From: Polytrichum commune
Taxonomy: Eukaryota; Streptophyta; Polytrichopsida; Polytrichales; Polytrichaceae
Direction: 5' to 3'
NCBI GenBank assembly: GCA_950295325.1
Contig: OX485804.1
Coordinates: 21,576,001-21,640,000, forward strand
Length of the DNA stretch: 64,000 bases
Shown here: positions 1-64,000 of the stretch, one piece after another
How the letters are laid out: every line of letters starts with the position of its first letter
How positions within the stretch are numbered: the stretch's first letter is position 1
The notes under the pieces: generated by a model
What the model was told of the DNA's origin: nothing
The model's input: the letters and a program-made list of their open reading frames with translations, nothing else
The model's database searches: none
Translations under genes and position numbers: made by a program

Positions 1-2429
1 CATTCGGGGACTGTTTGTTCTTGGACGGTGTTGTTGATATTACCTGCGTTTGTTAGTGTGTAGTATCTGGTGTGTTTGTTGGCTTGGAGTGTTTGGGTGA
101 TGAGATGTACTGCCTTGTTGTGTCGTGCTATTATTAGGCCCTTCAAGTATGGGTGTTCACACATTGATAGTAAGTGTGGCCATGTGTCTCTTTCGTTTTT
201 GCGGCATAATGTACAGTTTGGATTTTGAAATTTGAGAGGCCAAAAAATGTTCTTTCTATGGTTACCCATGTATTGGGCATATCGGAATTTTAGAGTTTGG
301 GTGATTTGGGCGTCTGTTATTTTATTGTTTTTCCAAAAGTGATTGGAGAGTTTGTGGTTTATTTGGTCGTTGGAGAGCCACTTATCTACATATGGGTGTT
401 TATGTTGGGCCATCCTAATTTCTTGTTTTTCGTGTGTTTTTGTGATGAATGTGTGCAAGTTTCGAATTGCCCCATTGCGTGTTGCGGTGGGACAACTTTT
501 TAGCCAATAGGGTGTAGCGTTTGCGATGTGTATATGGGGTGTGGGAGTGGGTTTTTCTTTATTTGTTCCTTCGTGGGCTAGTGTGTCGGCTATTTCATTT
601 CCTTTGATGCCCGTGTGGGCCCGTACTTTATGTATATGTACTAAGTGTGGTGTTAGGTAAATTTGGTGTATTATGGCGGCTATGAGGATTTTGTCCGGGT
701 GGTGGTGTTGTGAGGTTGGGTGTTGTATATGATTACTGAGTAGATATATGCTATTAAGGCTATCTGTAAAGATGTGTGTTTCGATTTGTGTGACTTGAAT
801 GGTTTTGACTGCTATGAGTATAGCATTTAATTATGCTCTGAGTATGTTTTGATATCCTGGTAGTCGTTAGGATATGTGGATATTTGTGTTGGGGCTATAT
901 ACTCCTGAACCTGCGATGTCACCTTCTATTTGACCTTCGGAGTTCTTAGTTGGGGGGATGAATGAGCCATCTGTGTACATGCATTGTTGTGGGTGGAATT
1001 TGGGGGGGGGGGGGGTGTTGGCGGTAGTATTTAGTTGGGAGGTTTGATTGGGGGGTTGTAGGTGGTGGGGGGGGGGGGGGTGTTTTTTATGGGGGCGTTT
1101 TTCCATGTTTTTGAGAATTTAATGTGGTAATTTGGCATTGTGGGTTTGATGGGGAATGTGTCTATGGGTGTGTTGATGGTATGCTCTAGTACTTGTGCGA
1201 GTTCTTGTGGGGTTTTTAGGCTTGGGGTGAGGTTAGCGTGGTTATGTATACATAGTATTGTTGTGAGTGAGGGTTCTACGTATTGGTAATATTGTGGCCA
1301 TTCCGGCGTAGGGTTGTATAGTATGGTGTGCGGAGGGATGGTTGCGAGGGTGTGTATGTCGTCATTTGTGGTAAGTGGGATTTGTTGTGTGGTCCAATCG
1401 TTATGATTATTTATGAGTATAGTGATAGTGTTTGAGTCTTCTTTGGCCGCCATTCTAGCCCAGTAGATGGCTTCGATGGTTGTTTTGTGGTCTGTGGGGT
1501 AGGCTAGACCGATGCCTTTCCATCTAGAGGTTTGTGCGTGTCCTATGGAGCCAAATATTATGTCGCGGTTATGGGGTGAGTGATATTGTGTGAGTTGTGT
1601 GGGGCATGTGAGTGAGAATGAATAGTAGGAGTGCGTGATTTTGAGGGAATCTATTAATGTTTTGATAATTGTTGGATGTATTGTATGGTGCATGTTTTGG
1701 GGTTGTATGTTTTTTGGCTTTCTTTTGGGGAGTATGGTTATGTATCTTTGTATTAGCCAGAGTATTTTAGTTTCAAAGTTTTGGGGTGGGGGTTGGAGGG
1801 CTTTTGTATTTTGTGGGAAGTGGTGGTAGGAAAATTGGTTGCATAGCCATTGTAGCCTTTCTGTAGTGATGGTGGCCATGTAGTTTCCTTTTTGGTCATA
1901 TATGTTGGCTTCGGAGTTTTGTAGTTGGATGGTTGGTTGGTTTACTTGGATATCTTTATTCGGGTTGCATTCTTGTATGGTTAGTTTTAGGTTGGTGATG
2001 TGAAGAGGGGGATGTATGAATTTGTTGTCTTTTGATTGTATGTGATTGAGGTAGTTAGCGTATGTTTGGGTGGCTAAAAGTTCGGCTTGCTTTGTGTGAT
2101 GTTGTGTGATACATAGTATGTTATGTTCTAGAAGTATATTATCTTGGTGTAGTAGTTCTACCTCACTTTTCCATTGTTCTATGATGCCTTGTGGGCTTGC
2201 CATTGACAAAGGTAACTCTTCCTTATTGCGTGTGCACCCCATTTGTCTTTTTTGGCGGAGGTCTTTTATTTTATTATTGTCTGGATTGCTTGTCCTAGGG
2301 GGGGATGTTTACCATGATCTCGTTTTGTGGTGGTGTTTGTTGTATTGGGTTTGTAGAGTTTGTGGGTGGGGTGGGGAATATTGTTGTTGCTTGTTGGAGT
2401 GCCTCTTTGATGGTTTTAGGAATGTGTTT
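1..2429 (-). mobile_element. LINE A, 3' part (RNase H and zinc C-terminus), truncated by window start
   Basis: This is the downstream part of a minus-strand non-LTR retrotransposon. The longest open stretch is complement(1031..2242), about 403 codons of asparagine-, threonine- and proline-rich linker. Further 3' lies an RNase H domain, complement(560..1000): YTDGSF, then TDSLNSIYLL and finally KVRAHTG with GNEIADTLA, which carry the expected acidic residues and His. After that, complement(1..300) holds a C-x2-C zinc motif (CTLC) followed by a conserved ARHNKAV block. Frames shift at poly-G runs near 1003-1016 and 1067-1080, so the copy looks dead. It is homologous to LINE B at 24.4-29.2 kb and continues on the other side of the gypsy element at 12341-13094. 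The 3' end lies outside the window. Confidence 0.85.
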
Positions 2430-2867
2430 TGTCACGTGAGGTGACATCGGGGGCTAAGTCACGTCAATTTAGGAGTAAATGGACTCCATTAGGAGTCCAT
2501 GTGTGTTTGGATGAGTAATGGACTCCATTGGGAGTCCTAGTTAGTTATTCATCCACTCCATGGATGAACTCCACTTAGGATTGGGGTTGTATGGAGAGGA
2601 AGGCCTCTTGACTTGCCATTGTTGTCAAGTCAAGTCTTGTGAGTGTGTTTTGAGAGAGAGAGAGAGAGAGCTTGTTGTTGCTTTCTCATGGCTATGGTGT
2701 AGTAGATTATGAGTAAAGCCTTTGCATTCTTTCTCCACCACTTGCACTCTTGGATTCTCCCTTCGTGGAGTGAGAGATAGCTTGACTCTTGTGTGTGAAT
2801 TTTAGAGTTTCTTAAGCTTTGTAAGGAGACATTTTAGTTTCTTAAGCTTGGAGAGAGAAACCCTCAT
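2430..2867 (+). repeat. Terminal repeat A1 (5' LTR-like segment)
   Basis: This 438-bp segment begins TGTCACGTGAGGTGA and ends GAGAGAAACCCTCAT. It matches A2 (11802-12233) with about six substitutions, mostly transitions, and a (GA)n length difference near 2650-2670. Unlike the 3' side, it is not followed by segment B. It contains a short inverted motif (GGACTCCATTAGGAGTCC) around 2480-2500 and should include the promoter, although no clear TATA box was found. Confidence 0.85.
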
Positions 2868-4125
2868 ACTTGACAACAATGGCTCAAATTTTTCATTTTT
2901 GGTTGTATTTCTGAGCTAGAATGGCCCAGTAATGAGAGCAAATGAGTGATACAAGTGTTTGAAAGCTTAGTTCGTCATTTCTTGCAACCCTCAAGAAGAT
3001 TTTGAGAGAAATCTTCCCATTTTTCTTTTGTTGTCTCTTGTATTTTCTTCAATTGTTGATGGTTGAATCTTGAGATTCCATTTAGTTTCAAGATTCTCAA
3101 GTCACATTTTCTTGCTTGCAAATTGTGAAGCAAAGTTTAATTTAAATACAAACATAAACCACAATCAAAATCCGATTTAGTTTTAATTTTGGTTGAGCTC
3201 CGGACGGATCCGGAGCTCACCGGACCCTCTTGGAGCTCCTGGAGCTCCAATTATGAATCCCGGGCGGCAGATCCCGAGCCGGGGGCGGGCGGGCGGCGGG
3301 CGGGCCCCGCGGCGAGCTGGCAGCGGCCCGGGCTGGGGGGCGGGCGGGCGGCAGCCAGGCCCAGGTGGCGGGCGGCGCCAGCCTGGCCCCCCCCTTCAAG
3401 GTAAGCCCTTAATTAAGTTAATTAAGTTAGTTAATTAATTAAGTTAATTTAAGTTAAGTTAATTAAGTTAGTTAATTAAATTAGGTTAGGTTCATTAGTT
3501 TAAGTTAATTAAGTTAGGTTGAGTTAAATTAAATTAATTAAGTTAATTCATTTAAGTTTATTTTTTATTTTTAGTTTTTTAAATTTATTTTCCTCTTTTC
3601 ATCAAACCAAATATTTTTATTGTTATTTTTTTTTCTTTCACCTTTCGAACTTGCCATTTCATTTCCACAAACTTTGAGGCTCAAATTTGGGGGCATAATA
3701 GCTCCGATTGGAGTGAAATTTGAGCCTATTTTGTGTGAAATTTGCCAAGGAATCCAATGGTGTAATTGGATTGTTGATTGGAATTCAAAATCATTGCTGA
3801 AATTGCTAATTTCAACGCTGATTTTTGTTTTTGGGAGCAAATTAACTCCGATTGGAGTGAAATTTGAGCCTAATTTGTGTGAAATCTTCCTAGGAGTCCA
3901 TTGGTGCACTTAGTTTGATGATTGGAGTCCATAATCACCTTGGAAATGAGCATTTTCAACGCTGATTTTTAATTTTAATTACCAATCTCAAACCTTTGCA
4001 CAATTTTGGAATTCTGGAGGCATATACATTTGGCATTTGGCAAGGGATTGCCATTTAGATAGTCCGCAACAGGTGCAGGTTGCCATTACCTTGTAGATAG
4101 TTGCAGGTAATCAAGTGATTATTTT
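2868..4125 (+). other. Gypsy element 5' leader, non-coding
   Basis: There is no convincing ORF between A1 and the gag start. The leader is a patchwork. It holds a very GC-rich island at about 3190-3400 with repeated GAGCTC and GGGCGGGC motifs, then an AT-rich tract built from TTAATTAAG-like words at 3405-3570. A two-copy tandem repeat of about 144 bp (3686-3829 and 3830-3973) follows, each copy containing CTCCGATTGGAGTGAAATTT. The GC island could fold strongly and might serve packaging, dimerisation or translation, but that is inference. ORFs called inside the GC island in several frames are compositional artefacts. Confidence 0.6.
3686..3973 (+). repeat. Two-copy tandem repeat (about 144 bp) in the gypsy leader
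   Basis: Two diverged direct copies run 3686-3829 and 3830-3973. Both begin TTTGGG(G/A)GCA, contain CTCCGATTGGAGTGAAATTT and end TTTCAACGCTGATTTTT. Confidence 0.75.
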
Positions 4126-5013
4126 ATGGTGCAAACTAGGAGCCGATATTATCGATCTCCATCACTAGATTACTTGGAGGACGTGGACACCACAAATCTT
4201 GAGCCAGAGGTAGATACCAACGAGGCTTTTGAGCCTATTTCGGCGTTGGACACTACTAGTAGGCTTCGGATTTGGAGTGTTGGCACGTTCGACGAAATGG
4301 AGGACGATCACCACGGTTCAGTGCGTGATCGGTTCTCAAGTCGAGCTGGGGGCATTTCCTTGCCCGACTGGAAACTCCGGTTTCGTACCTGGATTAAGGA
4401 GAAGCGTCAAAGGTCTTCCAATTTCAATGATTGGTATGCCTTTGAGCTTCTGCCTCAACATTTGGAGTATGAGGCACTCCAAACTTATGAACGCTGGACA
4501 GAGGGTCATCAGCGACAACTTCGGGAGGTGGAGCAGTATTGGGAGGCTCGGGTTGAGCTCATTTCAGCCCTTAAGGATGGGGCGGTTGCTACCTTAGCTC
4601 CACCCACCTTAAAGGAGGAGGAATCGCCGGCGGAGTCTAAGGACACGGAACTGGCACTTGGGCCAATGGTGGCTAGCAGTAGCACGGCAACCCTTTCACG
4701 GGTGGCACGTGCTACACAAGCAACATTGACGGCTGTTGGTCCACCACCTCTGTTTAATCCCCTTACTGAATTTGTCGCACATTTGGAAGTGGAGTATGGT
4801 GGGTTTCGGCAAGACCAGATGCAGCGCATCCAGGATTTCCGCCGAGAGAAGGATGATACTCCACGGACCATGTATACGCGACTCGCGCGATTTGCTGTGG
4901 AGTCGGGAGGTGTTTTTGCTGAGAGTCAGCTTGTTAAATTTTTTTTGTCTAAGATTGACAAGCGGCTACTTGAGTTGGCATCACCTTGGATTATCCTCGA
5001 TTACGAGGGCTGA
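4126..5013 (+). CDS. Gag (capsid-like) segment of the gypsy polyprotein
   Basis: The start is the ATG at 4126 (MVQTRSRYYRSPS), the first Met after the long leader. The first 200 residues are acidic and low in complexity. From about 4750 there is a retrotransposon gag region (FNPLTEFVAHLEVEYGGF, then RTMYTRLARF and LVKFFLSKID), the helical capsid domain that forms the virus-like particle. The reading stops at TGA 5011-5013 inside the conserved end of the gag domain, and the same frame continues with ATLAQAFAMVERCDRA, a typical gag ending. That makes this stop a likely mutation (CGA to TGA), not the natural end of gag. It is followed in frame by the zinc-knuckle/protease segment. Confidence 0.85.
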   Translation: MVQTRSRYYRSPSLDYLEDVDTTNLEPEVDTNEAFEPISALDTTSRLRIWSVGTFDEMEDDHHGSVRDRFSSRAGGISLPDWKLRFRTWIKEKRQRSSNFNDWYAFELLPQHLEYEALQTYERWTEGHQRQLREVEQYWEARVELISALKDGAVATLAPPTLKEEESPAESKDTELALGPMVASSSTATLSRVARATQATLTAVGPPPLFNPLTEFVAHLEVEYGGFRQDQMQRIQDFRREKDDTPRTMYTRLARFAVESGGVFAESQLVKFFLSKIDKRLLELASPWIILDYEG

Positions 5014-6822
5014 GCTACGCTTGCACAAGCGTTTGCCATGGTTGAGAGATGTGATCGGGCTCTTTGCCAACATGATGCCACGGATATGGTATCTTGGATG
5101 ACAGAGAGTCCGAAACCAAGAAGAATTGTCACAGCTACTAGTAGTTTAGCTGAGACTCAACCCGTCAAGGAGCAAAAGATTTTGCATTGTTGGGGTTGTG
5201 GAGAATCTGGTCATTCGAAGAATGATCCCAATTGTCCGAAGAGGAAGAAGACCCAGCCTTTAGGAAAATTAAAACAAAAGGTAGAACCAGTAAAGGCGGG
5301 GGAAAATTCTAGGAAGAGACAATTTAAATGTAGCCATTGTGGTGGCACTAATCACGATGTGGATCATTGTTTCCAACTTCATCCTGAGATGCGGCCTGCC
5401 AGTTATGTCACTGGTAGATCTCCACGGGAGCAGAGTCTGGAGGCTAAGGTAGCAGAACTTGAACAAAAGCTCAAATCTTCTGCGTCTTTTGCTCAGATTT
5501 CTGAGCCGCATGTGGGTGGTGGCACCTCGGGCTCGGACATGTATATGTTTGGAGCAACTGGAGAGGTGGTGGCGGCGGCTTCTACCCGCTCACAAACATT
5601 GGCAGATGCGGTGGCTTCCACGAGTGGTGGTAGCAACGAGGTGCCACATCCTCGCCATGCTGGACCTGCGGATCAAATTGGTCAAGCACGTTTACCTCTC
5701 TCATTTGGACTGGTAGACACCACTGTTGTTGGGGCTAAAAACCCGGTACTTTTGAGAGATGGGGATTCCATCTCGAGGGATGTTACGCAGGCATTGGCAT
5801 ATAAAATTCTCCATATGCCAATTTTCTCGGGTTCGGAGTTGATGGCTCCGGATTTGAAGCCTGCTGCAATTTTTCATTTAGCTGGGAGAATGTTAGAAGG
5901 TAAGGCGGATTTGCCATCCCTTCAAGTATTCCAAGCTGTTGTTGATGTACCTGTGGCTGAGGAGGTGGAGGACTTAGCCAATTTGCGAGCGGGTCTTGCG
6001 GATGCGGCGATCATTGCTTTTGGTAAGCAAACTGATATTCCTCCAGCATCAATTTCAGCAGTGGATACGTCATTTTCGAATTATGCGTCGGGAGCGGCAT
6101 ATCTTGCAGACATTTCTGCAAGGCCTGCTCGCGAACGGCATAATTTGCAACCTGGAGTTGTACGGCTGATGAACGACAAATCTTTGTTTGTCGTTTCACG
6201 CACGGATATGCCCACTATCCGTGCTACACCACTGAGAGTTATGATGGATTCCGGTGCTCAACCGGTTATGATTGGCAAAGGACTTGTTGATAGTTTTGGA
6301 TTGACGCCAGCAAGCTTGGATCCTTGTCCATTCACTATTGTGACTTCAGTAGGGGGCACTGAACGTGCAACAGGTCATACCAAGGCACCTCTACGTTTGA
6401 TTTTTCATGTGGGGGTAGGGCCTACTTACACTCATTTGTCAATGAAGTGTGTTGTTACTAATGCTACCAACTATGATATACTTGTTGGTCAGCAAGCTCT
6501 TTACCCACTTGGCTTTGGTTTGGATAATTGGACGGAAGAGGCATGGATTAGACCGGGATGGTCCACTGGAGATGGCAGGAAGGTATTTATTCCCGTCACA
6601 TTTGCAGCCACTGCTATGACTATGGTTGCGGAGGCAATGTTTGGTTGCAGCGGTTCAGTTGCAGATTTGCCTTGTGCTCCAGTTTTATTGGAGGAAACAA
6701 TGGACTATACTTGTAATGCGGCAGAACAACAATTTTTACCATCTTTTCAAATTCCTGCTCGACATTTCAAGGATCCACCTCCACCATGGCGAACTCCTAA
6801 GGAGTTATCCGACCATTGTTGA
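5014..6822 (+). CDS. Nucleocapsid zinc knuckles and aspartic protease segment
   Basis: This continues the gag frame. Two zinc knuckles are visible. The first is CWGCGESGHSKNDPNC (5188-5235), with a slightly long last spacer. The second is a canonical C-x2-C-x4-H-x4-C (5329-5370). These bind genomic RNA in the particle. A linker follows, with a short charged helix (LEAKVAELEQKLK) and a Gly/Ser/Ala-rich stretch. The aspartic protease (about 6180-6520) has the catalytic D-S-G in VMMDSGAQPVMIG (Asp at 6247-6249) and a second hydrophobic half around YDILVGQQALYPLGF. The first ATG of the open piece is 5038, but homology shows the true product is continuous from gag. It ends at TGA 6820-6822, in frame with the methyltransferase. 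Confidence 0.85.
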   Translation, partial: ATLAQAFAMVERCDRALCQHDATDMVSWMTESPKPRRIVTATSSLAETQPVKEQKILHCWGCGESGHSKNDPNCPKRKKTQPLGKLKQKVEPVKAGENSRKRQFKCSHCGGTNHDVDHCFQLHPEMRPASYVTGRSPREQSLEAKVAELEQKLKSSASFAQISEPHVGGGTSGSDMYMFGATGEVVAAASTRSQTLADAVASTSGGSNEVPHPRHAGPADQIGQARLPLSFGLVDTTVVGAKNPVLLRDGDSISRDVTQALAYKILHMPIFSGSELMAPDLKPAAIFHLAGRMLEGKADLPSLQVFQAVVDVPVAEEVEDLANLRAGLADAAIIAFGKQTDIPPASISAVDTSFSNYASGAAYLADISARPARERHNLQPGVVRLMNDKSLFVVSRTDMPTIRATPLRVMMDSGAQPVMIGKGLVDSFGLTPASLDPCPFTIVTSVGGTERATGHTKAPLRLIFHVGVGPTYTHLSMKCVVTNATNYDILVGQQALYPLGFGLDNWTEEAWIRPGWSTGDGRKVFIPVTFAATAMTMVAEAMFGCSGSVADLPCAPVLLEETMDYTCNAAEQQFLPSFQIPARHFKDPPPPWRTPKELSDHC

Positions 6823-7854
6823 CACATTGTAGCGGATTTGGAGCTTGGAGAGGCACCTCCAACTTCATCCTCATTTTCTTTTGCTCAACCCATCCGTTGG
6901 CAACCATCACCTGAAGGTATTGTCATTGTGGAGATCTTTGGAGGCATTGGCACAGGTTTGGCGGCAGTGTTGGAAGCTGGAATTACAGTTTGGAGATATA
7001 TTCATGTGGACAATGGGTATGCAGCCAACAGAGCCGTCCGACATCACATCCAACAATTGTTGTTGAGATACCCCGCACAATTGTCAGCCTCTGCCATTCA
7101 TGGATGTTGTGGTCAACTTCCTCAAGATGTCACTATGATTAGTGATGAGGATTTGAGAAGGTTGGGCCACGTGGATTTGATTATTGCAGGATGGCCTTGT
7201 CAAGGCCATTCGCGGGCAGGAACTGGCCAGGGATTGGATGACTCTAGGTCTAGTTTGTTTGCGGATTTGATGCGATTGACGCAATGGTGGTTTACCCACC
7301 AATCAACTCCGCCAGGGTACATTTTCGAAAATGTACCATTATTGGATGATTCCCGGCACAAAGTGGTGAATGATGGTGAGTACATTAACCAAATTATGGG
7401 TACTCCAACATTTCTGGATGCTGCATCTTTGGGATCCTTTGCTCATCGGCCTCGTTGGTTTTGGACCAACTTGGTATCACCTCGGATGCTTTCAGCGGCG
7501 ATTGCCCGCATTTCCCGCCTTATGGATCGCAAGGTGGATGACATTTTAGATGATCATCGTGTTTCCTTGGCAGTTACCAAGGATGACACCTTGCCATTTG
7601 CATTAATTAACAAGGTGGGAATTCCGAGAGGTGTACTACCTACTTTTGTGACATATCCACAGTCTTTTGCATTTCGATCTCGTGGACCTGGCATGGTTTG
7701 GGATTCAAAATCCCAAACTTATGAGGAGCCTACGGCAGATGAGCGGGAACGCGCCATGGGTTTTCTTACAAGTACCACGGCTGCTCACGGGCTTCAGGAA
7801 GGTCAGAGACGTTTCCTATTGGGGCAAGCTATGGATCTTAATAGCATTGTGTGA
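6823..7854 (+). CDS. C5-cytosine DNA methyltransferase domain inside the gypsy polyprotein
   Basis: A nearly full catalytic domain, expected to transfer methyl from S-adenosylmethionine to cytosine C5 in DNA. Visible motifs, in unpermuted order: motif I EIFGGIGTG (6931-6957, cofactor binding); motif IV GWPCQGHSRAG with catalytic Cys at 7198-7200; motif VI ENVP (7327-7338); motif VIII-like SFAHRPRWFWTNL (about 7435-7473); motif X-like LLGQAMDLN (about 7814-7840). The HRPRWFWTNL block and motif order resemble DNMT3-type enzymes, while PCQ resembles DNMT1/CMT. Plant DRM enzymes have rearranged motifs, so this is not a simple DRM copy. It lies between protease and reverse transcriptase, in frame with both, bounded by TGA stops at 6820 and 7852. 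All catalytic motifs look intact. Membership of the family is firm; the subfamily needs a tree. Confidence 0.93.
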   Translation, partial: HIVADLELGEAPPTSSSFSFAQPIRWQPSPEGIVIVEIFGGIGTGLAAVLEAGITVWRYIHVDNGYAANRAVRHHIQQLLLRYPAQLSASAIHGCCGQLPQDVTMISDEDLRRLGHVDLIIAGWPCQGHSRAGTGQGLDDSRSSLFADLMRLTQWWFTHQSTPPGYIFENVPLLDDSRHKVVNDGEYINQIMGTPTFLDAASLGSFAHRPRWFWTNLVSPRMLSAAIARISRLMDRKVDDILDDHRVSLAVTKDDTLPFALINKVGIPRGVLPTFVTYPQSFAFRSRGPGMVWDSKSQTYEEPTADERERAMGFLTSTTAAHGLQEGQRRFLLGQAMDLNSIV

Positions 7855-8337
7855 ATAATTGGAATTTGTCTTGCTGCTCAACAACGTATGGATAACCAAT
7901 TGCTTACTCTGAGGGCAGAGAACAATGGTCAGGGGGCAATGGAGCCGCAATCCAATGATCACATTGAGGTCAATAACACCAAGGGATTATTTCCTTTGAA
8001 ACTTCATGTTGCGGAAGAGCTTCGAGCCCAACGTGTTTTTTCGGTTTTGGCCCAAGAGTTTGGGAAGTTGGAGGCCCATAAAATGTTTCCACTTCTATTT
8101 CTTGGTGATACTTCATATGTGGGTAGCTATTTAGCTACACAGACTGATTGTAGTGGAGAGGATACGCATTTGGATTCAAGTACAGATGATGGGGGCAAAG
8201 GTGTTGCCCTCTCTACGGACTAGCAATCACAGGCTGTGCTGGCACCAAATGGCAATCCTTCTATGAAGAAGGAAACCACGGAGTTTGACGATTGGCCAAT
8301 TGAAGTGGGGCCAAAACTTACTGGTGTCGAAGCATGA
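7855..8337 (+). CDS. Linker between methyltransferase and reverse transcriptase, function unknown
   Basis: The same frame continues past TGA 7852 (IIGICLAAQQRMDNQL) and stays open from 7888 to TAG 8221, then to TGA 8335. The peptide is polar, with FPLKLHVAEELRAQRVFSVL as a probable helix and an acidic Ser/Asp/Gly-rich end. I recognise no domain. The first residues may complete the last helix of the methyltransferase. The segment just before the reverse transcriptase (EFDDWPIEVGPKLTGVEA) resembles the usual gypsy protease-RT spacer in position. Stops at 8221 and 8335 are close together, so this is the most broken part of the frame. Confidence 0.6.
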
Positions 8338-9000
8338 AAGGTACGGGCATTTATTCGCTCTTACCGTAATTGTTTTGCCTTTAGTCTTCATGATCTTGAA
8401 GGATATAAAGGTAAACCTATTCGTATTCAACTCGAGGACGACCATCCTATTTTCAGACGGCCGTACAGGCTTAGTACATCTGAAAGGTTGGGTGTTCAAA
8501 CTCGATGTCAAGAATTATTGGCAGCGGAATTGATTGAACTCTCCAATGGAGAGTATGCTTGTGCCATGGTTATGCCTTCAAAGAAAGATATCTTTGGCAA
8601 CTGGACGAAAAAACGGATGTGTGGTGATTATCGTCCAGTCAACCGCAAGACCAAGTCGGATCGATATCCAATGCCGATGCCCGAGGAGTTGTTTGATGCA
8701 CTGGGATTTGCTAGAATCTTCAGCGCTCTGGATTTGAGGTCTGGTTATTATCAATTACCTTTGTTTTTGGGTGATCGGGTGAAGACCGCATTTTGGGGAA
8801 TTGATAAAGATGGCAAGGATCAACTTTATCATTGGAAATTTTTGCCATTTGGTCTTAAGAATGCACCAGCTGAATTTCAGCGGGTGATGGACCAATTATT
8901 GGCTGGTTTACCGTTTGCTAGATGTTACATTGATGATGTTATCATCTTTAGTAATAGTTCACATGATCATGTGAGACATTTGCAAGCGGTATTTGAATGA
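8338..9000 (+). CDS. Reverse transcriptase, N-terminal part
   Basis: After TGA 8335 the frame gives FAFSLHDLEGYKG, then PIFRRPYRLS and the palm motifs: MCGDYRPVNRKT, then FSALDLRSGYYQLPL and FLPFGLKNAPAEFQRVMD. The catalytic YIDDVIIF box starts at 8926 (Asp codons 8932-8937). This is standard Ty3/gypsy reverse transcriptase, copying element RNA to DNA in the particle. A reading that starts only at an internal Met (8488) would omit the fingers, so the product must be part of the polyprotein. TGA at 8998-9000 falls inside the domain, where gypsy elements have FERLxxxGLRL, pointing to CGA (Arg) mutated to TGA. Confidence 0.9.
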   Translation, partial: KVRAFIRSYRNCFAFSLHDLEGYKGKPIRIQLEDDHPIFRRPYRLSTSERLGVQTRCQELLAAELIELSNGEYACAMVMPSKKDIFGNWTKKRMCGDYRPVNRKTKSDRYPMPMPEELFDALGFARIFSALDLRSGYYQLPLFLGDRVKTAFWGIDKDGKDQLYHWKFLPFGLKNAPAEFQRVMDQLLAGLPFARCYIDDVIIFSNSSHDHVRHLQAVFE

Positions 9001-9684
9001 CTACAACGGTGGGGACTCCGTTTACATCATGGCAAATGTAAGTTTTTCCATGATCAATTGCCCTATTTAGGCCACATGATTGTTCCTGGCGGTCTTGGTG
9101 TGCAACAGGCGAAGGTGGATGCTTTGCACAAAATTCCCGCACCTAGTGATGTACCACGGCTTCGTGCATTTCTAGGATTGGTAAATTATTATAAGAGGTT
9201 TGTCAAAAACTTTAGTTTGATTGCCAAACCTCTTACCATTCTCACGGGGAAAGACCAACCATGGATTTGGAGTCGGAAACAACAACATGCATTTGATATA
9301 TTGAAGCAGAGGCTCGGTTCAGCGCTAGTGCTTCGACGCCCGGATGTGTCTAGAGGTTTTCAATTGCACACGGATTGGAGTGCAGTGGGATTGGGAGCGG
9401 TATTGACACAGAAAAATGAAGAGGGAAAGGAATATGTGGTGGCTTATGCATCTAGAAGCAATAATAGTGCTGAATCTAATTATTCTTCTTATGAAGGCGA
9501 GGCCTTGGCGGCCGTTTGGGCCATTGCATATTTTCGACCTTATTTGTATGGGCAAAAATTTACTTTGGTGACTGATCATCAGCCTTTAAAATGGCTTATG
9601 GAATCAGATAAGCTCACCGGCAAACTTGCTAGGTGGGCACTGTTACTTCAGGAATATGATTTTAAATTTGTTCACCGAGCATGA
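9001..9684 (+). CDS. Reverse transcriptase thumb and RNase H
   Basis: The frame continues from the stop at 8998 with LQRWGLRLHHGKCKFF, then YLGHMIVPGGLGVQQAKVDA and RAFLGLVNYYKRFVKNF, the classic gypsy thumb/connection. RNase H follows: LHTDWSAVGLGAVLTQ carries the first catalytic Asp, SSYEGEALAAVWAI the Glu and LVTDHQPLKWL the second Asp. The enzyme removes RNA from the RNA-DNA hybrid. The segment ends at TGA 9682-9684, between RNase H (FKFVHRA) and the sequence leading to integrase (IANLDADGLSRNP); gypsy elements normally read straight through here. Confidence 0.9.
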   Translation, partial: LQRWGLRLHHGKCKFFHDQLPYLGHMIVPGGLGVQQAKVDALHKIPAPSDVPRLRAFLGLVNYYKRFVKNFSLIAKPLTILTGKDQPWIWSRKQQHAFDILKQRLGSALVLRRPDVSRGFQLHTDWSAVGLGAVLTQKNEEGKEYVVAYASRSNNSAESNYSSYEGEALAAVWAIAYFRPYLYGQKFTLVTDHQPLKWLMESDKLTGKLARWALLLQEYDFKFVHRA

Positions 9685-11367
9685 ATTGCCAACTTGGATG
9701 CAGACGGATTGTCTCGCAATCCAAGTCTTTCAGATGAGGATTTAACTGGAGTCAGGTGGCATGGAGATTGTGATCGTGAGGCAGTGCCGGGTTGGCATGC
9801 TGCCACATATCTCACAATAATGTCGGGATTGGCTGCTGAGATCCTTGTAGAAGAACAAGATGAGGAGGTTGATAAATCTCTCGTTGTTAGTGATGTGTGG
9901 GAAGACCAGGCGGTCTTGCACAAACTTCAACAAGGGATATTTTCTCTTGGACTATCTGCTATGGAGCGAGATAGAGTTAGTCACCAGATAACAAGGTTTC
10001 GTTGGGCAAACAGCTTGTTATTTCGTGTGTGGCCGAACGGAACGAGGTGCATCGTTCCAAGGCCAGATCAAAGAGCTTCTTTGGTCCAGCAAGTGCACGA
10101 GGAGCTTGGACATTTTGGAATGCGAAGGACGCATTCTATGTTGCGCAACCAATATTGGTGGACTTGTATGTATCAACAGGTTGCTACTTATGTTTCTTGG
10201 TGTGAAGTATGTGACCGGGTCAGGTCAAGTTTTAATACTTTGTCACCTCAACTTCAGCCTTTACCTATTATGGGCTTGGGATATCGTTGGAATTTGGATT
10301 TTGCTGGACCACTTACTATCACTCCACGTGGTTCCAAGTATGTGCTTGTGATGGTGGAGCATTTTAGTAAGTGGATTGAACTCGTGGCTCTTCCCCAAAA
10401 TTCCTTAGAATTGGCGGCTATGGTATTTCTTGATCGAGTTTTGGCACGGTTTGGAGCACCTGCAGAGGTGTTGACGGATCAAGGGAGAGAATTTCTTGGA
10501 TCTTTCGAGGCTTTGTGTACCAAGGCTTTGATTGATCATCGTACAACTTCCAGAGATCACCCTGAGGCAGATGGTTTAGCTGAACGAGTTGTTCAAACGG
10601 TTAAGCGCGGTCTGCGGAAGTATGGATTGCTTCATGGCAACCATCGCGATTGGGACTTGATGTTACCATGGATAGCAATGGGTTACCGTTTCAGCAGGCA
10701 AGCATCTTTGGCATCTTATAATCCATACCAACTCTTGTATGGACGGGAACCAATTTTACCTAGCTCGGTGCAAGAGAAATTGGCTCCCGTGGTAAACTTG
10801 GATGATCCAGATGTTTGGGCTCAATGTCTTCATGACCGAGCAACGTTCTTCCAAAAGGCCATGACTATGGCCATGGAGAACTTAAATATTGCTCAACATC
10901 GTGACACATTACGGTATGCCCAGATCCGCAGTGGAGCTTATCGACCTCAGGTTCGTAGATTTTCCAAGGGGGATTATGTTTATTTGCAACGGGAGGCGCC
11001 TACGACATTGGATGTCAAGGCTGGGCGCACGATTTTGCGGGTAAAAGATGTCTTGCCAAGTGGTATATTATTGCTTGAAGGCAAGGATGGACGGGAATGT
11101 CGTGAGCATTCAAAGAATTGTGCTCCATGTCACCTCCCCATCGACGGCTCTGTGCATTCCGAGTTGGCGGTTGTACCACAGGGTCTGCCTTGTTATGTTT
11201 GTGGAGAGAAGAAAGAAGCTGCAACAATGTTATTGTGCGACCAATGTCAACGTGGATGGCACATGGCATGTTTGACACCTCCCCTTTTGACTCTTCCTTC
11301 TGGCAATTGGGTTTGTCCTCGTTGTCGGAAAGCCTCTCATTCCGTGGCCGTTAATGGTCATGATTGA
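9685..11367 (+). CDS. Integrase with C-terminal PHD finger
   Basis: A DDE integrase followed by a PHD zinc finger. The N-terminal HHCC zinc domain has His at 10096 and 10111 and Cys at 10201 and 10210. The catalytic core has Asp 10297 (NLDFAGPL), Asp 10477 (LTDQGREF) and Glu 10582 (DGLAERVV). A GPY/F-like C-terminal region (GDYVYLQREAPTTLDVKAGR) follows. The end is a complete C4HC3 PHD finger: Cys 11191, 11200, 11236 and 11245, His 11260, Cys 11269, Trp 11308, Cys 11314 and 11323. PHD fingers read histone H3 tails, so this one may steer integration, much as chromodomains do in chromoviruses; that role is inference. The frame is open through to the natural TGA at 11365. The Met-like start at 9694 is not a real start. 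Confidence 0.92.
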   Translation: MANLDADGLSRNPSLSDEDLTGVRWHGDCDREAVPGWHAATYLTIMSGLAAEILVEEQDEEVDKSLVVSDVWEDQAVLHKLQQGIFSLGLSAMERDRVSHQITRFRWANSLLFRVWPNGTRCIVPRPDQRASLVQQVHEELGHFGMRRTHSMLRNQYWWTCMYQQVATYVSWCEVCDRVRSSFNTLSPQLQPLPIMGLGYRWNLDFAGPLTITPRGSKYVLVMVEHFSKWIELVALPQNSLELAAMVFLDRVLARFGAPAEVLTDQGREFLGSFEALCTKALIDHRTTSRDHPEADGLAERVVQTVKRGLRKYGLLHGNHRDWDLMLPWIAMGYRFSRQASLASYNPYQLLYGREPILPSSVQEKLAPVVNLDDPDVWAQCLHDRATFFQKAMTMAMENLNIAQHRDTLRYAQIRSGAYRPQVRRFSKGDYVYLQREAPTTLDVKAGRTILRVKDVLPSGILLLEGKDGRECREHSKNCAPCHLPIDGSVHSELAVVPQGLPCYVCGEKKEAATMLLCDQCQRGWHMACLTPPLLTLPSGNWVCPRCRKASHSVAVNGHD

Positions 11368-11692
11368 GGATTTTGTGGATGTTTACCACATGTTTTAGTG
11401 GTGAAGTTGTTATTTAGTTGGTTGGAAATTTTATGGGATTGAAAATCACATTGAAAGAGTTATCCAAGAATTCAACATAAATTGTTGAAGGCGATTAAGG
11501 ATGGGGCTTAAATTGCACCCAGCCTACAGTTCTTGGATTACTTTCTCAATCATGAGTTTAATTCCTTAGATTACCACTACCCAATTGAATATGTATAGAT
11601 GTAGCAACAACTTCATCATGTTCAACAACTCTACCGATGAGTGTGTTTGTTCCTAGCCGATTGGAGGGGCTCCTTATCTGCTAGTGGGGGCA
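11368..11692 (+). other. Gypsy element 3' untranslated region
   Basis: About 325 bp between the polyprotein stop and repeat B1, with no ORF. Near its end lie CTAGTGGGGGCAC and CTTAAAGAGGTGG (11693-11705); either purine-rich run could be the polypurine tract priming plus-strand synthesis. Confidence 0.5.
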
Positions 11693-11799
11693 CTTAAAGA
11701 GGTGGTTGTTTAGCATTTTACTTTGCTATTTTATTTTGCTAATTGATGTTGACGACGACACTCGATCTGTTGTGTTTAACGATCTTAGTTTACACGACA
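11693..11799 (+). repeat. Terminal repeat B1
   Basis: A 107-bp segment starting CTTAAAGAGGTGGTTG and ending TTTACACGACA. It is repeated at 12234-12340 (B2) with three differences. It stands directly before A2 with a two-base spacer GC (11800-11801), so B1-GC-A2 reads like a junction of two element ends (GACA / TGTC). Confidence 0.85.
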
Positions 11800-11801
11800 G
11801 C

Positions 11802-12233
11802 TGTCACGTGAGGTGATATCGGAGGCTAAGTCATGTCAATTTAGGAGTAAATGGACTCCAATAGGAGTCCATGTATGTTTGGATGAGTAATGGACTCCAT
11901 TGGGAGTCCTAGTTAGTTATTCATCCACTCCATGGATGAACTCCACTTAGGATTGGGGTTGTATGGAGAGGAAGGCCTCTTGACTTGCCATTGTTGTCAA
12001 GTCAAGTCTTGTGAGTGTGTTTTGAGAGAGAGAAAGCTTGTTGTTGCTTTCTCATGGCTATGGTGTAGTAGATTATGAGTAAAGCCTTTGCATTCTTTCT
12101 CCACCACTTGCACTCTTGGATTCTCCCTTCGTGGAGTGAGAGATAGCTTGACTCTTGTGTGTAAATTTTAGAGTTTCTTAAGCTTTGTAAGGAGACATTT
12201 TAGTTTCTTAAGCTTGGAGAGAGAAACCCTCAT
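11802..12233 (+). repeat. Terminal repeat A2
   Basis: This is the second copy of A1, beginning TGTCACGTGAGGTGA and ending ACCCTCAT. It runs straight into B2, so A2+B2 (539 bp, TG...CA) looks like a full LTR. It differs from A1 by about six substitutions and a shorter (GA)n tract. Confidence 0.85.
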
Positions 12234-12340
12234 CTTGAAGAGGTGGTTGTTTAGTATTTTAGTTTGCTATTTTATTTTGCTAATTGATGTTGACGACGAC
12301 ACTCGATCTGTTGTGTTTAACGATCTTAGTTTACACGACA
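12234..12340 (+). repeat. Terminal repeat B2 (right end of the gypsy element)
   Basis: Second copy of B1, starting CTTGAAGAGGTGGTTG and ending at CGACA, immediately followed by the target duplication GTTT and LINE A. No B copy follows A1 at the left end. Confidence 0.85.
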
Positions 12341-13094
12341 GTTTGTATGTGGATTGAAATTCTTTCGGGGTTAGTATGACTTTGGTAATGGGGTTTTGGA
12401 TTTATGTTAGTGTGGTGATGCCGTATATGTATAGTTTGTCTAGATATTTTTGGGTCTTGGCTTTCGATACGTCCGTTAGGGTGTTATAATTTGGGTTGGT
12501 TTTCCAAATTCTTTCTAGTAATGTTTCTTTGATGGGGAATGTTTGGTTTGTAGAGTGGACGTGGATTTCGTATTCTCTTCCAAGGAGAAAAAATATTCTA
12601 GCTATAGGGGATCGTACACATGCTTGTTGTTTGAGTTTGGGGAGGTGTCGGGCCCCACCGTACTTGGCCGCTATATATTTGGTTAGCCCTTGGTATATAA
12701 TGCCTAATTGCCCGGGTCGTTAAGTGCTTGAATTAGTTGTTGTCCTATGCATCGGATGTAGTCGGGTAGTAGGGAGGTTACATTAATGCCAAAGATTTCT
12801 TGTGGGAGGTGGGTAAGAATGTTGGCCGAGCTTTTGGGGATGTTGCAAATTTCTTTGGTTAGTTTGCTAATGATTTTGTCTAATTTTTTAATATCTGGTT
12901 TGGAGAATGGGACGGCGTAGTAGACGTATGCTATTCGTGGTTTAATGACTGTATTCATAATTTTGATTTTTTTGTGTGAGGCTAGCCGGTGAGCTAGTTA
13001 GGAGTTGCTTTGTTGTTTGACTTTTTTCATCATTATTTCTTTTTGTAGGTTCCATTTGACTGATGGTGTGACGTTTATTCCTAAATACGTATAT
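12341..13094 (-). mobile_element. LINE A, upstream part (C-terminal half of reverse transcriptase)
   Basis: Minus-strand reading gives the thumb side of a LINE reverse transcriptase: YLGINVTPSVKWNLQ near 13090-13050, then IAYVYYAVPFSKPDIKKLDK and NIPKSSANILTHLP (open in complement(12704..12958)). A frameshift or stop near 12720 is followed by IYQGLTKYIAAKYGGAR. The same blocks occur in LINE B at complement(27541..28647), which supports the call. Downstream it joins 1-2429 once the gypsy element is removed: the four bases GTTT lie on both sides. Upstream it ends abruptly at 13094, where an unrelated 1-kb repeat starts, so the fingers/palm part of the reverse transcriptase is missing. Confidence 0.85.
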
Positions 13095-14100
13095 GGTTGA
13101 AGCTTATTATGCAACAACTTCTTCTTCCTTTGGTTTTTAGCATAAACCAGTTGTGAACAAGAATGAAGGTGTAAAGGGGTTTAAGAGAGAGTAGTGTAGG
13201 CAAGGACAACAAATTCCAAGGGTTTTCAAGGCAATGAATATTACTCATCATCGAATCCTACTTGACGAGCCAAATTCGATTGAAATAATCTTTATCTGCA
13301 GTCAATTGTTTGAAATACATTTGATGAAAGACAATGACGATGTTGCTAGTTCCAACTATATGGATGTAGTGTAAATTTCTTTCATCTAAGTTTATGTAGT
13401 GTAAAATCACCAAAACATAATAGTTTATTATTATTATGACAATGATTCCTCAAAGTGAACTTTTAGGAGACAATCTTCACAATATTTAAGGTCATGAAAT
13501 CTACGTCCAAAGCTAGATTCAAATATTTGCTTTTGAGCATTACTTTTAATGCTAAGTTTTGAAGGTCTTGACTTGATATTCTACATTTGATTATTTAGCA
13601 CAATAATAAAGGTCATCATGAAAAAAAAATTCAATTTAAACAACCGTTTGCTACTACTTTTAGGCCTTTGACTAAAACATTTATGGTTTTAGTATACCGG
13701 AGCACTATTTTCATCCACTTTACCATGCTTGCACCCATATATTAAAAAGTTGTATTGTAGAACTAAAGCATTTATACAATTACACTATTCTAAAGCTCTA
13801 AGCGCATAACGATAGGGCCGTTTACCCTAGTTGAAAATTATTGCCAAGCTCCCAATTTTTTAGCAAACTTAGTCTCTTGTAAACAAAGTAGGAAAAGTAG
13901 GAAGATGTTTCGGTCATCACTTGTAAGTCATGAGCCTGCATTTGAGTCTTCAAAGATTCACAAGTTTAGGAATAAACTTGAGAACCTAACTGAATATACA
14001 ATATACAACATGGGCAAAAGCAGTGGTGGTGAGGAGTCCCATCATTCTCAACATTTATGAGAACAATGGACATAATTGGCGAGGTGACATCTATGTGGGT
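13095..14100. repeat. Dispersed 1-kb repeat R1, copy a
   Basis: A 1,006-bp block starting GGTTGAAGCTTATTATGC and ending GACATCTATGTGGGT. It matches 50276-51280 in the same orientation with few differences. No ORF, terminal inverted repeat, TG/CA ends or target duplication was seen, so the class is unknown. Copy a abuts LINE A exactly at its left end. Confidence 0.8.
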
Positions 14101-17100
14101 CGGCCTGACTACCCACCACCGCTGGGGGGGGGGGGGGGGGGTTGTTGGGGCCAAACAACCCGTACATTGAATCTTTGGAGGCAAGAGTTTAGGCATCCAA
14201 CAAGGAGCGAGTGTATAGGTTGGTTCGCCCAAGGATGCATAATTCATATGCATGGGTCGTAAGCTAGTCATATGTCAATACAATGGACAACAAAGACAAA
14301 TGGGTGGTGAGGCCATTTCCCCACTAAACTCCAATGTTGCTCACCATTTCAGAAAGGTGGGGGAACTAGGGGGGAGGGGAGTACTTCAAAAATGGTGCCC
14401 AAGGAAGGCACCTCAATAGAAAATTGGTATACATGTGCAAGAACCAAGTATTCGTTTAGGGACTATTCATTATAGTCTTTGAAATTTTTTGGGCCCTATA
14501 ATTATTAAAATCCTACTTGTCACCATTTTCCTCCGTGTGTAGGAAATTACAAATTCTAGAATTGTGCAAGAAATTGTACCCTATCTTCTTTTTAAGAAGT
14601 AGGAATTCAAAATTTTCCTTGTGGTATTGGAGTGGAGTTCCTTCTTTGTTGATGTTTGTCACGTAAAGAAATATAGTAGAATGACAAAAATATAGTAGAA
14701 TAACAAAATATGAAGGTGGCATGATTATGCACTTGAAAGAGATGTGCAAAATGATAATGGAGAGACGAAACTAGCTCAACATGCTTCTAGCCCTAAAAAA
14801 TAAATTTTTTTATGGTTTCATCCACATTGGACCAAATCTCATCCATAATAATTGAAGATTCATTCATGTTTCCAACAAACCCTACTTGTATTTTTAGCAT
14901 AACTTAACTCACTCTCTAAATGTACTCATCCTCCCAAAAAAAACATTCCAATTTTATTAGGCTATTTAACCAAAAAAGGAAGAAGTAAATTAACGCGTAT
15001 TATAGTAACATATGTTATATATAAATTACTTTATGGAAATTTAATAAAGCCTAATGTAGATCAAAACAATATACAAAATTTATGTCTTGTGAATATATTC
15101 TACCCTACCTTTTCTTGCACGCCACTTCTATGTTAAGCGCTAGTGAACTCCCTAGTAAATGTTGTGACCATGGTTCATATAAATGGGTACAACGGGCCAT
15201 GCAAGGAGGTGGGATTAATTTAGTAAATAATTGAATTCTACATGTGATAACAGTTTTAAAAAAACTTCTAAAAAAACTTCTAAAACCACCTCTAGTCTCA
15301 ATTTTGTAATAATCAATAGTTGATTAAGTTGATTGACTACAAAATTGCATCATGAAAAAAAGAAGTAAAACTCAACATCAAAAATAAGAATATCCTCATA
15401 TTGGTCAAATTCAAGAATATGACTATATAGCTTCGATACTGGTACATTTTAAAATACTAGTATAAATTGAGGACTACTACAAGTATGGTTTTTGATTAAA
15501 ATGTTCATATCAATCCTTTGGGAGGTTTGCATGAATGTTGTAAGTTGTAACATGTGTGAGCCTAAAACAAACACCGATTATAAAGTGATCAAAATCCTCT
15601 AAAATGTAGCACATATCTTGCTTAGCTAACTAACTCCATATTTAAGCATGTCCAGATAAGTACATATGAGCCTAAGTCCATGGTCAAGGGTGAAGCAGGG
15701 TGAAGCGTTTCTTATTCATGCCACCCCTCTTAAGTGCATCTCTTTATTTGAGAACCCAAATCTAGAACCATCGTACATTGAATCATTTTAAAGAAATGGG
15801 TCCAATTTAGGTGTAAGTACCTAGGTACTCGCTAGCTTAAAATAAGCATGAACTTCCATGGACATTGTGAAGATTGTCCTTGTAACTACAAGCTTATGTT
15901 GGAACTTACATGTAAGATATTCATACCGCGAGTTTCTAGATGAGGAGGCCATGCAATCAATGTGGCTTTTGAGGCCTTTGAGGAATCCTTTTGAGTAAAA
16001 TCGTGAACATTGAATTGTGGTCTATCATTTTCCATGCCAATGTCCTTGAGGAATGCAGCAATTCGATGTAACTCTAGTCTTTCTGTAATGTTCAATTTAG
16101 TTAACAAAATCAATGGGCTGCCTAATTTGCATGTCATTTTGGTGTATGAGCACAATCACATTGTTTATTGGTGCTTCTTGATATAGTACATGAAAGTGTT
16201 ATGTGTACTTTAGTGTCGGATCTTGATTTACATAATATCACAAAGAGAATGTCAAATCTCATTTAGACAATTATATGTTTATCTTTAGATTCAACCGGAA
16301 TTTGGATCGGGAGTTGGTTGTTTTGGATATAAAACTTTTCATGTTCGGTAGGATTTTGGTTACATGGCTGGAGTCGGTGTAAAAGTTTGAACAAAGAACA
16401 TTCCATTTCAATTCATTGGGGACCAAAACTCATTTTAGGTTTTCTTGACATGCCAAAAATGACTTTGGCCCTCAATGAACCAATCTAGAAAGTTCCTCAT
16501 TCAAACCTCCCCAATGATTCCAAGCATGCACCCGAATGCTTACCGACCATGAAATGTTTTGTATGAAAACAATCAACTCCCATCCAAAGTAAAGGATAAC
16601 TCAAATGTCTCACAGTTGTCATTAACATCTACATGAGTTTTGTGTCAACTGTTCTTGCTATTTGATTGTGTAATTTTTTTGGAATTTACATACGGTCCTC
16701 ACTTTTAGCTGCAATTTGAACGTAATTTTGTGGCTAAGGTTATTAGGGCATCCCAGGAGAGATAGAAAGCAACCCGCCAAAAATAATATATTATATGGTG
16801 TTTAGGGTGTTTGGGGAGCCCTCCATCTTGGGCGGGGCAGCTCATCTTGAGTCAAAGCCCACCAAAGCCTAGGCATACCCCCGGTATAATTAGGAAGCAA
16901 TCAATACGACAACGACACCTATTATCTGACATGGGATAAAGTAGGATATCGGAGTATCTAATATTAAAGTAATCTCTTGGCGGGCCGGAGGAGTGCCGCC
17001 ATATGAACCATTTATGGCGTGGGAAGGCCTTTACTATACCCGGGCCGGTACTAAATTATGCCGGACCGGACATTGGTGGGGCTCAATTTATGCCGGTACC

Positions 17101-18530
17101 GCCACCTAAGAACCCGGGATGCCCCATTTTTGGCGTTGGCATGCCCCATGGCGAGGCTGCTGGGGACGGCCTTACATCAGGACACGTATCTGTTCAACAA
17201 CTCTGCTCAGCGAGTCTTATAAACTATAGAAAATACTATTATACTACATGTGGTGTAGTTTGGATGTCTGGGTGTTATCCAATTACTCAAAGCAATTGAG
17301 TATGCTTATTTGAAAAGGAATCAAACTTTCAAAAGGGTAAACCTTATTGCAATGTGAATGAGAATTCATAATCAAAGATCTTGAGTTGGTGACTTAAGGA
17401 AAGGAACGAGATTAATAATCTTTCCTTTTCTTCATAATGTTTTACCTATGATGTACATCTGTTCTGACACTTAGAAATTGGCAGTAAATCAAAGTGGTCC
17501 CATTTAGGTGTCATGGTCCACTACTCGGAGTTCCGCAGTGCTGAATGCAACTTCTTACCAAGTAAAGTCATTCATGTTATTTATTGTCCATATAACCTCT
17601 TTGATCTTTGTTGATAACCACAGAAATTTATGGCGAGAAGTTATAGCCTTGCGTAATTCCAATAGTAATTGACACTAAATACCATAAACGTTGTAAGATG
17701 GTACCTTGATTCACCAAAAAGCAAATAGTTTCCATCGAGGAATTAAAGTACATGTTGATGGGCCTTCAACAACATGGTAAGGTATGTTAGCCTTATGTGG
17801 TCACTAGGCTTTTTTGATTATTCGCCTCATTTTGTATGGTATATGACAAGGTTTGTGGTTAAGAATGGGCATTGAAAGTGCATGTGTTACAATGAGGCTT
17901 GATTACCTTATGTTCAAATGTGACAATCATTCTTCGTTTAACAACTAACATAGTTGGAAGAACTTATGTGAGTACTTACATAAAGATTGTCTTGCTTTAA
18001 CTTTCTACAACTTTTGTATCAACCAACCTCGACTCGAAAACTTGAAATGACAATCTTTATGATTTGCACTTGGTAACCATATGACCCAATCTCCAATATG
18101 ATCCAACGCTCGAAAATGCATGAGCCTAATGGAGTTGGAAAGGCCGGCAATAAGACCACATACCTTTGGGCTTATGGTTTTTCTTGGCGCAAATACACCA
18201 TAATTACTAAAGCAGCTCTGCAATCATTCTTGTACTTATGAGTTTAGTGGAACTTGTCACGATGTGATGGTGGACCTAGTCGCCACGAGGAATCGAGAAA
18301 GCCCTTATATCAACATGAACATTGCTCGGCATAGAAAATGCTGGAAATGTGGCCCCACTATCATATTGCACTGTCATATTGCTTGTCTAGAATCCAAAAA
18401 AGGACACGTTGAAAATGAATTACCCCGAGATCATATGGTTGTCGTGTAGTGACCTCCCACTTTGTCATGGTGGGGGAGAGATTCTTTCGATCCACACCTT
18501 GAAGTCTGAAGAAATTAGGGATAATGTCGA
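14101..18530. other. Intergenic sequence without recognised features
   Basis: About 4.4 kb of AT-rich sequence with only short random ORFs. It has a poly-G run at about 14125-14141. A GC-richer patch at about 16740-17180 holds short GGGC/GCCC motifs (GGCATCCC and GGGATGCCCC) that may be a decayed MITE. Nothing else could be supported. Confidence 0.5.
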
Positions 18531-18535
18531 GGGGT

Positions 18536-18546
18536 CAGTTTTATAT
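18536..18546 (+). promoter_or_regulatory. Possible TATA box of the P450 gene
   Basis: CAGTTTTATATACTTG lies about 115 bp upstream of the P450 ATG, followed by a purine-rich GAGGAAGAGG stretch before the start codon. Position and sequence fit a plant core promoter, but transcription data are lacking. Confidence 0.35.
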
Positions 18547-18656
18547 ACTTGAAACAGAAGAGGAAGAGGGAGAGGAAGAGGAAGAAGAAGATGATGATCT
18601 GAAGTGCAAACTCTGGAAGTTCATTTCTTGCTAACCAGGCATTGTTGCACACAATC

Positions 18657-21600
18657 ATGGAGTTTTTGGGTAGCAAGTACGAGTTGCTTGTTAACATTGC
18701 AGCAACCTTGGCCACAATTTGGATCCTTTCAAGGCTAGTGTTTCCGCGCAAGAAATTAAACCTCCCTCCAGGACCTCGAGGGTGGCCAATCCTCGGCAAC
18801 CTGTTGAGTTTAGGGACCCACCCGCAGATCACTCTCACAAATATGGCCGAGATTTATGGTCCAATTTTGTATTTGCGGCTCGGGCAGAGAGATTGCATTG
18901 TGGTGTCGTCACCTGAGATGGCCGAGGAGTTTCTCAAGAACCGCGACTCAAATTTCTCAGGCCGACCGCACATGATCCATGGTGACATCGTCGCGTATGG
19001 TAGTCAAGGTACAAATTCAATCATCAACTCGACTCTAAGGTATGCATGCGGGTCTCATTTAATTTGTTTTCTTGTTCTCCATCTCTTATTGATCAGATGT
19101 ACGTCTCCGAATCTGTGTTGCATTAGCACGTCTATGATGAAACATCAATGAAGACCTGATTGGAATCGGATCTCCTCTGATTTAGTGGAAGTGTATGTTT
19201 GTTGATTCTTTAACCGAATATATAGGTTCTCTCATTCATTTGTGTCCATTATTGAGCGTGGAGTAGATACGAAATTTGAAGTCGTAGTCCAATCTATTTT
19301 AAACATGTGTCTTTATGGTGTTTTGCTATGATCCTCGCCAAACCACACCAATGAGTTATAGGAGCCCAATTAAGAATTCCCAAATAACACCTGTATACTT
19401 TATTGATTCATAAAATTTGCAGCAAATTCTTAGTTTGAAAGTTTGATTCATGTTCTTTACGGATTCATGTTATTTTACTGTTAGATTTGAATGCTGGCTC
19501 ATGAAGGAAAATCATGGCTGAGATAAATAAGGAATGAAAAACTAAAAAAAAGTGCTTACGTAATCTAAGAAAGATATCAAAGATTCATGTCACATTGTTT
19601 TTATAAAAATTGTAGCTTTAATTTCCTTGGTGTTCAAGGCACAAATACATCCACAAAGGACTCCATTGATTAATCAGCACAGATGTGGGTTGAAGGAGGC
19701 TCAGTGTCATTGAAGTTCACTAAAATAAGACCATGGAACTAAAATTGTGCTATCAAGCTGAAGCTCTTGGATCTTATCACATAATGTAAGAGAGACATCA
19801 AGGATTAGCTGATGACTGTCCTTCTCACCACCATCTCTTATGCCCTCCCCTAGTGGTGTCCAACTTCCTTAGTTTGGACAATGTATTAGTAACTAGGATT
19901 TAAGTATATTTGAATTTAATCACTATATTCGTTAATTGGAGACTTTCTCTTGTCTCAAATTAATATATGGACCGCAACAACATGTTCTAATGTTTGGGTG
20001 GTTCTATTTAAACCATCTTGATATGAGTTCTTAATTGGGTTCTTGATATGAACAACCGTTCAAAGTATTTGCATCTTACAACATTCTTCTATATCTGTGT
20101 GATTTTATCCATGTTCTTATATTTGTAACTGTCTCAAAATGCCGATAAAGTCCCAAATTAACGAATATAGTGACTGTCCCTTCTCACCACCATCTCTTAT
20201 GCCCTCCCCTAGTGGTGTCCAACTTCTGTAGGTTGGACATTGTATTAGCAACTAGGATTTAAGTATATTTGAATTTATGCATGAATTTTGGACGATTCCA
20301 ACCGTCAACATGGTGTACACTAGACAATAGAACTACACAAATATGGTCGTTGGTGAACTTGGAATACAAGCCTTCAAAGTTGTGGTTGTTGTCCTATTGT
20401 TGTCTTATTGTTGTCGTTTGATGTTTTTGTTGCAACAAGTGCACATCCCGTATTACTTTTTAACAAGTGGTTTTTCCAAATATACTTAAATGTTAGTTTA
20501 ACCCTACATCATTCAAAGTGGTTCTCATTTAACTCTGTATGCACACTCCAAAATCACTTTATGAACTTAAAATTATTATTCACATAATGATGTCTTCATG
20601 CATACTTGTATAATTAAGAGAAGTTAATGATGAGGAATAAGACATTTGCAAGTTACCCATTTCGAATATGGTGTTTAGAGTACACATAAACACGTGACTA
20701 TACATTAAACACCATATTCATGTGTACTCTATGGAATAAGACATTTGCAAGGCACCCACAAGATATAAGACTTTAACAAGTTAACTGCCTTGTTCTACTA
20801 AGCTTACTTTGAAGTTTAAAGGATGCATAATACATATCATACACAATGTACATATCCTATGTGCATGATATTCATAACATAAGACTAGTACCAGAGAATG
20901 ATGTAGGTTTTTTGGAATAGTTAACCCATAGTTTATATCCACATTGGTCAAGACCATGTTCAATCTATTGTGGAATTTAGCTTTGGACGACCAAAGTGTT
21001 GAACCGGATGTCACTCTACGGTACGTGCCAAACCTTCTAAAAACTAGTTTCTTTTTAATAGAGTACACATGAATTTCGAGATCCAAAAGGTACAAAGCCA
21101 CAAGTGTACTTTTGGGGGCTTGATCGAGGGTATGGTTGCGATTCCGATTTGATCGTTTTCCCTACAGGTATTGGGTTCCAATCCGTGAATCCCAAGTGGC
21201 GCCACATGAGGACTATTTTCCAAGTGGAATTAGCGGGTTCAAAACGTTTGGAAGCCACAAAACATGTGAGAAGTGAGGAAGCAAAATGTATGTTGCGTGC
21301 AATTGCACAAGAAGAAGGGCTTTTCAATGTAAAAGCTCAATTGAATGTAATGATATCCAACGTGATCTCCCGCATGATCCTCAACAAGCGGTTTATGGGT
21401 GTTATAAAGGACAACACGGTGGATCTAGCAGAAGCTCAGGAGTTTCGAGAAACAGCTGAAGAAATTGAATATCTTTTGGGTGCCTTCAATATAAGTGACT
21501 TCATTCCTGTGTTGGCGAGGTGGGATTTACAAGGCTATCAGCAGCGCATGAAAAAAGCTCACAAGCACATGGACACGTTCATTGGGAAGATAATGGCTGA

Positions 21601-23222
21601 GCATCAAGCGCGGAGGCAGTTTGGGCCTGTCCCCGAATGTGACCAAGACATGGTGGATGTTTTGTTGGAGAAACTTGAAGGGGAGGGGACCTCTAAAAAT
21701 CAATTGTCAGAAAACAACGTCAAGGCCATCATTCAGGTTAGAATTTCAAGTTTTGTGTCTGTTTCCCGCAGCTTGATCTGTTCTCATGTATCAAGCTCAG
21801 TCCTGATGGAAATTTAATTTTTGGTTGAGTAGTGAGTTAGGTCGTTGTTTCACTCTCAAGTACTTCAACGATGCATGGTGCTCAGTTGACATATAAGGTA
21901 CTAAGCGCAACGAAATTGGTCACTTATCTTAATTGGACATCTGTATTGCACTGGCACGTGGTTAGGTCAGTGGATATGGAATTGGACATCAAAACGTTTA
22001 AAAGAAACTGGACTACGTGCTCACATTTTGTTAAGTATCAAAGGTTTTGTAGTCAACACAACTAAAATAATTTAAATGATCATTTAAGATGAGGAAGAAT
22101 CTTCGTTTTGGTAAAATTTGAAAACGGCATTTATATGAGAGGATTATGAGAATACTCGTGGAGCCTGATGACCTCGATTTGGATTTGCTAATCATCTCGT
22201 AATGCGCATTTCATATCCTACGAGAAATGGGTGCAGAGCTAAAAGTCCCTGTTTTAGGCCCATTTGACGTACTATTATTGTATAAGAGGGCACCTAGTAC
22301 AAACAGGTTGTTAATTACCTCCCACAAGCAACCACGTAGGGGGGAAACGTATGCTAAAAGTGGGAAAAAACCTGGGAGAGGGATAAGTTTCTCATTACAG
22401 TTGATGGGAAATAATTAGGAGTTTGCTTGAATACGGCCACTTAGTGTTGCATTAGCCAATGTCTCTTTATTTTCCCATGCTGTCTGCTAGTCCACATTTT
22501 CTCCCTTGACCAAAATTAGTAATGGAGGGAGGTTAACATGATGTTGAGTGTGACAAAATTCTCATGAAATTTTGTTGGTAACATTAATGCAGGGTTCATT
22601 CCTTGCAGCAACAGAAACAAGCATAGTCACCATTGATTGGACAATGTCTGAAGTTTTTCGCAACCCGTCAGTCATGAAGAAAGCACAAGCGGAGCTGGAT
22701 GATGTGGTTGGCAAAAACAGATTGGTGCAAGAATCGGACCTCCCAAACCTCAAGTTCATTCAATGCATACGCAAAGAGAACTACCGTCTTCATCCCCCAG
22801 CACCCTTGCTTCTTCCCCACGAATCAATCGACGCCTGCACAGTCTTTGGTTATGACATCCCTGCCAAAACCCGGTTGATGGTGAATGTACGTGCCATTGG
22901 AAGAGCTCCCAAGATTTGGGATAATGCATTGACGTTCGATCCAGACAGGTTCATGGAAGGCAAATACTCCAAAATGGACACTCACGGGCAAGACTATCAG
23001 TTGTTGCCTTTTGGATCAGGGCGGAGAAGTTGTCCAGGCATGCAAATGGGCAATATCATTGTGCCTTTCGTTGTTGCAAATCTTTTGCATGCATTCAATT
23101 GGTCACTTCCAATGGATCCCAAAGACCTAGACATGTCAGAAGGGACTGGCCTCTCAGCACCTCGAGCTGTACCATTGCAAGCCATTGCTAAACCTCGGTT
23201 ATCACCCTCCTTCTATGAATGA
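18657..23222 (+). CDS. A-type cytochrome P450 (CYP71-clan-like), three exons
   Basis: A microsomal monooxygenase gene. Exons are 18657-19008, 21168-21736 and 22593-23222, giving about 516 residues, normal for the family. Introns are GT-AG: 19009-21167 (phase 1; acceptor TTTTCCCTACAG) and 21737-22592 (phase 0). An N-terminal membrane anchor (LLVNIAATLATIWILSRLVF) is followed by the hinge LNLPPGPRGWPILGN. The I-helix oxygen-binding motif is AATETS, the K-helix ExxR is ENYR, and FDPDRF is the PERF-like motif. The haem loop is FGSGRRSCPGM, with the Cys ligand. All core motifs are present, so it is probably functional. I chose ATG 18657 over the upstream ATG 18642 because MEFLGS precedes the anchor directly; either is possible. 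ORFs running into the introns are artefacts. Substrate and family number cannot be given from sequence alone. Confidence 0.92.
19814..20278. repeat. Direct repeats flanking a CACTA-like MITE in P450 intron 1
   Basis: A segment of about 105 bp occurs at 19814-19918 and again at 20172-20278. Both start GACTGTCC, contain ACCACCATCTCTTATGCCCT and end TATATTTGAATTTA. The stretch between them is the CACTA-like MITE listed separately. The repeats are too long to be an ordinary target duplication. Confidence 0.75.
19921..20172. mobile_element. CACTA-like MITE (252 bp) in P450 intron 1
   Basis: Terminal inverted repeats of about 26 bp: the left end is CACTATATTCGTTAATTGG, and the right end ends CCAAATTAACGAATATAGTG. 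The CACTA/TAGTG termini are those of the CACTA (En/Spm) superfamily. No clear 3-bp target duplication is seen. A related single end lies at 63690-63721. Confidence 0.65.
20636..20757. repeat. Small compound inverted/direct repeat in P450 intron 1
   Basis: AATAAGACATTTGCAAG occurs twice as direct repeats (near 20637 and 20733). Between them GAATATGGTGTTTA and GAGTACACAT each recur as their reverse complements. This is probably a remnant of a small inverted-repeat element. Confidence 0.5.
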
Positions 23223-23679
23223 GGCTCATGTATATGTTGTGTACATATTATAAATTATATATATAAAAAGAAGACACTTCACTTTGGTAGCATTATTTTG
23301 CACTAGAGAGAGAAAAGATACATCACCCTAGGGTTAGTGTGCATGACAATCACCTCATTTTGGCCATAGATTGAGCTCATATGTAACCCTGACATGTTGT
23401 CACAATTATAGAATAGGAAAATTTAGAATTATGGAATCTTATTCATGAGTAAAGTAGATAATTAGAATTATATGACAACACTACATGAGATTTGATTTTA
23501 GTGTGATTTGCAAATAATTTGGATGTAAGAACTTTTGACCTCTAATATCCATAAATATTTAAATACCACAACATACTTTCTTAGTAAGAATATGCAAGTA
23601 TTAATTTCATGTTTAGTAAGTTTTACTAAACTTAAATAAAATACCATATGACACTAAATATCATATGTAATGTAGTTCT

Positions 23680-24185
23680 CCTCATTGTCATGTACTTGGG
23701 CGAAAGGGGGGGGGGTGGATTTGAATTGTGGGTATAGTTGAGATGATATCTTTGTCTGGGTTACATTCCCGGATTTGGAGTGTAAGGTGTGGGATATTGA
23801 GGCTTGGGTAGACATATCTTTTGTCACATGATTATGGGATTTGCTGGTTATTAAGTATTTTTTGTTGAATGGTTTGTTGTTTAGTGTGTTGTGAGAATTT
23901 TGTGAGTAATAATAGGTTTTGATCAAAGAGGATGTTAATTGGGTTTAGAATTTGAGATTGATGATCCATTTGTAATTATAACGTGGATGGTTCTAGTAGT
24001 AGTGGAAGTTGTATGTGCGCTTATTGGCGCCCCATTTATCTCTTTTTGTGTGTAGGTTGAGATGTGCGATGTAGGGGATCCTAGTGGTTGTATGAGGATG
24101 TTTTAACTTGTTTCTTGTATTGGAGGGGTGGTGGGGTTGGTGGTGATTGTAGGCTATTAAGAGGGGTGTAGTATGTGGTTAGTGG
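23680..24185 (-). mobile_element. LINE fragment D
   Basis: Minus-strand translation in shifting frames gives LTLQIRECNPDKDI near 23790, matching LTIQECNPNKDI in LINE A. It also gives a QKRDKWGANK block near 24040, matching RQKRQMGCTRNK. So this is a degraded piece of the linker region of the same LINE family. A poly-G run at 23707-23716 and several stops mark it as dead. It abuts the truncated SINE at 24186. Confidence 0.65.
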
Positions 24186-24375
24186 GAAGATAACAAATAA
24201 ATAAATAAATAACAACTTCGGTCTCCGATTGAGACCGACGTGAATTAAGTGTCTGTTCGATCTACCTTCAATCCCAAGCCCACAGGACAGAGGTATGAAG
24301 GAGAAGATCTACTCCCGCCTTTCGAGAGTAGACACTTTAGACACAAGAAACCAGTAATGTAACTACGCCTAATAT
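24186..24375 (-). mobile_element. 5'-truncated SINE
   Basis: On the minus strand the segment contains AAAGTGTCTACTCTCGAAAGG and ACACTTAATTCACGTCGG and ends in a TTTA short-repeat tail (24197-24215). The full SINE at 40501-40867 shows the same blocks in the same order and a TCTA tail. The tRNA-like head is missing here. Confidence 0.65.
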
Positions 24376-25336
24376 AATACCCCTTGCCCCTTACCCTAAC
24401 TTTTAAGTTCTGAGTTATGGGGGGTCTGGATTTTGGGGGAGTGGTTGGTGGTTTTCAATTCTCCTTTTATGGAGGAGAATAGACATAGCATATTGTATTG
24501 CAATGGTGTTAATGTTTTTGAAGGTATTTTTGATGGTGGCCATAGGTATTTTGAAGTTGGTCTCTAGTGCTTTCATAGATGGGGTGTGGGCAGTCGCTCT
24601 GGCACCAACAGTGATGACAATAAGTGGTTCGATTTTCCATCCTTTGGAAGCAATGCTGGCAATTAGTGGGTTGTATTTGTTATTTTTTGCTTCAATTGCT
24701 TCTGGGGAGAATCTGTCATTGCAATATGTGAATTCAATGAATTGTATGGTAAGGTTAGGGTCGACATCGTTGGGGGGGGGGGGGCATTTTGATATGGTAT
24801 TCCTTTAACACATAGGATGTCAGGTCTAAATCTTGCGTTGCAGTGACATCTTTGTGTACTACATGTGCAGGGGAGTAGCCAATTGGGGACTGTGTTTTCT
24901 TGGGGATTGTTATTGAAGGTGCCAGCATTCATGAGAGTAAAGCATCGGGATTTTTCTGATGAAATTAGGAGCTTCCTAATTTCTCCGACTGCTTTGTTAT
25001 GTCTTTTAACTCTAAGTGAGTGTATATGTTGGTGTTTACATGTAAGTAATACATGTATCCATGTATCTGGTTCATTTGAGTTACATATGGGGCACGTGAT
25101 AGTGGGAAATCTTTGGTGGCCAAAAAACATTTGTTTTCTCGCATTACCCATGTAGGTTCCTGTGCGGAATTTGATGAGGCATGATTTTTGTTTGTCGGTG
25201 ATAGCGGGATTTGTCCAGAATTCGTTCGACAGCTCGTTGTCTATATTTATGTTTTATGTCCATTTACGGGTGTTGGGGGTTTGTGTAGCCATGATTGCAA
25301 GGTTCGTTTCCCTATCATATTTTTTAATTTGTTTTT

Positions 25337-26092
25337 CTAGAAATCTAACTGGGCCTTTGTCCGGAACGTCTTCCATCGAGGCCTATACGTCTTTTTGGTA
25401 GTAGTAAGGGTGGCGTGGGCATGTTCGTATGGGTGGGCGGCAGTTCTGTGCTCTAATTCTAATCCTTTTTTTGCTAGTTTGTCTGCTTTTTCGTTGTCGT
25501 CAATGTTAACGTGTGCTCTAACTTTGTATAGTGTAATTGGTTGTGTCCTTTTTTGAAGAAGTTTTACCATGGAGGCTAGTGTGGTTTGGTCTGGGTGACT
25601 ATTATGAAGTGTGGGGTGTTTAATTTGAGTGTTAAGTAGGTATAATACATTTAGACTGTCTGTAAATATGAATGTGGGTTCGTTGGGAAACTGTGTGTTG
25701 ATAATGCTTAGTGCTTCGTGTATAGCAATCATTTCTGCTCGTAATATGTTTTGATGTCCATGTAATCTATTGGCGATGTTTAGCCCTTTGGGGCTGTAGA
25801 TACCGTATCCAGCTCTTTCTCTTCTCCATTCCCCGGGGGCTATTTCTTTGGGTTTCATAAAGGAGCCATCAATGTAGTAGCTGAATTGGGGGTGGAATTT
25901 TAGTGGTAGGTTTATTTGGTAGTTTGGGAGTTGTGGGGTGGGGATGTTATTGTTTGGGGGTATATTTGGGTAATTTGATTTAGACCATTTTTTACTAGAG
26001 TTCACTGTGATGTTTGGAGGGGTGGGTGGTGCAATTTGGGTGTGACTTTGTAATATTTGGAGATTGTCTGCTATGTCCTTTAGTAATTTCAT
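25337..26092 (-). pseudogene. LINE B RNase H domain segment
   Basis: A 251-codon open stretch. The RNase H fold is shown by YYIDGSF (first Asp), ILRAEMIAIHEAL (Glu), FTDSLNVLYLL (Asp) and the final HVNIDDNEKADKLA (His/Asp). It would remove RNA during target-primed reverse transcription. It is separated by frame breaks from the reverse transcriptase and from the downstream zinc domain. Confidence 0.82.
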
Positions 26093-27540
26093 TTGTTCAT
26101 AGGTGCCTATGTTATTGTTTTGGTGGTGGATACAAAATATTTGTAGGGTAGACGGTTCTTTTCTTGTAATATTGAGTTCGGGAGGTATTGTGGGTTCTTC
26201 ATATGCAATCGTATCGGCTGCAAAGTGGGCAATGATGTGTGTGTCCAGGAATGGACCTACGTGCGGGTTTGGGTTTTTGTACCAGTCGGTATCCGGAGAT
26301 ATAAGTATAGTGATTGTATATGGATCATTTTAGGCCGCCATGCGAGCCCAGTGAATGGCTTGATGTAGGTCTGTTTCGTTGTGGGGGTGAGCGTATCCTA
26401 TTCCTTGCCATTTGTGGTCAAATGCTTTCCCTAAGGATCCAAATATTATGTTATGCGAGAATGGCGAGTAGAATTGGGTGAGTTGCGTGGGGCATGTCAC
26501 TGGGGATGAGAAGTATGACTGGTTGATATTGAATGTGATTATTAGGAGATCCAATATTGGGGTTGGTATTGTGTATTGGGCACGTTTGAGTGGGTCATTT
26601 TTCGGGATTCGGTATTTGTATCTTTAATATAACCAGACAATTTCGGTTTCGAAAGATTGGGTGGGCGGTTATAGCCCATGTGTGGTGTTTTTTGCCAATT
26701 GGTATTGTTTCCATAACCACATTAGTCTAGTTTTCGGGATGGTGATGAGGTGCCTCCCATTATCTTCGTATATGTGAGCGACGTCAAATTGTATTTTGAT
26801 TGTATCGGAGTTGGTTTCGATGTCATTTTCTGGGTTGCATTCATTAATAGAGATATGTGCTAGTGGGATTATTATGGTAGGTATGACATATCTCGTGTCT
26901 CTTTGTTGTTATGTGGAAAAATAAGCATTAATAATGTTTGAAAAATGTTTGTGTTGTCTTTCCATGTAGTAGTGGATAAGTAGGACGGTGTTGTGGTTGC
27001 ATGTATTGGCATCGCAATAGGGATATAGGTCCCTTGGGGTTTGCCATTTATTGTATGTGTGGTTATTTGTTGTAGTCCATTGACATAGGTATGACGTGAC
27101 TGTTCTTTTTATTCCGTTATGGTCGGTAGATTGTTTTTGTTTGTGATCCAGTATTTTGTATATGGGATATTATCGAGGGTCCTTAAGTATGTTGTTGGGG
27201 GGAGGGGGTAGAGGGGGGATGGGAGGGTTTGGGGGGTGTATGGGGGGAGTCGGTAGGTGAGGTAGAATATTATGGTGTCTTAGTATATATTTGTCTTTGA
27301 GGGATCTGGGTGGATGGTGTCGTTGGCATGGTAAGGGGCATTTGTAGTTACAGGGAGGTTGGCAAAATAGTTGATTAGCAATGTTTAGTGCACTTTGGAT
27401 GAGTTTGGAGGGGGTGAAGTGGTAGATTTTGAATTCATCTAGGTTCATTAGTGTGGAGCCATTAGGCATGGTTATTTGGTCTAGTGTTGTTATATTATGT
27501 ATGAGCAATTTGTGTAATAGTTTAAATGAGGTGTTGGGAT

Positions 27541-28647
27541 TTAGACCCTGTAGCATTTGTGCTTCTTGCATCCAGCGTTTTCGAGTGGGGATGGGTGTAG
27601 GAGGAAGTTGTTTATTGTACTTTTAAGGTGGACTCCAGCTTTATGCTTGAGCAGAAATAGTGTTCTAGTGATAGGTGATCTAACACAGTGGTGGTATTTA
27701 ATACGGGTAATTTCTTTAGAACCTCCGTATTTGGCAAGTATAAATTGCGTTAAGCCGGTATAAATTTTCCCAATACGGCCTTTGTCGTTAAGGGCATTTT
27801 GTAGTTGCTCTCCAATACACCGTTGATAGGCATTTTGTAGTGAAAATGCTTCAATTCCAAATAGGTTGTGGGAGAGTTGTGTAGTAATATTAGATGTGCA
27901 TTTGGGTATTCCGCATATTGTTTTATGGAGTGTGATGATCTTTTTGTCAAGTTTTTTTATGGCTGGTATGGAGTATGGTACTGCATAAAAACTATATGCT
28001 ATTCCAGCGCGTATGACTGTATCAGCCATGTTGATTTTTTGTTTCATAGTGGTTGGGCATGTTACGAGGGCTTGACATTGTTTGGTTACTTTAGCTGTAG
28101 TGGTATTTATTTGTGTTTTCCACTTGAGTGATGGTGCGAGATTTATTCCTAGGTATGTGTAGGGTTCGTGTTGGTTTAGAACTGGTATAGGTTGGTTTCT
28201 ATAGTTTATGTTGGTGGATTGGATTAGGGCCTTGAAGGTTGTGGGGTTAAGTTTAGATTTGTTTGGGCATCCAGTTACTGCGCATTTTGGTATTCCTAGA
28301 TCCATTCCTACCCATTTGTAGAATTTGTCTAATTTATGTAATTGTGTTTGTAGTGTCTCTAGTTTGTTGGCTATTGCTGCAAGGTCGTCTGCATATGCTG
28401 CTGATGAGATTTTGATTCTAGACGTACCGAAAGTATATTCATTGTTTATTTGTTGTAGCCATCTGAGTAGGGGCTCTAGAAATATGATGAATAAGTATGG
28501 GCTAAGGGTATCGCCTTGTATTGTACCTCTTTGGATGTGGATTGGTAGGGTTTTTCCGAAGTGTTCGCCAATAAATATGGTTGAAGATTGTGAGTATATG
28601 TTTCCTATGAGGTTTATTGAGTCAATGGGGTAACCCAAGTTTTTCAT
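27541..28647 (-). pseudogene. LINE B reverse transcriptase, longest open segment
   Basis: A 368-codon open stretch covering the palm and thumb of a LINE reverse transcriptase, which primes on nicked genomic DNA and copies the element RNA. It shows GTIQGDTLSPYLFIIFLEPL, the catalytic YADDLAAI and GIPKCAVTGCPN, then the thumb blocks YLGINLAPSLKWKTQ and IAYSFYAVPYSIPAIKKLDK. The upstream fingers continue in the same strand to 29230 with stops. The internal Met is not a true start. Confidence 0.85.
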
Positions 28648-29789
28648 TATGGCTAAGAGTCTGGCATGGTCAATGGAGCCAAAGGCGTTTTTAAAGTCAA
28701 TGTAGAGAATGTATATATCTTAGTTTGTGAGTCTTGCGTCTTCAAGCGCTGCAATTAGTATTTGAATTTGTCTGGAGGTGCTTCTTTATGCTCTGAACCC
28801 TTCTTGGCTATCATGTAGTATTTGGTATTTTTCTCCGTATGCTGATAGGATAGAGGTTAGTGTACTTGTGTAAAGTTTATATATGGTATTAGCTAGTGCA
28901 ATAGGTCTGTGATTTGTTAGTTGTGATGGGTTGATTTTTTTATATAATAAAACTGTTAGGCTAGTTTTCCATGATGTGGGAATTTGTTTTTATTTATAGC
29001 AGTGCTTAAAGAATAGGAAAAATAATTTGTGAAAGCACGGAGGCATATTTTTTAGAATTGAGTTGGGAATTTTGTCTGGGTCTGGGGCTTTGTTATTACT
29101 TAGGTTTTTAAGGCAGAAGTCGTAGGTTTGTTGATCAAAGTATGTGTGTAAGGGGATTTGGGGTTCTCCTCGTTTGTCAATTGTGTATCCTTCTAAGTCG
29201 TACCATGGGTATTGTCTGACTCCACATGTACACGGGGGGGGTGACTATCGGAATTTTAGAAACCACGTGAGATAAAAAAATATGATCAATTTAATTTGTT
29301 GAGGGTAAAATTTATAACTTCGTTAGATCTACCATAGCTTTGGAAATATGTCCCATATATGATTATATATAAAATAGGGCGGTGAATAATTCCTCCATTT
29401 TAGTAATCAGTAGAAAAAAAATAGGATTATAGATATTGGATCCCCCCAAATGTGTGTAGTAGAATCAATAGAATAATTATGGGTTTGACTACTTGGATGA
29501 AGAATTGTGTAAATTCTGTCCAAATTTGAATGAAAAGTGTTAGTATGGAGGAAAAATGTTGTGGATTTTTTTGGGGGAAGGAACATTGTGACTTCTCAAC
29601 GGCCCTTGGGTTGGCTTAGGGTTTGAACAAGCATAGTGGCGTGAAGGCGGTGAAGCGTTTGGGTAGGAGGTCTTGCGTTGGTGAAGCGTGAAGGGGTGAA
29701 GCAGTGAAGCGTGGGACAAAGGCGGTAGGTAAGACACATTTTTTGGAGCTTTCTTCGTTGCTCCATAGCATTCACACAGGTGTTTCACA

Positions 29790-32395
29790 ATGTCACCTTC
29801 AGTTCATTGTGCAAATAAGGTATGGTTTATGACTCCTTGGTTGTTGGAAAAAGTTGACCCGCAAAATTTTGCATATGTTCTTGCAAAAACACCGGTGAGG
29901 GGGGAAGATGGTGATGGTGAGGTTCTTCGTGTTGATCTTGAAGCGAATATTCTAGATAATGATAGCGTGAATAGTAATTCTAACCCTTATATTGAAGGAG
30001 AAATAGACATTGTTGAAGACGGGGCCTCAAATCGTCTTGTTTTAGAATCTGAGACACGGAATGCTATGTCGGAGATGTTGAACTTGGAGGAGCCTTAAGT
30101 TAGCACTGCACTTTCCATAGATAAGGTAATACCTTTTGTTGAATATGATGGTCATAATATTTATAAGTCCACTTTAGTATCACAATTGAATGTTAATCCT
30201 TTTTTGTCTAAGGATAGACTAACTAAAGTGAAAAAATCAATCTATTTTAATAATGTTGATGATTACATCAATGCCTCATCTTTGATAGAAAAAATGTTGT
30301 TGGGTCTTGGGATGGATTGTGGAGTGTATTTTATGCAGAGAAGTACGACAACTCACGGGGGGGTCACACCCCCTTACATTTTGTAACCACGTGCGATAAT
30401 GGGGTATTTAATGGAGGGGTATTTATGCACCTCTCGGTATTTTTTCCCTCCCTATTTGTAGATATAAAGTTGCTTTGACATATTTTTAAGCACCCTATGT
30501 TTATTTGTAAATTTTTAGAGAGACCAATTTTTGGCATCATATTTTTTTTATAAATCGTACAAGTACCCAATAATAAACGGAATACTATAGCATTGCAAAA
30601 TCAACTATGTGAGCAACAAACGTTCCACACCATCCATTTTATCATTTAATCGGTTTCAATTAGTTATACCAATGCTAAAGCATTCAAAATGCCATTCAAA
30701 ATACAACCAATAACACTTGGAGTTTAGTTAAAAGATTACCAATGAACATGAAGATAACAAAATGTACAACCTAACATAGACAAGTTGTAAACACAGATAG
30801 AACAAAACAAGAATTATAATCAATTGTCATTAGACATGAAATTTTGCATAATTATCTACTCCAAAACCAAAGATTGCATTCAATTGAAAAAACCAAATAC
30901 AAAAATTGAAAACATTTACTTTAATTGTGTTCACAAACACATTCAACCTTGTACCAAATATTTACAATGTGAAGGGTTGGGATATAACTATGCACCCTCC
31001 AATACATGTCAATGTACATATCGATATCCTCTACAATGTCATGATAAGACAAAATGTTTTGGAAAGGTTTAACACCAATGATGACAAATAACTAAAACTA
31101 ATTGTTGGCATGAGGCGGGCAACCTTCGAAGTCTCCAACTACTCCATCACGTATCCTCCAAGGCAAAGCGCAATCCTCCGAGTCTACCATGGTGAGGTGC
31201 CAAATGTTGTAGCGCATCATCGATCATTTACAAAAGGTTGTTGTAGCAAAAAGGCAATGAATAGAATGTTGGCATATTGGATACTACTAGCAAGACAAGT
31301 AAAACTAATAACAAAAATTTATGAAGAATGAACTACATTCCAATCTTAATTCTCATAATTTCATGAATTGAAACTAGGTTTTTTGAGTTAGAGAATTGAA
31401 CATGCTCATTAAAAAATGTGAATGCTATGGAGCAATGAAGAAAGCTCCAAAAAATGTGTCTTACCTACCGCCTTTGTCCCACGCTTCACTGCTTCACCCC
31501 TTCACGCTTCACCAACGCAAGACCTCCTACCCAAACGCTTCACCGCCTTCACGCCACTATGCTTGTTCAAACCCTAAGCCAACCCAAGGGCCGTTGAGAA
31601 GTCACAATGTTCCTTCCCCCAAAAAAATCCACAACATTTTTCCTCCATACTAACACTTTTCATTCAAATTTGGACAGAATTTACACAATTCTTCATCCAA
31701 GTAGTCAAACCCATAATTATTCTATTGATTCTACTACACACATTTGGGGGGATCCAATATCTATAATCCTATTTTTTTTCTACTGATTACTAAAATGGAG
31801 GAATTATTCACCGCCCTATTTTATATATAATCATATATGGGACATATTTCCAAAGCTATGGTAGATCTAACGAAGTTATAAATTTTACCCTCAACGTATT
31901 TAATTTACCCTATTTTTTATCTCACGTGGTTTCTAAAATTCCGATAGTCACCCCCCCCGTGCGACAACTATCTCATCTACAATTAAATCAGCTGTTAGGA
32001 GGACTAGGGGAAATCCTTCCAAAAATCTGCAACCTACATGTGTCCTCAATGGAGTTGACCGGGGCACATGGTGTATAGGACGAGTTCAGAAAATGAGATG
32101 AAAGGTAGGTACAAGGTGGGGAAGTTGCAGGCATCCTATTGATCTTCTTAATCGGGAGGTAAACAAAGGTAAAAAAATAAATATTGTCGGATCTAGTTTT
32201 ATGGTCTATCTTAATTATTTTAGAAAAGTCCCTGGACACTTTAAATTCAAATATGACCACTCAGATTCTATTTGGGTTGATGTAGATAGCATAATTTGCA
32301 CAATGACTATGTCATTTGATGTAGAGAGGGATGTCTTTGAGCTTGATCCAGTTGATGGGAACTCCTTGAATGAATTTGTTGAAAAGTCAACATGA
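29790..32395 (+). pseudogene. Unrecognised protein in the core of the 8-bp-TSD transposon, split by the inner copy
   Basis: Open pieces at 29790-30098 and 30186-30386 lie before the inner insertion. After it, reading resumes at about 31970 and stays open at 32201-32395. Removing the insertion and one duplication joins the frames smoothly (RSTT / ISSTIKSAVRRTRG). The first part is acidic; the middle has LSKDRLTKVKKSIYFNNV. The C-terminal part (MVYLNYFRKV, then FKFKYDHSDSIWVDVDSII) matches two short ORFs near 62.1 and 63.1 kb. Stops at 30096 and near 32097 break it. I do not recognise the family; it may be a transposase accessory protein or captured host sequence. A further exon-like piece (HEDDELIFNPISEEAR) lies near 32620-32665. 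Confidence 0.5.
30354..31961 (-). mobile_element. Inner 1.6-kb internally deleted derivative of the same transposon
   Basis: Flanked by a perfect 8-bp duplication CGACAACT (30346-30353 and 31962-31969). It starts CACGGGGGGGTCAC and ends in its inverse. Its left 1.0 kb (30354-31395) is the reverse complement of the outer right arm, and 31414-31961 is the reverse complement of the outer left arm, so it is a non-autonomous copy lacking the core, inserted in opposite orientation. Small ORFs within it are not convincing genes. Confidence 0.85.
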
Positions 32396-33665
32396 AATTA
32401 ATAGTGATGTAAGATATTGTTTATTACTCCATATCCATATCACAAAATGACTAATGTTCTTTCTAGTATACAAATCATGCATGATTGTTATAGATTTTTT
32501 TTTCTAAGTTAGTAGGTGTTATTTAATCTATGAAATTCTCTTGCTTCATTCAAAGATGTCGTTTATCAATGAGCATTGGATGGTTGAAGTGATAAACATG
32601 TACTAAACTTTTCAAGTGCATGAAGATGATGAATTGATTTTCAATCCAATTTCGGAGGAAGCTAGGTATTATGCTTTCCTAAACCTTGAATTTGCACATT
32701 TTCTTGTTATTTGGTCTTGTATAGATTTCTGAATGAACATGTTCAATTCTCTAACTCAAAAAACCTAGTTTCAATTCATGAAATTATGAGAATTAAGATT
32801 GGAATGTAGTTCATTCTTCATAAATTTTTGTTATTAGTTTTACTTGTCTTGCTAGTAGTGTCTAATATGCCAACATTCTATTCATTGCCTTTTTGCTACA
32901 ACAACCTTTTGTAGATGATCGATGATGCGCTACAACATTTGGCACCTCACCATGGTAGACTCGGAGGATTGCGCTTTGCCTTGGATGATACGTGATGGAG
33001 TAGTTGGAGACTTCGAAGGTTGCCCGCCTCATGCCAACAATTAGTTTTAGTTATTTGTCATCATTGGTGTTAAACCTTTCCAAAACATTTTGTCTTATCA
33101 TGACATTGTAGAGGATATCGATATGTACATTGACAATTGAATGCAATCTTTTGTTTTGGAGTAGATAATTATGCAAAATTTCATGTCTTGTGACAATTGA
33201 TTATAATTCTTGTTTTGTTCTATCCGTGTTTACAACTTGTCTATGTTAGGTTGTACATTTTGTTATCTTCATGTTCATTGGTAATCTTTTAACTAAACTC
33301 CAAGTGTTATTGGTTGTATTTTGAATGGCATTTTGAATGCTTTAGCATTGGTATAACTAATTGAAACCGATTAAATGATAAGATGGATGGTGTGGAACGT
33401 TTGTTGCTCACATAGTTGATTTTGCAATGCTATAGTATTCCGTTTATTATTGGGTACTTGTACGATTTATAAAAAAAATATGATGCCAAAAATTGGTCTC
33501 TCTAAAAATTTACAAATAAACATAGGGTGCTTAAAAATATATCAAAGTAACTTATATCTACAAATAGGGAGGGAAAAAATACCGAGAGGTGCATAAATAC
33601 CCCTCCATTAAATACCCCATTATCGCACGTGGTTACAAAATGTAAGGGGGTGTGACCCCCCCGTG

Positions 33666-33995
33666 CGCATGTACAGTGTAGTGGGTGTGTATTTTGATGG
33701 TGGCACGTGGAGACTGTTGGGCGGTTACTGATGGATTGTTGTGCGTAAATCTCTGATGCAATGTCTTCAGGGTTGGTTAATATGTTGTTTTGTCTATCAA
33801 TGATGGAGTCAAGAGGTGAGGTTTCAGTGTTTTTGAAGACTTTCCGGTTTATTTTCTTGGGGTTTTTTTCATACATTTGGCGGTATTTCGATACGGCTAT
33901 GAGAATGCAGTCTCTAGTATATTTTGTGGTGATTTTTCTGGCTTCTTTATTTGCAGTTTTTGCGAGAAGATAAGAACGGTTTGTAGGAGTGCACT
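33666..33995 (-). mobile_element. LINE B, 5' end piece beyond the DNA transposon
   Basis: Minus-strand reading gives ITTKYTRDCILIAVSKYRQM, then NRKVFKNTETSPLDSIIDR and ILTNPEDIASEIYAQQ, the linker that normally precedes LINE reverse transcriptase. It connects to 29230 after removal of the transposon. It ends near 33990 at a T-rich stretch, so this LINE is 5' truncated. Confidence 0.75.
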
Positions 33996-34435
33996 TTTTT
34001 TATTTATTAATTAGAATTCTAGATTTGGTGGGGTGTGTATGAAATTCTTAAAATGTGAGTATGTGAATGTTGATGGGATCTTGGATTTGAGCTAGGGCCA
34101 TGATGTTGAGGAGGTTTTGGGAGGAATGGTTTGTATTTGGATTTTGGTGTGGGGTAAGGGAGTGTAGAACGGGTTTTTTTGTGCCAATCTTCACAGAGGG
34201 AGTTGTTTAGTGAGAAGGTGGTGTCGATTGAGTTGATGTGGATGTTGAAGTGTATTTTTAGGATGTAGAGTGCTCCTATGGTGGGTGACGTAGCCCATTC
34301 TTGGTATTTTTAGTAGAAGTAAGTATTCGGCACCACCGTATTTATTGAACATGAATTTGACCATGCCTTGGTAGATTTTATTTGAGTGGGCTTGGGTCAT
34401 TGAGTGTTTGTGTGGGTTGTTCCCCAGGGGGGGGG
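33996..34435 (-). mobile_element. LINE fragment E
   Basis: Minus-strand reading of 34200-34400 includes KIYQGMVKFMFNKYGGA, equivalent to KIYTGLTQFILAKYGGS in LINE B reverse transcriptase. Because this thumb block lies upstream of LINE B's pre-RT linker, it must belong to another copy of the family. It ends at a poly-G run (34427-34436). Confidence 0.65.
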
Positions 34436-34436
34436 G

Positions 34437-35385
34437 GCGGGTGGTGGATTTTTTATTGCAAACCTAAATGATGTGCGTGGGTCACTATGAAATGAAACCC
34501 CCCATGTATATAAAGGTTATAAAGAAAAAAAATGTATATACATGTACTAATAGCATGCTAGAAAATGGACTTATACTTAGCTTTCCAATTTAATGTGATA
34601 AATGCCTCCACTACATCTACCAAACCTAAATCATGAATTAGATAAGCCTTTATTACATATAAAATCCACTTTCACTTTCCGATGAGAAAGTCATTGAGCA
34701 TTTCTTTCATGCATAGCATGTAACTCAGCGATTGCATCAAACATACAAACCTGGAAGCACTATAACTTAGCCACAACCTAGTGGGCAAAAAACAAGGGAG
34801 CCCATGAGTGCTCGAAGAGCCTCCAATTTGTAAAAACCTAGAACCCAAATGCAAAGCGTAACAAGCATGAAGAAGCTAGTCATAGGGGACTATTACTATA
34901 TGACAATGATGGATGATTATGTGAATTGGATGAAACTAGCACATCTATTGTCAAATTTTCCTCTAAATCTTAGAGCCCCCTCTTGTAGACCTACCTTTAC
35001 TTCAAGATTCCCAATAGGCTATTTTAAATGTACACACTAGAGAAAAATAATATCTCCCCCTTCTATATACTATGTACACTAATGCCTCAAAGAACACCCC
35101 TTCTTTCACTCATGTTAGTCCATACATGGTGTGAAGAGTCCACCCCCCGGGGTGTAAACCCACTTTCAACTTCAAGGGTCCATTTTGTTGATGTCCAAAT
35201 CTTGCTTAATAATTTCTCATTAAAAATTCAAACGACACAATGATTTAAAAAGACCATGTTTGCAACTCTTCTCCAAATCTTTTCATTGAGGTATCACCCA
35301 TCAACTTTCACATGACCATTTGAACAAATTGAGGCCTAAGTTCCTACACCAAAAATTGTCTATCACAATTGTCTTGTACCAGGTC
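34437..35385. other. Intergenic, no recognised feature
   Basis: AT-rich sequence with short random ORFs only; nothing supported. Confidence 0.5.
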
Positions 35386-35388
35386 TTA

Positions 35389-35714
35389 GGGTGAGTTTAC
35401 AGTAACGTATGGGTTCAAAAAACTTGGGGTTAAAATGCTATTCAATCATGGACCTTACTTTTGGACTCATGATCGGACCAAAACTAGAAGATCGTTTTCT
35501 CAAATTGAATGGGGTATTTTCTTGAGTGGGAACTGCTGATATATTGGGCGGGAAAGTGATATCACAATAGTACCACTTCACTTTCTCATACCTTGGACTT
35601 AGACACTAGTGAAAATTCTTCCGGTCCAAAAAAATTCTTTCAACTAATATAGGATCGCTCAATTTTTGGGGTTTTTATTGGTCTTGGACCCCAGTGCCTA
35701 GTATAAACTCACCC
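35389..35714. mobile_element. Tourist-like MITE (PIF/Harbinger type)
   Basis: A 326-bp element with inverted ends GGGTGAGTTTA and TAAACTCACCC, flanked by the 3-bp duplication TTA (35386-35388 and 35715-35717). Size, TTA target and lack of coding match Tourist MITEs moved by PIF/Harbinger transposases. Confidence 0.75.
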
Positions 35715-35717
35715 TTA

Positions 35718-36705
35718 TAAGAACATGATAAGTGGTGATGTGCATCCTATGTGTGTAAGCCATAGCTGTGCTTAAGAGCGTTCAGTTCAAGTCTAACTTA
35801 CCACAAGATGAGCATAAAAACAGCGGAGTCAACATGTCTGCGTCATCATCTTCCACGGAGATTCATATACTGCGCAACATGGTTGTAAAGTCAAAAAAAT
35901 TGGACAGGTGGGAGGAATCTAGCTGATCCCTCTGGTTAACTTACATACAGATCCACCAGAAAATTCATTACCTTGCACCTCAATTCCATGCTTCATCTCC
36001 TACCTCTTCCTCAAGCAATTGAAGGTATGGCGTGATTTTCTGGATTTCCAGCACTCAGAGCACACAAACAATTCGTCTCTTTCAGCTAGTGTGGTAGTAA
36101 TTATGTTCGGTGCCATCAATCTCAAGTCTCTACTCGACATGTTTTTGTGTTTGTTCCTTTCCAGCTAAATTTCCAGGAGTCTACTGAAATCATCATCTTC
36201 TATTCTTGCCTCTCTGCCCAGCTAGCTCCTATATAATCCCTGTCTAGTTATGGCATGATTTAAGTTGTGGGGTTTCCCCTCCTCCTGGACACCAACCTTG
36301 CTGGAAAATATGCTCTTGGAGAAGTCTGTATTTGAGGAGACAGTTGAAGTTAGTCCACCATCCTCTTACATGTACAGTTTTAATTCCAAATATTTGCTGC
36401 ACAGTTTCATCCACTTCCTTCAGCAAGCTCATAGTTTGACATGGAGAATTGCAGCTCAGACAAGGAGTAATCACTTTCATACACACCTTTTCACATTTCA
36501 GGGCATAAAACACTCTCAAACATGAGTTTTTCTGCAATAAATTTTGTTGAAAAGTTTGCTTTTGCACTCTTCCGTGTTATTCTCTTCGTTCTTCTTTTTC
36601 TGAACTTCATAACCAGGGATATTAAAGTTTGCATAACTCAGTAAAGCATGGAAGTAGAACTTTGAAGTATCTGAATGATTTATATATGGCCTTTAATTTG
36701 AGTGG
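35718..36705. other. Intergenic or intronic, no recognised feature
   Basis: Moderately AT-rich with short ORFs. It lies just upstream of the acyl-CoA oxidase-like exons and could include their 5' intron or promoter, but no N-terminal exon could be recognised. Confidence 0.4.
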
Positions 36706-36720
36706 TCTCGTGTTGATCAT

Positions 36721-37098
36721 TACTTTAAGCTGGAAGAACTGCTGTCACCAGAGGATGTTGCACTATGTGACCACATAAGGAGTGTGATGGAGGACCATGT
36801 TGCACCTGTCATGGCAAAGGTATTTCTCCTTTAATTTCAGGCTGTGCATGTTTTTAGCCTAGATTGGTAACCCCGCCTGCTTCAACAATGCCCTTTCTAG
36901 TTGAGCTCACTAGTGATTTACAGCTTCAGGAATTAAGTAAATTTACATGTGCATCTGTACAGAACATGCTTTCTCCGAAGGATTGTAAATTGTCACTTTG
37001 TTCTTGTGGTGGTTGGCAGTGCTGGGAGAAAGCAGAGTTTCTAAGTGAAGTCATTTCCCATCTCGCCAGCCTCATGGTCTCTGGTGGCACTTACCAAG
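36721..37098 (+). pseudogene. Acyl-CoA oxidase 4-like gene, two exons (partial)
   Basis: Exon a (about 36721-36819) encodes YFKLEELLSPEDVALC, then DHIRSVMEDHVAPVMAK, followed by a GT donor at 36820. Exon b (37020-37098, after GGCAG) encodes CWEKAEFLSEVISHL and LASLMVSGGTYQ, followed by GT at 37099. In plant ACX4, the peroxisomal short-chain acyl-CoA oxidase related to glutaryl-CoA dehydrogenase, the corresponding N-terminal helices read LLTPEE...VAPIM...WEKAEF, and the phase 0 join fits. No later exons (substrate and FAD domains) were found downstream, and no N-terminal exon upstream, so this is either a fragment or a gene with very long introns leaving the window. It may be a captured or decayed copy. 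Confidence 0.6.
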
Positions 37099-37099
37099 G

Positions 37100-40038
37100 T
37101 CTGTGATAAGCAACTTTTATTATATTTTTGTGGGGTGTTGATTTTCCTTTTTCTTCCATGTGATTTGGTACTTCGAGATCTGAAGGCAGTCAGTCTAGTT
37201 CAGTCGCTCGTTTCCTGTAATTCTTGAGTGTGCTCAACAGATTATCAATTCGAAGTAAATACATTCCCACCTTAACCAAGAAGCCACTTTCCTTGATTTT
37301 TGTATCCCGTACGCATGCTCTACCCTTGTTCAAGGGAACCTCACACCCAAGATTCCCCTCATTATAGGGACTTATCCTATACATATTTGCATTCTATAAT
37401 GAATCGAGTTGCTACATCATGGAGGATACTCACCGTTTTTCGAAGGGTCTATATAGGTCATTGTGTTCTCTACATTAGGGCTTAACTTAGTGAAGTGATA
37501 ATTCAACTTTTCAATGTCACAACAAATTTTATGATTTTCATGGATTACGGTTCACAACACCTACCCCATGTGCACGGTTGGTGAATACATGCCCCTATAA
37601 GTTCATGGTTGAATCTTTCCAATTGAAATTCACTAGACTAGTTTGGGGTTTCTGACCTTAATTTAGGCTTTAATATGGCTTAAATTAATAGTTTTTGGCT
37701 CTACTTAGTATATGGCATTTTCACCCTCCCCCTTGGTTGTGCTTCACAAAATTTATCCAAATTTTAGGACACACTTCCATATGTTGGCAAAATGAGTGAA
37801 AACCAATAAATGATGAAAATTTTGTCCCAACCCCCCCCCCCCCTGGCTTCCAAAATGGAAGTGTGTGTAGTATGTTTCAAGAGACCATTATAGGAGTGGA
37901 GTTGGTGTTTGAAGAGGCAAATTTGACTACCTTTTTTTCCATACTTGCCAATTGACTTTTATTTGAGCAATACAAAACAATTATTAACATAAACATTTAG
38001 GTGTGGACTCAAGATTGTTGTGTTTTTTTCAAGAAAGATTTCAAGGTGGTATATACTTAATAATAAATAAATGCCCAAAGTTTCATATTTTTGAGATTTC
38101 TTTTCATTCTTCTAAAATTTCAAGGTAAAAAGTGCACTAAATCCACTCATACAACACTCAAAATGGATAAATAAGATGTGGTTGCATTCCAACTTGCATG
38201 TTTGATAGCAACATCAATATGCTCTCATAAGTTGGCCCCCAAACTTCCCACTCCACGTAGAAGTGTGTGACCAATGAAATGCTTGGTGATAATGACCAAA
38301 GCTTTGCCAAGATTGATAAAGATTTTCCTTTGTGGGAATGGCCAAACATGGGAATTTACCACTTCCTAGTAGATGAAATATATTAAAAAAAATAAAGAAA
38401 ATTGTTAACCCTCAAATAAACTAACACCAAAATCATGCTAGTTGGAGACTTCCAACATAACATCTTATCAATAGACATCAACCTTTTTTTTGCTAGCTAC
38501 TAAGTAGTCATTTTGTTACGGTGAAGTGAATTGATTTACATACACATGTTTTTTTTAAATGATGTTTTGCCTTGTAAGGTGCCACCTCCACTCTTTATGG
38601 GAAGAGGTGGTGCTTCACATGGGTGGAGTGAAGTTGCCTAAAACGTGGGACATGCCTTTAGTCTCCACTATGGGGAGCATCCAATGAACTCCACTATGAG
38701 CCATGAATGGAGCTCATCTTCCCATCCCAACGCTCACATTGCCTAGGGTTAGTTGGGTGGGTGAATGGTGTCACCACTTTCTCCTTCATTCTCCACCCTT
38801 ATGATCACCACCCACTTGCTATCTCAACTTATACCTTGTAGCCTCTTTATTCATGTAGTGACAATTAGTGGCACCACCTTTTGATGATAGTGGAATTTAA
38901 GAATTTTGGGTACCAAATTTCAAGTTTCAAAGTGGTACACATTGGTAGTGCTTGAAGGTGCCAACCTCCTCCCTACCTAGTTGTACTTGTATATGTGTTG
39001 TAAGAGTGGTATTTTTAAGCAGTGATGTTCATTTTGGGTGTATTCTCTTATATAAGTGGGTTGGTCCAATATTGTTGGGTGTAGAAATGCATTAGGTGCT
39101 TCAAGTGTATAATATTTCAATGTTGATCATCTTAAAAGTGTGCATATCGATTCAATGTTGGTGTACATTGATATTTAAGAGGGTCAGTTGAACACTTGTT
39201 GGCCTAAGATATTGCTAAGTGCTTTAAATGTATGATATGTGTATGTTGATCCTCTCCATAACATTAATCAATTGCTATTAGGCATTCCATTCTTACAATA
39301 TCAATACATTGTTGCACAATAGTTTTTTTACCTCAATATGCCAATGTAGTGATTTGTTGTGAGAAAAAACATAGTATATTTCCAAATAGAATCTAGCTTA
39401 CTCCCGGCCCCACCCAACTTACAAACTCAACTGAATAATGTTATGTCATACATTTGCAAATGAATTAAACTTGGAAGGCTCTAGAGGTTTAAGGGGCTAA
39501 GTGCAAATTTTTTGGGTGTAGCCAATTTCAATACATAGCCAACCTCCCCCTTAGTTTGCGGTGTGTGTGGGCATTTGTAGATTGTAAATATAATATGCGG
39601 TCACTTATGATTTATATGTGGGCCCATGTTCACCTTATCAAAGCATACATGTAGCCTTGGATTTCTTTCATGTACAATTAGAAGTTGCTGCCCAAATTGA
39701 CAAATAGGTTATGTGCATTTGCCAAATACTCCCTTTGATTCATCCAAATGTAACCACCTTAAACTCCACAAAATCTTAAGCTTGCCACCTTGATTGCTTC
39801 TAAACTCAACATGTAGCCAAAGCTACTTTAACAACAAATAAAAAGGGTTGATACACATAGTTCACAAGTTCCCTTCCCAACCACCTATGAAGACCTCAAA
39901 TGGCACCGACTCATCCACAACCTAGGGTTACACTCCTTGCAAGCCCAAAGTAACCTCTGTAGACGAGGATGCAATTACACCTCATCAAGCTTAATCGATG
40001 AGTTCCACAACAACCAACACAAACACATTTGTATGCAG
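37100..40038. other. Intergenic, no recognised feature
   Basis: AT-rich, with a poly-C run at about 37830-37842 and short ORFs only. It was searched for further acyl-CoA oxidase exons without success. Confidence 0.5.
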
Positions 40039-40047
40039 TGTAGAAAC

Positions 40048-40412
40048 CCCTAACATTACCCAACCCAATACTCTTAACTCTGGCGCGGAGTTCGATGCGG
40101 CTCCGATGCGGCTCCGGGGAGGTTCGGATGCCAGCTCCGGTGGGTCCATTTTTCTGGCCCTCCCCGTTTTGGCCCCTTGATGACTTTTTTTGGTTTTTCT
40201 TTGCTAAATTTGGGTTCTACGGCCCCAAATTACTCTAGGAGGCCCCTTATGAGATCAAGTAAGGCCCCACCCAATCAAAAAAATAGGGGGTAATTTTTGC
40301 CCCAACCCACCCGAACCCACCGGAGCTGGCATCCGAACTTCCCCGGAGCCGCATCGGAGCCGCATCGAACTCCGCGCCAGAGTTAAGAGTATTGGGTTGG
40401 GTAATGTTATCC
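40048..40412. mobile_element. MULE-type MITE with 95-bp inverted repeats
   Basis: A 365-bp element flanked by a perfect 9-bp duplication TGTAGAAAC (40039-40047 and 40413-40421). Arms 40051-40145 and 40315-40409 are inverted repeats differing at about one position, starting TAACATTACCCAACCC. The 9-bp target and long arms indicate the Mutator superfamily. A small ORF reading across it is accidental. Confidence 0.88.
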
Positions 40413-40500
40413 TGTAGAAACTAGCTTTGATCATAACTCCAACTCATTACCACTAGGTATTGCTAAACCTAAGGCACAATGTCATGATTACCAAAATGCA

Positions 40501-40867
40501 GATAGATAGAAACTCCAACCCCTTTCAAGCAAGGGGCCGGCGTGAATAAAGTGTCCGTTCGTAATGCCAATGACCCGATGCCCACTGGACAAGGGGACAT
40601 TGGGACAATACTACTCTCCCCTTTCGAGGATGGACACTATAGTGGCACACTATACTAGTTCCTAGCTAGCCACTAGTACCTTGAAGATACCGGATATGGT
40701 ATCCCCCCAAAGGGCGTTGAGGTACCCATACAACAAGGTCCAAGGACCCCTCACCATAGTTGGGTGGACTAAGGTGGTGAGCACCACGCCGGCATGAGGA
40801 ATAGAACCCACAACCTCCTCATTGGGGGCCATTAGCCCTAACCACCAAGCCAAGGCCCGTGGTGCCC
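40501..40867 (-). mobile_element. tRNA-derived SINE, full length
   Basis: A 367-bp element flanked by a 12-bp duplication TACCAAAATGCA (40489-40500 and 40868-40879). Read on the minus strand, the head has an A-box-like GGCTTGGTGGTTAGGGC and a B-box-like GTGGGTTCTATTCC, the internal polymerase III promoter of a tRNA-derived SINE. A body and a TCTATCTATC tail follow. The tail region is shared with the truncated copy at 24186-24375. It is not a tRNA gene because the cloverleaf is not maintained and it carries a SINE body. Confidence 0.88.
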
Positions 40868-40879
40868 TACCAAAATGCA

Positions 40880-42170
40880 CAAAGAACAAACACTCCAAAG
40901 CATTTTTACCCTTAACTTCTTGAGAGGCATGTTTTGGGCTTATGAATGACTCTTGAAGGCAAATTTATCCGAAAGGAAAGTGCTAGGATGCGACAATAAC
41001 TATCATTTTGATATTAAGGTTGGGTCAGATAATATGTTTTGATGTTAGGGTTGAACTAAACAAGTACTTCACATTGTAGTTGTTGTGGCGGAACATGTAA
41101 AGATGTAGGAATAGAAAGAGGGGAGATAAAGTGAAGAGGAGGAGTTAAATTGCTCGTCTACACATGGGTTGGGTTGTTGTTGTAAGTTATCTACTAATTG
41201 CAAAATGGATATAGAATGATGTTGTTATATCATATAGTTTCTTGTCCACTCGTATGTATGAAAAGTAACTCTTTAAATCCTCTTGGAATGTTTACCTTGT
41301 TAGGGGTAATGTATAACTCGTTCCCTCTCTATCATAACTAAAAGAATCTACGTAATGCAAAGAATAAGTATCCTCCTGAATATAACTCATATTTAGCTAA
41401 GTTTGTGACTTGCCAACACCAAGATATTGATTTAGAAATTACTAACTAGAACAATAAGGACATTGGGTAATGACTATGGTTCTAGGTAAATCATGAACTT
41501 TGTCTAAACACCTTTATGAAAGTCTCACTTATTCCTAGGTGGAACAGTTAACGTTATCATATGCATCCTACAAACTCTTTTCTATAAAAGAATAAAAATG
41601 CTTCAATTGCCATGTTTCACTCCACACATCCTCTACACCCACCAATCTATTCTTGCAATACCGATATTTTTTCAATCTCTCATACGTATCATGTATGTAA
41701 TGTTCCAATCTATTTGTAATGATAATTAGGAGTTGACAAATTTTGGTGTCATTGATCACAACCAATTTCACTACAATTGTGAAGACTTGCATGATGGTTG
41801 TAAGTTGACAAAACAAAAAAATTATAGTTCATAATTGATACCATAATTATACACACATAATTCATGACAATTAAAGACTATGTGTGAGCCCAATATGGTG
41901 CCCACATTTCAAGTTAACATTAACAACATCCCAACTATTGCAGTATCGTTTTGATTGAGTTAGTCTAGAGACTGGGAGTGTTGAAGTTCTAAAAGTTAAA
42001 TTTGGATAAGTTAATTTGTGAGAGTGTGAGGAATCAAGTAAGAAAACCAAAAACAATTAATTAGTTTACGTAGGTTTTATGGACACTTAAGCTCAAAGGA
42101 CTTAGGCTAGGTTTGTGGTTGACACGGCTTAAATTAGTGGTTGTGTTAGGCTTGATTGTTATCCGTTTAA
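40880..42170. other. Intergenic, no recognised feature
   Basis: AT-rich sequence with short random ORFs only. Confidence 0.5.
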
Positions 42171-43620
42171 GGCGAGCTCCGAGGTGGAAGGTTGGGTAGA
42201 ACTCGCATCGGGAAGGGGCCGAAGGCACGACCCCTATCGCTACTTGATTTCCAGAATTCTCAAAGGGCCCCCCCGAAGTCAGCCGGGAGGAGGCTCATTC
42301 TCTTCTCTCTCCAATTCCAGAGAGGAGTTCTCTATAGTGGGGCGGAGCCCCTGTTGAAATTTCAAGTTTTGAGGATTCGGTTGGGCTGTCGGCATTAGGA
42401 AGCAGGTGTAGGCTCAGCAACGGCAAGTGCATTGTCATCTACGATCGAATGCAACTACACACACAAAGGTGTGGCAGTAAGGTGGGCGTTGGGATTGCGG
42501 CATATGCGGATCTTAGAAGGCAGTGTAAATTGGTGCTTCAGTGAGGAACTAAAGTTATTTTGAGGCGTGGGCAGTAGTTACATGTGAGTTGGGCGAGTTG
42601 AGCTCAGTTGCACGAAGTTGGAGGCCTCAGCTGAACTGTTGAATCTAGAAATCACTAAGATCACAATCGACTTGGCCCAGAAGCCTTTTGGCATTAAGGC
42701 AAATCCACGTCAATGACGAACAGAGGCAAGATCAGGAGCTGCACTCTGAACTGAGGGCGGAGTCCGAGAGAGGACGCATCCACATTATTGGATCAGGAGG
42801 GAATTACATAGAATTGAGGTGGTCACTTGTGTAGAGAGAGCGCCTGTCGAGGAGGAATTCGGAAATACTGGGCGGCAATGCTTGCTTTGGTGAGTGTTCT
42901 TCGGAGGGGAAGAAAAGGTGGAGCGCTGGCGGTTGTGAAGTCGGAGGAAGGGAGACTGTTGGACATGCACACGGAGAGAGGGTTGGGGCCCTGGAGGCAG
43001 AGTAGCAGAACTCAAAGAAGCTGGATGTCGATTCCGGGGGCCAGGCTACATAACGGCCAGTGTTCCGGCCAGACTCGGTGATCTAGGTGGTCATACTTGT
43101 GGGCAGCTGCAGCTGCTCCTGCTCAAGGGCAGAGCTACACGGCAAGTTGGAGGGGCTAACAGAAAGGAGGAGGATTATAGTAAATCCCGAAGTGCAACCA
43201 ACTAGCTACACGTACTGGTATTGATCGGGTTGATTAGTGTGACAAATGTGATGTAATTAGTGTGGCAAAGTAGGTAGTGGCTAATAAGAGCTTAGACTTG
43301 GCATGCCACTGTGTGGTTTGCGTTGCTTAATGTCATTAGTGAATACATAAGGTAGTTTAGTGGATTGTTGGTGTAGGTCCAGACTTAGAGTGGGTGTTGA
43401 GGTTGGTGGAGGAGTGTGAGTGGAGACAAGCACAAGAGCAAGAAGTATTTCTGAACACTTGGACCTCTTACAAATTGAATAAAAGCTTTGTGTTCAATAT
43501 TTATATTGTTTGATCATTGGGAGCCCAGTCCTGAGGTCAAGTGTAATCACATTAAGAACATGTGAGCCATAGGCTCTCACCCGGACTACGACACACAAGG
43601 GTGGGGGTTTAGGGCTAACA
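42171..43620. other. GC-richer unclassified block, possibly retrotransposon remains
   Basis: Base composition and purine-rich phrasing (GGAGGCTCATTC, GGAGCTGCACTCTG) differ from the flanks. ORFs are short (the longest is about 84 codons, 42827-43081), with no domain I recognise. The style suggests the leader or LTR of a retrotransposon, but no paired LTR, primer site or target duplication was found. Confidence 0.3.
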
Positions 43621-45721
43621 CTATGGGGTTACTCAAAAGACATTACCTTGGACTTTGTTATGACTATGAGCAATTGACTACTTCCCAAGCTCTTGAGCTT
43701 AACGAGTGGCATAAAGGATGTGATTAGATTGATATGAGTCCACACACATAAGACGGAATTACATACGACATAAAGAGCACCAATGAACTTTTAAGAGTGT
43801 GAATCAAGCCTATCTAAAGAGAAATGAAGGAGTAAAAGACATAGATTGCTAATAGAAACCTTAACCCAACATTTCATCAATCCTTATAGACATTAGCTCA
43901 ATCTTCCCTAAGACCTAGTACCCTGCACCTTCCGGTGGACCTCTTGCAAATCATCCACACATGTTAACATAATAACAACACATCCACAAGATATGTTATT
44001 TCCTTTGTTATATGCTTTAATCTATCTTGGATGCTAAAATAATCTTCATCGGATACAAACTTACTCCAATGGAGTAAAGTCATTCGTCTTTCAAAGCAAT
44101 GTCTTTGGTAGCCTATAGCCTATCCAAATATCCCATGCCTTACCTTTGCTTGTAAACTATTATGACAAAGTACAGTAGATACACTAGGCTATACTATGAT
44201 AATAGTGTTTACCATATGGTAATGCCTCAAACTTACTCAACTTTCTCCTTGGCTATGGCCTTTCACTTCCATTAGTAACGACTTTGCCCATTCTAGGCTC
44301 TTTTAATCTACTTCTCTTTACTTGTTCCTTCAATCTATTTGCCTTCTATCCCATGTAGGGACAAACTTCCTCTTGACCAAACACTGGTAATATTTGAGTA
44401 TATGCAACTTGCCTTTATAGGGGTAATTCCTTTTTTTTAAACTTTATTGTCTCTTGACCTTCCAATAGACAATTCTCTCATTCTTTCTTCATCCCTCTTG
44501 CCTCTTTAAATCTCACTTTACTTTCACCTCTCAGGCTATCACCGAGTTCTCTTCAATCCAACTCAACTATGGCAGCTTTCACAACCTCTAATTCTACACT
44601 TGCCTAACTGGCTAGTTGATTGCTCTCAAACCATTTCTCTTGTCTCATCTCTCTGCATCACATCGTTACTCATAAGTTATCCCAACAAACTATCTTCCTC
44701 ATCTTCTTCACTTGACCTTTCTTCTCCTTGGCCTATTGCTAGACTTTATTCATCTGCACCCAACCTCATGCCTCACAAACTTGATCTTTCATTCCCTCGA
44801 TGACATGCAACTCTCTCTTAGACTATTGCATTCTTGTTAGTTCTCATTTCTCATGACTACATTATTAGGCGATCACATCTAGCATTGCTTATGCAAGCTT
44901 CTACTCAAGTTTCCTCTTCCATTTCTAATGCTAGAAGTTACTCATGCATGCTCAACTTTGACTCTCACATGATTCAATCAATTAACTCATTCTCTTGACA
45001 ATTCCCTTATTCAAAATTATGTTTATAGCTATTGCTCTTACACTTACAAGTTCTCTTCTTCTCTTCACCATGCAATCGACTGCAATCAAAATTCCATTCA
45101 AAATATAACAAGACGATTGCACATGCAAATCCTTCAATTACTCTTGATTCAAGAATTGATTGAATTGATTCAAGAATCCGGATCACTCAAATCTTCCAAG
45201 TCTACTACCTTCTTGGCCCTATGTCTAACTACTTGATCTCAATCATTGAGTATTGGTGATCTTAATGTTTATTGCATTCTAAAAGATATGCTTGATTTCT
45301 ACATATGAAAATAATATGTCCTCTTGTGAGGCCAAACCACCCACCCTTAAGCGTCCTAGTCCGGGTGAGGGAATGGGTATCACATTCATGTTCCATACTC
45401 CATTTTACCAAATTCGTGAGACTCCATTACAATTCCCATCAATCATTGCACACCAATCCATTCCACGATAATATTACAAGCGTTAACAAACGCTCTTCTC
45501 TATCATCACAATCATAACATTCTCCTAGCTTGCTAATGAACTAATTATCTAAACTAATATGAAGTAATAACCTAATTAACTAACTATTCCCAAACCTAAG
45601 GTAGCACCAAGGTCTCCCCACTTTATATCACCTTGGCCCCCCTTTACTCCTCTACCTAACTTCCTCAAGGATTAGCACTGAGCCTCGAAGCCGCCATCCG
45701 AACTCAACCTTATAAGCCTCT
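43621..45721. other. Intergenic, no recognised feature
   Basis: CT-rich and AT-rich sequence. Only short ORFs are present (44600-44803, 45305-45517), with no recognisable homology or motif. Confidence 0.5.
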
Positions 45722-46117
45722 GGAGCTGCTAATTAGAGCAGGCCTCGGACTGTAATTCCATGTAGGCCCCCTGGAGCTGCTAATTAGTGCAGGCCTCGGA
45801 CTGTAATTCCATGTAGGCCCCCTGGAGCTGCTAATTAGTGCAGGCCTCGGATTGTAATTCCATGTAGGCCCCCTGGAGCTGCTAATTAGTGCAGGCCTCG
45901 GACTGTAATTCCATGTAGGCCCCCTGGAGCTGCTAATTAGTGCAGGCCTCGGACTGTAATTCCATGTAGGCCCCCTGGAGTTGCTAATTAGTGCAGGCCT
46001 CGGACTGTAATTCGGAGTAGGCCCCTTGGAGCTGCTACTTAGTGCAGGCCTCGGACTATAATTCGGAGTAGGCCCCTAGAGCTACTAATTAGTGTAGGCC
46101 TCGGACTGTAATTAGTG
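45722..46117 (+). repeat. 51-bp minisatellite, about 8 copies
   Basis: The unit starts GGAGCTGCTAATTAGTGCAG and contains GCCTCGGACTGTAATTCCAT. Copies begin at 45722, 45773, 45824, 45875, 45926 and 45977, then degrade to about 46117. There are no unique spacers between copies. Confidence 0.9.
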
Positions 46118-46271
46118 CAAGCCTCGGCTGCAACCCAACCTAAGCCTCTCCAACTATCTACCTAATCCTACCAAACCCCCTACCTAATTACTCTAACCAA
46201 GCCCACTAATTCCACTAAACTCCTACCTAATTCCCACATTCTTTTTAGCTCTACGAGCTCCAAAATCCTAG

Positions 46272-46300
46272 AGAGGAGAGAGAGAGAGAGAGAGAGAGGG
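46272..46300. repeat. (GA)n microsatellite
   Basis: An uninterrupted GAGAGAGA run, next to a GGA-rich stretch up to 46350. Confidence 0.9.
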
Positions 46301-46369
46301 GAGGAGAAGAGAAGGAATGAAGAGAGGAGAGGAGGAGGAGGAGGAGGAGAGGGCACCCAAGACCACAAG

Positions 46370-49165
46370 GGATCTCCGTATTTTAGTGCTACGAGCGTTT
46401 GTAGGACGCCTCCCGCGGGCAGCGTTCATGCTCGGGCAGCCCGTTCCTGTCCTCCCGTCCCGACCCGTCCTCCCGTCCTGACCCGTCTTACCTGCCCGAA
46501 TTGGCCTTCCTGCCCGTGTCCTCCGTCCTGCGCGACGCGGCTTTCCGCCTGTCCAGCTGTCCACGCGTCTGTCCAGCTGTCCACGCGTCTGTCCAGCTGT
46601 CCACCTGTCTGTCCATCCGTCATATCCGTCTCCACCACTACCCCACACCGAACCCGAGCTCCGTCATTCTTCCTTGCTCACGCCACTAGACAGCTCCGAA
46701 GCGAGTGAGGAAGTTGGGGAAAGGTTGTTGCATTGCTAGTTTAGGGTTTGGAAGAGTTGTAACTTTGATTGATGTTGTCTTAGTCGCCCGCCATGGAGGT
46801 GGACATTGTAGATCTGGGAGGGAAATGTGTCTCTTTCGAAGAAGGGTTTGATTTTGTAATAGAGAAGGCCACGGAAGATGTACAGGACGGACATGGTTTA
46901 GTTTCAGATCTAGAAATTCTTCTGTCATTCTTCTGTCATTTTTCCTTGCTCACGCCACTGGACAGCTTCGGAGCGAGTGAGGAAGCTGGGGAAAGGCTGT
47001 TGCATTGCTAGTTTAGGATTTAGAAGAGTTGTAACTTTGATCGACGTTGTCCTAGTCGATCGCCATGGAGGTGGACATTGTGAATCTGGGAGGGAAATGT
47101 GTCTCTTTCGAAGAAGGATTTGATTTTGTCATACATGACGCCACGGAAGATCTACATGACGGATATGGTTTAGTTTCAGATCTGGAAATTCCTGCAGGTA
47201 CAATCGTCCACAAGGACACCAATACGTGCTTGAAAGCTGGTGCATAAGAAAGGTTTAGGGTGCGGGATGTAACTCTTGAAAATATGCGGGCGAGGTTGCA
47301 GATCCCACCCCTTGGCCCTTTGACAGGATAGACATTTTTTGGGAGGAGAAAATCAACCAAGGACGGGGTAGGATCAACCCTAGATGCTAGGACAGTGAAA
47401 AAATAAAATAGTACAAAGACACCTCTTGTTCCACCTTTAGTTGTCCAGTTGTTTTTACAGCCTCTGACTCTGATACAAGCTGTCCTAAAAATCTCACAGG
47501 GCAACCACTCCCAATAGGACAGACAAAGCAGAGGAGGGCAAGTAGATTGCAAGCCAGTCTAACCTCTAAGCGAGGATGCCAATGCAATTTTGTGGCGAAG
47601 CAACTGTATATGGACAACACTTTATGTAAAATTCAGTACCATAAAATTAACCATTTCAACAAGGTTGGGCAAGCCTGTCATGGGAGTTTAGATTATGTTA
47701 GGACAACACTGAAAACAATGGATGTTGCATAGATTGATATATGACATTGATAGGATACATTACAATGTTACTGAATTCAATGAGGAAGGCATAAAGTCTT
47801 TCCAGGACACCAATGTTGTACATGTCCTGTCATATTTTACTAAATTGCTTGTTTTCCGAAAATTCCCAATTGCTGAAGTTTCACTTACATTCAAAATTCA
47901 ACAAACAATGATACTTTATTAAAAATGGGTAGGAGCCAATGTATTAATACTCATGTGTCCGAAGTGGACATGTAATGGTTCTCACCTATCATAAATGTGT
48001 CTTATTATGATTCAACATTACATTGGTTCTACCTTGTCTTATTGTAACATCCTACACCATTATTCTAAAAAATAGCACTAAACTCCACAACGTTATCAAC
48101 GATTGCATTGCACTCGCCTTCCACCACCAAAATTTGTGTCCTTTCACGCGTCCAACCACATGACACGAAGATTATCCTCTTTGTCCATAGCCAACATATC
48201 CAAGCAGGCATTCCAAAAACAAGCTCTCATCTAGGACGAGGCCTTAGCCTGCATGGCCTCAAACCCATTACATGTCCTCATAACTTCCAGATCAGAAACT
48301 AGCAGGTACAATCGTCTATCCTCATAATCGTCCGTCCTGGCAGGAATTTCCAGATCTGAAACTAAACCATATCCGTCATGTAGATCTTCCGTGGCGTCAT
48401 GTATGACAAAATCAAATCCTTCTTCGAAAGAGACACATTTCCCTCCCAGATTCACAATGTCCACCTCCATGGCGATCGACTAGGACAACGTCGATCAAAG
48501 TTACAACTCTTCTAAATCCTAAACTAGCAATGCAACAGCCTTTCCCCAGCTTCCTCACTCGCTCCGAAGCTGTCCAGTGGCGTGAGCAAGGAAAAATGAC
48601 AGAAGAATGACAGAAGAATTTCTAGATCTGAAACTAAACCATGTCCGTCCTGTACATCTTCCGTGGCCTTCTCTATTACAAAATCAAACCCTTCTTCGAA
48701 AGAGACACATTTCCCTCCCAGATCTACAATGTCCACCTCCATGGCGGGCGACTAAGACAACATCAATCAAAGTTACAACTCTTCCAAACCCTAAACTAGC
48801 AATGCAACAACCTTTCCCCAACTTCCTCACTCGCTTCGGAGCTGTCTAGTGGCGTGAGCAAGGAAGAATGACGGAGCTCGGGTTCGGTGTGGGGTAGTGG
48901 TGGAGACGGATATGACGGATGGACAGACAGGTGGACAGCTGGACAGACGCGTGGACAGCTGGACAGACGCGTGGACAGCTGGACAGGCGGAAAGCCGCGT
49001 CGCGCAGGACGGAGGACACGGGCAGGAAGGCCAATTCGGGCAGGTAAGACGGGTCAGGACGGGAGGACGGGTCGGGACGGGAGGACAGGAACGGGCTGCC
49101 CGAGCATGAACGCTGCCCGCGGGAGGCGTCCTACAAACGCTCGTAGCACTAAAATACGGAGATCC
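46370..49165 (+). mobile_element. TIR-MULE with 826-bp inverted arms
   Basis: A 2,796-bp element flanked by a perfect 9-bp duplication GACCACAAG (46361-46369 and 49166-49174). Ends are GGATCTCCGTATTTTAG and its inverse. The arms, 46370-47195 and 48340-49165, are near-perfect inverted repeats. Each arm holds a 272-bp tandem duplication (46663-46934 and 46935-47195 on the left). The loop (47196-48339) contains remains of a MULE/FAR1-type protein. This fits a non-autonomous long-arm Mutator-like element. Confidence 0.9.
46793..47732 (+). pseudogene. MULE/FAR1-like N-terminal fragment inside the TIR-MULE
   Basis: ORFs starting MEVDIV(D/N)LGGKCVSFEEGF occur at 46793-47011 and 47065-47247, and again inverted at complement(48231..48470) and complement(48524..48742), because the arm is duplicated and inverted. 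Past a stop at 47247, the loop continues ERFRVRDVTLENMRARLQ. At 47547-47700 it shows a zinc-finger-like block, TSKRGCQCNFVAKQLY followed by KINHFNKVGQACHG. A similar NHIDKYGLPCHE block occurs in the MULE transposase pseudogene near 58.4 kb. These are parts of the DNA-binding N-terminus of MULE/FAR1 transposases; the catalytic domain is missing. Stops and frame breaks are present, so it is not a working gene. Confidence 0.6.
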
Positions 49166-49180
49166 GACCACAAGCCCCTT

Positions 49181-49268
49181 AACCTTCTCCTACTTAGTAG
49201 GACCTTCTCCTACTTAGTAGGACCTTCTCCTACTTAGTAGGACCTTCTCCTACTTAGTAGGACCTTAT
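49181..49268 (+). repeat. 20-bp tandem repeat, four copies plus a partial
   Basis: The unit GACCTTCTCCTACTTAGTAG lies just outside the right target duplication of the TIR-MULE. Each unit contains the palindrome CCTACTTAGTAGG across its junction. Confidence 0.9.
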
Positions 49269-50275
49269 CCTATCCATTAAATCCTCACCCTCTAAACCAA
49301 CAAGAGCATGTTCTAATTCAAACATTTAAATCCAAGGACCTTCCTCTTGCTTCATCAAATACTACACACTTAAACAAAACACTCCCTAATGTCACTAATC
49401 TTCTAATTAACCACACAAAATAGGCTTAAAGCCTAAAACATAAACCACACCAAGCCTCACTCTTTTTATACTTTTGATTGTTTCAATAACACTCCAAATG
49501 CAATTCTAAATAAATTCTAAACATAAAACAAATATGAGCACTCATTTTGGGCTCATACCTCCCTATGGCCGACCTTCTCCTTATCAAGTCAAAAGGGAAG
49601 AGAAGGTGGTTAACACCAATAACCAACTTGAAGCAACAATAGCCTCCTAATCTCAATATAGAAAAATCTAACTACCACATGATAGAAAGCCACAACACTT
49701 TGAAAATTGCACACTTCAGCTAGGCTTTGGCCAAAAAATGTGGTTTGTATCCATGCAGGATGTAGTAATGAGATAACCATGTGAAAACGTAAGCAAAAGT
49801 CTTGCAACACAAGAGTTGTAGAGAGGTCTTATTGGCATGTTGTCCTTGAAGGATAAATTTGTTGAGGTCCTATTATTATGCCTTGATTGGAGCCCAAATG
49901 AAAGCAAGAGAAACAAAGAAGTTTGAGAATTTCATTTCTTGGACAATTCATAATTTTGCAAATACGTGATATAAAGGCTTCTACATAATTCACAGACCTA
50001 CATTTTTGTATCGGGCAATCATAGAGCACAATCCTCGATGCCTAAAAGCGCGCTTGTACTATCATGCTTGTTGAGCTTTGAGTGCTTCTCTTGATATATT
50101 AGATCCTAGCATGGATATCCTAGCACCAACTTCCGTATTCTATATCTTTCGCTTTGGGATCTCTTATCATCATCCTTTTGACATTGTTTTCATACTCATT
50201 TGAATCCTTCCCCCCCCCCCCCCCATCCCAATAATGCGTTGTCTACCCAATTGTAGGTATCTAAATAATGTCGGA
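49269..50275. other. Intergenic, no recognised feature
   Basis: AT-rich with short ORFs and a poly-C run at about 50210-50224. Confidence 0.5.
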
Positions 50276-51280
50276 GGTTGAAGCTTATTATGCAACAACT
50301 TCTTCTTCCTTTGGTTTTTAGCATAAACCAATTGTGAACAAGAATGAAGGTGCAGAGGGGTTTAAGAGAGAGTAGTGTAGGCAGGGACAACAAATTCCAA
50401 GGGTTTGCAAGGCAATGAATATTACCCATCTTCGAATCCTACTTGAGGAGCCAAATTCAACTGAAATAATCTTTATCTACAGTCAATTGTTTGAAATCCA
50501 TTTGATGAAAGACAATGACGATGTTGCTAGTTCCAACTATATGGATGTAGTGTAAATTTCTTTCATCTAAGTTCATGTAGTGTAAAATCACCAAAACATA
50601 ATATTTTATTATTATTATGACAATGATTCCTCAAAGTGAACTTTTAGGAGACAATCTTCACAATATTTAAGGTCATGAAATCTACGTCCAAAACTAGATT
50701 CAATTGTTTGCTTTTGAGCATTACTTTTAATGCTAAGTTTTGAAGATCTTGACTCGATATTCTACATTTGATTATTTAACACAATAATAAAGGTCATCAT
50801 GAAAAAATAATTCAATTTAAACAACCGTTTGCTACTACTTTTAGGCCTTTGACCAAAAAAATTATGGTTTTAGTATACCGGAGCACTATTTTCATCCACT
50901 TTACCATGCTTGCACCCATATATTAAAAATTGTATTGTAGAACTAAAGCATTTCTACAATTACACTATTCTAAAGCTCTAAGCGCATAACGATAGGGCCG
51001 TTTACCCTAGTTGAAAATTGTTGCCAAGCTCCCAATTTTTTAGCAAACTTAGTCTCTTGTAAACAGAGTAGGAAAAGTAGGAAGATGTTTTGGTCATCAC
51101 TTGTTAGTCATGAGCCCGCATTTGAGTCTTCAAAGATTCACAAGTTTAGGAATAAACTTGAGAACCTAACTGAATATACAATATATAAAATGGGCAAAAG
51201 CAGTGGTGGTGAGGTGTCCCATCATTCTCAACATTTATGAGAACAATGGACATAATTGGCGAGGTGACATCTATGTGGGT
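50276..51280. repeat. Dispersed 1-kb repeat R1, copy b
   Basis: 1,005 bp matching 13095-14100 in direct orientation, from GGTTGAAGCTTATTATGC to GACATCTATGTGGGT. The sequences diverge sharply at both ends, which marks the unit's limits. No coding capacity or terminal motif was identified. Confidence 0.8.
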
Positions 51281-52147
51281 TGGTGTGAGCCCGGAAAACA
51301 TGCTCACATGTTTCTTAACCTTAACACAAATTTTGGGAAATGAGAATGCAAATTAAAGAGGTCAACCTCACCCTTAAAAAGAGGTAAAATGAAATAAGTT
51401 AAAATAAAAAGGGTAAGTGCAATTAATGTGCACGGAAAGGTGGAGTTTGAGAGGGGAAAAAACCAAGGAGGAATGCCAAACCCGTTTTTTTCTTCGGGCG
51501 GCCCGAAGAGGCCAGACAGGGCGGAAAAAAGGAGGAAGATGGAGGGGTCTCGGGAGGTAGGAGAGAGGGAGTTTTGTATGCATGAGAGAGGGAGAAGCGG
51601 GTTAGGAGGCGGAAATGCTGCCTCACTCCAGGTGGATGTGCACACGCAGGCCAACGTTGATTGAACCAGGATTGGGTGAAATTCAAGTGAGTGAAGGACA
51701 AACAAGGAAGTTGGCCTACTAAGTCCCAATTGTGCAAACTAGACCGGTATACACATTTTGAGCACATGATTCAATCTTCCTGTATAATGCAAACTAGGCT
51801 GGTATACTCATTTTGAGCACATAATTCAATCTTAGTATATAATGCATATTATTTGTGTCAATTCATTATCTCAAGCCTTGGACTATGCTTAAACCAATCT
51901 CATAGTTTCTTTGGACTTCAATATCAATATAAACTTCTGGTTAGAGTAAATAGTGCATGACATCAATTGAATTGTCTTTGGCAGTGGGAAAAACCTTTTC
52001 AATAATTTACAAAATTAATTTGAAGCTCCGAACTGTACAAAAAGATTGTCCCACTTCTATCCATTATAGAATGTTTGGTGTTTGAAAGGGAGTTGTCTAG
52101 GCCTATTGTGGAAATTCTAAACTCCACAAACAATTATTATTGGTGGA
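51281..52147. other. Intergenic, no recognised feature
   Basis: A purine-rich stretch at about 51430-51640 gives overlapping ORFs on both strands without recognisable domains. A small direct repeat (TGCAAACTAG...GGTATAC near 51733 and 51787) is present. Confidence 0.4.
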
Positions 52148-52959
52148 TCACACTATAAGAAACTGGCGTTTTAGGGGTTGTTTTCAGAAAACGTGTATTG
52201 TTTTGTAGGACGTCAGTATGTTTGGCAGTTAACGCACGCAATACTTCAAATTAAATGCGATGTTGCTGGAAACATGCATGTTCACATTTGAAAACGTGGC
52301 AATGTTATTTTAGATGTGCGTGTCTTTGTGGGTGTTGGGTAAAACATGGATACATTCTGCTGGAGGGTGTCTAGGGGAAAAAAAACCACATCAACCACTG
52401 TGCACATTTGCATTGCTTGTACAGTCATGGCTGATGTGGCGGGCAGATAGAGAACGCTGCCCGCACCACGAAAAATGCGATGACGGGCGGCAACATACAT
52501 TGACATTGAATGTCATGGTATCATCGATGGATGAGTACTCCAAATAAATGATTAATTACTCAAACACTCCATGTACTTCTTGGAATTCATGGGGACACTT
52601 TGAAAGCAACTGGATTAAAAAAATGAAAAAATACATAAAAAAACCATGCATGTTTGCCGGAGCATGCTAATAACTAAGAACTAGATCAATTGATATTGTG
52701 AAACCACTTATCCATGGTAGTAGTTACATCCAAATTGCATGTTAAATGTCAATGAACATTTCACGATATCTAAAGCATGCTATTTTTTGATTTATTTACT
52801 GGAAGACGGAATTGATAGAATACAAAATACACATGCGGTGTCCTTATTGGTATCTTCATTTAAATTTACATAATACAAAATACGTCTTTGCCAATGTATG
52901 GGCAGACGTCTACTGTGACATGTGTCGACCATTTTCCATGTCACTGTCCTTGAGGTCGA

Positions 52960-53300
52960 CCATTTCACCTGGTGCTGCGGAAGTGCCCTCAAAGGTTGGG
53001 CGGCACCCTAAAACCCTAAGCAGAACGGTGAACCTTCTTTCAAAGAGTGCAAACGCATCACTTACCTTGATGGCAATGGCCTCACGTGGTGGATGTGGAT
53101 GAGTAGGACGCCGCCGTGCTTCTTAACAATCTTGTACGGCAATGTGGAGACAAGAGACCGTCGATGTTGGCGTCGACGCACATCACATTCGACGCAGTTG
53201 GAATGGACCGTCGTAGGAGCTTGCGTTTGCAGCAGCGGGGGGGGGGACGCAAAGCTCCATGCCGGATGCTCCAGAAGAGAGCCTCCCGCAAAACCCACTT
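52960..53300 (-). pseudogene. Possible captured exon pair in the CACTA element (minus strand)
   Basis: On the minus strand GCCATCAAG|GTAAGTG (about 53071) is a consensus splice donor. About 57 bases further on, CTTAGGGTTTTAG|GGTGCC is an acceptor-like site. Short ORFs on both sides change frame. This looks like a piece of a host gene including a small intron, but the family is not recognised. Confidence 0.3.
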
Positions 53301-53988
53301 CAAAAAGAGGTGATTCTTGTCCTACCTATTTGTGTTGAGGAGTGTAGGCACTACACTAGGTCAAATTTGCAGCTGCTGCACATTTTGCAATCATTTTCCC
53401 AAGGCCAGTCCTCCGTTCTGATGTCAACTGCAATGGAGGGGGTTGTGCATATGTTCAAAAAAAAAATTATGGAATTAGATAATTGTATTCAGTTGATTAC
53501 AATTCATCACAACCCTAAACCCTGAAATATGATCTTTAGTGTCACTAATTCTAATTGTCATCCTCAATACGAATTGTAAACCGCGGTAGAATGTCACCAA
53601 CAATAAATGTTAACCCAACATTATTTGTTATTCCTTGTAAATTTCTTTTGGGTATATAGATTTACCATGTGGCAATTAAGGGCAATTACCATGGTTTTTC
53701 ATCCAAATTTCAATCATCCATTGACAATATTTCATCACAAGTTGCCGGCCAGAGAAGGTAGGGTTTGGGGACCGCGAGCGAGAGAGGAGCGAGCGTGGAG
53801 GAGTCTCGGCGCTTGTTGAGCTGACGACGATGACGATGCTTTACGGACAGGCGGGGTGATTGACGGAGGACATGGGTTGAAGGTGTGCAGCCACGTTTGT
53901 TGCTTCGGTAGGGTGGAGAGGTGGCGAATCGACGAATCTTCAACTAGTTTCCAGGTGAGGCAAGTCTTCAACTTCAACCGATTGTTTT

Positions 53989-54483
53989 TTGAATTCAACC
54001 GGTTCATCTGCAACTAACCACCTGTTCTTCGCTAAACAAGGCATTGCAGGTGATGACATGCAAACGCAAGCGTTATCTGCGAAGTTGGTGGACACATCAG
54101 TGCTGACGTCGACCACAGCGGAAGCGAAGACGGTCCCGCCGGAACCTGCCCTCCCTCCCTTGTTGAATGTTGTGAGCGTTGTGGACGTGCCATGTCCTTT
54201 TGCATTACTTGTTTGTAGCGACGTCATCAAAGATGTTGCGGCCGATGCCACCATGAACAAAGCGGCATACCACGCCATCGTCACCATGGATATCGCCACG
54301 GTGGTGGAGGAGATAGTGTACGAGGATGGGAACAAGGCAGTGGAGTCCGATGTCATTGATGACATTGCGGAGGACACAGTGGATGAAGCGGTTGGGCAGT
54401 CCGGTGTGAAGAACGATGACGAGCATGCAGCGGGCGAGGAGAATGTAGTAGAGCATGTATTGCATACCACCACCCTTAAATAG
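53989..54483 (+). CDS. Unrecognised acidic ORF inside the CACTA element
   Basis: This is 164 codons, starting MNSTGSSATNHLFF, then Val/Ala/Asp/Glu-rich (DIATVVEEIVYEDGNKAVES, then DVIDDIAEDTVDEAVG). I recognise no domain. An overlapping minus-strand ORF (53940-54647) is longer but Ser/Thr-rich, the usual shadow of an acidic frame, so I prefer the plus strand. It sits in the GC-rich middle of the element and could be a captured gene fragment. Whether it is expressed or a whole exon is unknown. Confidence 0.3.
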   Translation: MNSTGSSATNHLFFAKQGIAGDDMQTQALSAKLVDTSVLTSTTAEAKTVPPEPALPPLLNVVSVVDVPCPFALLVCSDVIKDVAADATMNKAAYHAIVTMDIATVVEEIVYEDGNKAVESDVIDDIAEDTVDEAVGQSGVKNDDEHAAGEENVVEHVLHTTTLK

Positions 54484-55580
54484 AACCCAACCATCAATTG
54501 AAGTATTTGACGCAAAACCCCAACTGTGATTGTGATCCTATCGAACATGGTAGGAGACATCGAATTCAATGTCGCATCGTCGCACGCCCATTTTTTTAGA
54601 CATCTTCTTGTTGAATTGGATACCTGTTCAGACGTTGAGTTCGACAAATATGGATGTCAGCCATAATGCTCATTCATGTCTCGAATTGTCTTCCTAAAAA
54701 CATGAATGTGTAACGTATTTGCAGGAGGTAAATCCAGGAAAAGTAAGGAAAATGTATTTTCATTTGTTGATGTAATTTTTTTTCACAGTCTGCATATATT
54801 GGTAATGTATGGATAGAAACTCACTAACACTCGTCGTGGTGCTATGTGAATTATTTTGGGATGTAGCAAGCGGTGAGTGCCACGAAAGCGGACGGGCAAA
54901 AGAAGAAATGACATGTCACCAGACATTCCGCGGCCGGTATCGGAGTAGTTCCAAGTTCTATGTATAGTATAAACGACATCATGCATTCATGACAATGAGG
55001 TAGCATAGATGCATGCAAAGTCAATTTTGGGGCGGCTAGTGATTTTGTCGTGGCATAGAACATTTTTTTTTTCCGTTTGTTCTATAGTTCATGCCAATGG
55101 GTAGTGACGTTTTATGTAGGACTGCAACTTTCTAGTTGCAACATGTTGTGGAAATAAATAAAAACCTTTTTATGGCAACATATGTGTGTTTTGCAATAAT
55201 TTTTGTACATGTTCTTTATGTATATGCCCATGCTCATCTAGAATGTCATCCACCTTGACGTCAACAACGTATCCCATACGTTCATGTAAACGTCCATGAC
55301 AATGCCAATGCATGTCAACGTTGACATGCATATTGACGGGATGTTGTCATGAAATATGAGTCCCCAGACATGTTGTCTCCTATCCATGACACCATTGACA
55401 CCTGTCGTGGTGAAGACAATGAAGGAAATCACAATCTTCCACCATACATGATGGCTTCGAAAACATTGCCAAAAACTATAATATCACAAATTTTAATATG
55501 CAGGACAAACATGTTGTCCCCCATAACATTATCATGTCCCATATGACGTCAACCAAAACAACGATTGCAATTGCATTTCC

Positions 55581-55736
55581 ACAAAATGCAATATCCACGT
55601 TATTTCTTTATGGGGTCCACACGTCATCCCACACAAAATGCAATGTCCATGTCATTTCTTTATGGGGTCCACGCGTCATCACACACAAAATGCAATGTCC
55701 ACGTCATTTCTTTATGGGGTCCAAGTGTCACATACG
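55581..55736 (+). repeat. 52-bp tandem repeat, three copies, near the CACTA right end
   Basis: Copies start ACAAAATGCAAT at 55581, 55633 and 55685, and each contains TTTCTTTATGGGGTCCA. Subterminal repeats of this kind are typical transposase-binding regions in CACTA elements; the role here is inference. Confidence 0.8.
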
Positions 55737-56599
55737 TCAGCGGCGAATTCCACGTGAAAGTGGCCCTCCTGGCACTGCCAGCACATCATTTGCTTACATG
55801 GAGCTGACATGTCCGTCTCTAGGGACCATGGAAAATCATGTTTCATATGATGTCACATAAAAAACGAGCTCAAAACGGACATGTTATATCCGTTTTCCTC
55901 ATGTTTTTGGCTCATCAATTATAACGGATTTTAGGTGACGTCCAGAAAAAACAAAGTCCATGTTAAAATGAACGCTGATAGCCGTTTTTTCCGACGTTAA
56001 AAAAAACATATTTTCTTTATAGTGTCAACACAAGAATTGTCTCACGTAGGTAGCAATTGCAAATCACTATAAAATAAAAAATAATTATGAAGATTGAAAA
56101 ATGATAATAGATACATTATCTAAAACTAGATTTAATAAATTCCTAATAAACAAATTTCATACTTCATTATCTTGTATAGATTTTTTATTTTTTTTTGCAC
56201 ACATGCTCTACCAAAGGCTTCTTCCTTTCAACTGATACACCCCAATTATCAACAACTTCTATTAAGGAATCAGATGGATGTAGAACTTTACTTTGCAAAC
56301 ATATTCTAAGTTCTAATAACTTAATATGCACCTTTTGAATAATTCATACAACATTTTTTTGAAGTTCTAGATTTTGTTTCACCAACTCTTGTAATATTGC
56401 TATTCCACTTGATGAAGGATGATTTGTTTTTTATTCTAATTTTGGAGTAATAACGGATATAGATTGACCCGTGTGATAATCTAAAGAGGAGAAAAAATCA
56501 TACTATCATCATTTTGAAGAGATGAAGGAAAATACCAATTTCCATCATTTACGAATTCATAGAATGAAATACATACCCTAAGAAGTTGTGAATCATCTA

Positions 56600-59030
56600 A
56601 ACATGTCATGATATGCAATGCACATAAAATGTTCTTACGTACATTTGTTTGAGATACTCTTGTACATGTACAAGAGACTCATTCTGTATCCGGGTGATAG
56701 ACCAAGTACTTTATATTTGGACCATGATTTCTATCGGAAACAATGATAGGCTCCAATTTTGAACTAGAAAATACGACATCATCCATGTTGATATCTTCAC
56801 TCCTAAGGATCATATTTTAAATGAGTTCATTTCTACGAATATTTTTTATATGACCTTGCATTTAAAAAAAATCTATGTACCAATAGAGTATTACAAGGTC
56901 TTCAATGAGCATCTAAATCAACCAGTGAAGTCTTTTTGGTTTTAGAAATTTTTACTCAATGTTTGTCTTTGTTTTATAAGACCATGATACGATTCAATAG
57001 CTGAACTAATATCTTATGCTACATGAGGATACTCACGTATAGCTTTAATTCACATATTTGTCACATGTTAAAAATATAATTAATCAACATTATATAGAAA
57101 TAAAAATAATGATACACTTATATATCAATTAGTTATTAAAACAAATAAAATTCATTTGAAAGTTAACCAAACAAGGCATAATAAAAAATAATAAGTCTGA
57201 CATAAGAAAATAAAAGAAGTTAAATTGAATTCGTACCCATTTTGCCCATCTATGTGGTCATAAAATACTGAATAAACTTCACTTTGTCAGGGTAATCACG
57301 AAATATTTGTAAAAAAATATTTGAGTATTTTCGACCGTTTTAAGTATTGATCTTCTAAATGTCTTCATATACATAACTTCTCCAAGCTTCCGCATAGTGT
57401 CATGTCTCACTTTTTTATTACATTTTTTTATCAAGTGATTGAGCCAACATCTTCTTACATGCCATAAACACAATATAATTGAAGTTGATCCTCCCCACAC
57501 CATCTTGTATTTTAAAACAATTACATATTTTAATATTAAATAAAAATTAAATAGTATAATATTATTATAAAATAAATAAAATATACATGATAACATTGAA
57601 TTCTACATCAGTATTGTCCACAATAAAAAATTAGGCTTTCACTTAATATATAGTTTTTTCATCTTCTCATTGATTGAGTTCAACCAAATTGCCATGTATG
57701 ATGTTTTTGCACTGTTTCTAATGATCCACGTTACAAGAATGTCGTTTGAAAATGAATCAAATAGTATCAGAATAAAAAATGATATTGTCAAAGTTCAATA
57801 AATGAAGTTAATATCATATCCGAACTGAAAATAAAATACAAAAAAGTAGAAATTAAATATTAAAAAAAAACATAAATAGTCAAGACTTACTTTGTATTTA
57901 TTAGTACCAAATATTGCATCACATGCAACAAGATTTTTGTGACCAAAATCACAAATTTTCTTTTGTTGCCAAGGGAGTTGAATGCCCAAAGTAAAATATG
58001 TATCAGATGTAGTTGATGCTTTTATTTAAAAAATACACATTTAGGATGTTCTTGAATCTACATATTCACACTTGTTGTATCACAAGAATGTTGTTGGCAT
58101 TTTTTTTGTTCAAATTTTTAGCTATATTTAAAACGTCTTTCATCTTTAAGCAATCATTACGTGTCATATTTCTTTCTTCTTTAAGATCTACCTTTGCTTT
58201 TACCATTCTGAAATGTTCTGCTAAAATCTATTGAGGTTTTAATTTCCGAGCCAGTTTTTGTTCTATCCAAAGCTTCATGTCCTGCATATCCATAGTTTGT
58301 GCTGAGTTTTTTTTATTTTTTTATTTTTTAATAATGATTTTTACAGATGTGCTATCAGCAATTTCATGACAAGGTAAACCATACTTATCAATATGATTTG
58401 CCTGATAGTATGTAATTTGAGCAACTAAAGGCTATAAATAAAATTATTTAATTTAAAATTTAGCTATGTATCTCTGTCTACTAGGTCCACCTTCATGTCG
58501 TGCCAACCTGCTCCTTTGTCCAATCTTAGGTTTATTGGATTTATCAAGTATCAAATATTTATCAAATCTATAATCTTTGTCGTTATATGAATATTGTCAC
58601 TTGTAATAATAAAATCAATGATTAGCGTATTGCAACATCAACATTAATTGAAACTACGAACATGAAAGTTATGCAAAAATTCATATAACATATGATTTGT
58701 TTTTCATATACTATATGTACTTGATGAAGATGTTCTTGTTGAACCTTGAACGTTCCATGTCAGTGTCGTTTTCAACCTTAAATTGATAAAAAAATGTAGG
58801 GGCAAGTGCATTGTTACATTCAACTTGTATGAATTCATTCACTCAGTCATAAGGAATACAAGCAATTTGAATATTGATAGATTTGTCTTTAACTTTTCTT
58901 ATTCTATTTTTCCAATGAAGTTGATCATAGGAAATGGGACAATTTGGATTTTGAACTACATAAGGAATATCTCGAAGCTCCGCCATTTTTTCAGATTCCT
59001 ATCAATCCAAACATATACATTATGATTCAA
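56600..59030 (-). pseudogene. MULE/FAR1-type transposase, decayed
   Basis: Minus-strand remains of a Mutator-like transposase, read through many stops and shifts. From N to C: PNCPISYDQLHW and VNEFIQVECNN (58.95-58.80 kb); a zinc-finger end NHIDKYGLPCHE (about 58.4 kb); NIAKNLNKKNANN (about 58.1 kb); then the MULE core GHKNLVACDAIFGTNKYK (57795-57989), carrying the first catalytic Asp. The core continues with ILVTWIIRNSAKTSYMAIW and NEKMKK (about 57.7 kb), and with TSIILCLWHVRRCWLNHLIK and KLGEVMY (57279-57596). A SWIM zinc finger with CTCTRV...CALHI lies near 56.63-56.70 kb. These blocks, in this order, identify a MULE/FAR1-family protein. The second and third catalytic residues and the termini could not be placed with certainty. 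No terminal repeats were found. Confidence 0.7.
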
Positions 59031-60395
59031 TATTAGTTTCACATTAGATAATTTGAGTTAAAACTGTACATCTAATTTTGTCAAATATGTAGGGCCCACC
59101 AAATGGTTCATTTATATATAAATGAATTTGATTACTTTAGTGATTTAATAGATTCAAAATGAAATTGCTCATTTTCAGAGAAAAAAAAACATGATACAAT
59201 TACTCATGAAATTACTCATAATACAATGAAATTACTCATCACTTACTCAAGTTCCTGAATCTTGAAAACTCCATGATTCCCATCATCTCTTCTTTCCAGC
59301 ATAACACCCACAAAATCTCATAGCACTTCATAAGCACAAACTACGCAAAAGAGCTTAACACATGATCATTACTTTGCACCAAACCAAAGCCAATTCATCA
59401 AAGAATTACAAAACATATCAAAAAGTTTTTTTCAATCAAGATTCCATCAATTCCGGCACACCATCGACCTGATAAAGCTCAAAAGGCTCAAAACACAACC
59501 CTATGTGAAATCTCACCTCACTTAAGGTGACTAGCAGAAAGTTGATACCATTGACTATGTGGGCAAGTTGGATACTTCTTTGAAACTATAACATGAATCC
59601 TGCTGAATCATCCACAATGTGTAACTTCATATGTGAAACAAATTAAAAGGAAACCTGCACGAAGGAGATGCAAATTAGCACAATCTTGGTACAAGAACTG
59701 TATACTAGTATAAATAACTCCTACATTGAGAATGTAAAGCAATGATATCACAACCTTTTTCTTGTTGGAAACCTTGATGGAAGTATACAACCCACACAAT
59801 CAACTCAACTGCATGTCTTTTATAAAAAGGCTAACGGTGGCATTTTCTACAGTACATCCATTACAATACACGATCTGGTAATTTATTATTTCTCTGTCCA
59901 ATTAGAGGAGTCAATTTCCATATTTTGAGTAGAAGAAGAAACTCTAAACAGAGCAAGAACTGCACTAACACCCACTTTCTTGCATAGTTCGAAGAAGTAA
60001 AGATGTGTTGAGATGAACAAACACTATATATGGTAATTGGAGACTTTTTGATGATTTTGAGACTATTTAAGGACGCACTTTTCAAATTTGGACTAGTTTT
60101 GACAACCTAAAAATCCCATATGTATAATTTTGGATACTGTTCTCAGACATAAAGGCATCAAAGTGAACAAAAATGTGAAGCATACATGAAAATATTTGCG
60201 TATGGAATGAGAAATCGTTATGAATGGAAGGGAAGATGCGGAGAATGATTGGAAATTGAATGAATTCAATGGGATTGAAATACAAATATAATGGAAATAC
60301 CATCAATGTCTTGAATAACTTGAAATAAAATAGGAAGTAAACACTAATATGTTCTACCCCTAAATGCATTTAGGGAGCCCCTATACGTTTCTAGT
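59031..60395. other. Intergenic, no recognised feature
   Basis: AT-rich sequence upstream (in transcription sense) of the decayed MULE transposase. It may include that element's 5' region; nothing else is supported. Confidence 0.45.
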
Positions 60396-61430
60396 CCCAC
60401 TAGTCCGTCCCACTATTTTTTTTTCGCGGATGTGTCCTTGCTTTTGGCAGCCTCCATGACTCTGAAAATCTCCGGCCCGCGGCTGTAACCATTTTTGTTG
60501 ACTGGCCCGGAATATGTGTCGTTCTTCCATATATCCGGACGTGCTCCCGAATTGTACAAAGTGGTATTGTGAGTGGAATACGAGTGCGTTTGTGAGAGGG
60601 ATTGTCTTGCGCTTCACTGGAGGGCCAAACAACGATCGGACTCGGATGATGTGGCCTTGAGGGAGTGCCTATCCAAGGAAGACGTTGAGGAGGGCCGGCC
60701 ACCAATCGAGCGGGGGGCCACTTGCAAAATAATGCCATATTACTAGGAGAAAAACAAGAGTAGGAATGGAGTGGGGGAACAAGGAGGGCGGTTTGGGATA
60801 GGCGCTCGTAAAGTTCCCGGCACGCACATGCAAGATAAGGAAATCAACGGCGGGAAAGGGGTTTAGGGTTGAAGAAGGGCACCTTGGCTTTGGGGACGTC
60901 CATGCCGGGGATGATGGGCGTTGACGGGAGCGTCCGGAGCCGATCGAACTATGGTACTGTTGAATAATGGGGGGGGGGGGGGGGATCAAGGCACAGAGGG
61001 CCAACGACCGCGGAGGAGGTTGCGGGGGGAGGAACGGAGCTGGACAGGGAGGTGTCGCACCAGGGGGCTTCCATGCGGGGACGCCGGCTCGGCCCGCGAC
61101 GAGCGACGTCGTCGTCCATCGAGGGCGACAAATGTCCCAAACGAACGAGCGTTCGTTTCTCCTTGGAGAGGGGGGAAGGGCGACGGGGCGTACCGGCGGG
61201 CGACAAGTCTAGGGGGCGGGTTGTTTACAACGCCATCGTTGATCCCGACGTCCTGGGAGTAATCCACGGCCGAGGCTGCATCCACTGCCGAGAACTGGTA
61301 GAGGGATGGCATTTGGAAGTCCGTCATGTCGCGGGAAGGGGAGCTAGGGGTCGAGTGGGGATGGGAAGGGTCGTCGAGGACAGGTCCATCACATAGGGGG
61401 GCAGATTATGGGCAACAACAACAACAACAC
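60396..61430. other. GC-rich block with overlapping ORFs on both strands
   Basis: Composition rises sharply compared with the AT-rich left side. Both strands stay open for about 110 codons in several frames (for example 61052-61396 plus and 60986-61327 minus), which mainly reflects GC richness. On the minus strand the stretch follows the HAD pseudogene and could be its 3' end or another captured fragment. A poly-G run lies at about 60970-60983 and an (AAC)n run at 61412-61430. No domain was recognised. Confidence 0.3.
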
Positions 61431-61496
61431 ATCTAAAAGCGGAGCAAACATTAAATATGTGAACCACATGATAACAAACACAGACACGGAGGCATT

Positions 61497-63030
61497 TCAA
61501 ATCAATTTATTGAATTTCGCGAGCCGCATGATGCTCTTATATACATTATCGCGGGGGCTTAGTGTCGCATCGCCTATGGGGTTGGACCTAACAAAATCCG
61601 GGATGCTTCTAGGGTGGAGCACAAACCTTCTAAGGTAGGGGGCTAGCTTATCGACCAAAAATGTGTCGTTCCTATCGCCGGTCCACGGGTTGGGGAAGAT
61701 GACGTTGCCCGGGGGGTTCAAAACGCACTTGGTGGGGCTGTCGTCGATGAGGAGGGTGTTCTCCAGAGACGGCCACCACCCGTGGGGTACCCCCTCGAGT
61801 AGGGGGACGCCTCGCCACAATGTGGACTCGAGCTCGGGGGGTGCACCTTTCATTAAAACCTAGAATCACGTGCGTTCACTGCATACTCTAAAAACCCCCT
61901 ATATACAAGTTATTTTTTGTGAAATGAAGTAATACACATACAATTGCAACAATAAATATACAAGTGACAATATGTTTACACAAAAAAACATCCATTCATA
62001 TATAGTCATTAACATAAGTATACAAATATACTTTTGAACAATAATCAACCCCTATAATATGTATAACAAAATATCCTAGCTTTCATCAGCAAAGTCGTTG
62101 AAAACTTTTTCATCTCCCGGATGTAACTCATAAACATTTGATTCACCGATATATGTCATTGTAGCCAATGCAATTATTGTCTCTAAGTCTACCATCAAAT
62201 GATCAGTAAGATCATATGTCCACTTATTGTTAGCCCCTTTTTGATACCAACATAAACCAATCTCCTTGTTATTTTGAGCTGAACGAATCATTTCAAAACC
62301 CTAATACTGCCTCTTTCCCCGATATTACCTTGACACCTTGTACATGGTTCATACTACCCTATAAGGTTGCTAACGAAAATCGTTAATCCTAGTTAATCCT
62401 TCATCCAATATGAAAACTTATGATATGTAGTATAATAACAGTACCATACAAATACAATTATTGTATACTTTTTAAAGGCCTTCCATATATGTACGTAACT
62501 ATAAATTATAACATGTATACCATATGTATACGTAATACGGCAAGGTCCAAATCAATACCCCTCCTGTGCACTCACGTATACTCGTACATGTTTAGTACGT
62601 GCACCCCCCCAAGGACTCGAGGACCTTGAGGAACCGTTGTCCTCCGCCTTGACTGCCGAACTTGGGCATCGGCATACCCTTCTTGTCGAGCAGCTCGTTG
62701 CACGCCTCTTGGCCGAGGACGAGGCAAGGGCTCGGGAGGTCATGGAAGAGGAAGTCGACAATGGACTCCGTGTTCTCCATGACCATGGAGCTCCACACGA
62801 CGACGTGAGCGAAGTCGAGCACCTCGTGAAGAAGTCCCGCAAGCCGGGACGGGCGCAGACAACCTTGCGGTTAATGAGAGCGTTGAGCTCGTTGTCGTAG
62901 TCATTCTCGTCGGGATGACGGAAGGGACGCATGGGAACCTTGGGGATGTGTTTGGTGTGACACCACACCCCGTTGAGGTCAAAAACTAGGAACGGTCTGT
63001 TGGGTCTCAAGTCCACTGGCTGAGGGGTTG
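61497..63030 (-). pseudogene. FCP1/NIF-type HAD phosphatase-like gene, frameshifted
   Basis: Two minus-strand coding blocks make one HAD-superfamily phosphatase domain of the FCP1/NIF type. The 5' block (about 63016-62590) starts RPFLVFDLNGVWCHTKH, with motif I containing the nucleophile Asp (DLNGV, where FCP1 has DxDxT/V). It continues RPGLRDF, then shifts frame near 62830 (one base lost) into DFAHVVVWSSMVMENTESIV, the motif II region. The 3' block (61863-61497) gives ENTLLIDDSPTKCVLNPPGN, motif III with Asp-Asp, then VIFPNPW and LAPYLRRF. About 740 bp separate the blocks, an intron or insertion. The frameshift and the altered first motif argue against function. Such proteins dephosphorylate Ser/Thr, classically the RNA polymerase II tail. 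Confidence 0.75.
62076..62291 (-). CDS. Small unrecognised domain, copy C (between the HAD blocks)
   Basis: A 71-codon ORF with NNKWTYDLTDHLMVDLETII and a C-terminal acidic tail (FNDFADES). It matches, at the level of W/F-x-x-D...VD-x-(D/E)-(S/T)-I-I, the end of the transposon protein at 32201-32395 and the ORF at 63053-63325. It lies in the gap between the two HAD blocks on the same strand. Function unknown; it is probably carried by mobile DNA. Confidence 0.45.
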   Translation of the reverse strand: MIRSAQNNKEIGLCWYQKGANNKWTYDLTDHLMVDLETIIALATMTYIGESNVYELHPGDEKVFNDFADES

Positions 63031-63052
63031 CGACCTATCTCCGGGGGGTCTT

Positions 63053-63325
63053 GTGATTAACAATTTGACTAGTTTAATGCTATATTTAGGTTGGGACACC
63101 AAAAAGAGTTTCAAGTGGACAATGGACTCAACATACGGACCGGTTTGGATAAACATGGATACCATACTTTGTGTTTGGAAACCCTGCAAGGGTTCCAAAT
63201 TAGAAACAATGACCATCCCCCAAAAACATATAGATTTTGCCAAAGACAACTTGGCACGTATTGCAGATGCGGAAAATGACGCCGAGAATGGATATGAAGC
63301 GGAAGATGGAGATGAGGAAACATAA
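63053..63325 (+). CDS. Small unrecognised domain, copy B
   Basis: A 90-codon ORF: YLGWDTKKSFKWTMDSTYG, then VWINMDTILCVWKP, ending in an acidic tail (DAENDAENGYEAEDGDEET). It shares the K-W-T-x-D...(V/I)-(N/D)-(M/L)-(D/E)-T-I core with copies at 62076-62291 (minus) and 32201-32395 (plus). It starts about 40 bp from the HAD pseudogene on the opposite strand. No known family is recognised; an intron or frame break may hide more of it upstream. Confidence 0.45.
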   Translation: MINNLTSLMLYLGWDTKKSFKWTMDSTYGPVWINMDTILCVWKPCKGSKLETMTIPQKHIDFAKDNLARIADAENDAENGYEAEDGDEET

Positions 63326-63689
63326 CGTAGATGAAAATTAATGGTGAAAAACATGGGCACTTAATAGACTTGGCTTTTAATAGACTTAGTAGATTTGCTA
63401 CATTCAATTGTGGCATACGTTTGGGATGTGCCATCCAATTCCATAAGACCTTATATATGGGATGCGCACCCTAAGCTTTATAATGACATAAAACCATTTG
63501 TTTTTAAGATTTGATTGTTATTTTCCACATGTAGTTCACGTTTCCATTATAATTCAAGGTCTTTCTATTATTAGTAATTCTAATAAGCTTCACGTGCAAA
63601 TTTGTAAACCATCATGTTCCTGATGTTCCCAATGTTCCGTATGCTCACAATATTGGCATCCCAAACTATGGGCATATTTTATTTTGAGA

Positions 63690-63721
63690 CTTTCCAAAAT
63701 CTCCGATTAACGAATGTAGTG
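63690..63721. mobile_element. Single CACTA-like terminal repeat
   Basis: CTCCGATTAACGAATGTAGTG is the inverse of the end found in the P450 intron MITE (CACTATATTCGTTAATT...), with about three differences in 24. No partner end was found in the window, so it is a truncated element or one with a degraded left end. Confidence 0.5.
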
Positions 63722-64000
63722 TTAACACCTACAAGTCACAACTCGAGAAGAGAAAATGACTGTATATATCGGATGCGTGCATGCAAACAACGGCTTCTGA
63801 GCTCCAAGATGGAAAGTAACTTACAATGTTTGAAATTCAATCATTTAGACATTTCCTCCTCTGTGGGGATGACGAATGTGGGTCAGCTGGTTCCAAAACT
63901 TGGCATAAGCACATCTTTGATCATGTGTAGCATTTTCTGTTCTTTCAAGAGATCACAAGGTCAAGGCAATTAGTGAGAACGGACAGACACCACGTTTCAG

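Follow-up and report, generated by a model that had tools for sequence, protein, structure and literature searches.

Why would a retrotransposon carry a cytosine methyltransferase of its own, when cytosine methylation is a main weapon of plants against such elements? The question is raised by an open reading frame at positions 6823–7854 (+) of a 64-kb window (the whole stretch of DNA analysed), which encodes 343 amino acids from stop to stop and matches the Pfam family DNA_methylase (PF00145, 2.9e-12). The motifs EIFGGIGTG, GWPCQG, FENVP and AHRPRWFWTNL follow one another in linear order, and DNMT3 was the best match by three methods, namely by sequence, by profile and by predicted fold. Judged by sequence and modelled structure, the domain is an unpermuted DNMT3-type C5-cytosine methyltransferase, with motifs I, IV, VI, VIII and a C-terminal motif in linear order. 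This agrees with an earlier, sequence-only reading, which had described motifs I, IV, VI, VIII-like and X-like in order and a DNMT3-like motif VIII, unlike plant DRM, where the motif order is permuted. The domain is about 25% identical to DNMT3A, DNMT3B and DNMT3C, its motif IV reads PCQ instead of their PCN, and the ORF showed neither an ADD nor a PWWP domain. DNMT1, CMT and DNMT5 were not named among the PDB matches of the profile (E 0.01) or the 50 structural matches listed, a result that excludes none of them.

The methyltransferase belongs to a Ty3/gypsy-type element that spans positions 2430–12340 and is bordered by the target-site duplication GTTT (2426–2429 and 12341–12344). A single reading frame on the plus strand (4111–11367) holds all coding parts, in the order gag/CCHC, DSGA protease motif, methyltransferase, reverse transcriptase (RT), RNase H, integrase and PHD finger. 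The Gag and protease part occupies positions 4111–6822 and the methyltransferase 6823–7854; an in-frame tail (7855–8220), which is also present in P0001 and six other proteins, completes ORF1. Beyond a conserved stop with its context UAG-CAA-UCA (8221–8229) lie the ORF2 parts, RT and RNase H (8224–9684), the integrase with an H2C2 zinc finger and an rve core (9685–11160, the C-terminal limit being approximate) and a C-terminal PHD finger (11187–11330; PF00628, 4.9e-11). The order of the Pfam matches is C5-methylase, RVT_1, two RNase H families, integrase H2C2, rve and PHD. The two ORF pieces ahead of the methyltransferase had no Pfam match; a CCHC region and a DSGA protease motif can be read in their translation, and aspartyl protease families were detected in the relatives P0109 and P0136.

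The sequence-only reading had proposed a Ty3/gypsy-type element with its own C5-methyltransferase, its motifs lying in order and in frame between protease and RT, and the motifs, the Pfam matches and the common frame all bear this out. What it had left unmentioned, besides the PHD finger and the split repeats, is that this frame carries seven stops ahead of its final one. One of them, the TAG at 8221, is kept in relatives; the other six are TGA codons in the Gag and protease part (5011, 6820), at the end of the methyltransferase piece (7852) and in the RT and RNase H part (8335, 8998, 9682), and are damage to the window copy. Since two TGAs bound the ORF at 6823–7854, its limits are set by this damage and not by the gene. 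The window copy is a broken, dead member of its family. All six of its damage stops are TGA, with no TAA or TAG among them; a recoding signal was considered and rejected, as the stops are mixed in the 30 copies fetched from the same genome (19 TAA, 12 TGA and 9 TAG in the region equivalent to window positions 5323–8220).

The element sits inside a LINE-like minus-strand frame, of which pieces lie at 1031–2308 and 12402–12719 (−); the latter resembles part of a frame at 27541–28719 that has an RT domain. Elsewhere in the window are a plant-like cytochrome P450 gene in at least three pieces (18603–23222 (+), PF00067), three nested inverted-repeat pairs at 29275–33553 (arms of 411–502 nt, 98–99% complementary), an array with a 51-nt unit (45666–46124) and an inverted repeat with 826-nt arms that are 100% complementary and 1144 nt apart (46370–47195 and 48340–49165). 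Direct repeat pieces of 300 nt at 13095–14044 and 50276–51224, 96–97% identical and 37 kb apart, perhaps represent another mobile element. Rfam and tRNA scans of the 64-kb window found nothing.

The genome to which the window belongs (407.8 Mb in 64 contigs) yielded at least 118 scored copies out of 580 candidates, with 85–100% identity. They are spread over seven large contigs (C1 to C7), and 15 of the 118 are listed with a 1386-codon open frame without internal stop. This identity among 118 copies, together with a predicted fold best matched by DNMT3, argues that the methyltransferase ORF is more than a chance reading frame. The best-scoring 30 of the 118 loci were fetched, and ends were analysed in 20 of these, the window's own copy and nine others, mostly rearranged or decayed, being excluded; decayed copies are therefore under-represented. 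A query with ORF2 gave 44 scored copies of 4167 candidates in the same genome and revealed a second subfamily, in which a methyltransferase 62–64% identical to the window's lies ahead of ORF2 at all four loci inspected (L092–L095). A 9285-base contig (L001) filed under a cyanobacterial (Synechococcales) bin also carries the whole domain order, divided between two long ORFs that share one frame; the ends of this retrotransposon contig (1–9285) overlap by 127 bases.

The sequence-only reading had proposed a search for other genomic copies, reasoning that copies without the domain, or a chimeric join, would reduce the case to a one-off event. Nothing was found in favour of a one-off capture of a host gene by a single element, or of an assembly join; the window copy is decayed. 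This explanation is refuted to the point of being negligible by the domain's presence in the 118 scored copies, in all four second-subfamily loci, outside this genome in L001, and in proteins of named plants. Judging from these sequences, the methyltransferase is a family trait of this Ty3/gypsy-type element.

How is the enzyme dosed? At the end of ORF1, all 30 fetched copies, including the window's, have TAG CAA followed by TCA (29 copies) or CCA (one copy). TAG CAA TCA is likewise found in L001, and TAG CAA TTA at the four second-subfamily loci, so that the context varies only within CAA-YYA while neighbouring residues differ. Seven database proteins of close kin (P0001, P0002, P0003, P0005, P0006, P0007 and P0104) end at the same place as ORF1. 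ORF2 follows in the frame of ORF1 in the window, in L001 and at three of the four second-subfamily loci, where no upstream stop in that frame lies within the locus; the fourth is frameshifted upstream. TMV-type leaky stops obey the rule UAG-CAR-YYA, and we take the UAG-CAA-YYA at the end of ORF1 to be such a readthrough context. Both have UAG CAA followed by UCA, CCA or UUA and an in-frame ORF beyond; in the element the stop divides Gag-protease-methyltransferase from RT-integrase, and readthrough is predicted from its sequence. Since this context ends the methyltransferase ORF, the methyltransferase should be made at the level of Gag, and RT-integrase in smaller amounts.

The simplest reading of the stop would thus be programmed readthrough with the methyltransferase on the Gag side. 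If the UAG were not read through, ORF2 would have to be expressed from a separate start or from a spliced or subgenomic RNA, and the predicted ORF2 proteins P0164 and P0166 do start with a methionine downstream of the stop. Such starts carry little weight because ORF callers work that way, and the fixation of UAG and CAA-YYA among differing neighbours, as well as the shared frame of the two ORFs, makes this explanation quite unlikely. Additional synonymous constraint at the junction was also considered (pS 0.34 over 37 codons) and was not upheld per codon (17/27 versus 728/1590). Dosage at the Gag level is not general, since Klebsormidium P0217 and other relatives run from the methyltransferase into RT without a stop.

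The ends of the element are unusual. The window copy has the layout GTTT-A-coding-B-GC-A-B-GTTT, starting with TGTC and ending with GACA. Repeat A1 (2430–2873, starting TGTCACG) forms the left end and is 97% identical to A2 (11802–12238); B1 (11693–11799, ending GACA) is 97% identical to B2 (12234–12340), which forms the right end and again ends with GACA. B1 and A2 meet in the junction GACA-GC-TGTC (11796–11805), around which 20 bases are the same in L001. In the 20 further copies, A is at the left in 19, and the right end is B-A-B in 18 and B alone in two; a 4-bp target duplication is present in 17 of the 19 comparable ones. The junction GACAGCTGTC occurs in 16 of the 20 copies, in L001 and at all four second-subfamily loci, which also repeat B. 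Two copies, L043 and L046 (ends L070/L071 and L088/L089), have the arrangement A-coding-B with a single B and still show 4-bp duplications, a short integrated form.

A plain LTR reading, in which 11802–12238 was first taken as the 3' LTR and a 108-base flanking repeat was puzzling, was abandoned when further copies showed A-coding-B-A-B. Ty3/gypsy elements have identical LTRs at both ends; here A stands at the left and B at the right, and because the ends differ we call the family Gypsy-type by its proteins and not a plain LTR element. It also differs from DIRS elements, which have a tyrosine recombinase and no target duplication, in its rve integrase and 4-bp duplications (17 of 19). The two bases between CA and TG resemble joined unprocessed integrase ends, so a circle-like junction may be the form from which copies integrate or the route by which they are completed.

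Is the enzyme kept by selection? Polymorphism was counted in 26 of the 30 fetched copies, four rearranged ones being excluded. In the methyltransferase, changes private to one copy comprise 26 synonymous and 83 non-synonymous ones (per-site ratio 1.0), whereas those common to at least two copies comprise 22 and 20, respectively (Fisher p 0.0015 against private changes). RT shows the same contrast (p 0.0005), but the flanking linkers do not (p 0.14). For private changes elsewhere the ratio falls to 0.49 in the gag spacer and to 0.76 in protease and RT, and rises to 1.6 in the linkers; since it is not 1 everywhere, it is a rough neutral yardstick. Between the window and L001, the methyltransferase has a pN of 0.19 and a saturated pS of 0.79 over 317 codons, while pN is 0.38 in the preceding linker and in the following tail. 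Because private changes look neutral and shared ones conservative, the methyltransferase is under selection, and our reading is that copies that transpose onward retain it.

The near-identity of the A repeats indicates that the family moved recently: in 17 other copies, A1 and A2 differ by a median of 0.24% and a maximum of 1.16%, and in six of the 17 they are identical. They are more diverged in the window copy than in any of these, with substitutions at six of 437 aligned positions, five of which are C>T or G>A. C>T and G>A together account for 66% of the 561 private changes in the 26 copies, and the C>T changes per site amount to 0.262 in CG, 0.210 in CHG and 0.175 in CHH, CG being only mildly higher. 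Such an excess is as expected of methylated plant DNA, be the methylation by the host or by the element itself. CpG depletion, considered as a sign of self-methylation, was not seen (0.69 in the element, 0.57 elsewhere in the window), so any self-methylation has left no CG trace that can be seen.

The element also has relatives outside its own genome. The 120 proteins listed by a profile search include ones from Marchantia polymorpha (MARPO_0008s0049), Calypogeia fissa, Sphagnum troendelagicum, Closterium and Klebsormidium nitens, and the best 120 of 999 matches to ORF2 add Riccia sorocarpa, Haematococcus lacustris and Tetrabaena socialis; among the matches listed, the nearest named relatives are bryophytes and streptophyte algae, and we take the host to be probably a bryophyte. 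Marchantia P0111 aligns in one stretch with ORF1 residues 271–1267, from the CCHC region to beyond the methyltransferase, and Klebsormidium P0161 in one stretch with residues 706–1027, from the protease into the methyltransferase; Sphagnum P0123 aligns with ORF1 in two separate stretches. Of the 94 listed relatives with an alignment extending to the PHD region, 89 show a PHD-like cysteine pattern, and Pfam found the PHD finger in five of six relatives, the exception being Klebsormidium P0217, a partial record. P0166, an ORF2 relative that is 66% identical to ORF2 of L001 and has all domains including PHD, is transcript-derived, so some member is transcribed in a eukaryote. The methylase P0002, named Obscuribacterales, falls in the clade of L001, and both look like eukaryotic DNA in bacterial bins. 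No relatives of the element were found in viral contigs by the methyltransferase, the integrase part or the junction pattern; the methyltransferase profile gave 16 loci with short methylase matches and four Streptomyces loci.

A survey of the domain's position covered the window and L001 ORFs together with 283 database proteins, and gave 208 sequences with a methyltransferase. The domain stands without RT or integrase in 159 of them, before RT in 18, between RNase H and integrase in 30, and in a rearranged fragment in one. The RNase H-integrase class (P0209 to P0274) is a large group of 1.4-1.8-kb-codon polyproteins, one of them named Tetrabaena socialis, and many of its members seem to have no motif IV cysteine pattern. 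In an unrooted methyltransferase tree, this class (24 of 59 rows) forms one side of a branch with support 96/96, and likewise in a quick unrooted tree (26 of 73 rows, SH-aLRT 94). The smaller tree omits 14 rows of the larger one, namely seven ORF1 rows and seven long-branch rows, the latter including two of the RNase H-integrase class and five with the domain before RT; its 22 ORF1 rows are labelled as before RT although RT is not in those proteins. P0274 and proteins with a short domain were left out of both trees, which contain neither host DNMT3 nor a root. In an unrooted RT-integrase tree, built with a simple model and under a warning of long branches, 29 members of the class fall in a group of 33 (SH-aLRT 100), no methyltransferase domain being detected in the remaining four. 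P0282 and P0283, whose domain precedes RT, are placed with the other class by the RT tree and with their own class by the quick methyltransferase tree, where their branch is very long; this counts against a clean split. Either a single capture with a later move or two separate captures of close relatives may explain the two positions.

Retrotransposon-borne DNMT3 is not new as a kind. The sequence-only reading had pointed out that such captures were reported in 2018, and the paper of de Mendoza et al. (2018, PMC5890265) indeed describes KnitGypsy-Dnmt3 of Klebsormidium nitens, a Gypsy element with a DNMT3 domain in Pol, besides SymbioDIRS-Dnmt3 and SymbioLINE-Dnmt of Symbiodinium, which are also retrotransposon-borne cytosine methyltransferases. 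According to this text, KnitGypsy-Dnmt3 shares with the window family the Gypsy domain set, the DNMT3-type domain, purifying selection and A-coding-B-A-B repeats, an arrangement called 'the same as that of a DIRS retrotransposon' (PMC5890265, Fig. 4 legend). The window family has its domain between protease and RT as in the KnitGypsy-Dnmt3 type; in the latter (Klebsormidium P0217) the methyltransferase and RT form one open frame, whereas UAG-CAA-YYA splits them here. The DIRS group has two domain positions, like the relatives of the window family, but the Symbiodinium elements use a tyrosine recombinase or LINE machinery instead of a DDE-type integrase (rve) with 4-bp target duplications (PMC5890265). 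As reported there, two SymbioDIRS-Dnmt3 domains conferred de novo CG methylation in yeast and the Klebsormidium domain did not, a result judged inconclusive by its authors since human DNMT3B also failed. A further paper mentions, for streptophytes and dinoflagellates, LTR and DIRS retrotransposons that contain DNMT3 (PMC12344493). Within the accessible open-access literature, a scope outside which most subscription papers and preprints lie, there was no report of liverwort or moss members, the stop context or the PHD finger. On this comparison, the liverwort (Marchantia, Calypogeia), moss (Sphagnum) and Closterium relatives appear to be new, as do the predicted leaky-stop dosage, the C-terminal PHD finger and the second domain position between RNase H and integrase. 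The TGTC and GACA ends, the 4-bp target duplications and the conserved GACA-GC-TGTC junction are further additions of this analysis.

What, then, does the enzyme do? Our main reading, to which we give a probability of about one half, is that this recently active Ty3/gypsy-type family needs its DNMT3-type methyltransferase, makes it at the Gag level and would use it to methylate its own cDNA. The methyltransferase is the last folded part of the Gag-protease-methyltransferase ORF, and RT, RNase H, integrase and PHD follow in frame. Termination at the UAG would be the rule and readthrough occasional, and the methyltransferase, present at the level of Gag, would enter the particle. New double-stranded cDNA, linear or circular, might then be methylated before or during integration, so that the copy could pass as host DNA or escape attacks directed at naked DNA. 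The PHD finger may help the integrase to pick its chromatin.

The enzyme could instead be selected for an action elsewhere, on target host chromatin, competing elements, DNA viruses or RNA, or for slowing its own element's spread and thus sparing the host. Published proposals point in these directions, the accessible text of PMC5890265 listing RNA methylation (for LINE-type elements) and host-sparing, and that of PMC6338049 proposing defence against DNA viruses. The placement beside Gag and protease and the predicted Gag-level dosage would favour a role within the particle, and we regard action elsewhere as a real but lesser possibility. It is also conceivable that a structural function or nucleic-acid binding, and not necessarily catalysis, preserves the domain. 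In line with this, a crude pattern applied with fragments included found PC[QN] in just 12 of the 30 proteins of the RNase H-integrase class and in 11 of the 18 whose domain precedes RT. Among ORF1 proteins covering at least 300 profile positions, however, 33 of 36 have PC[QN] and 33 of 36 have AHR.R by the same kind of crude pattern, and the motif IV cysteine is nearly invariant in a 31-row alignment, which makes a non-catalytic role unlikely.

Beyond self-methylation of cDNA by this family, a wider version can be proposed, although we hold it to be doubtful: one old green-lineage Gypsy clade may have had DNMT3 and an integrase PHD finger since before the split of Klebsormidium and land plants. 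Its bryophyte-type members would dose the enzyme at the Gag level via UAG-CAR-YYA, methylate circular or linear cDNA and integrate from abutted A and B ends (GACA-GC-TGTC) with a DDE-type integrase.

Our findings add land plants to the alga and the dinoflagellates in which the phenomenon was reported. As Marchantia, in which genetics is easy, is among the carriers, the question left open in 2018 of what use a retrotransposon has for its own DNMT becomes open to direct tests. From the conserved stop one would predict that the enzyme goes with Gag, and the split repeats predict the mode of integration. If the wider proposal is true, the element both writes DNA methylation and reads histone marks, settling in silent chromatin or making it. 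A recently active family keeps, under selection, the very kind of enzyme that hosts normally use to silence such elements.
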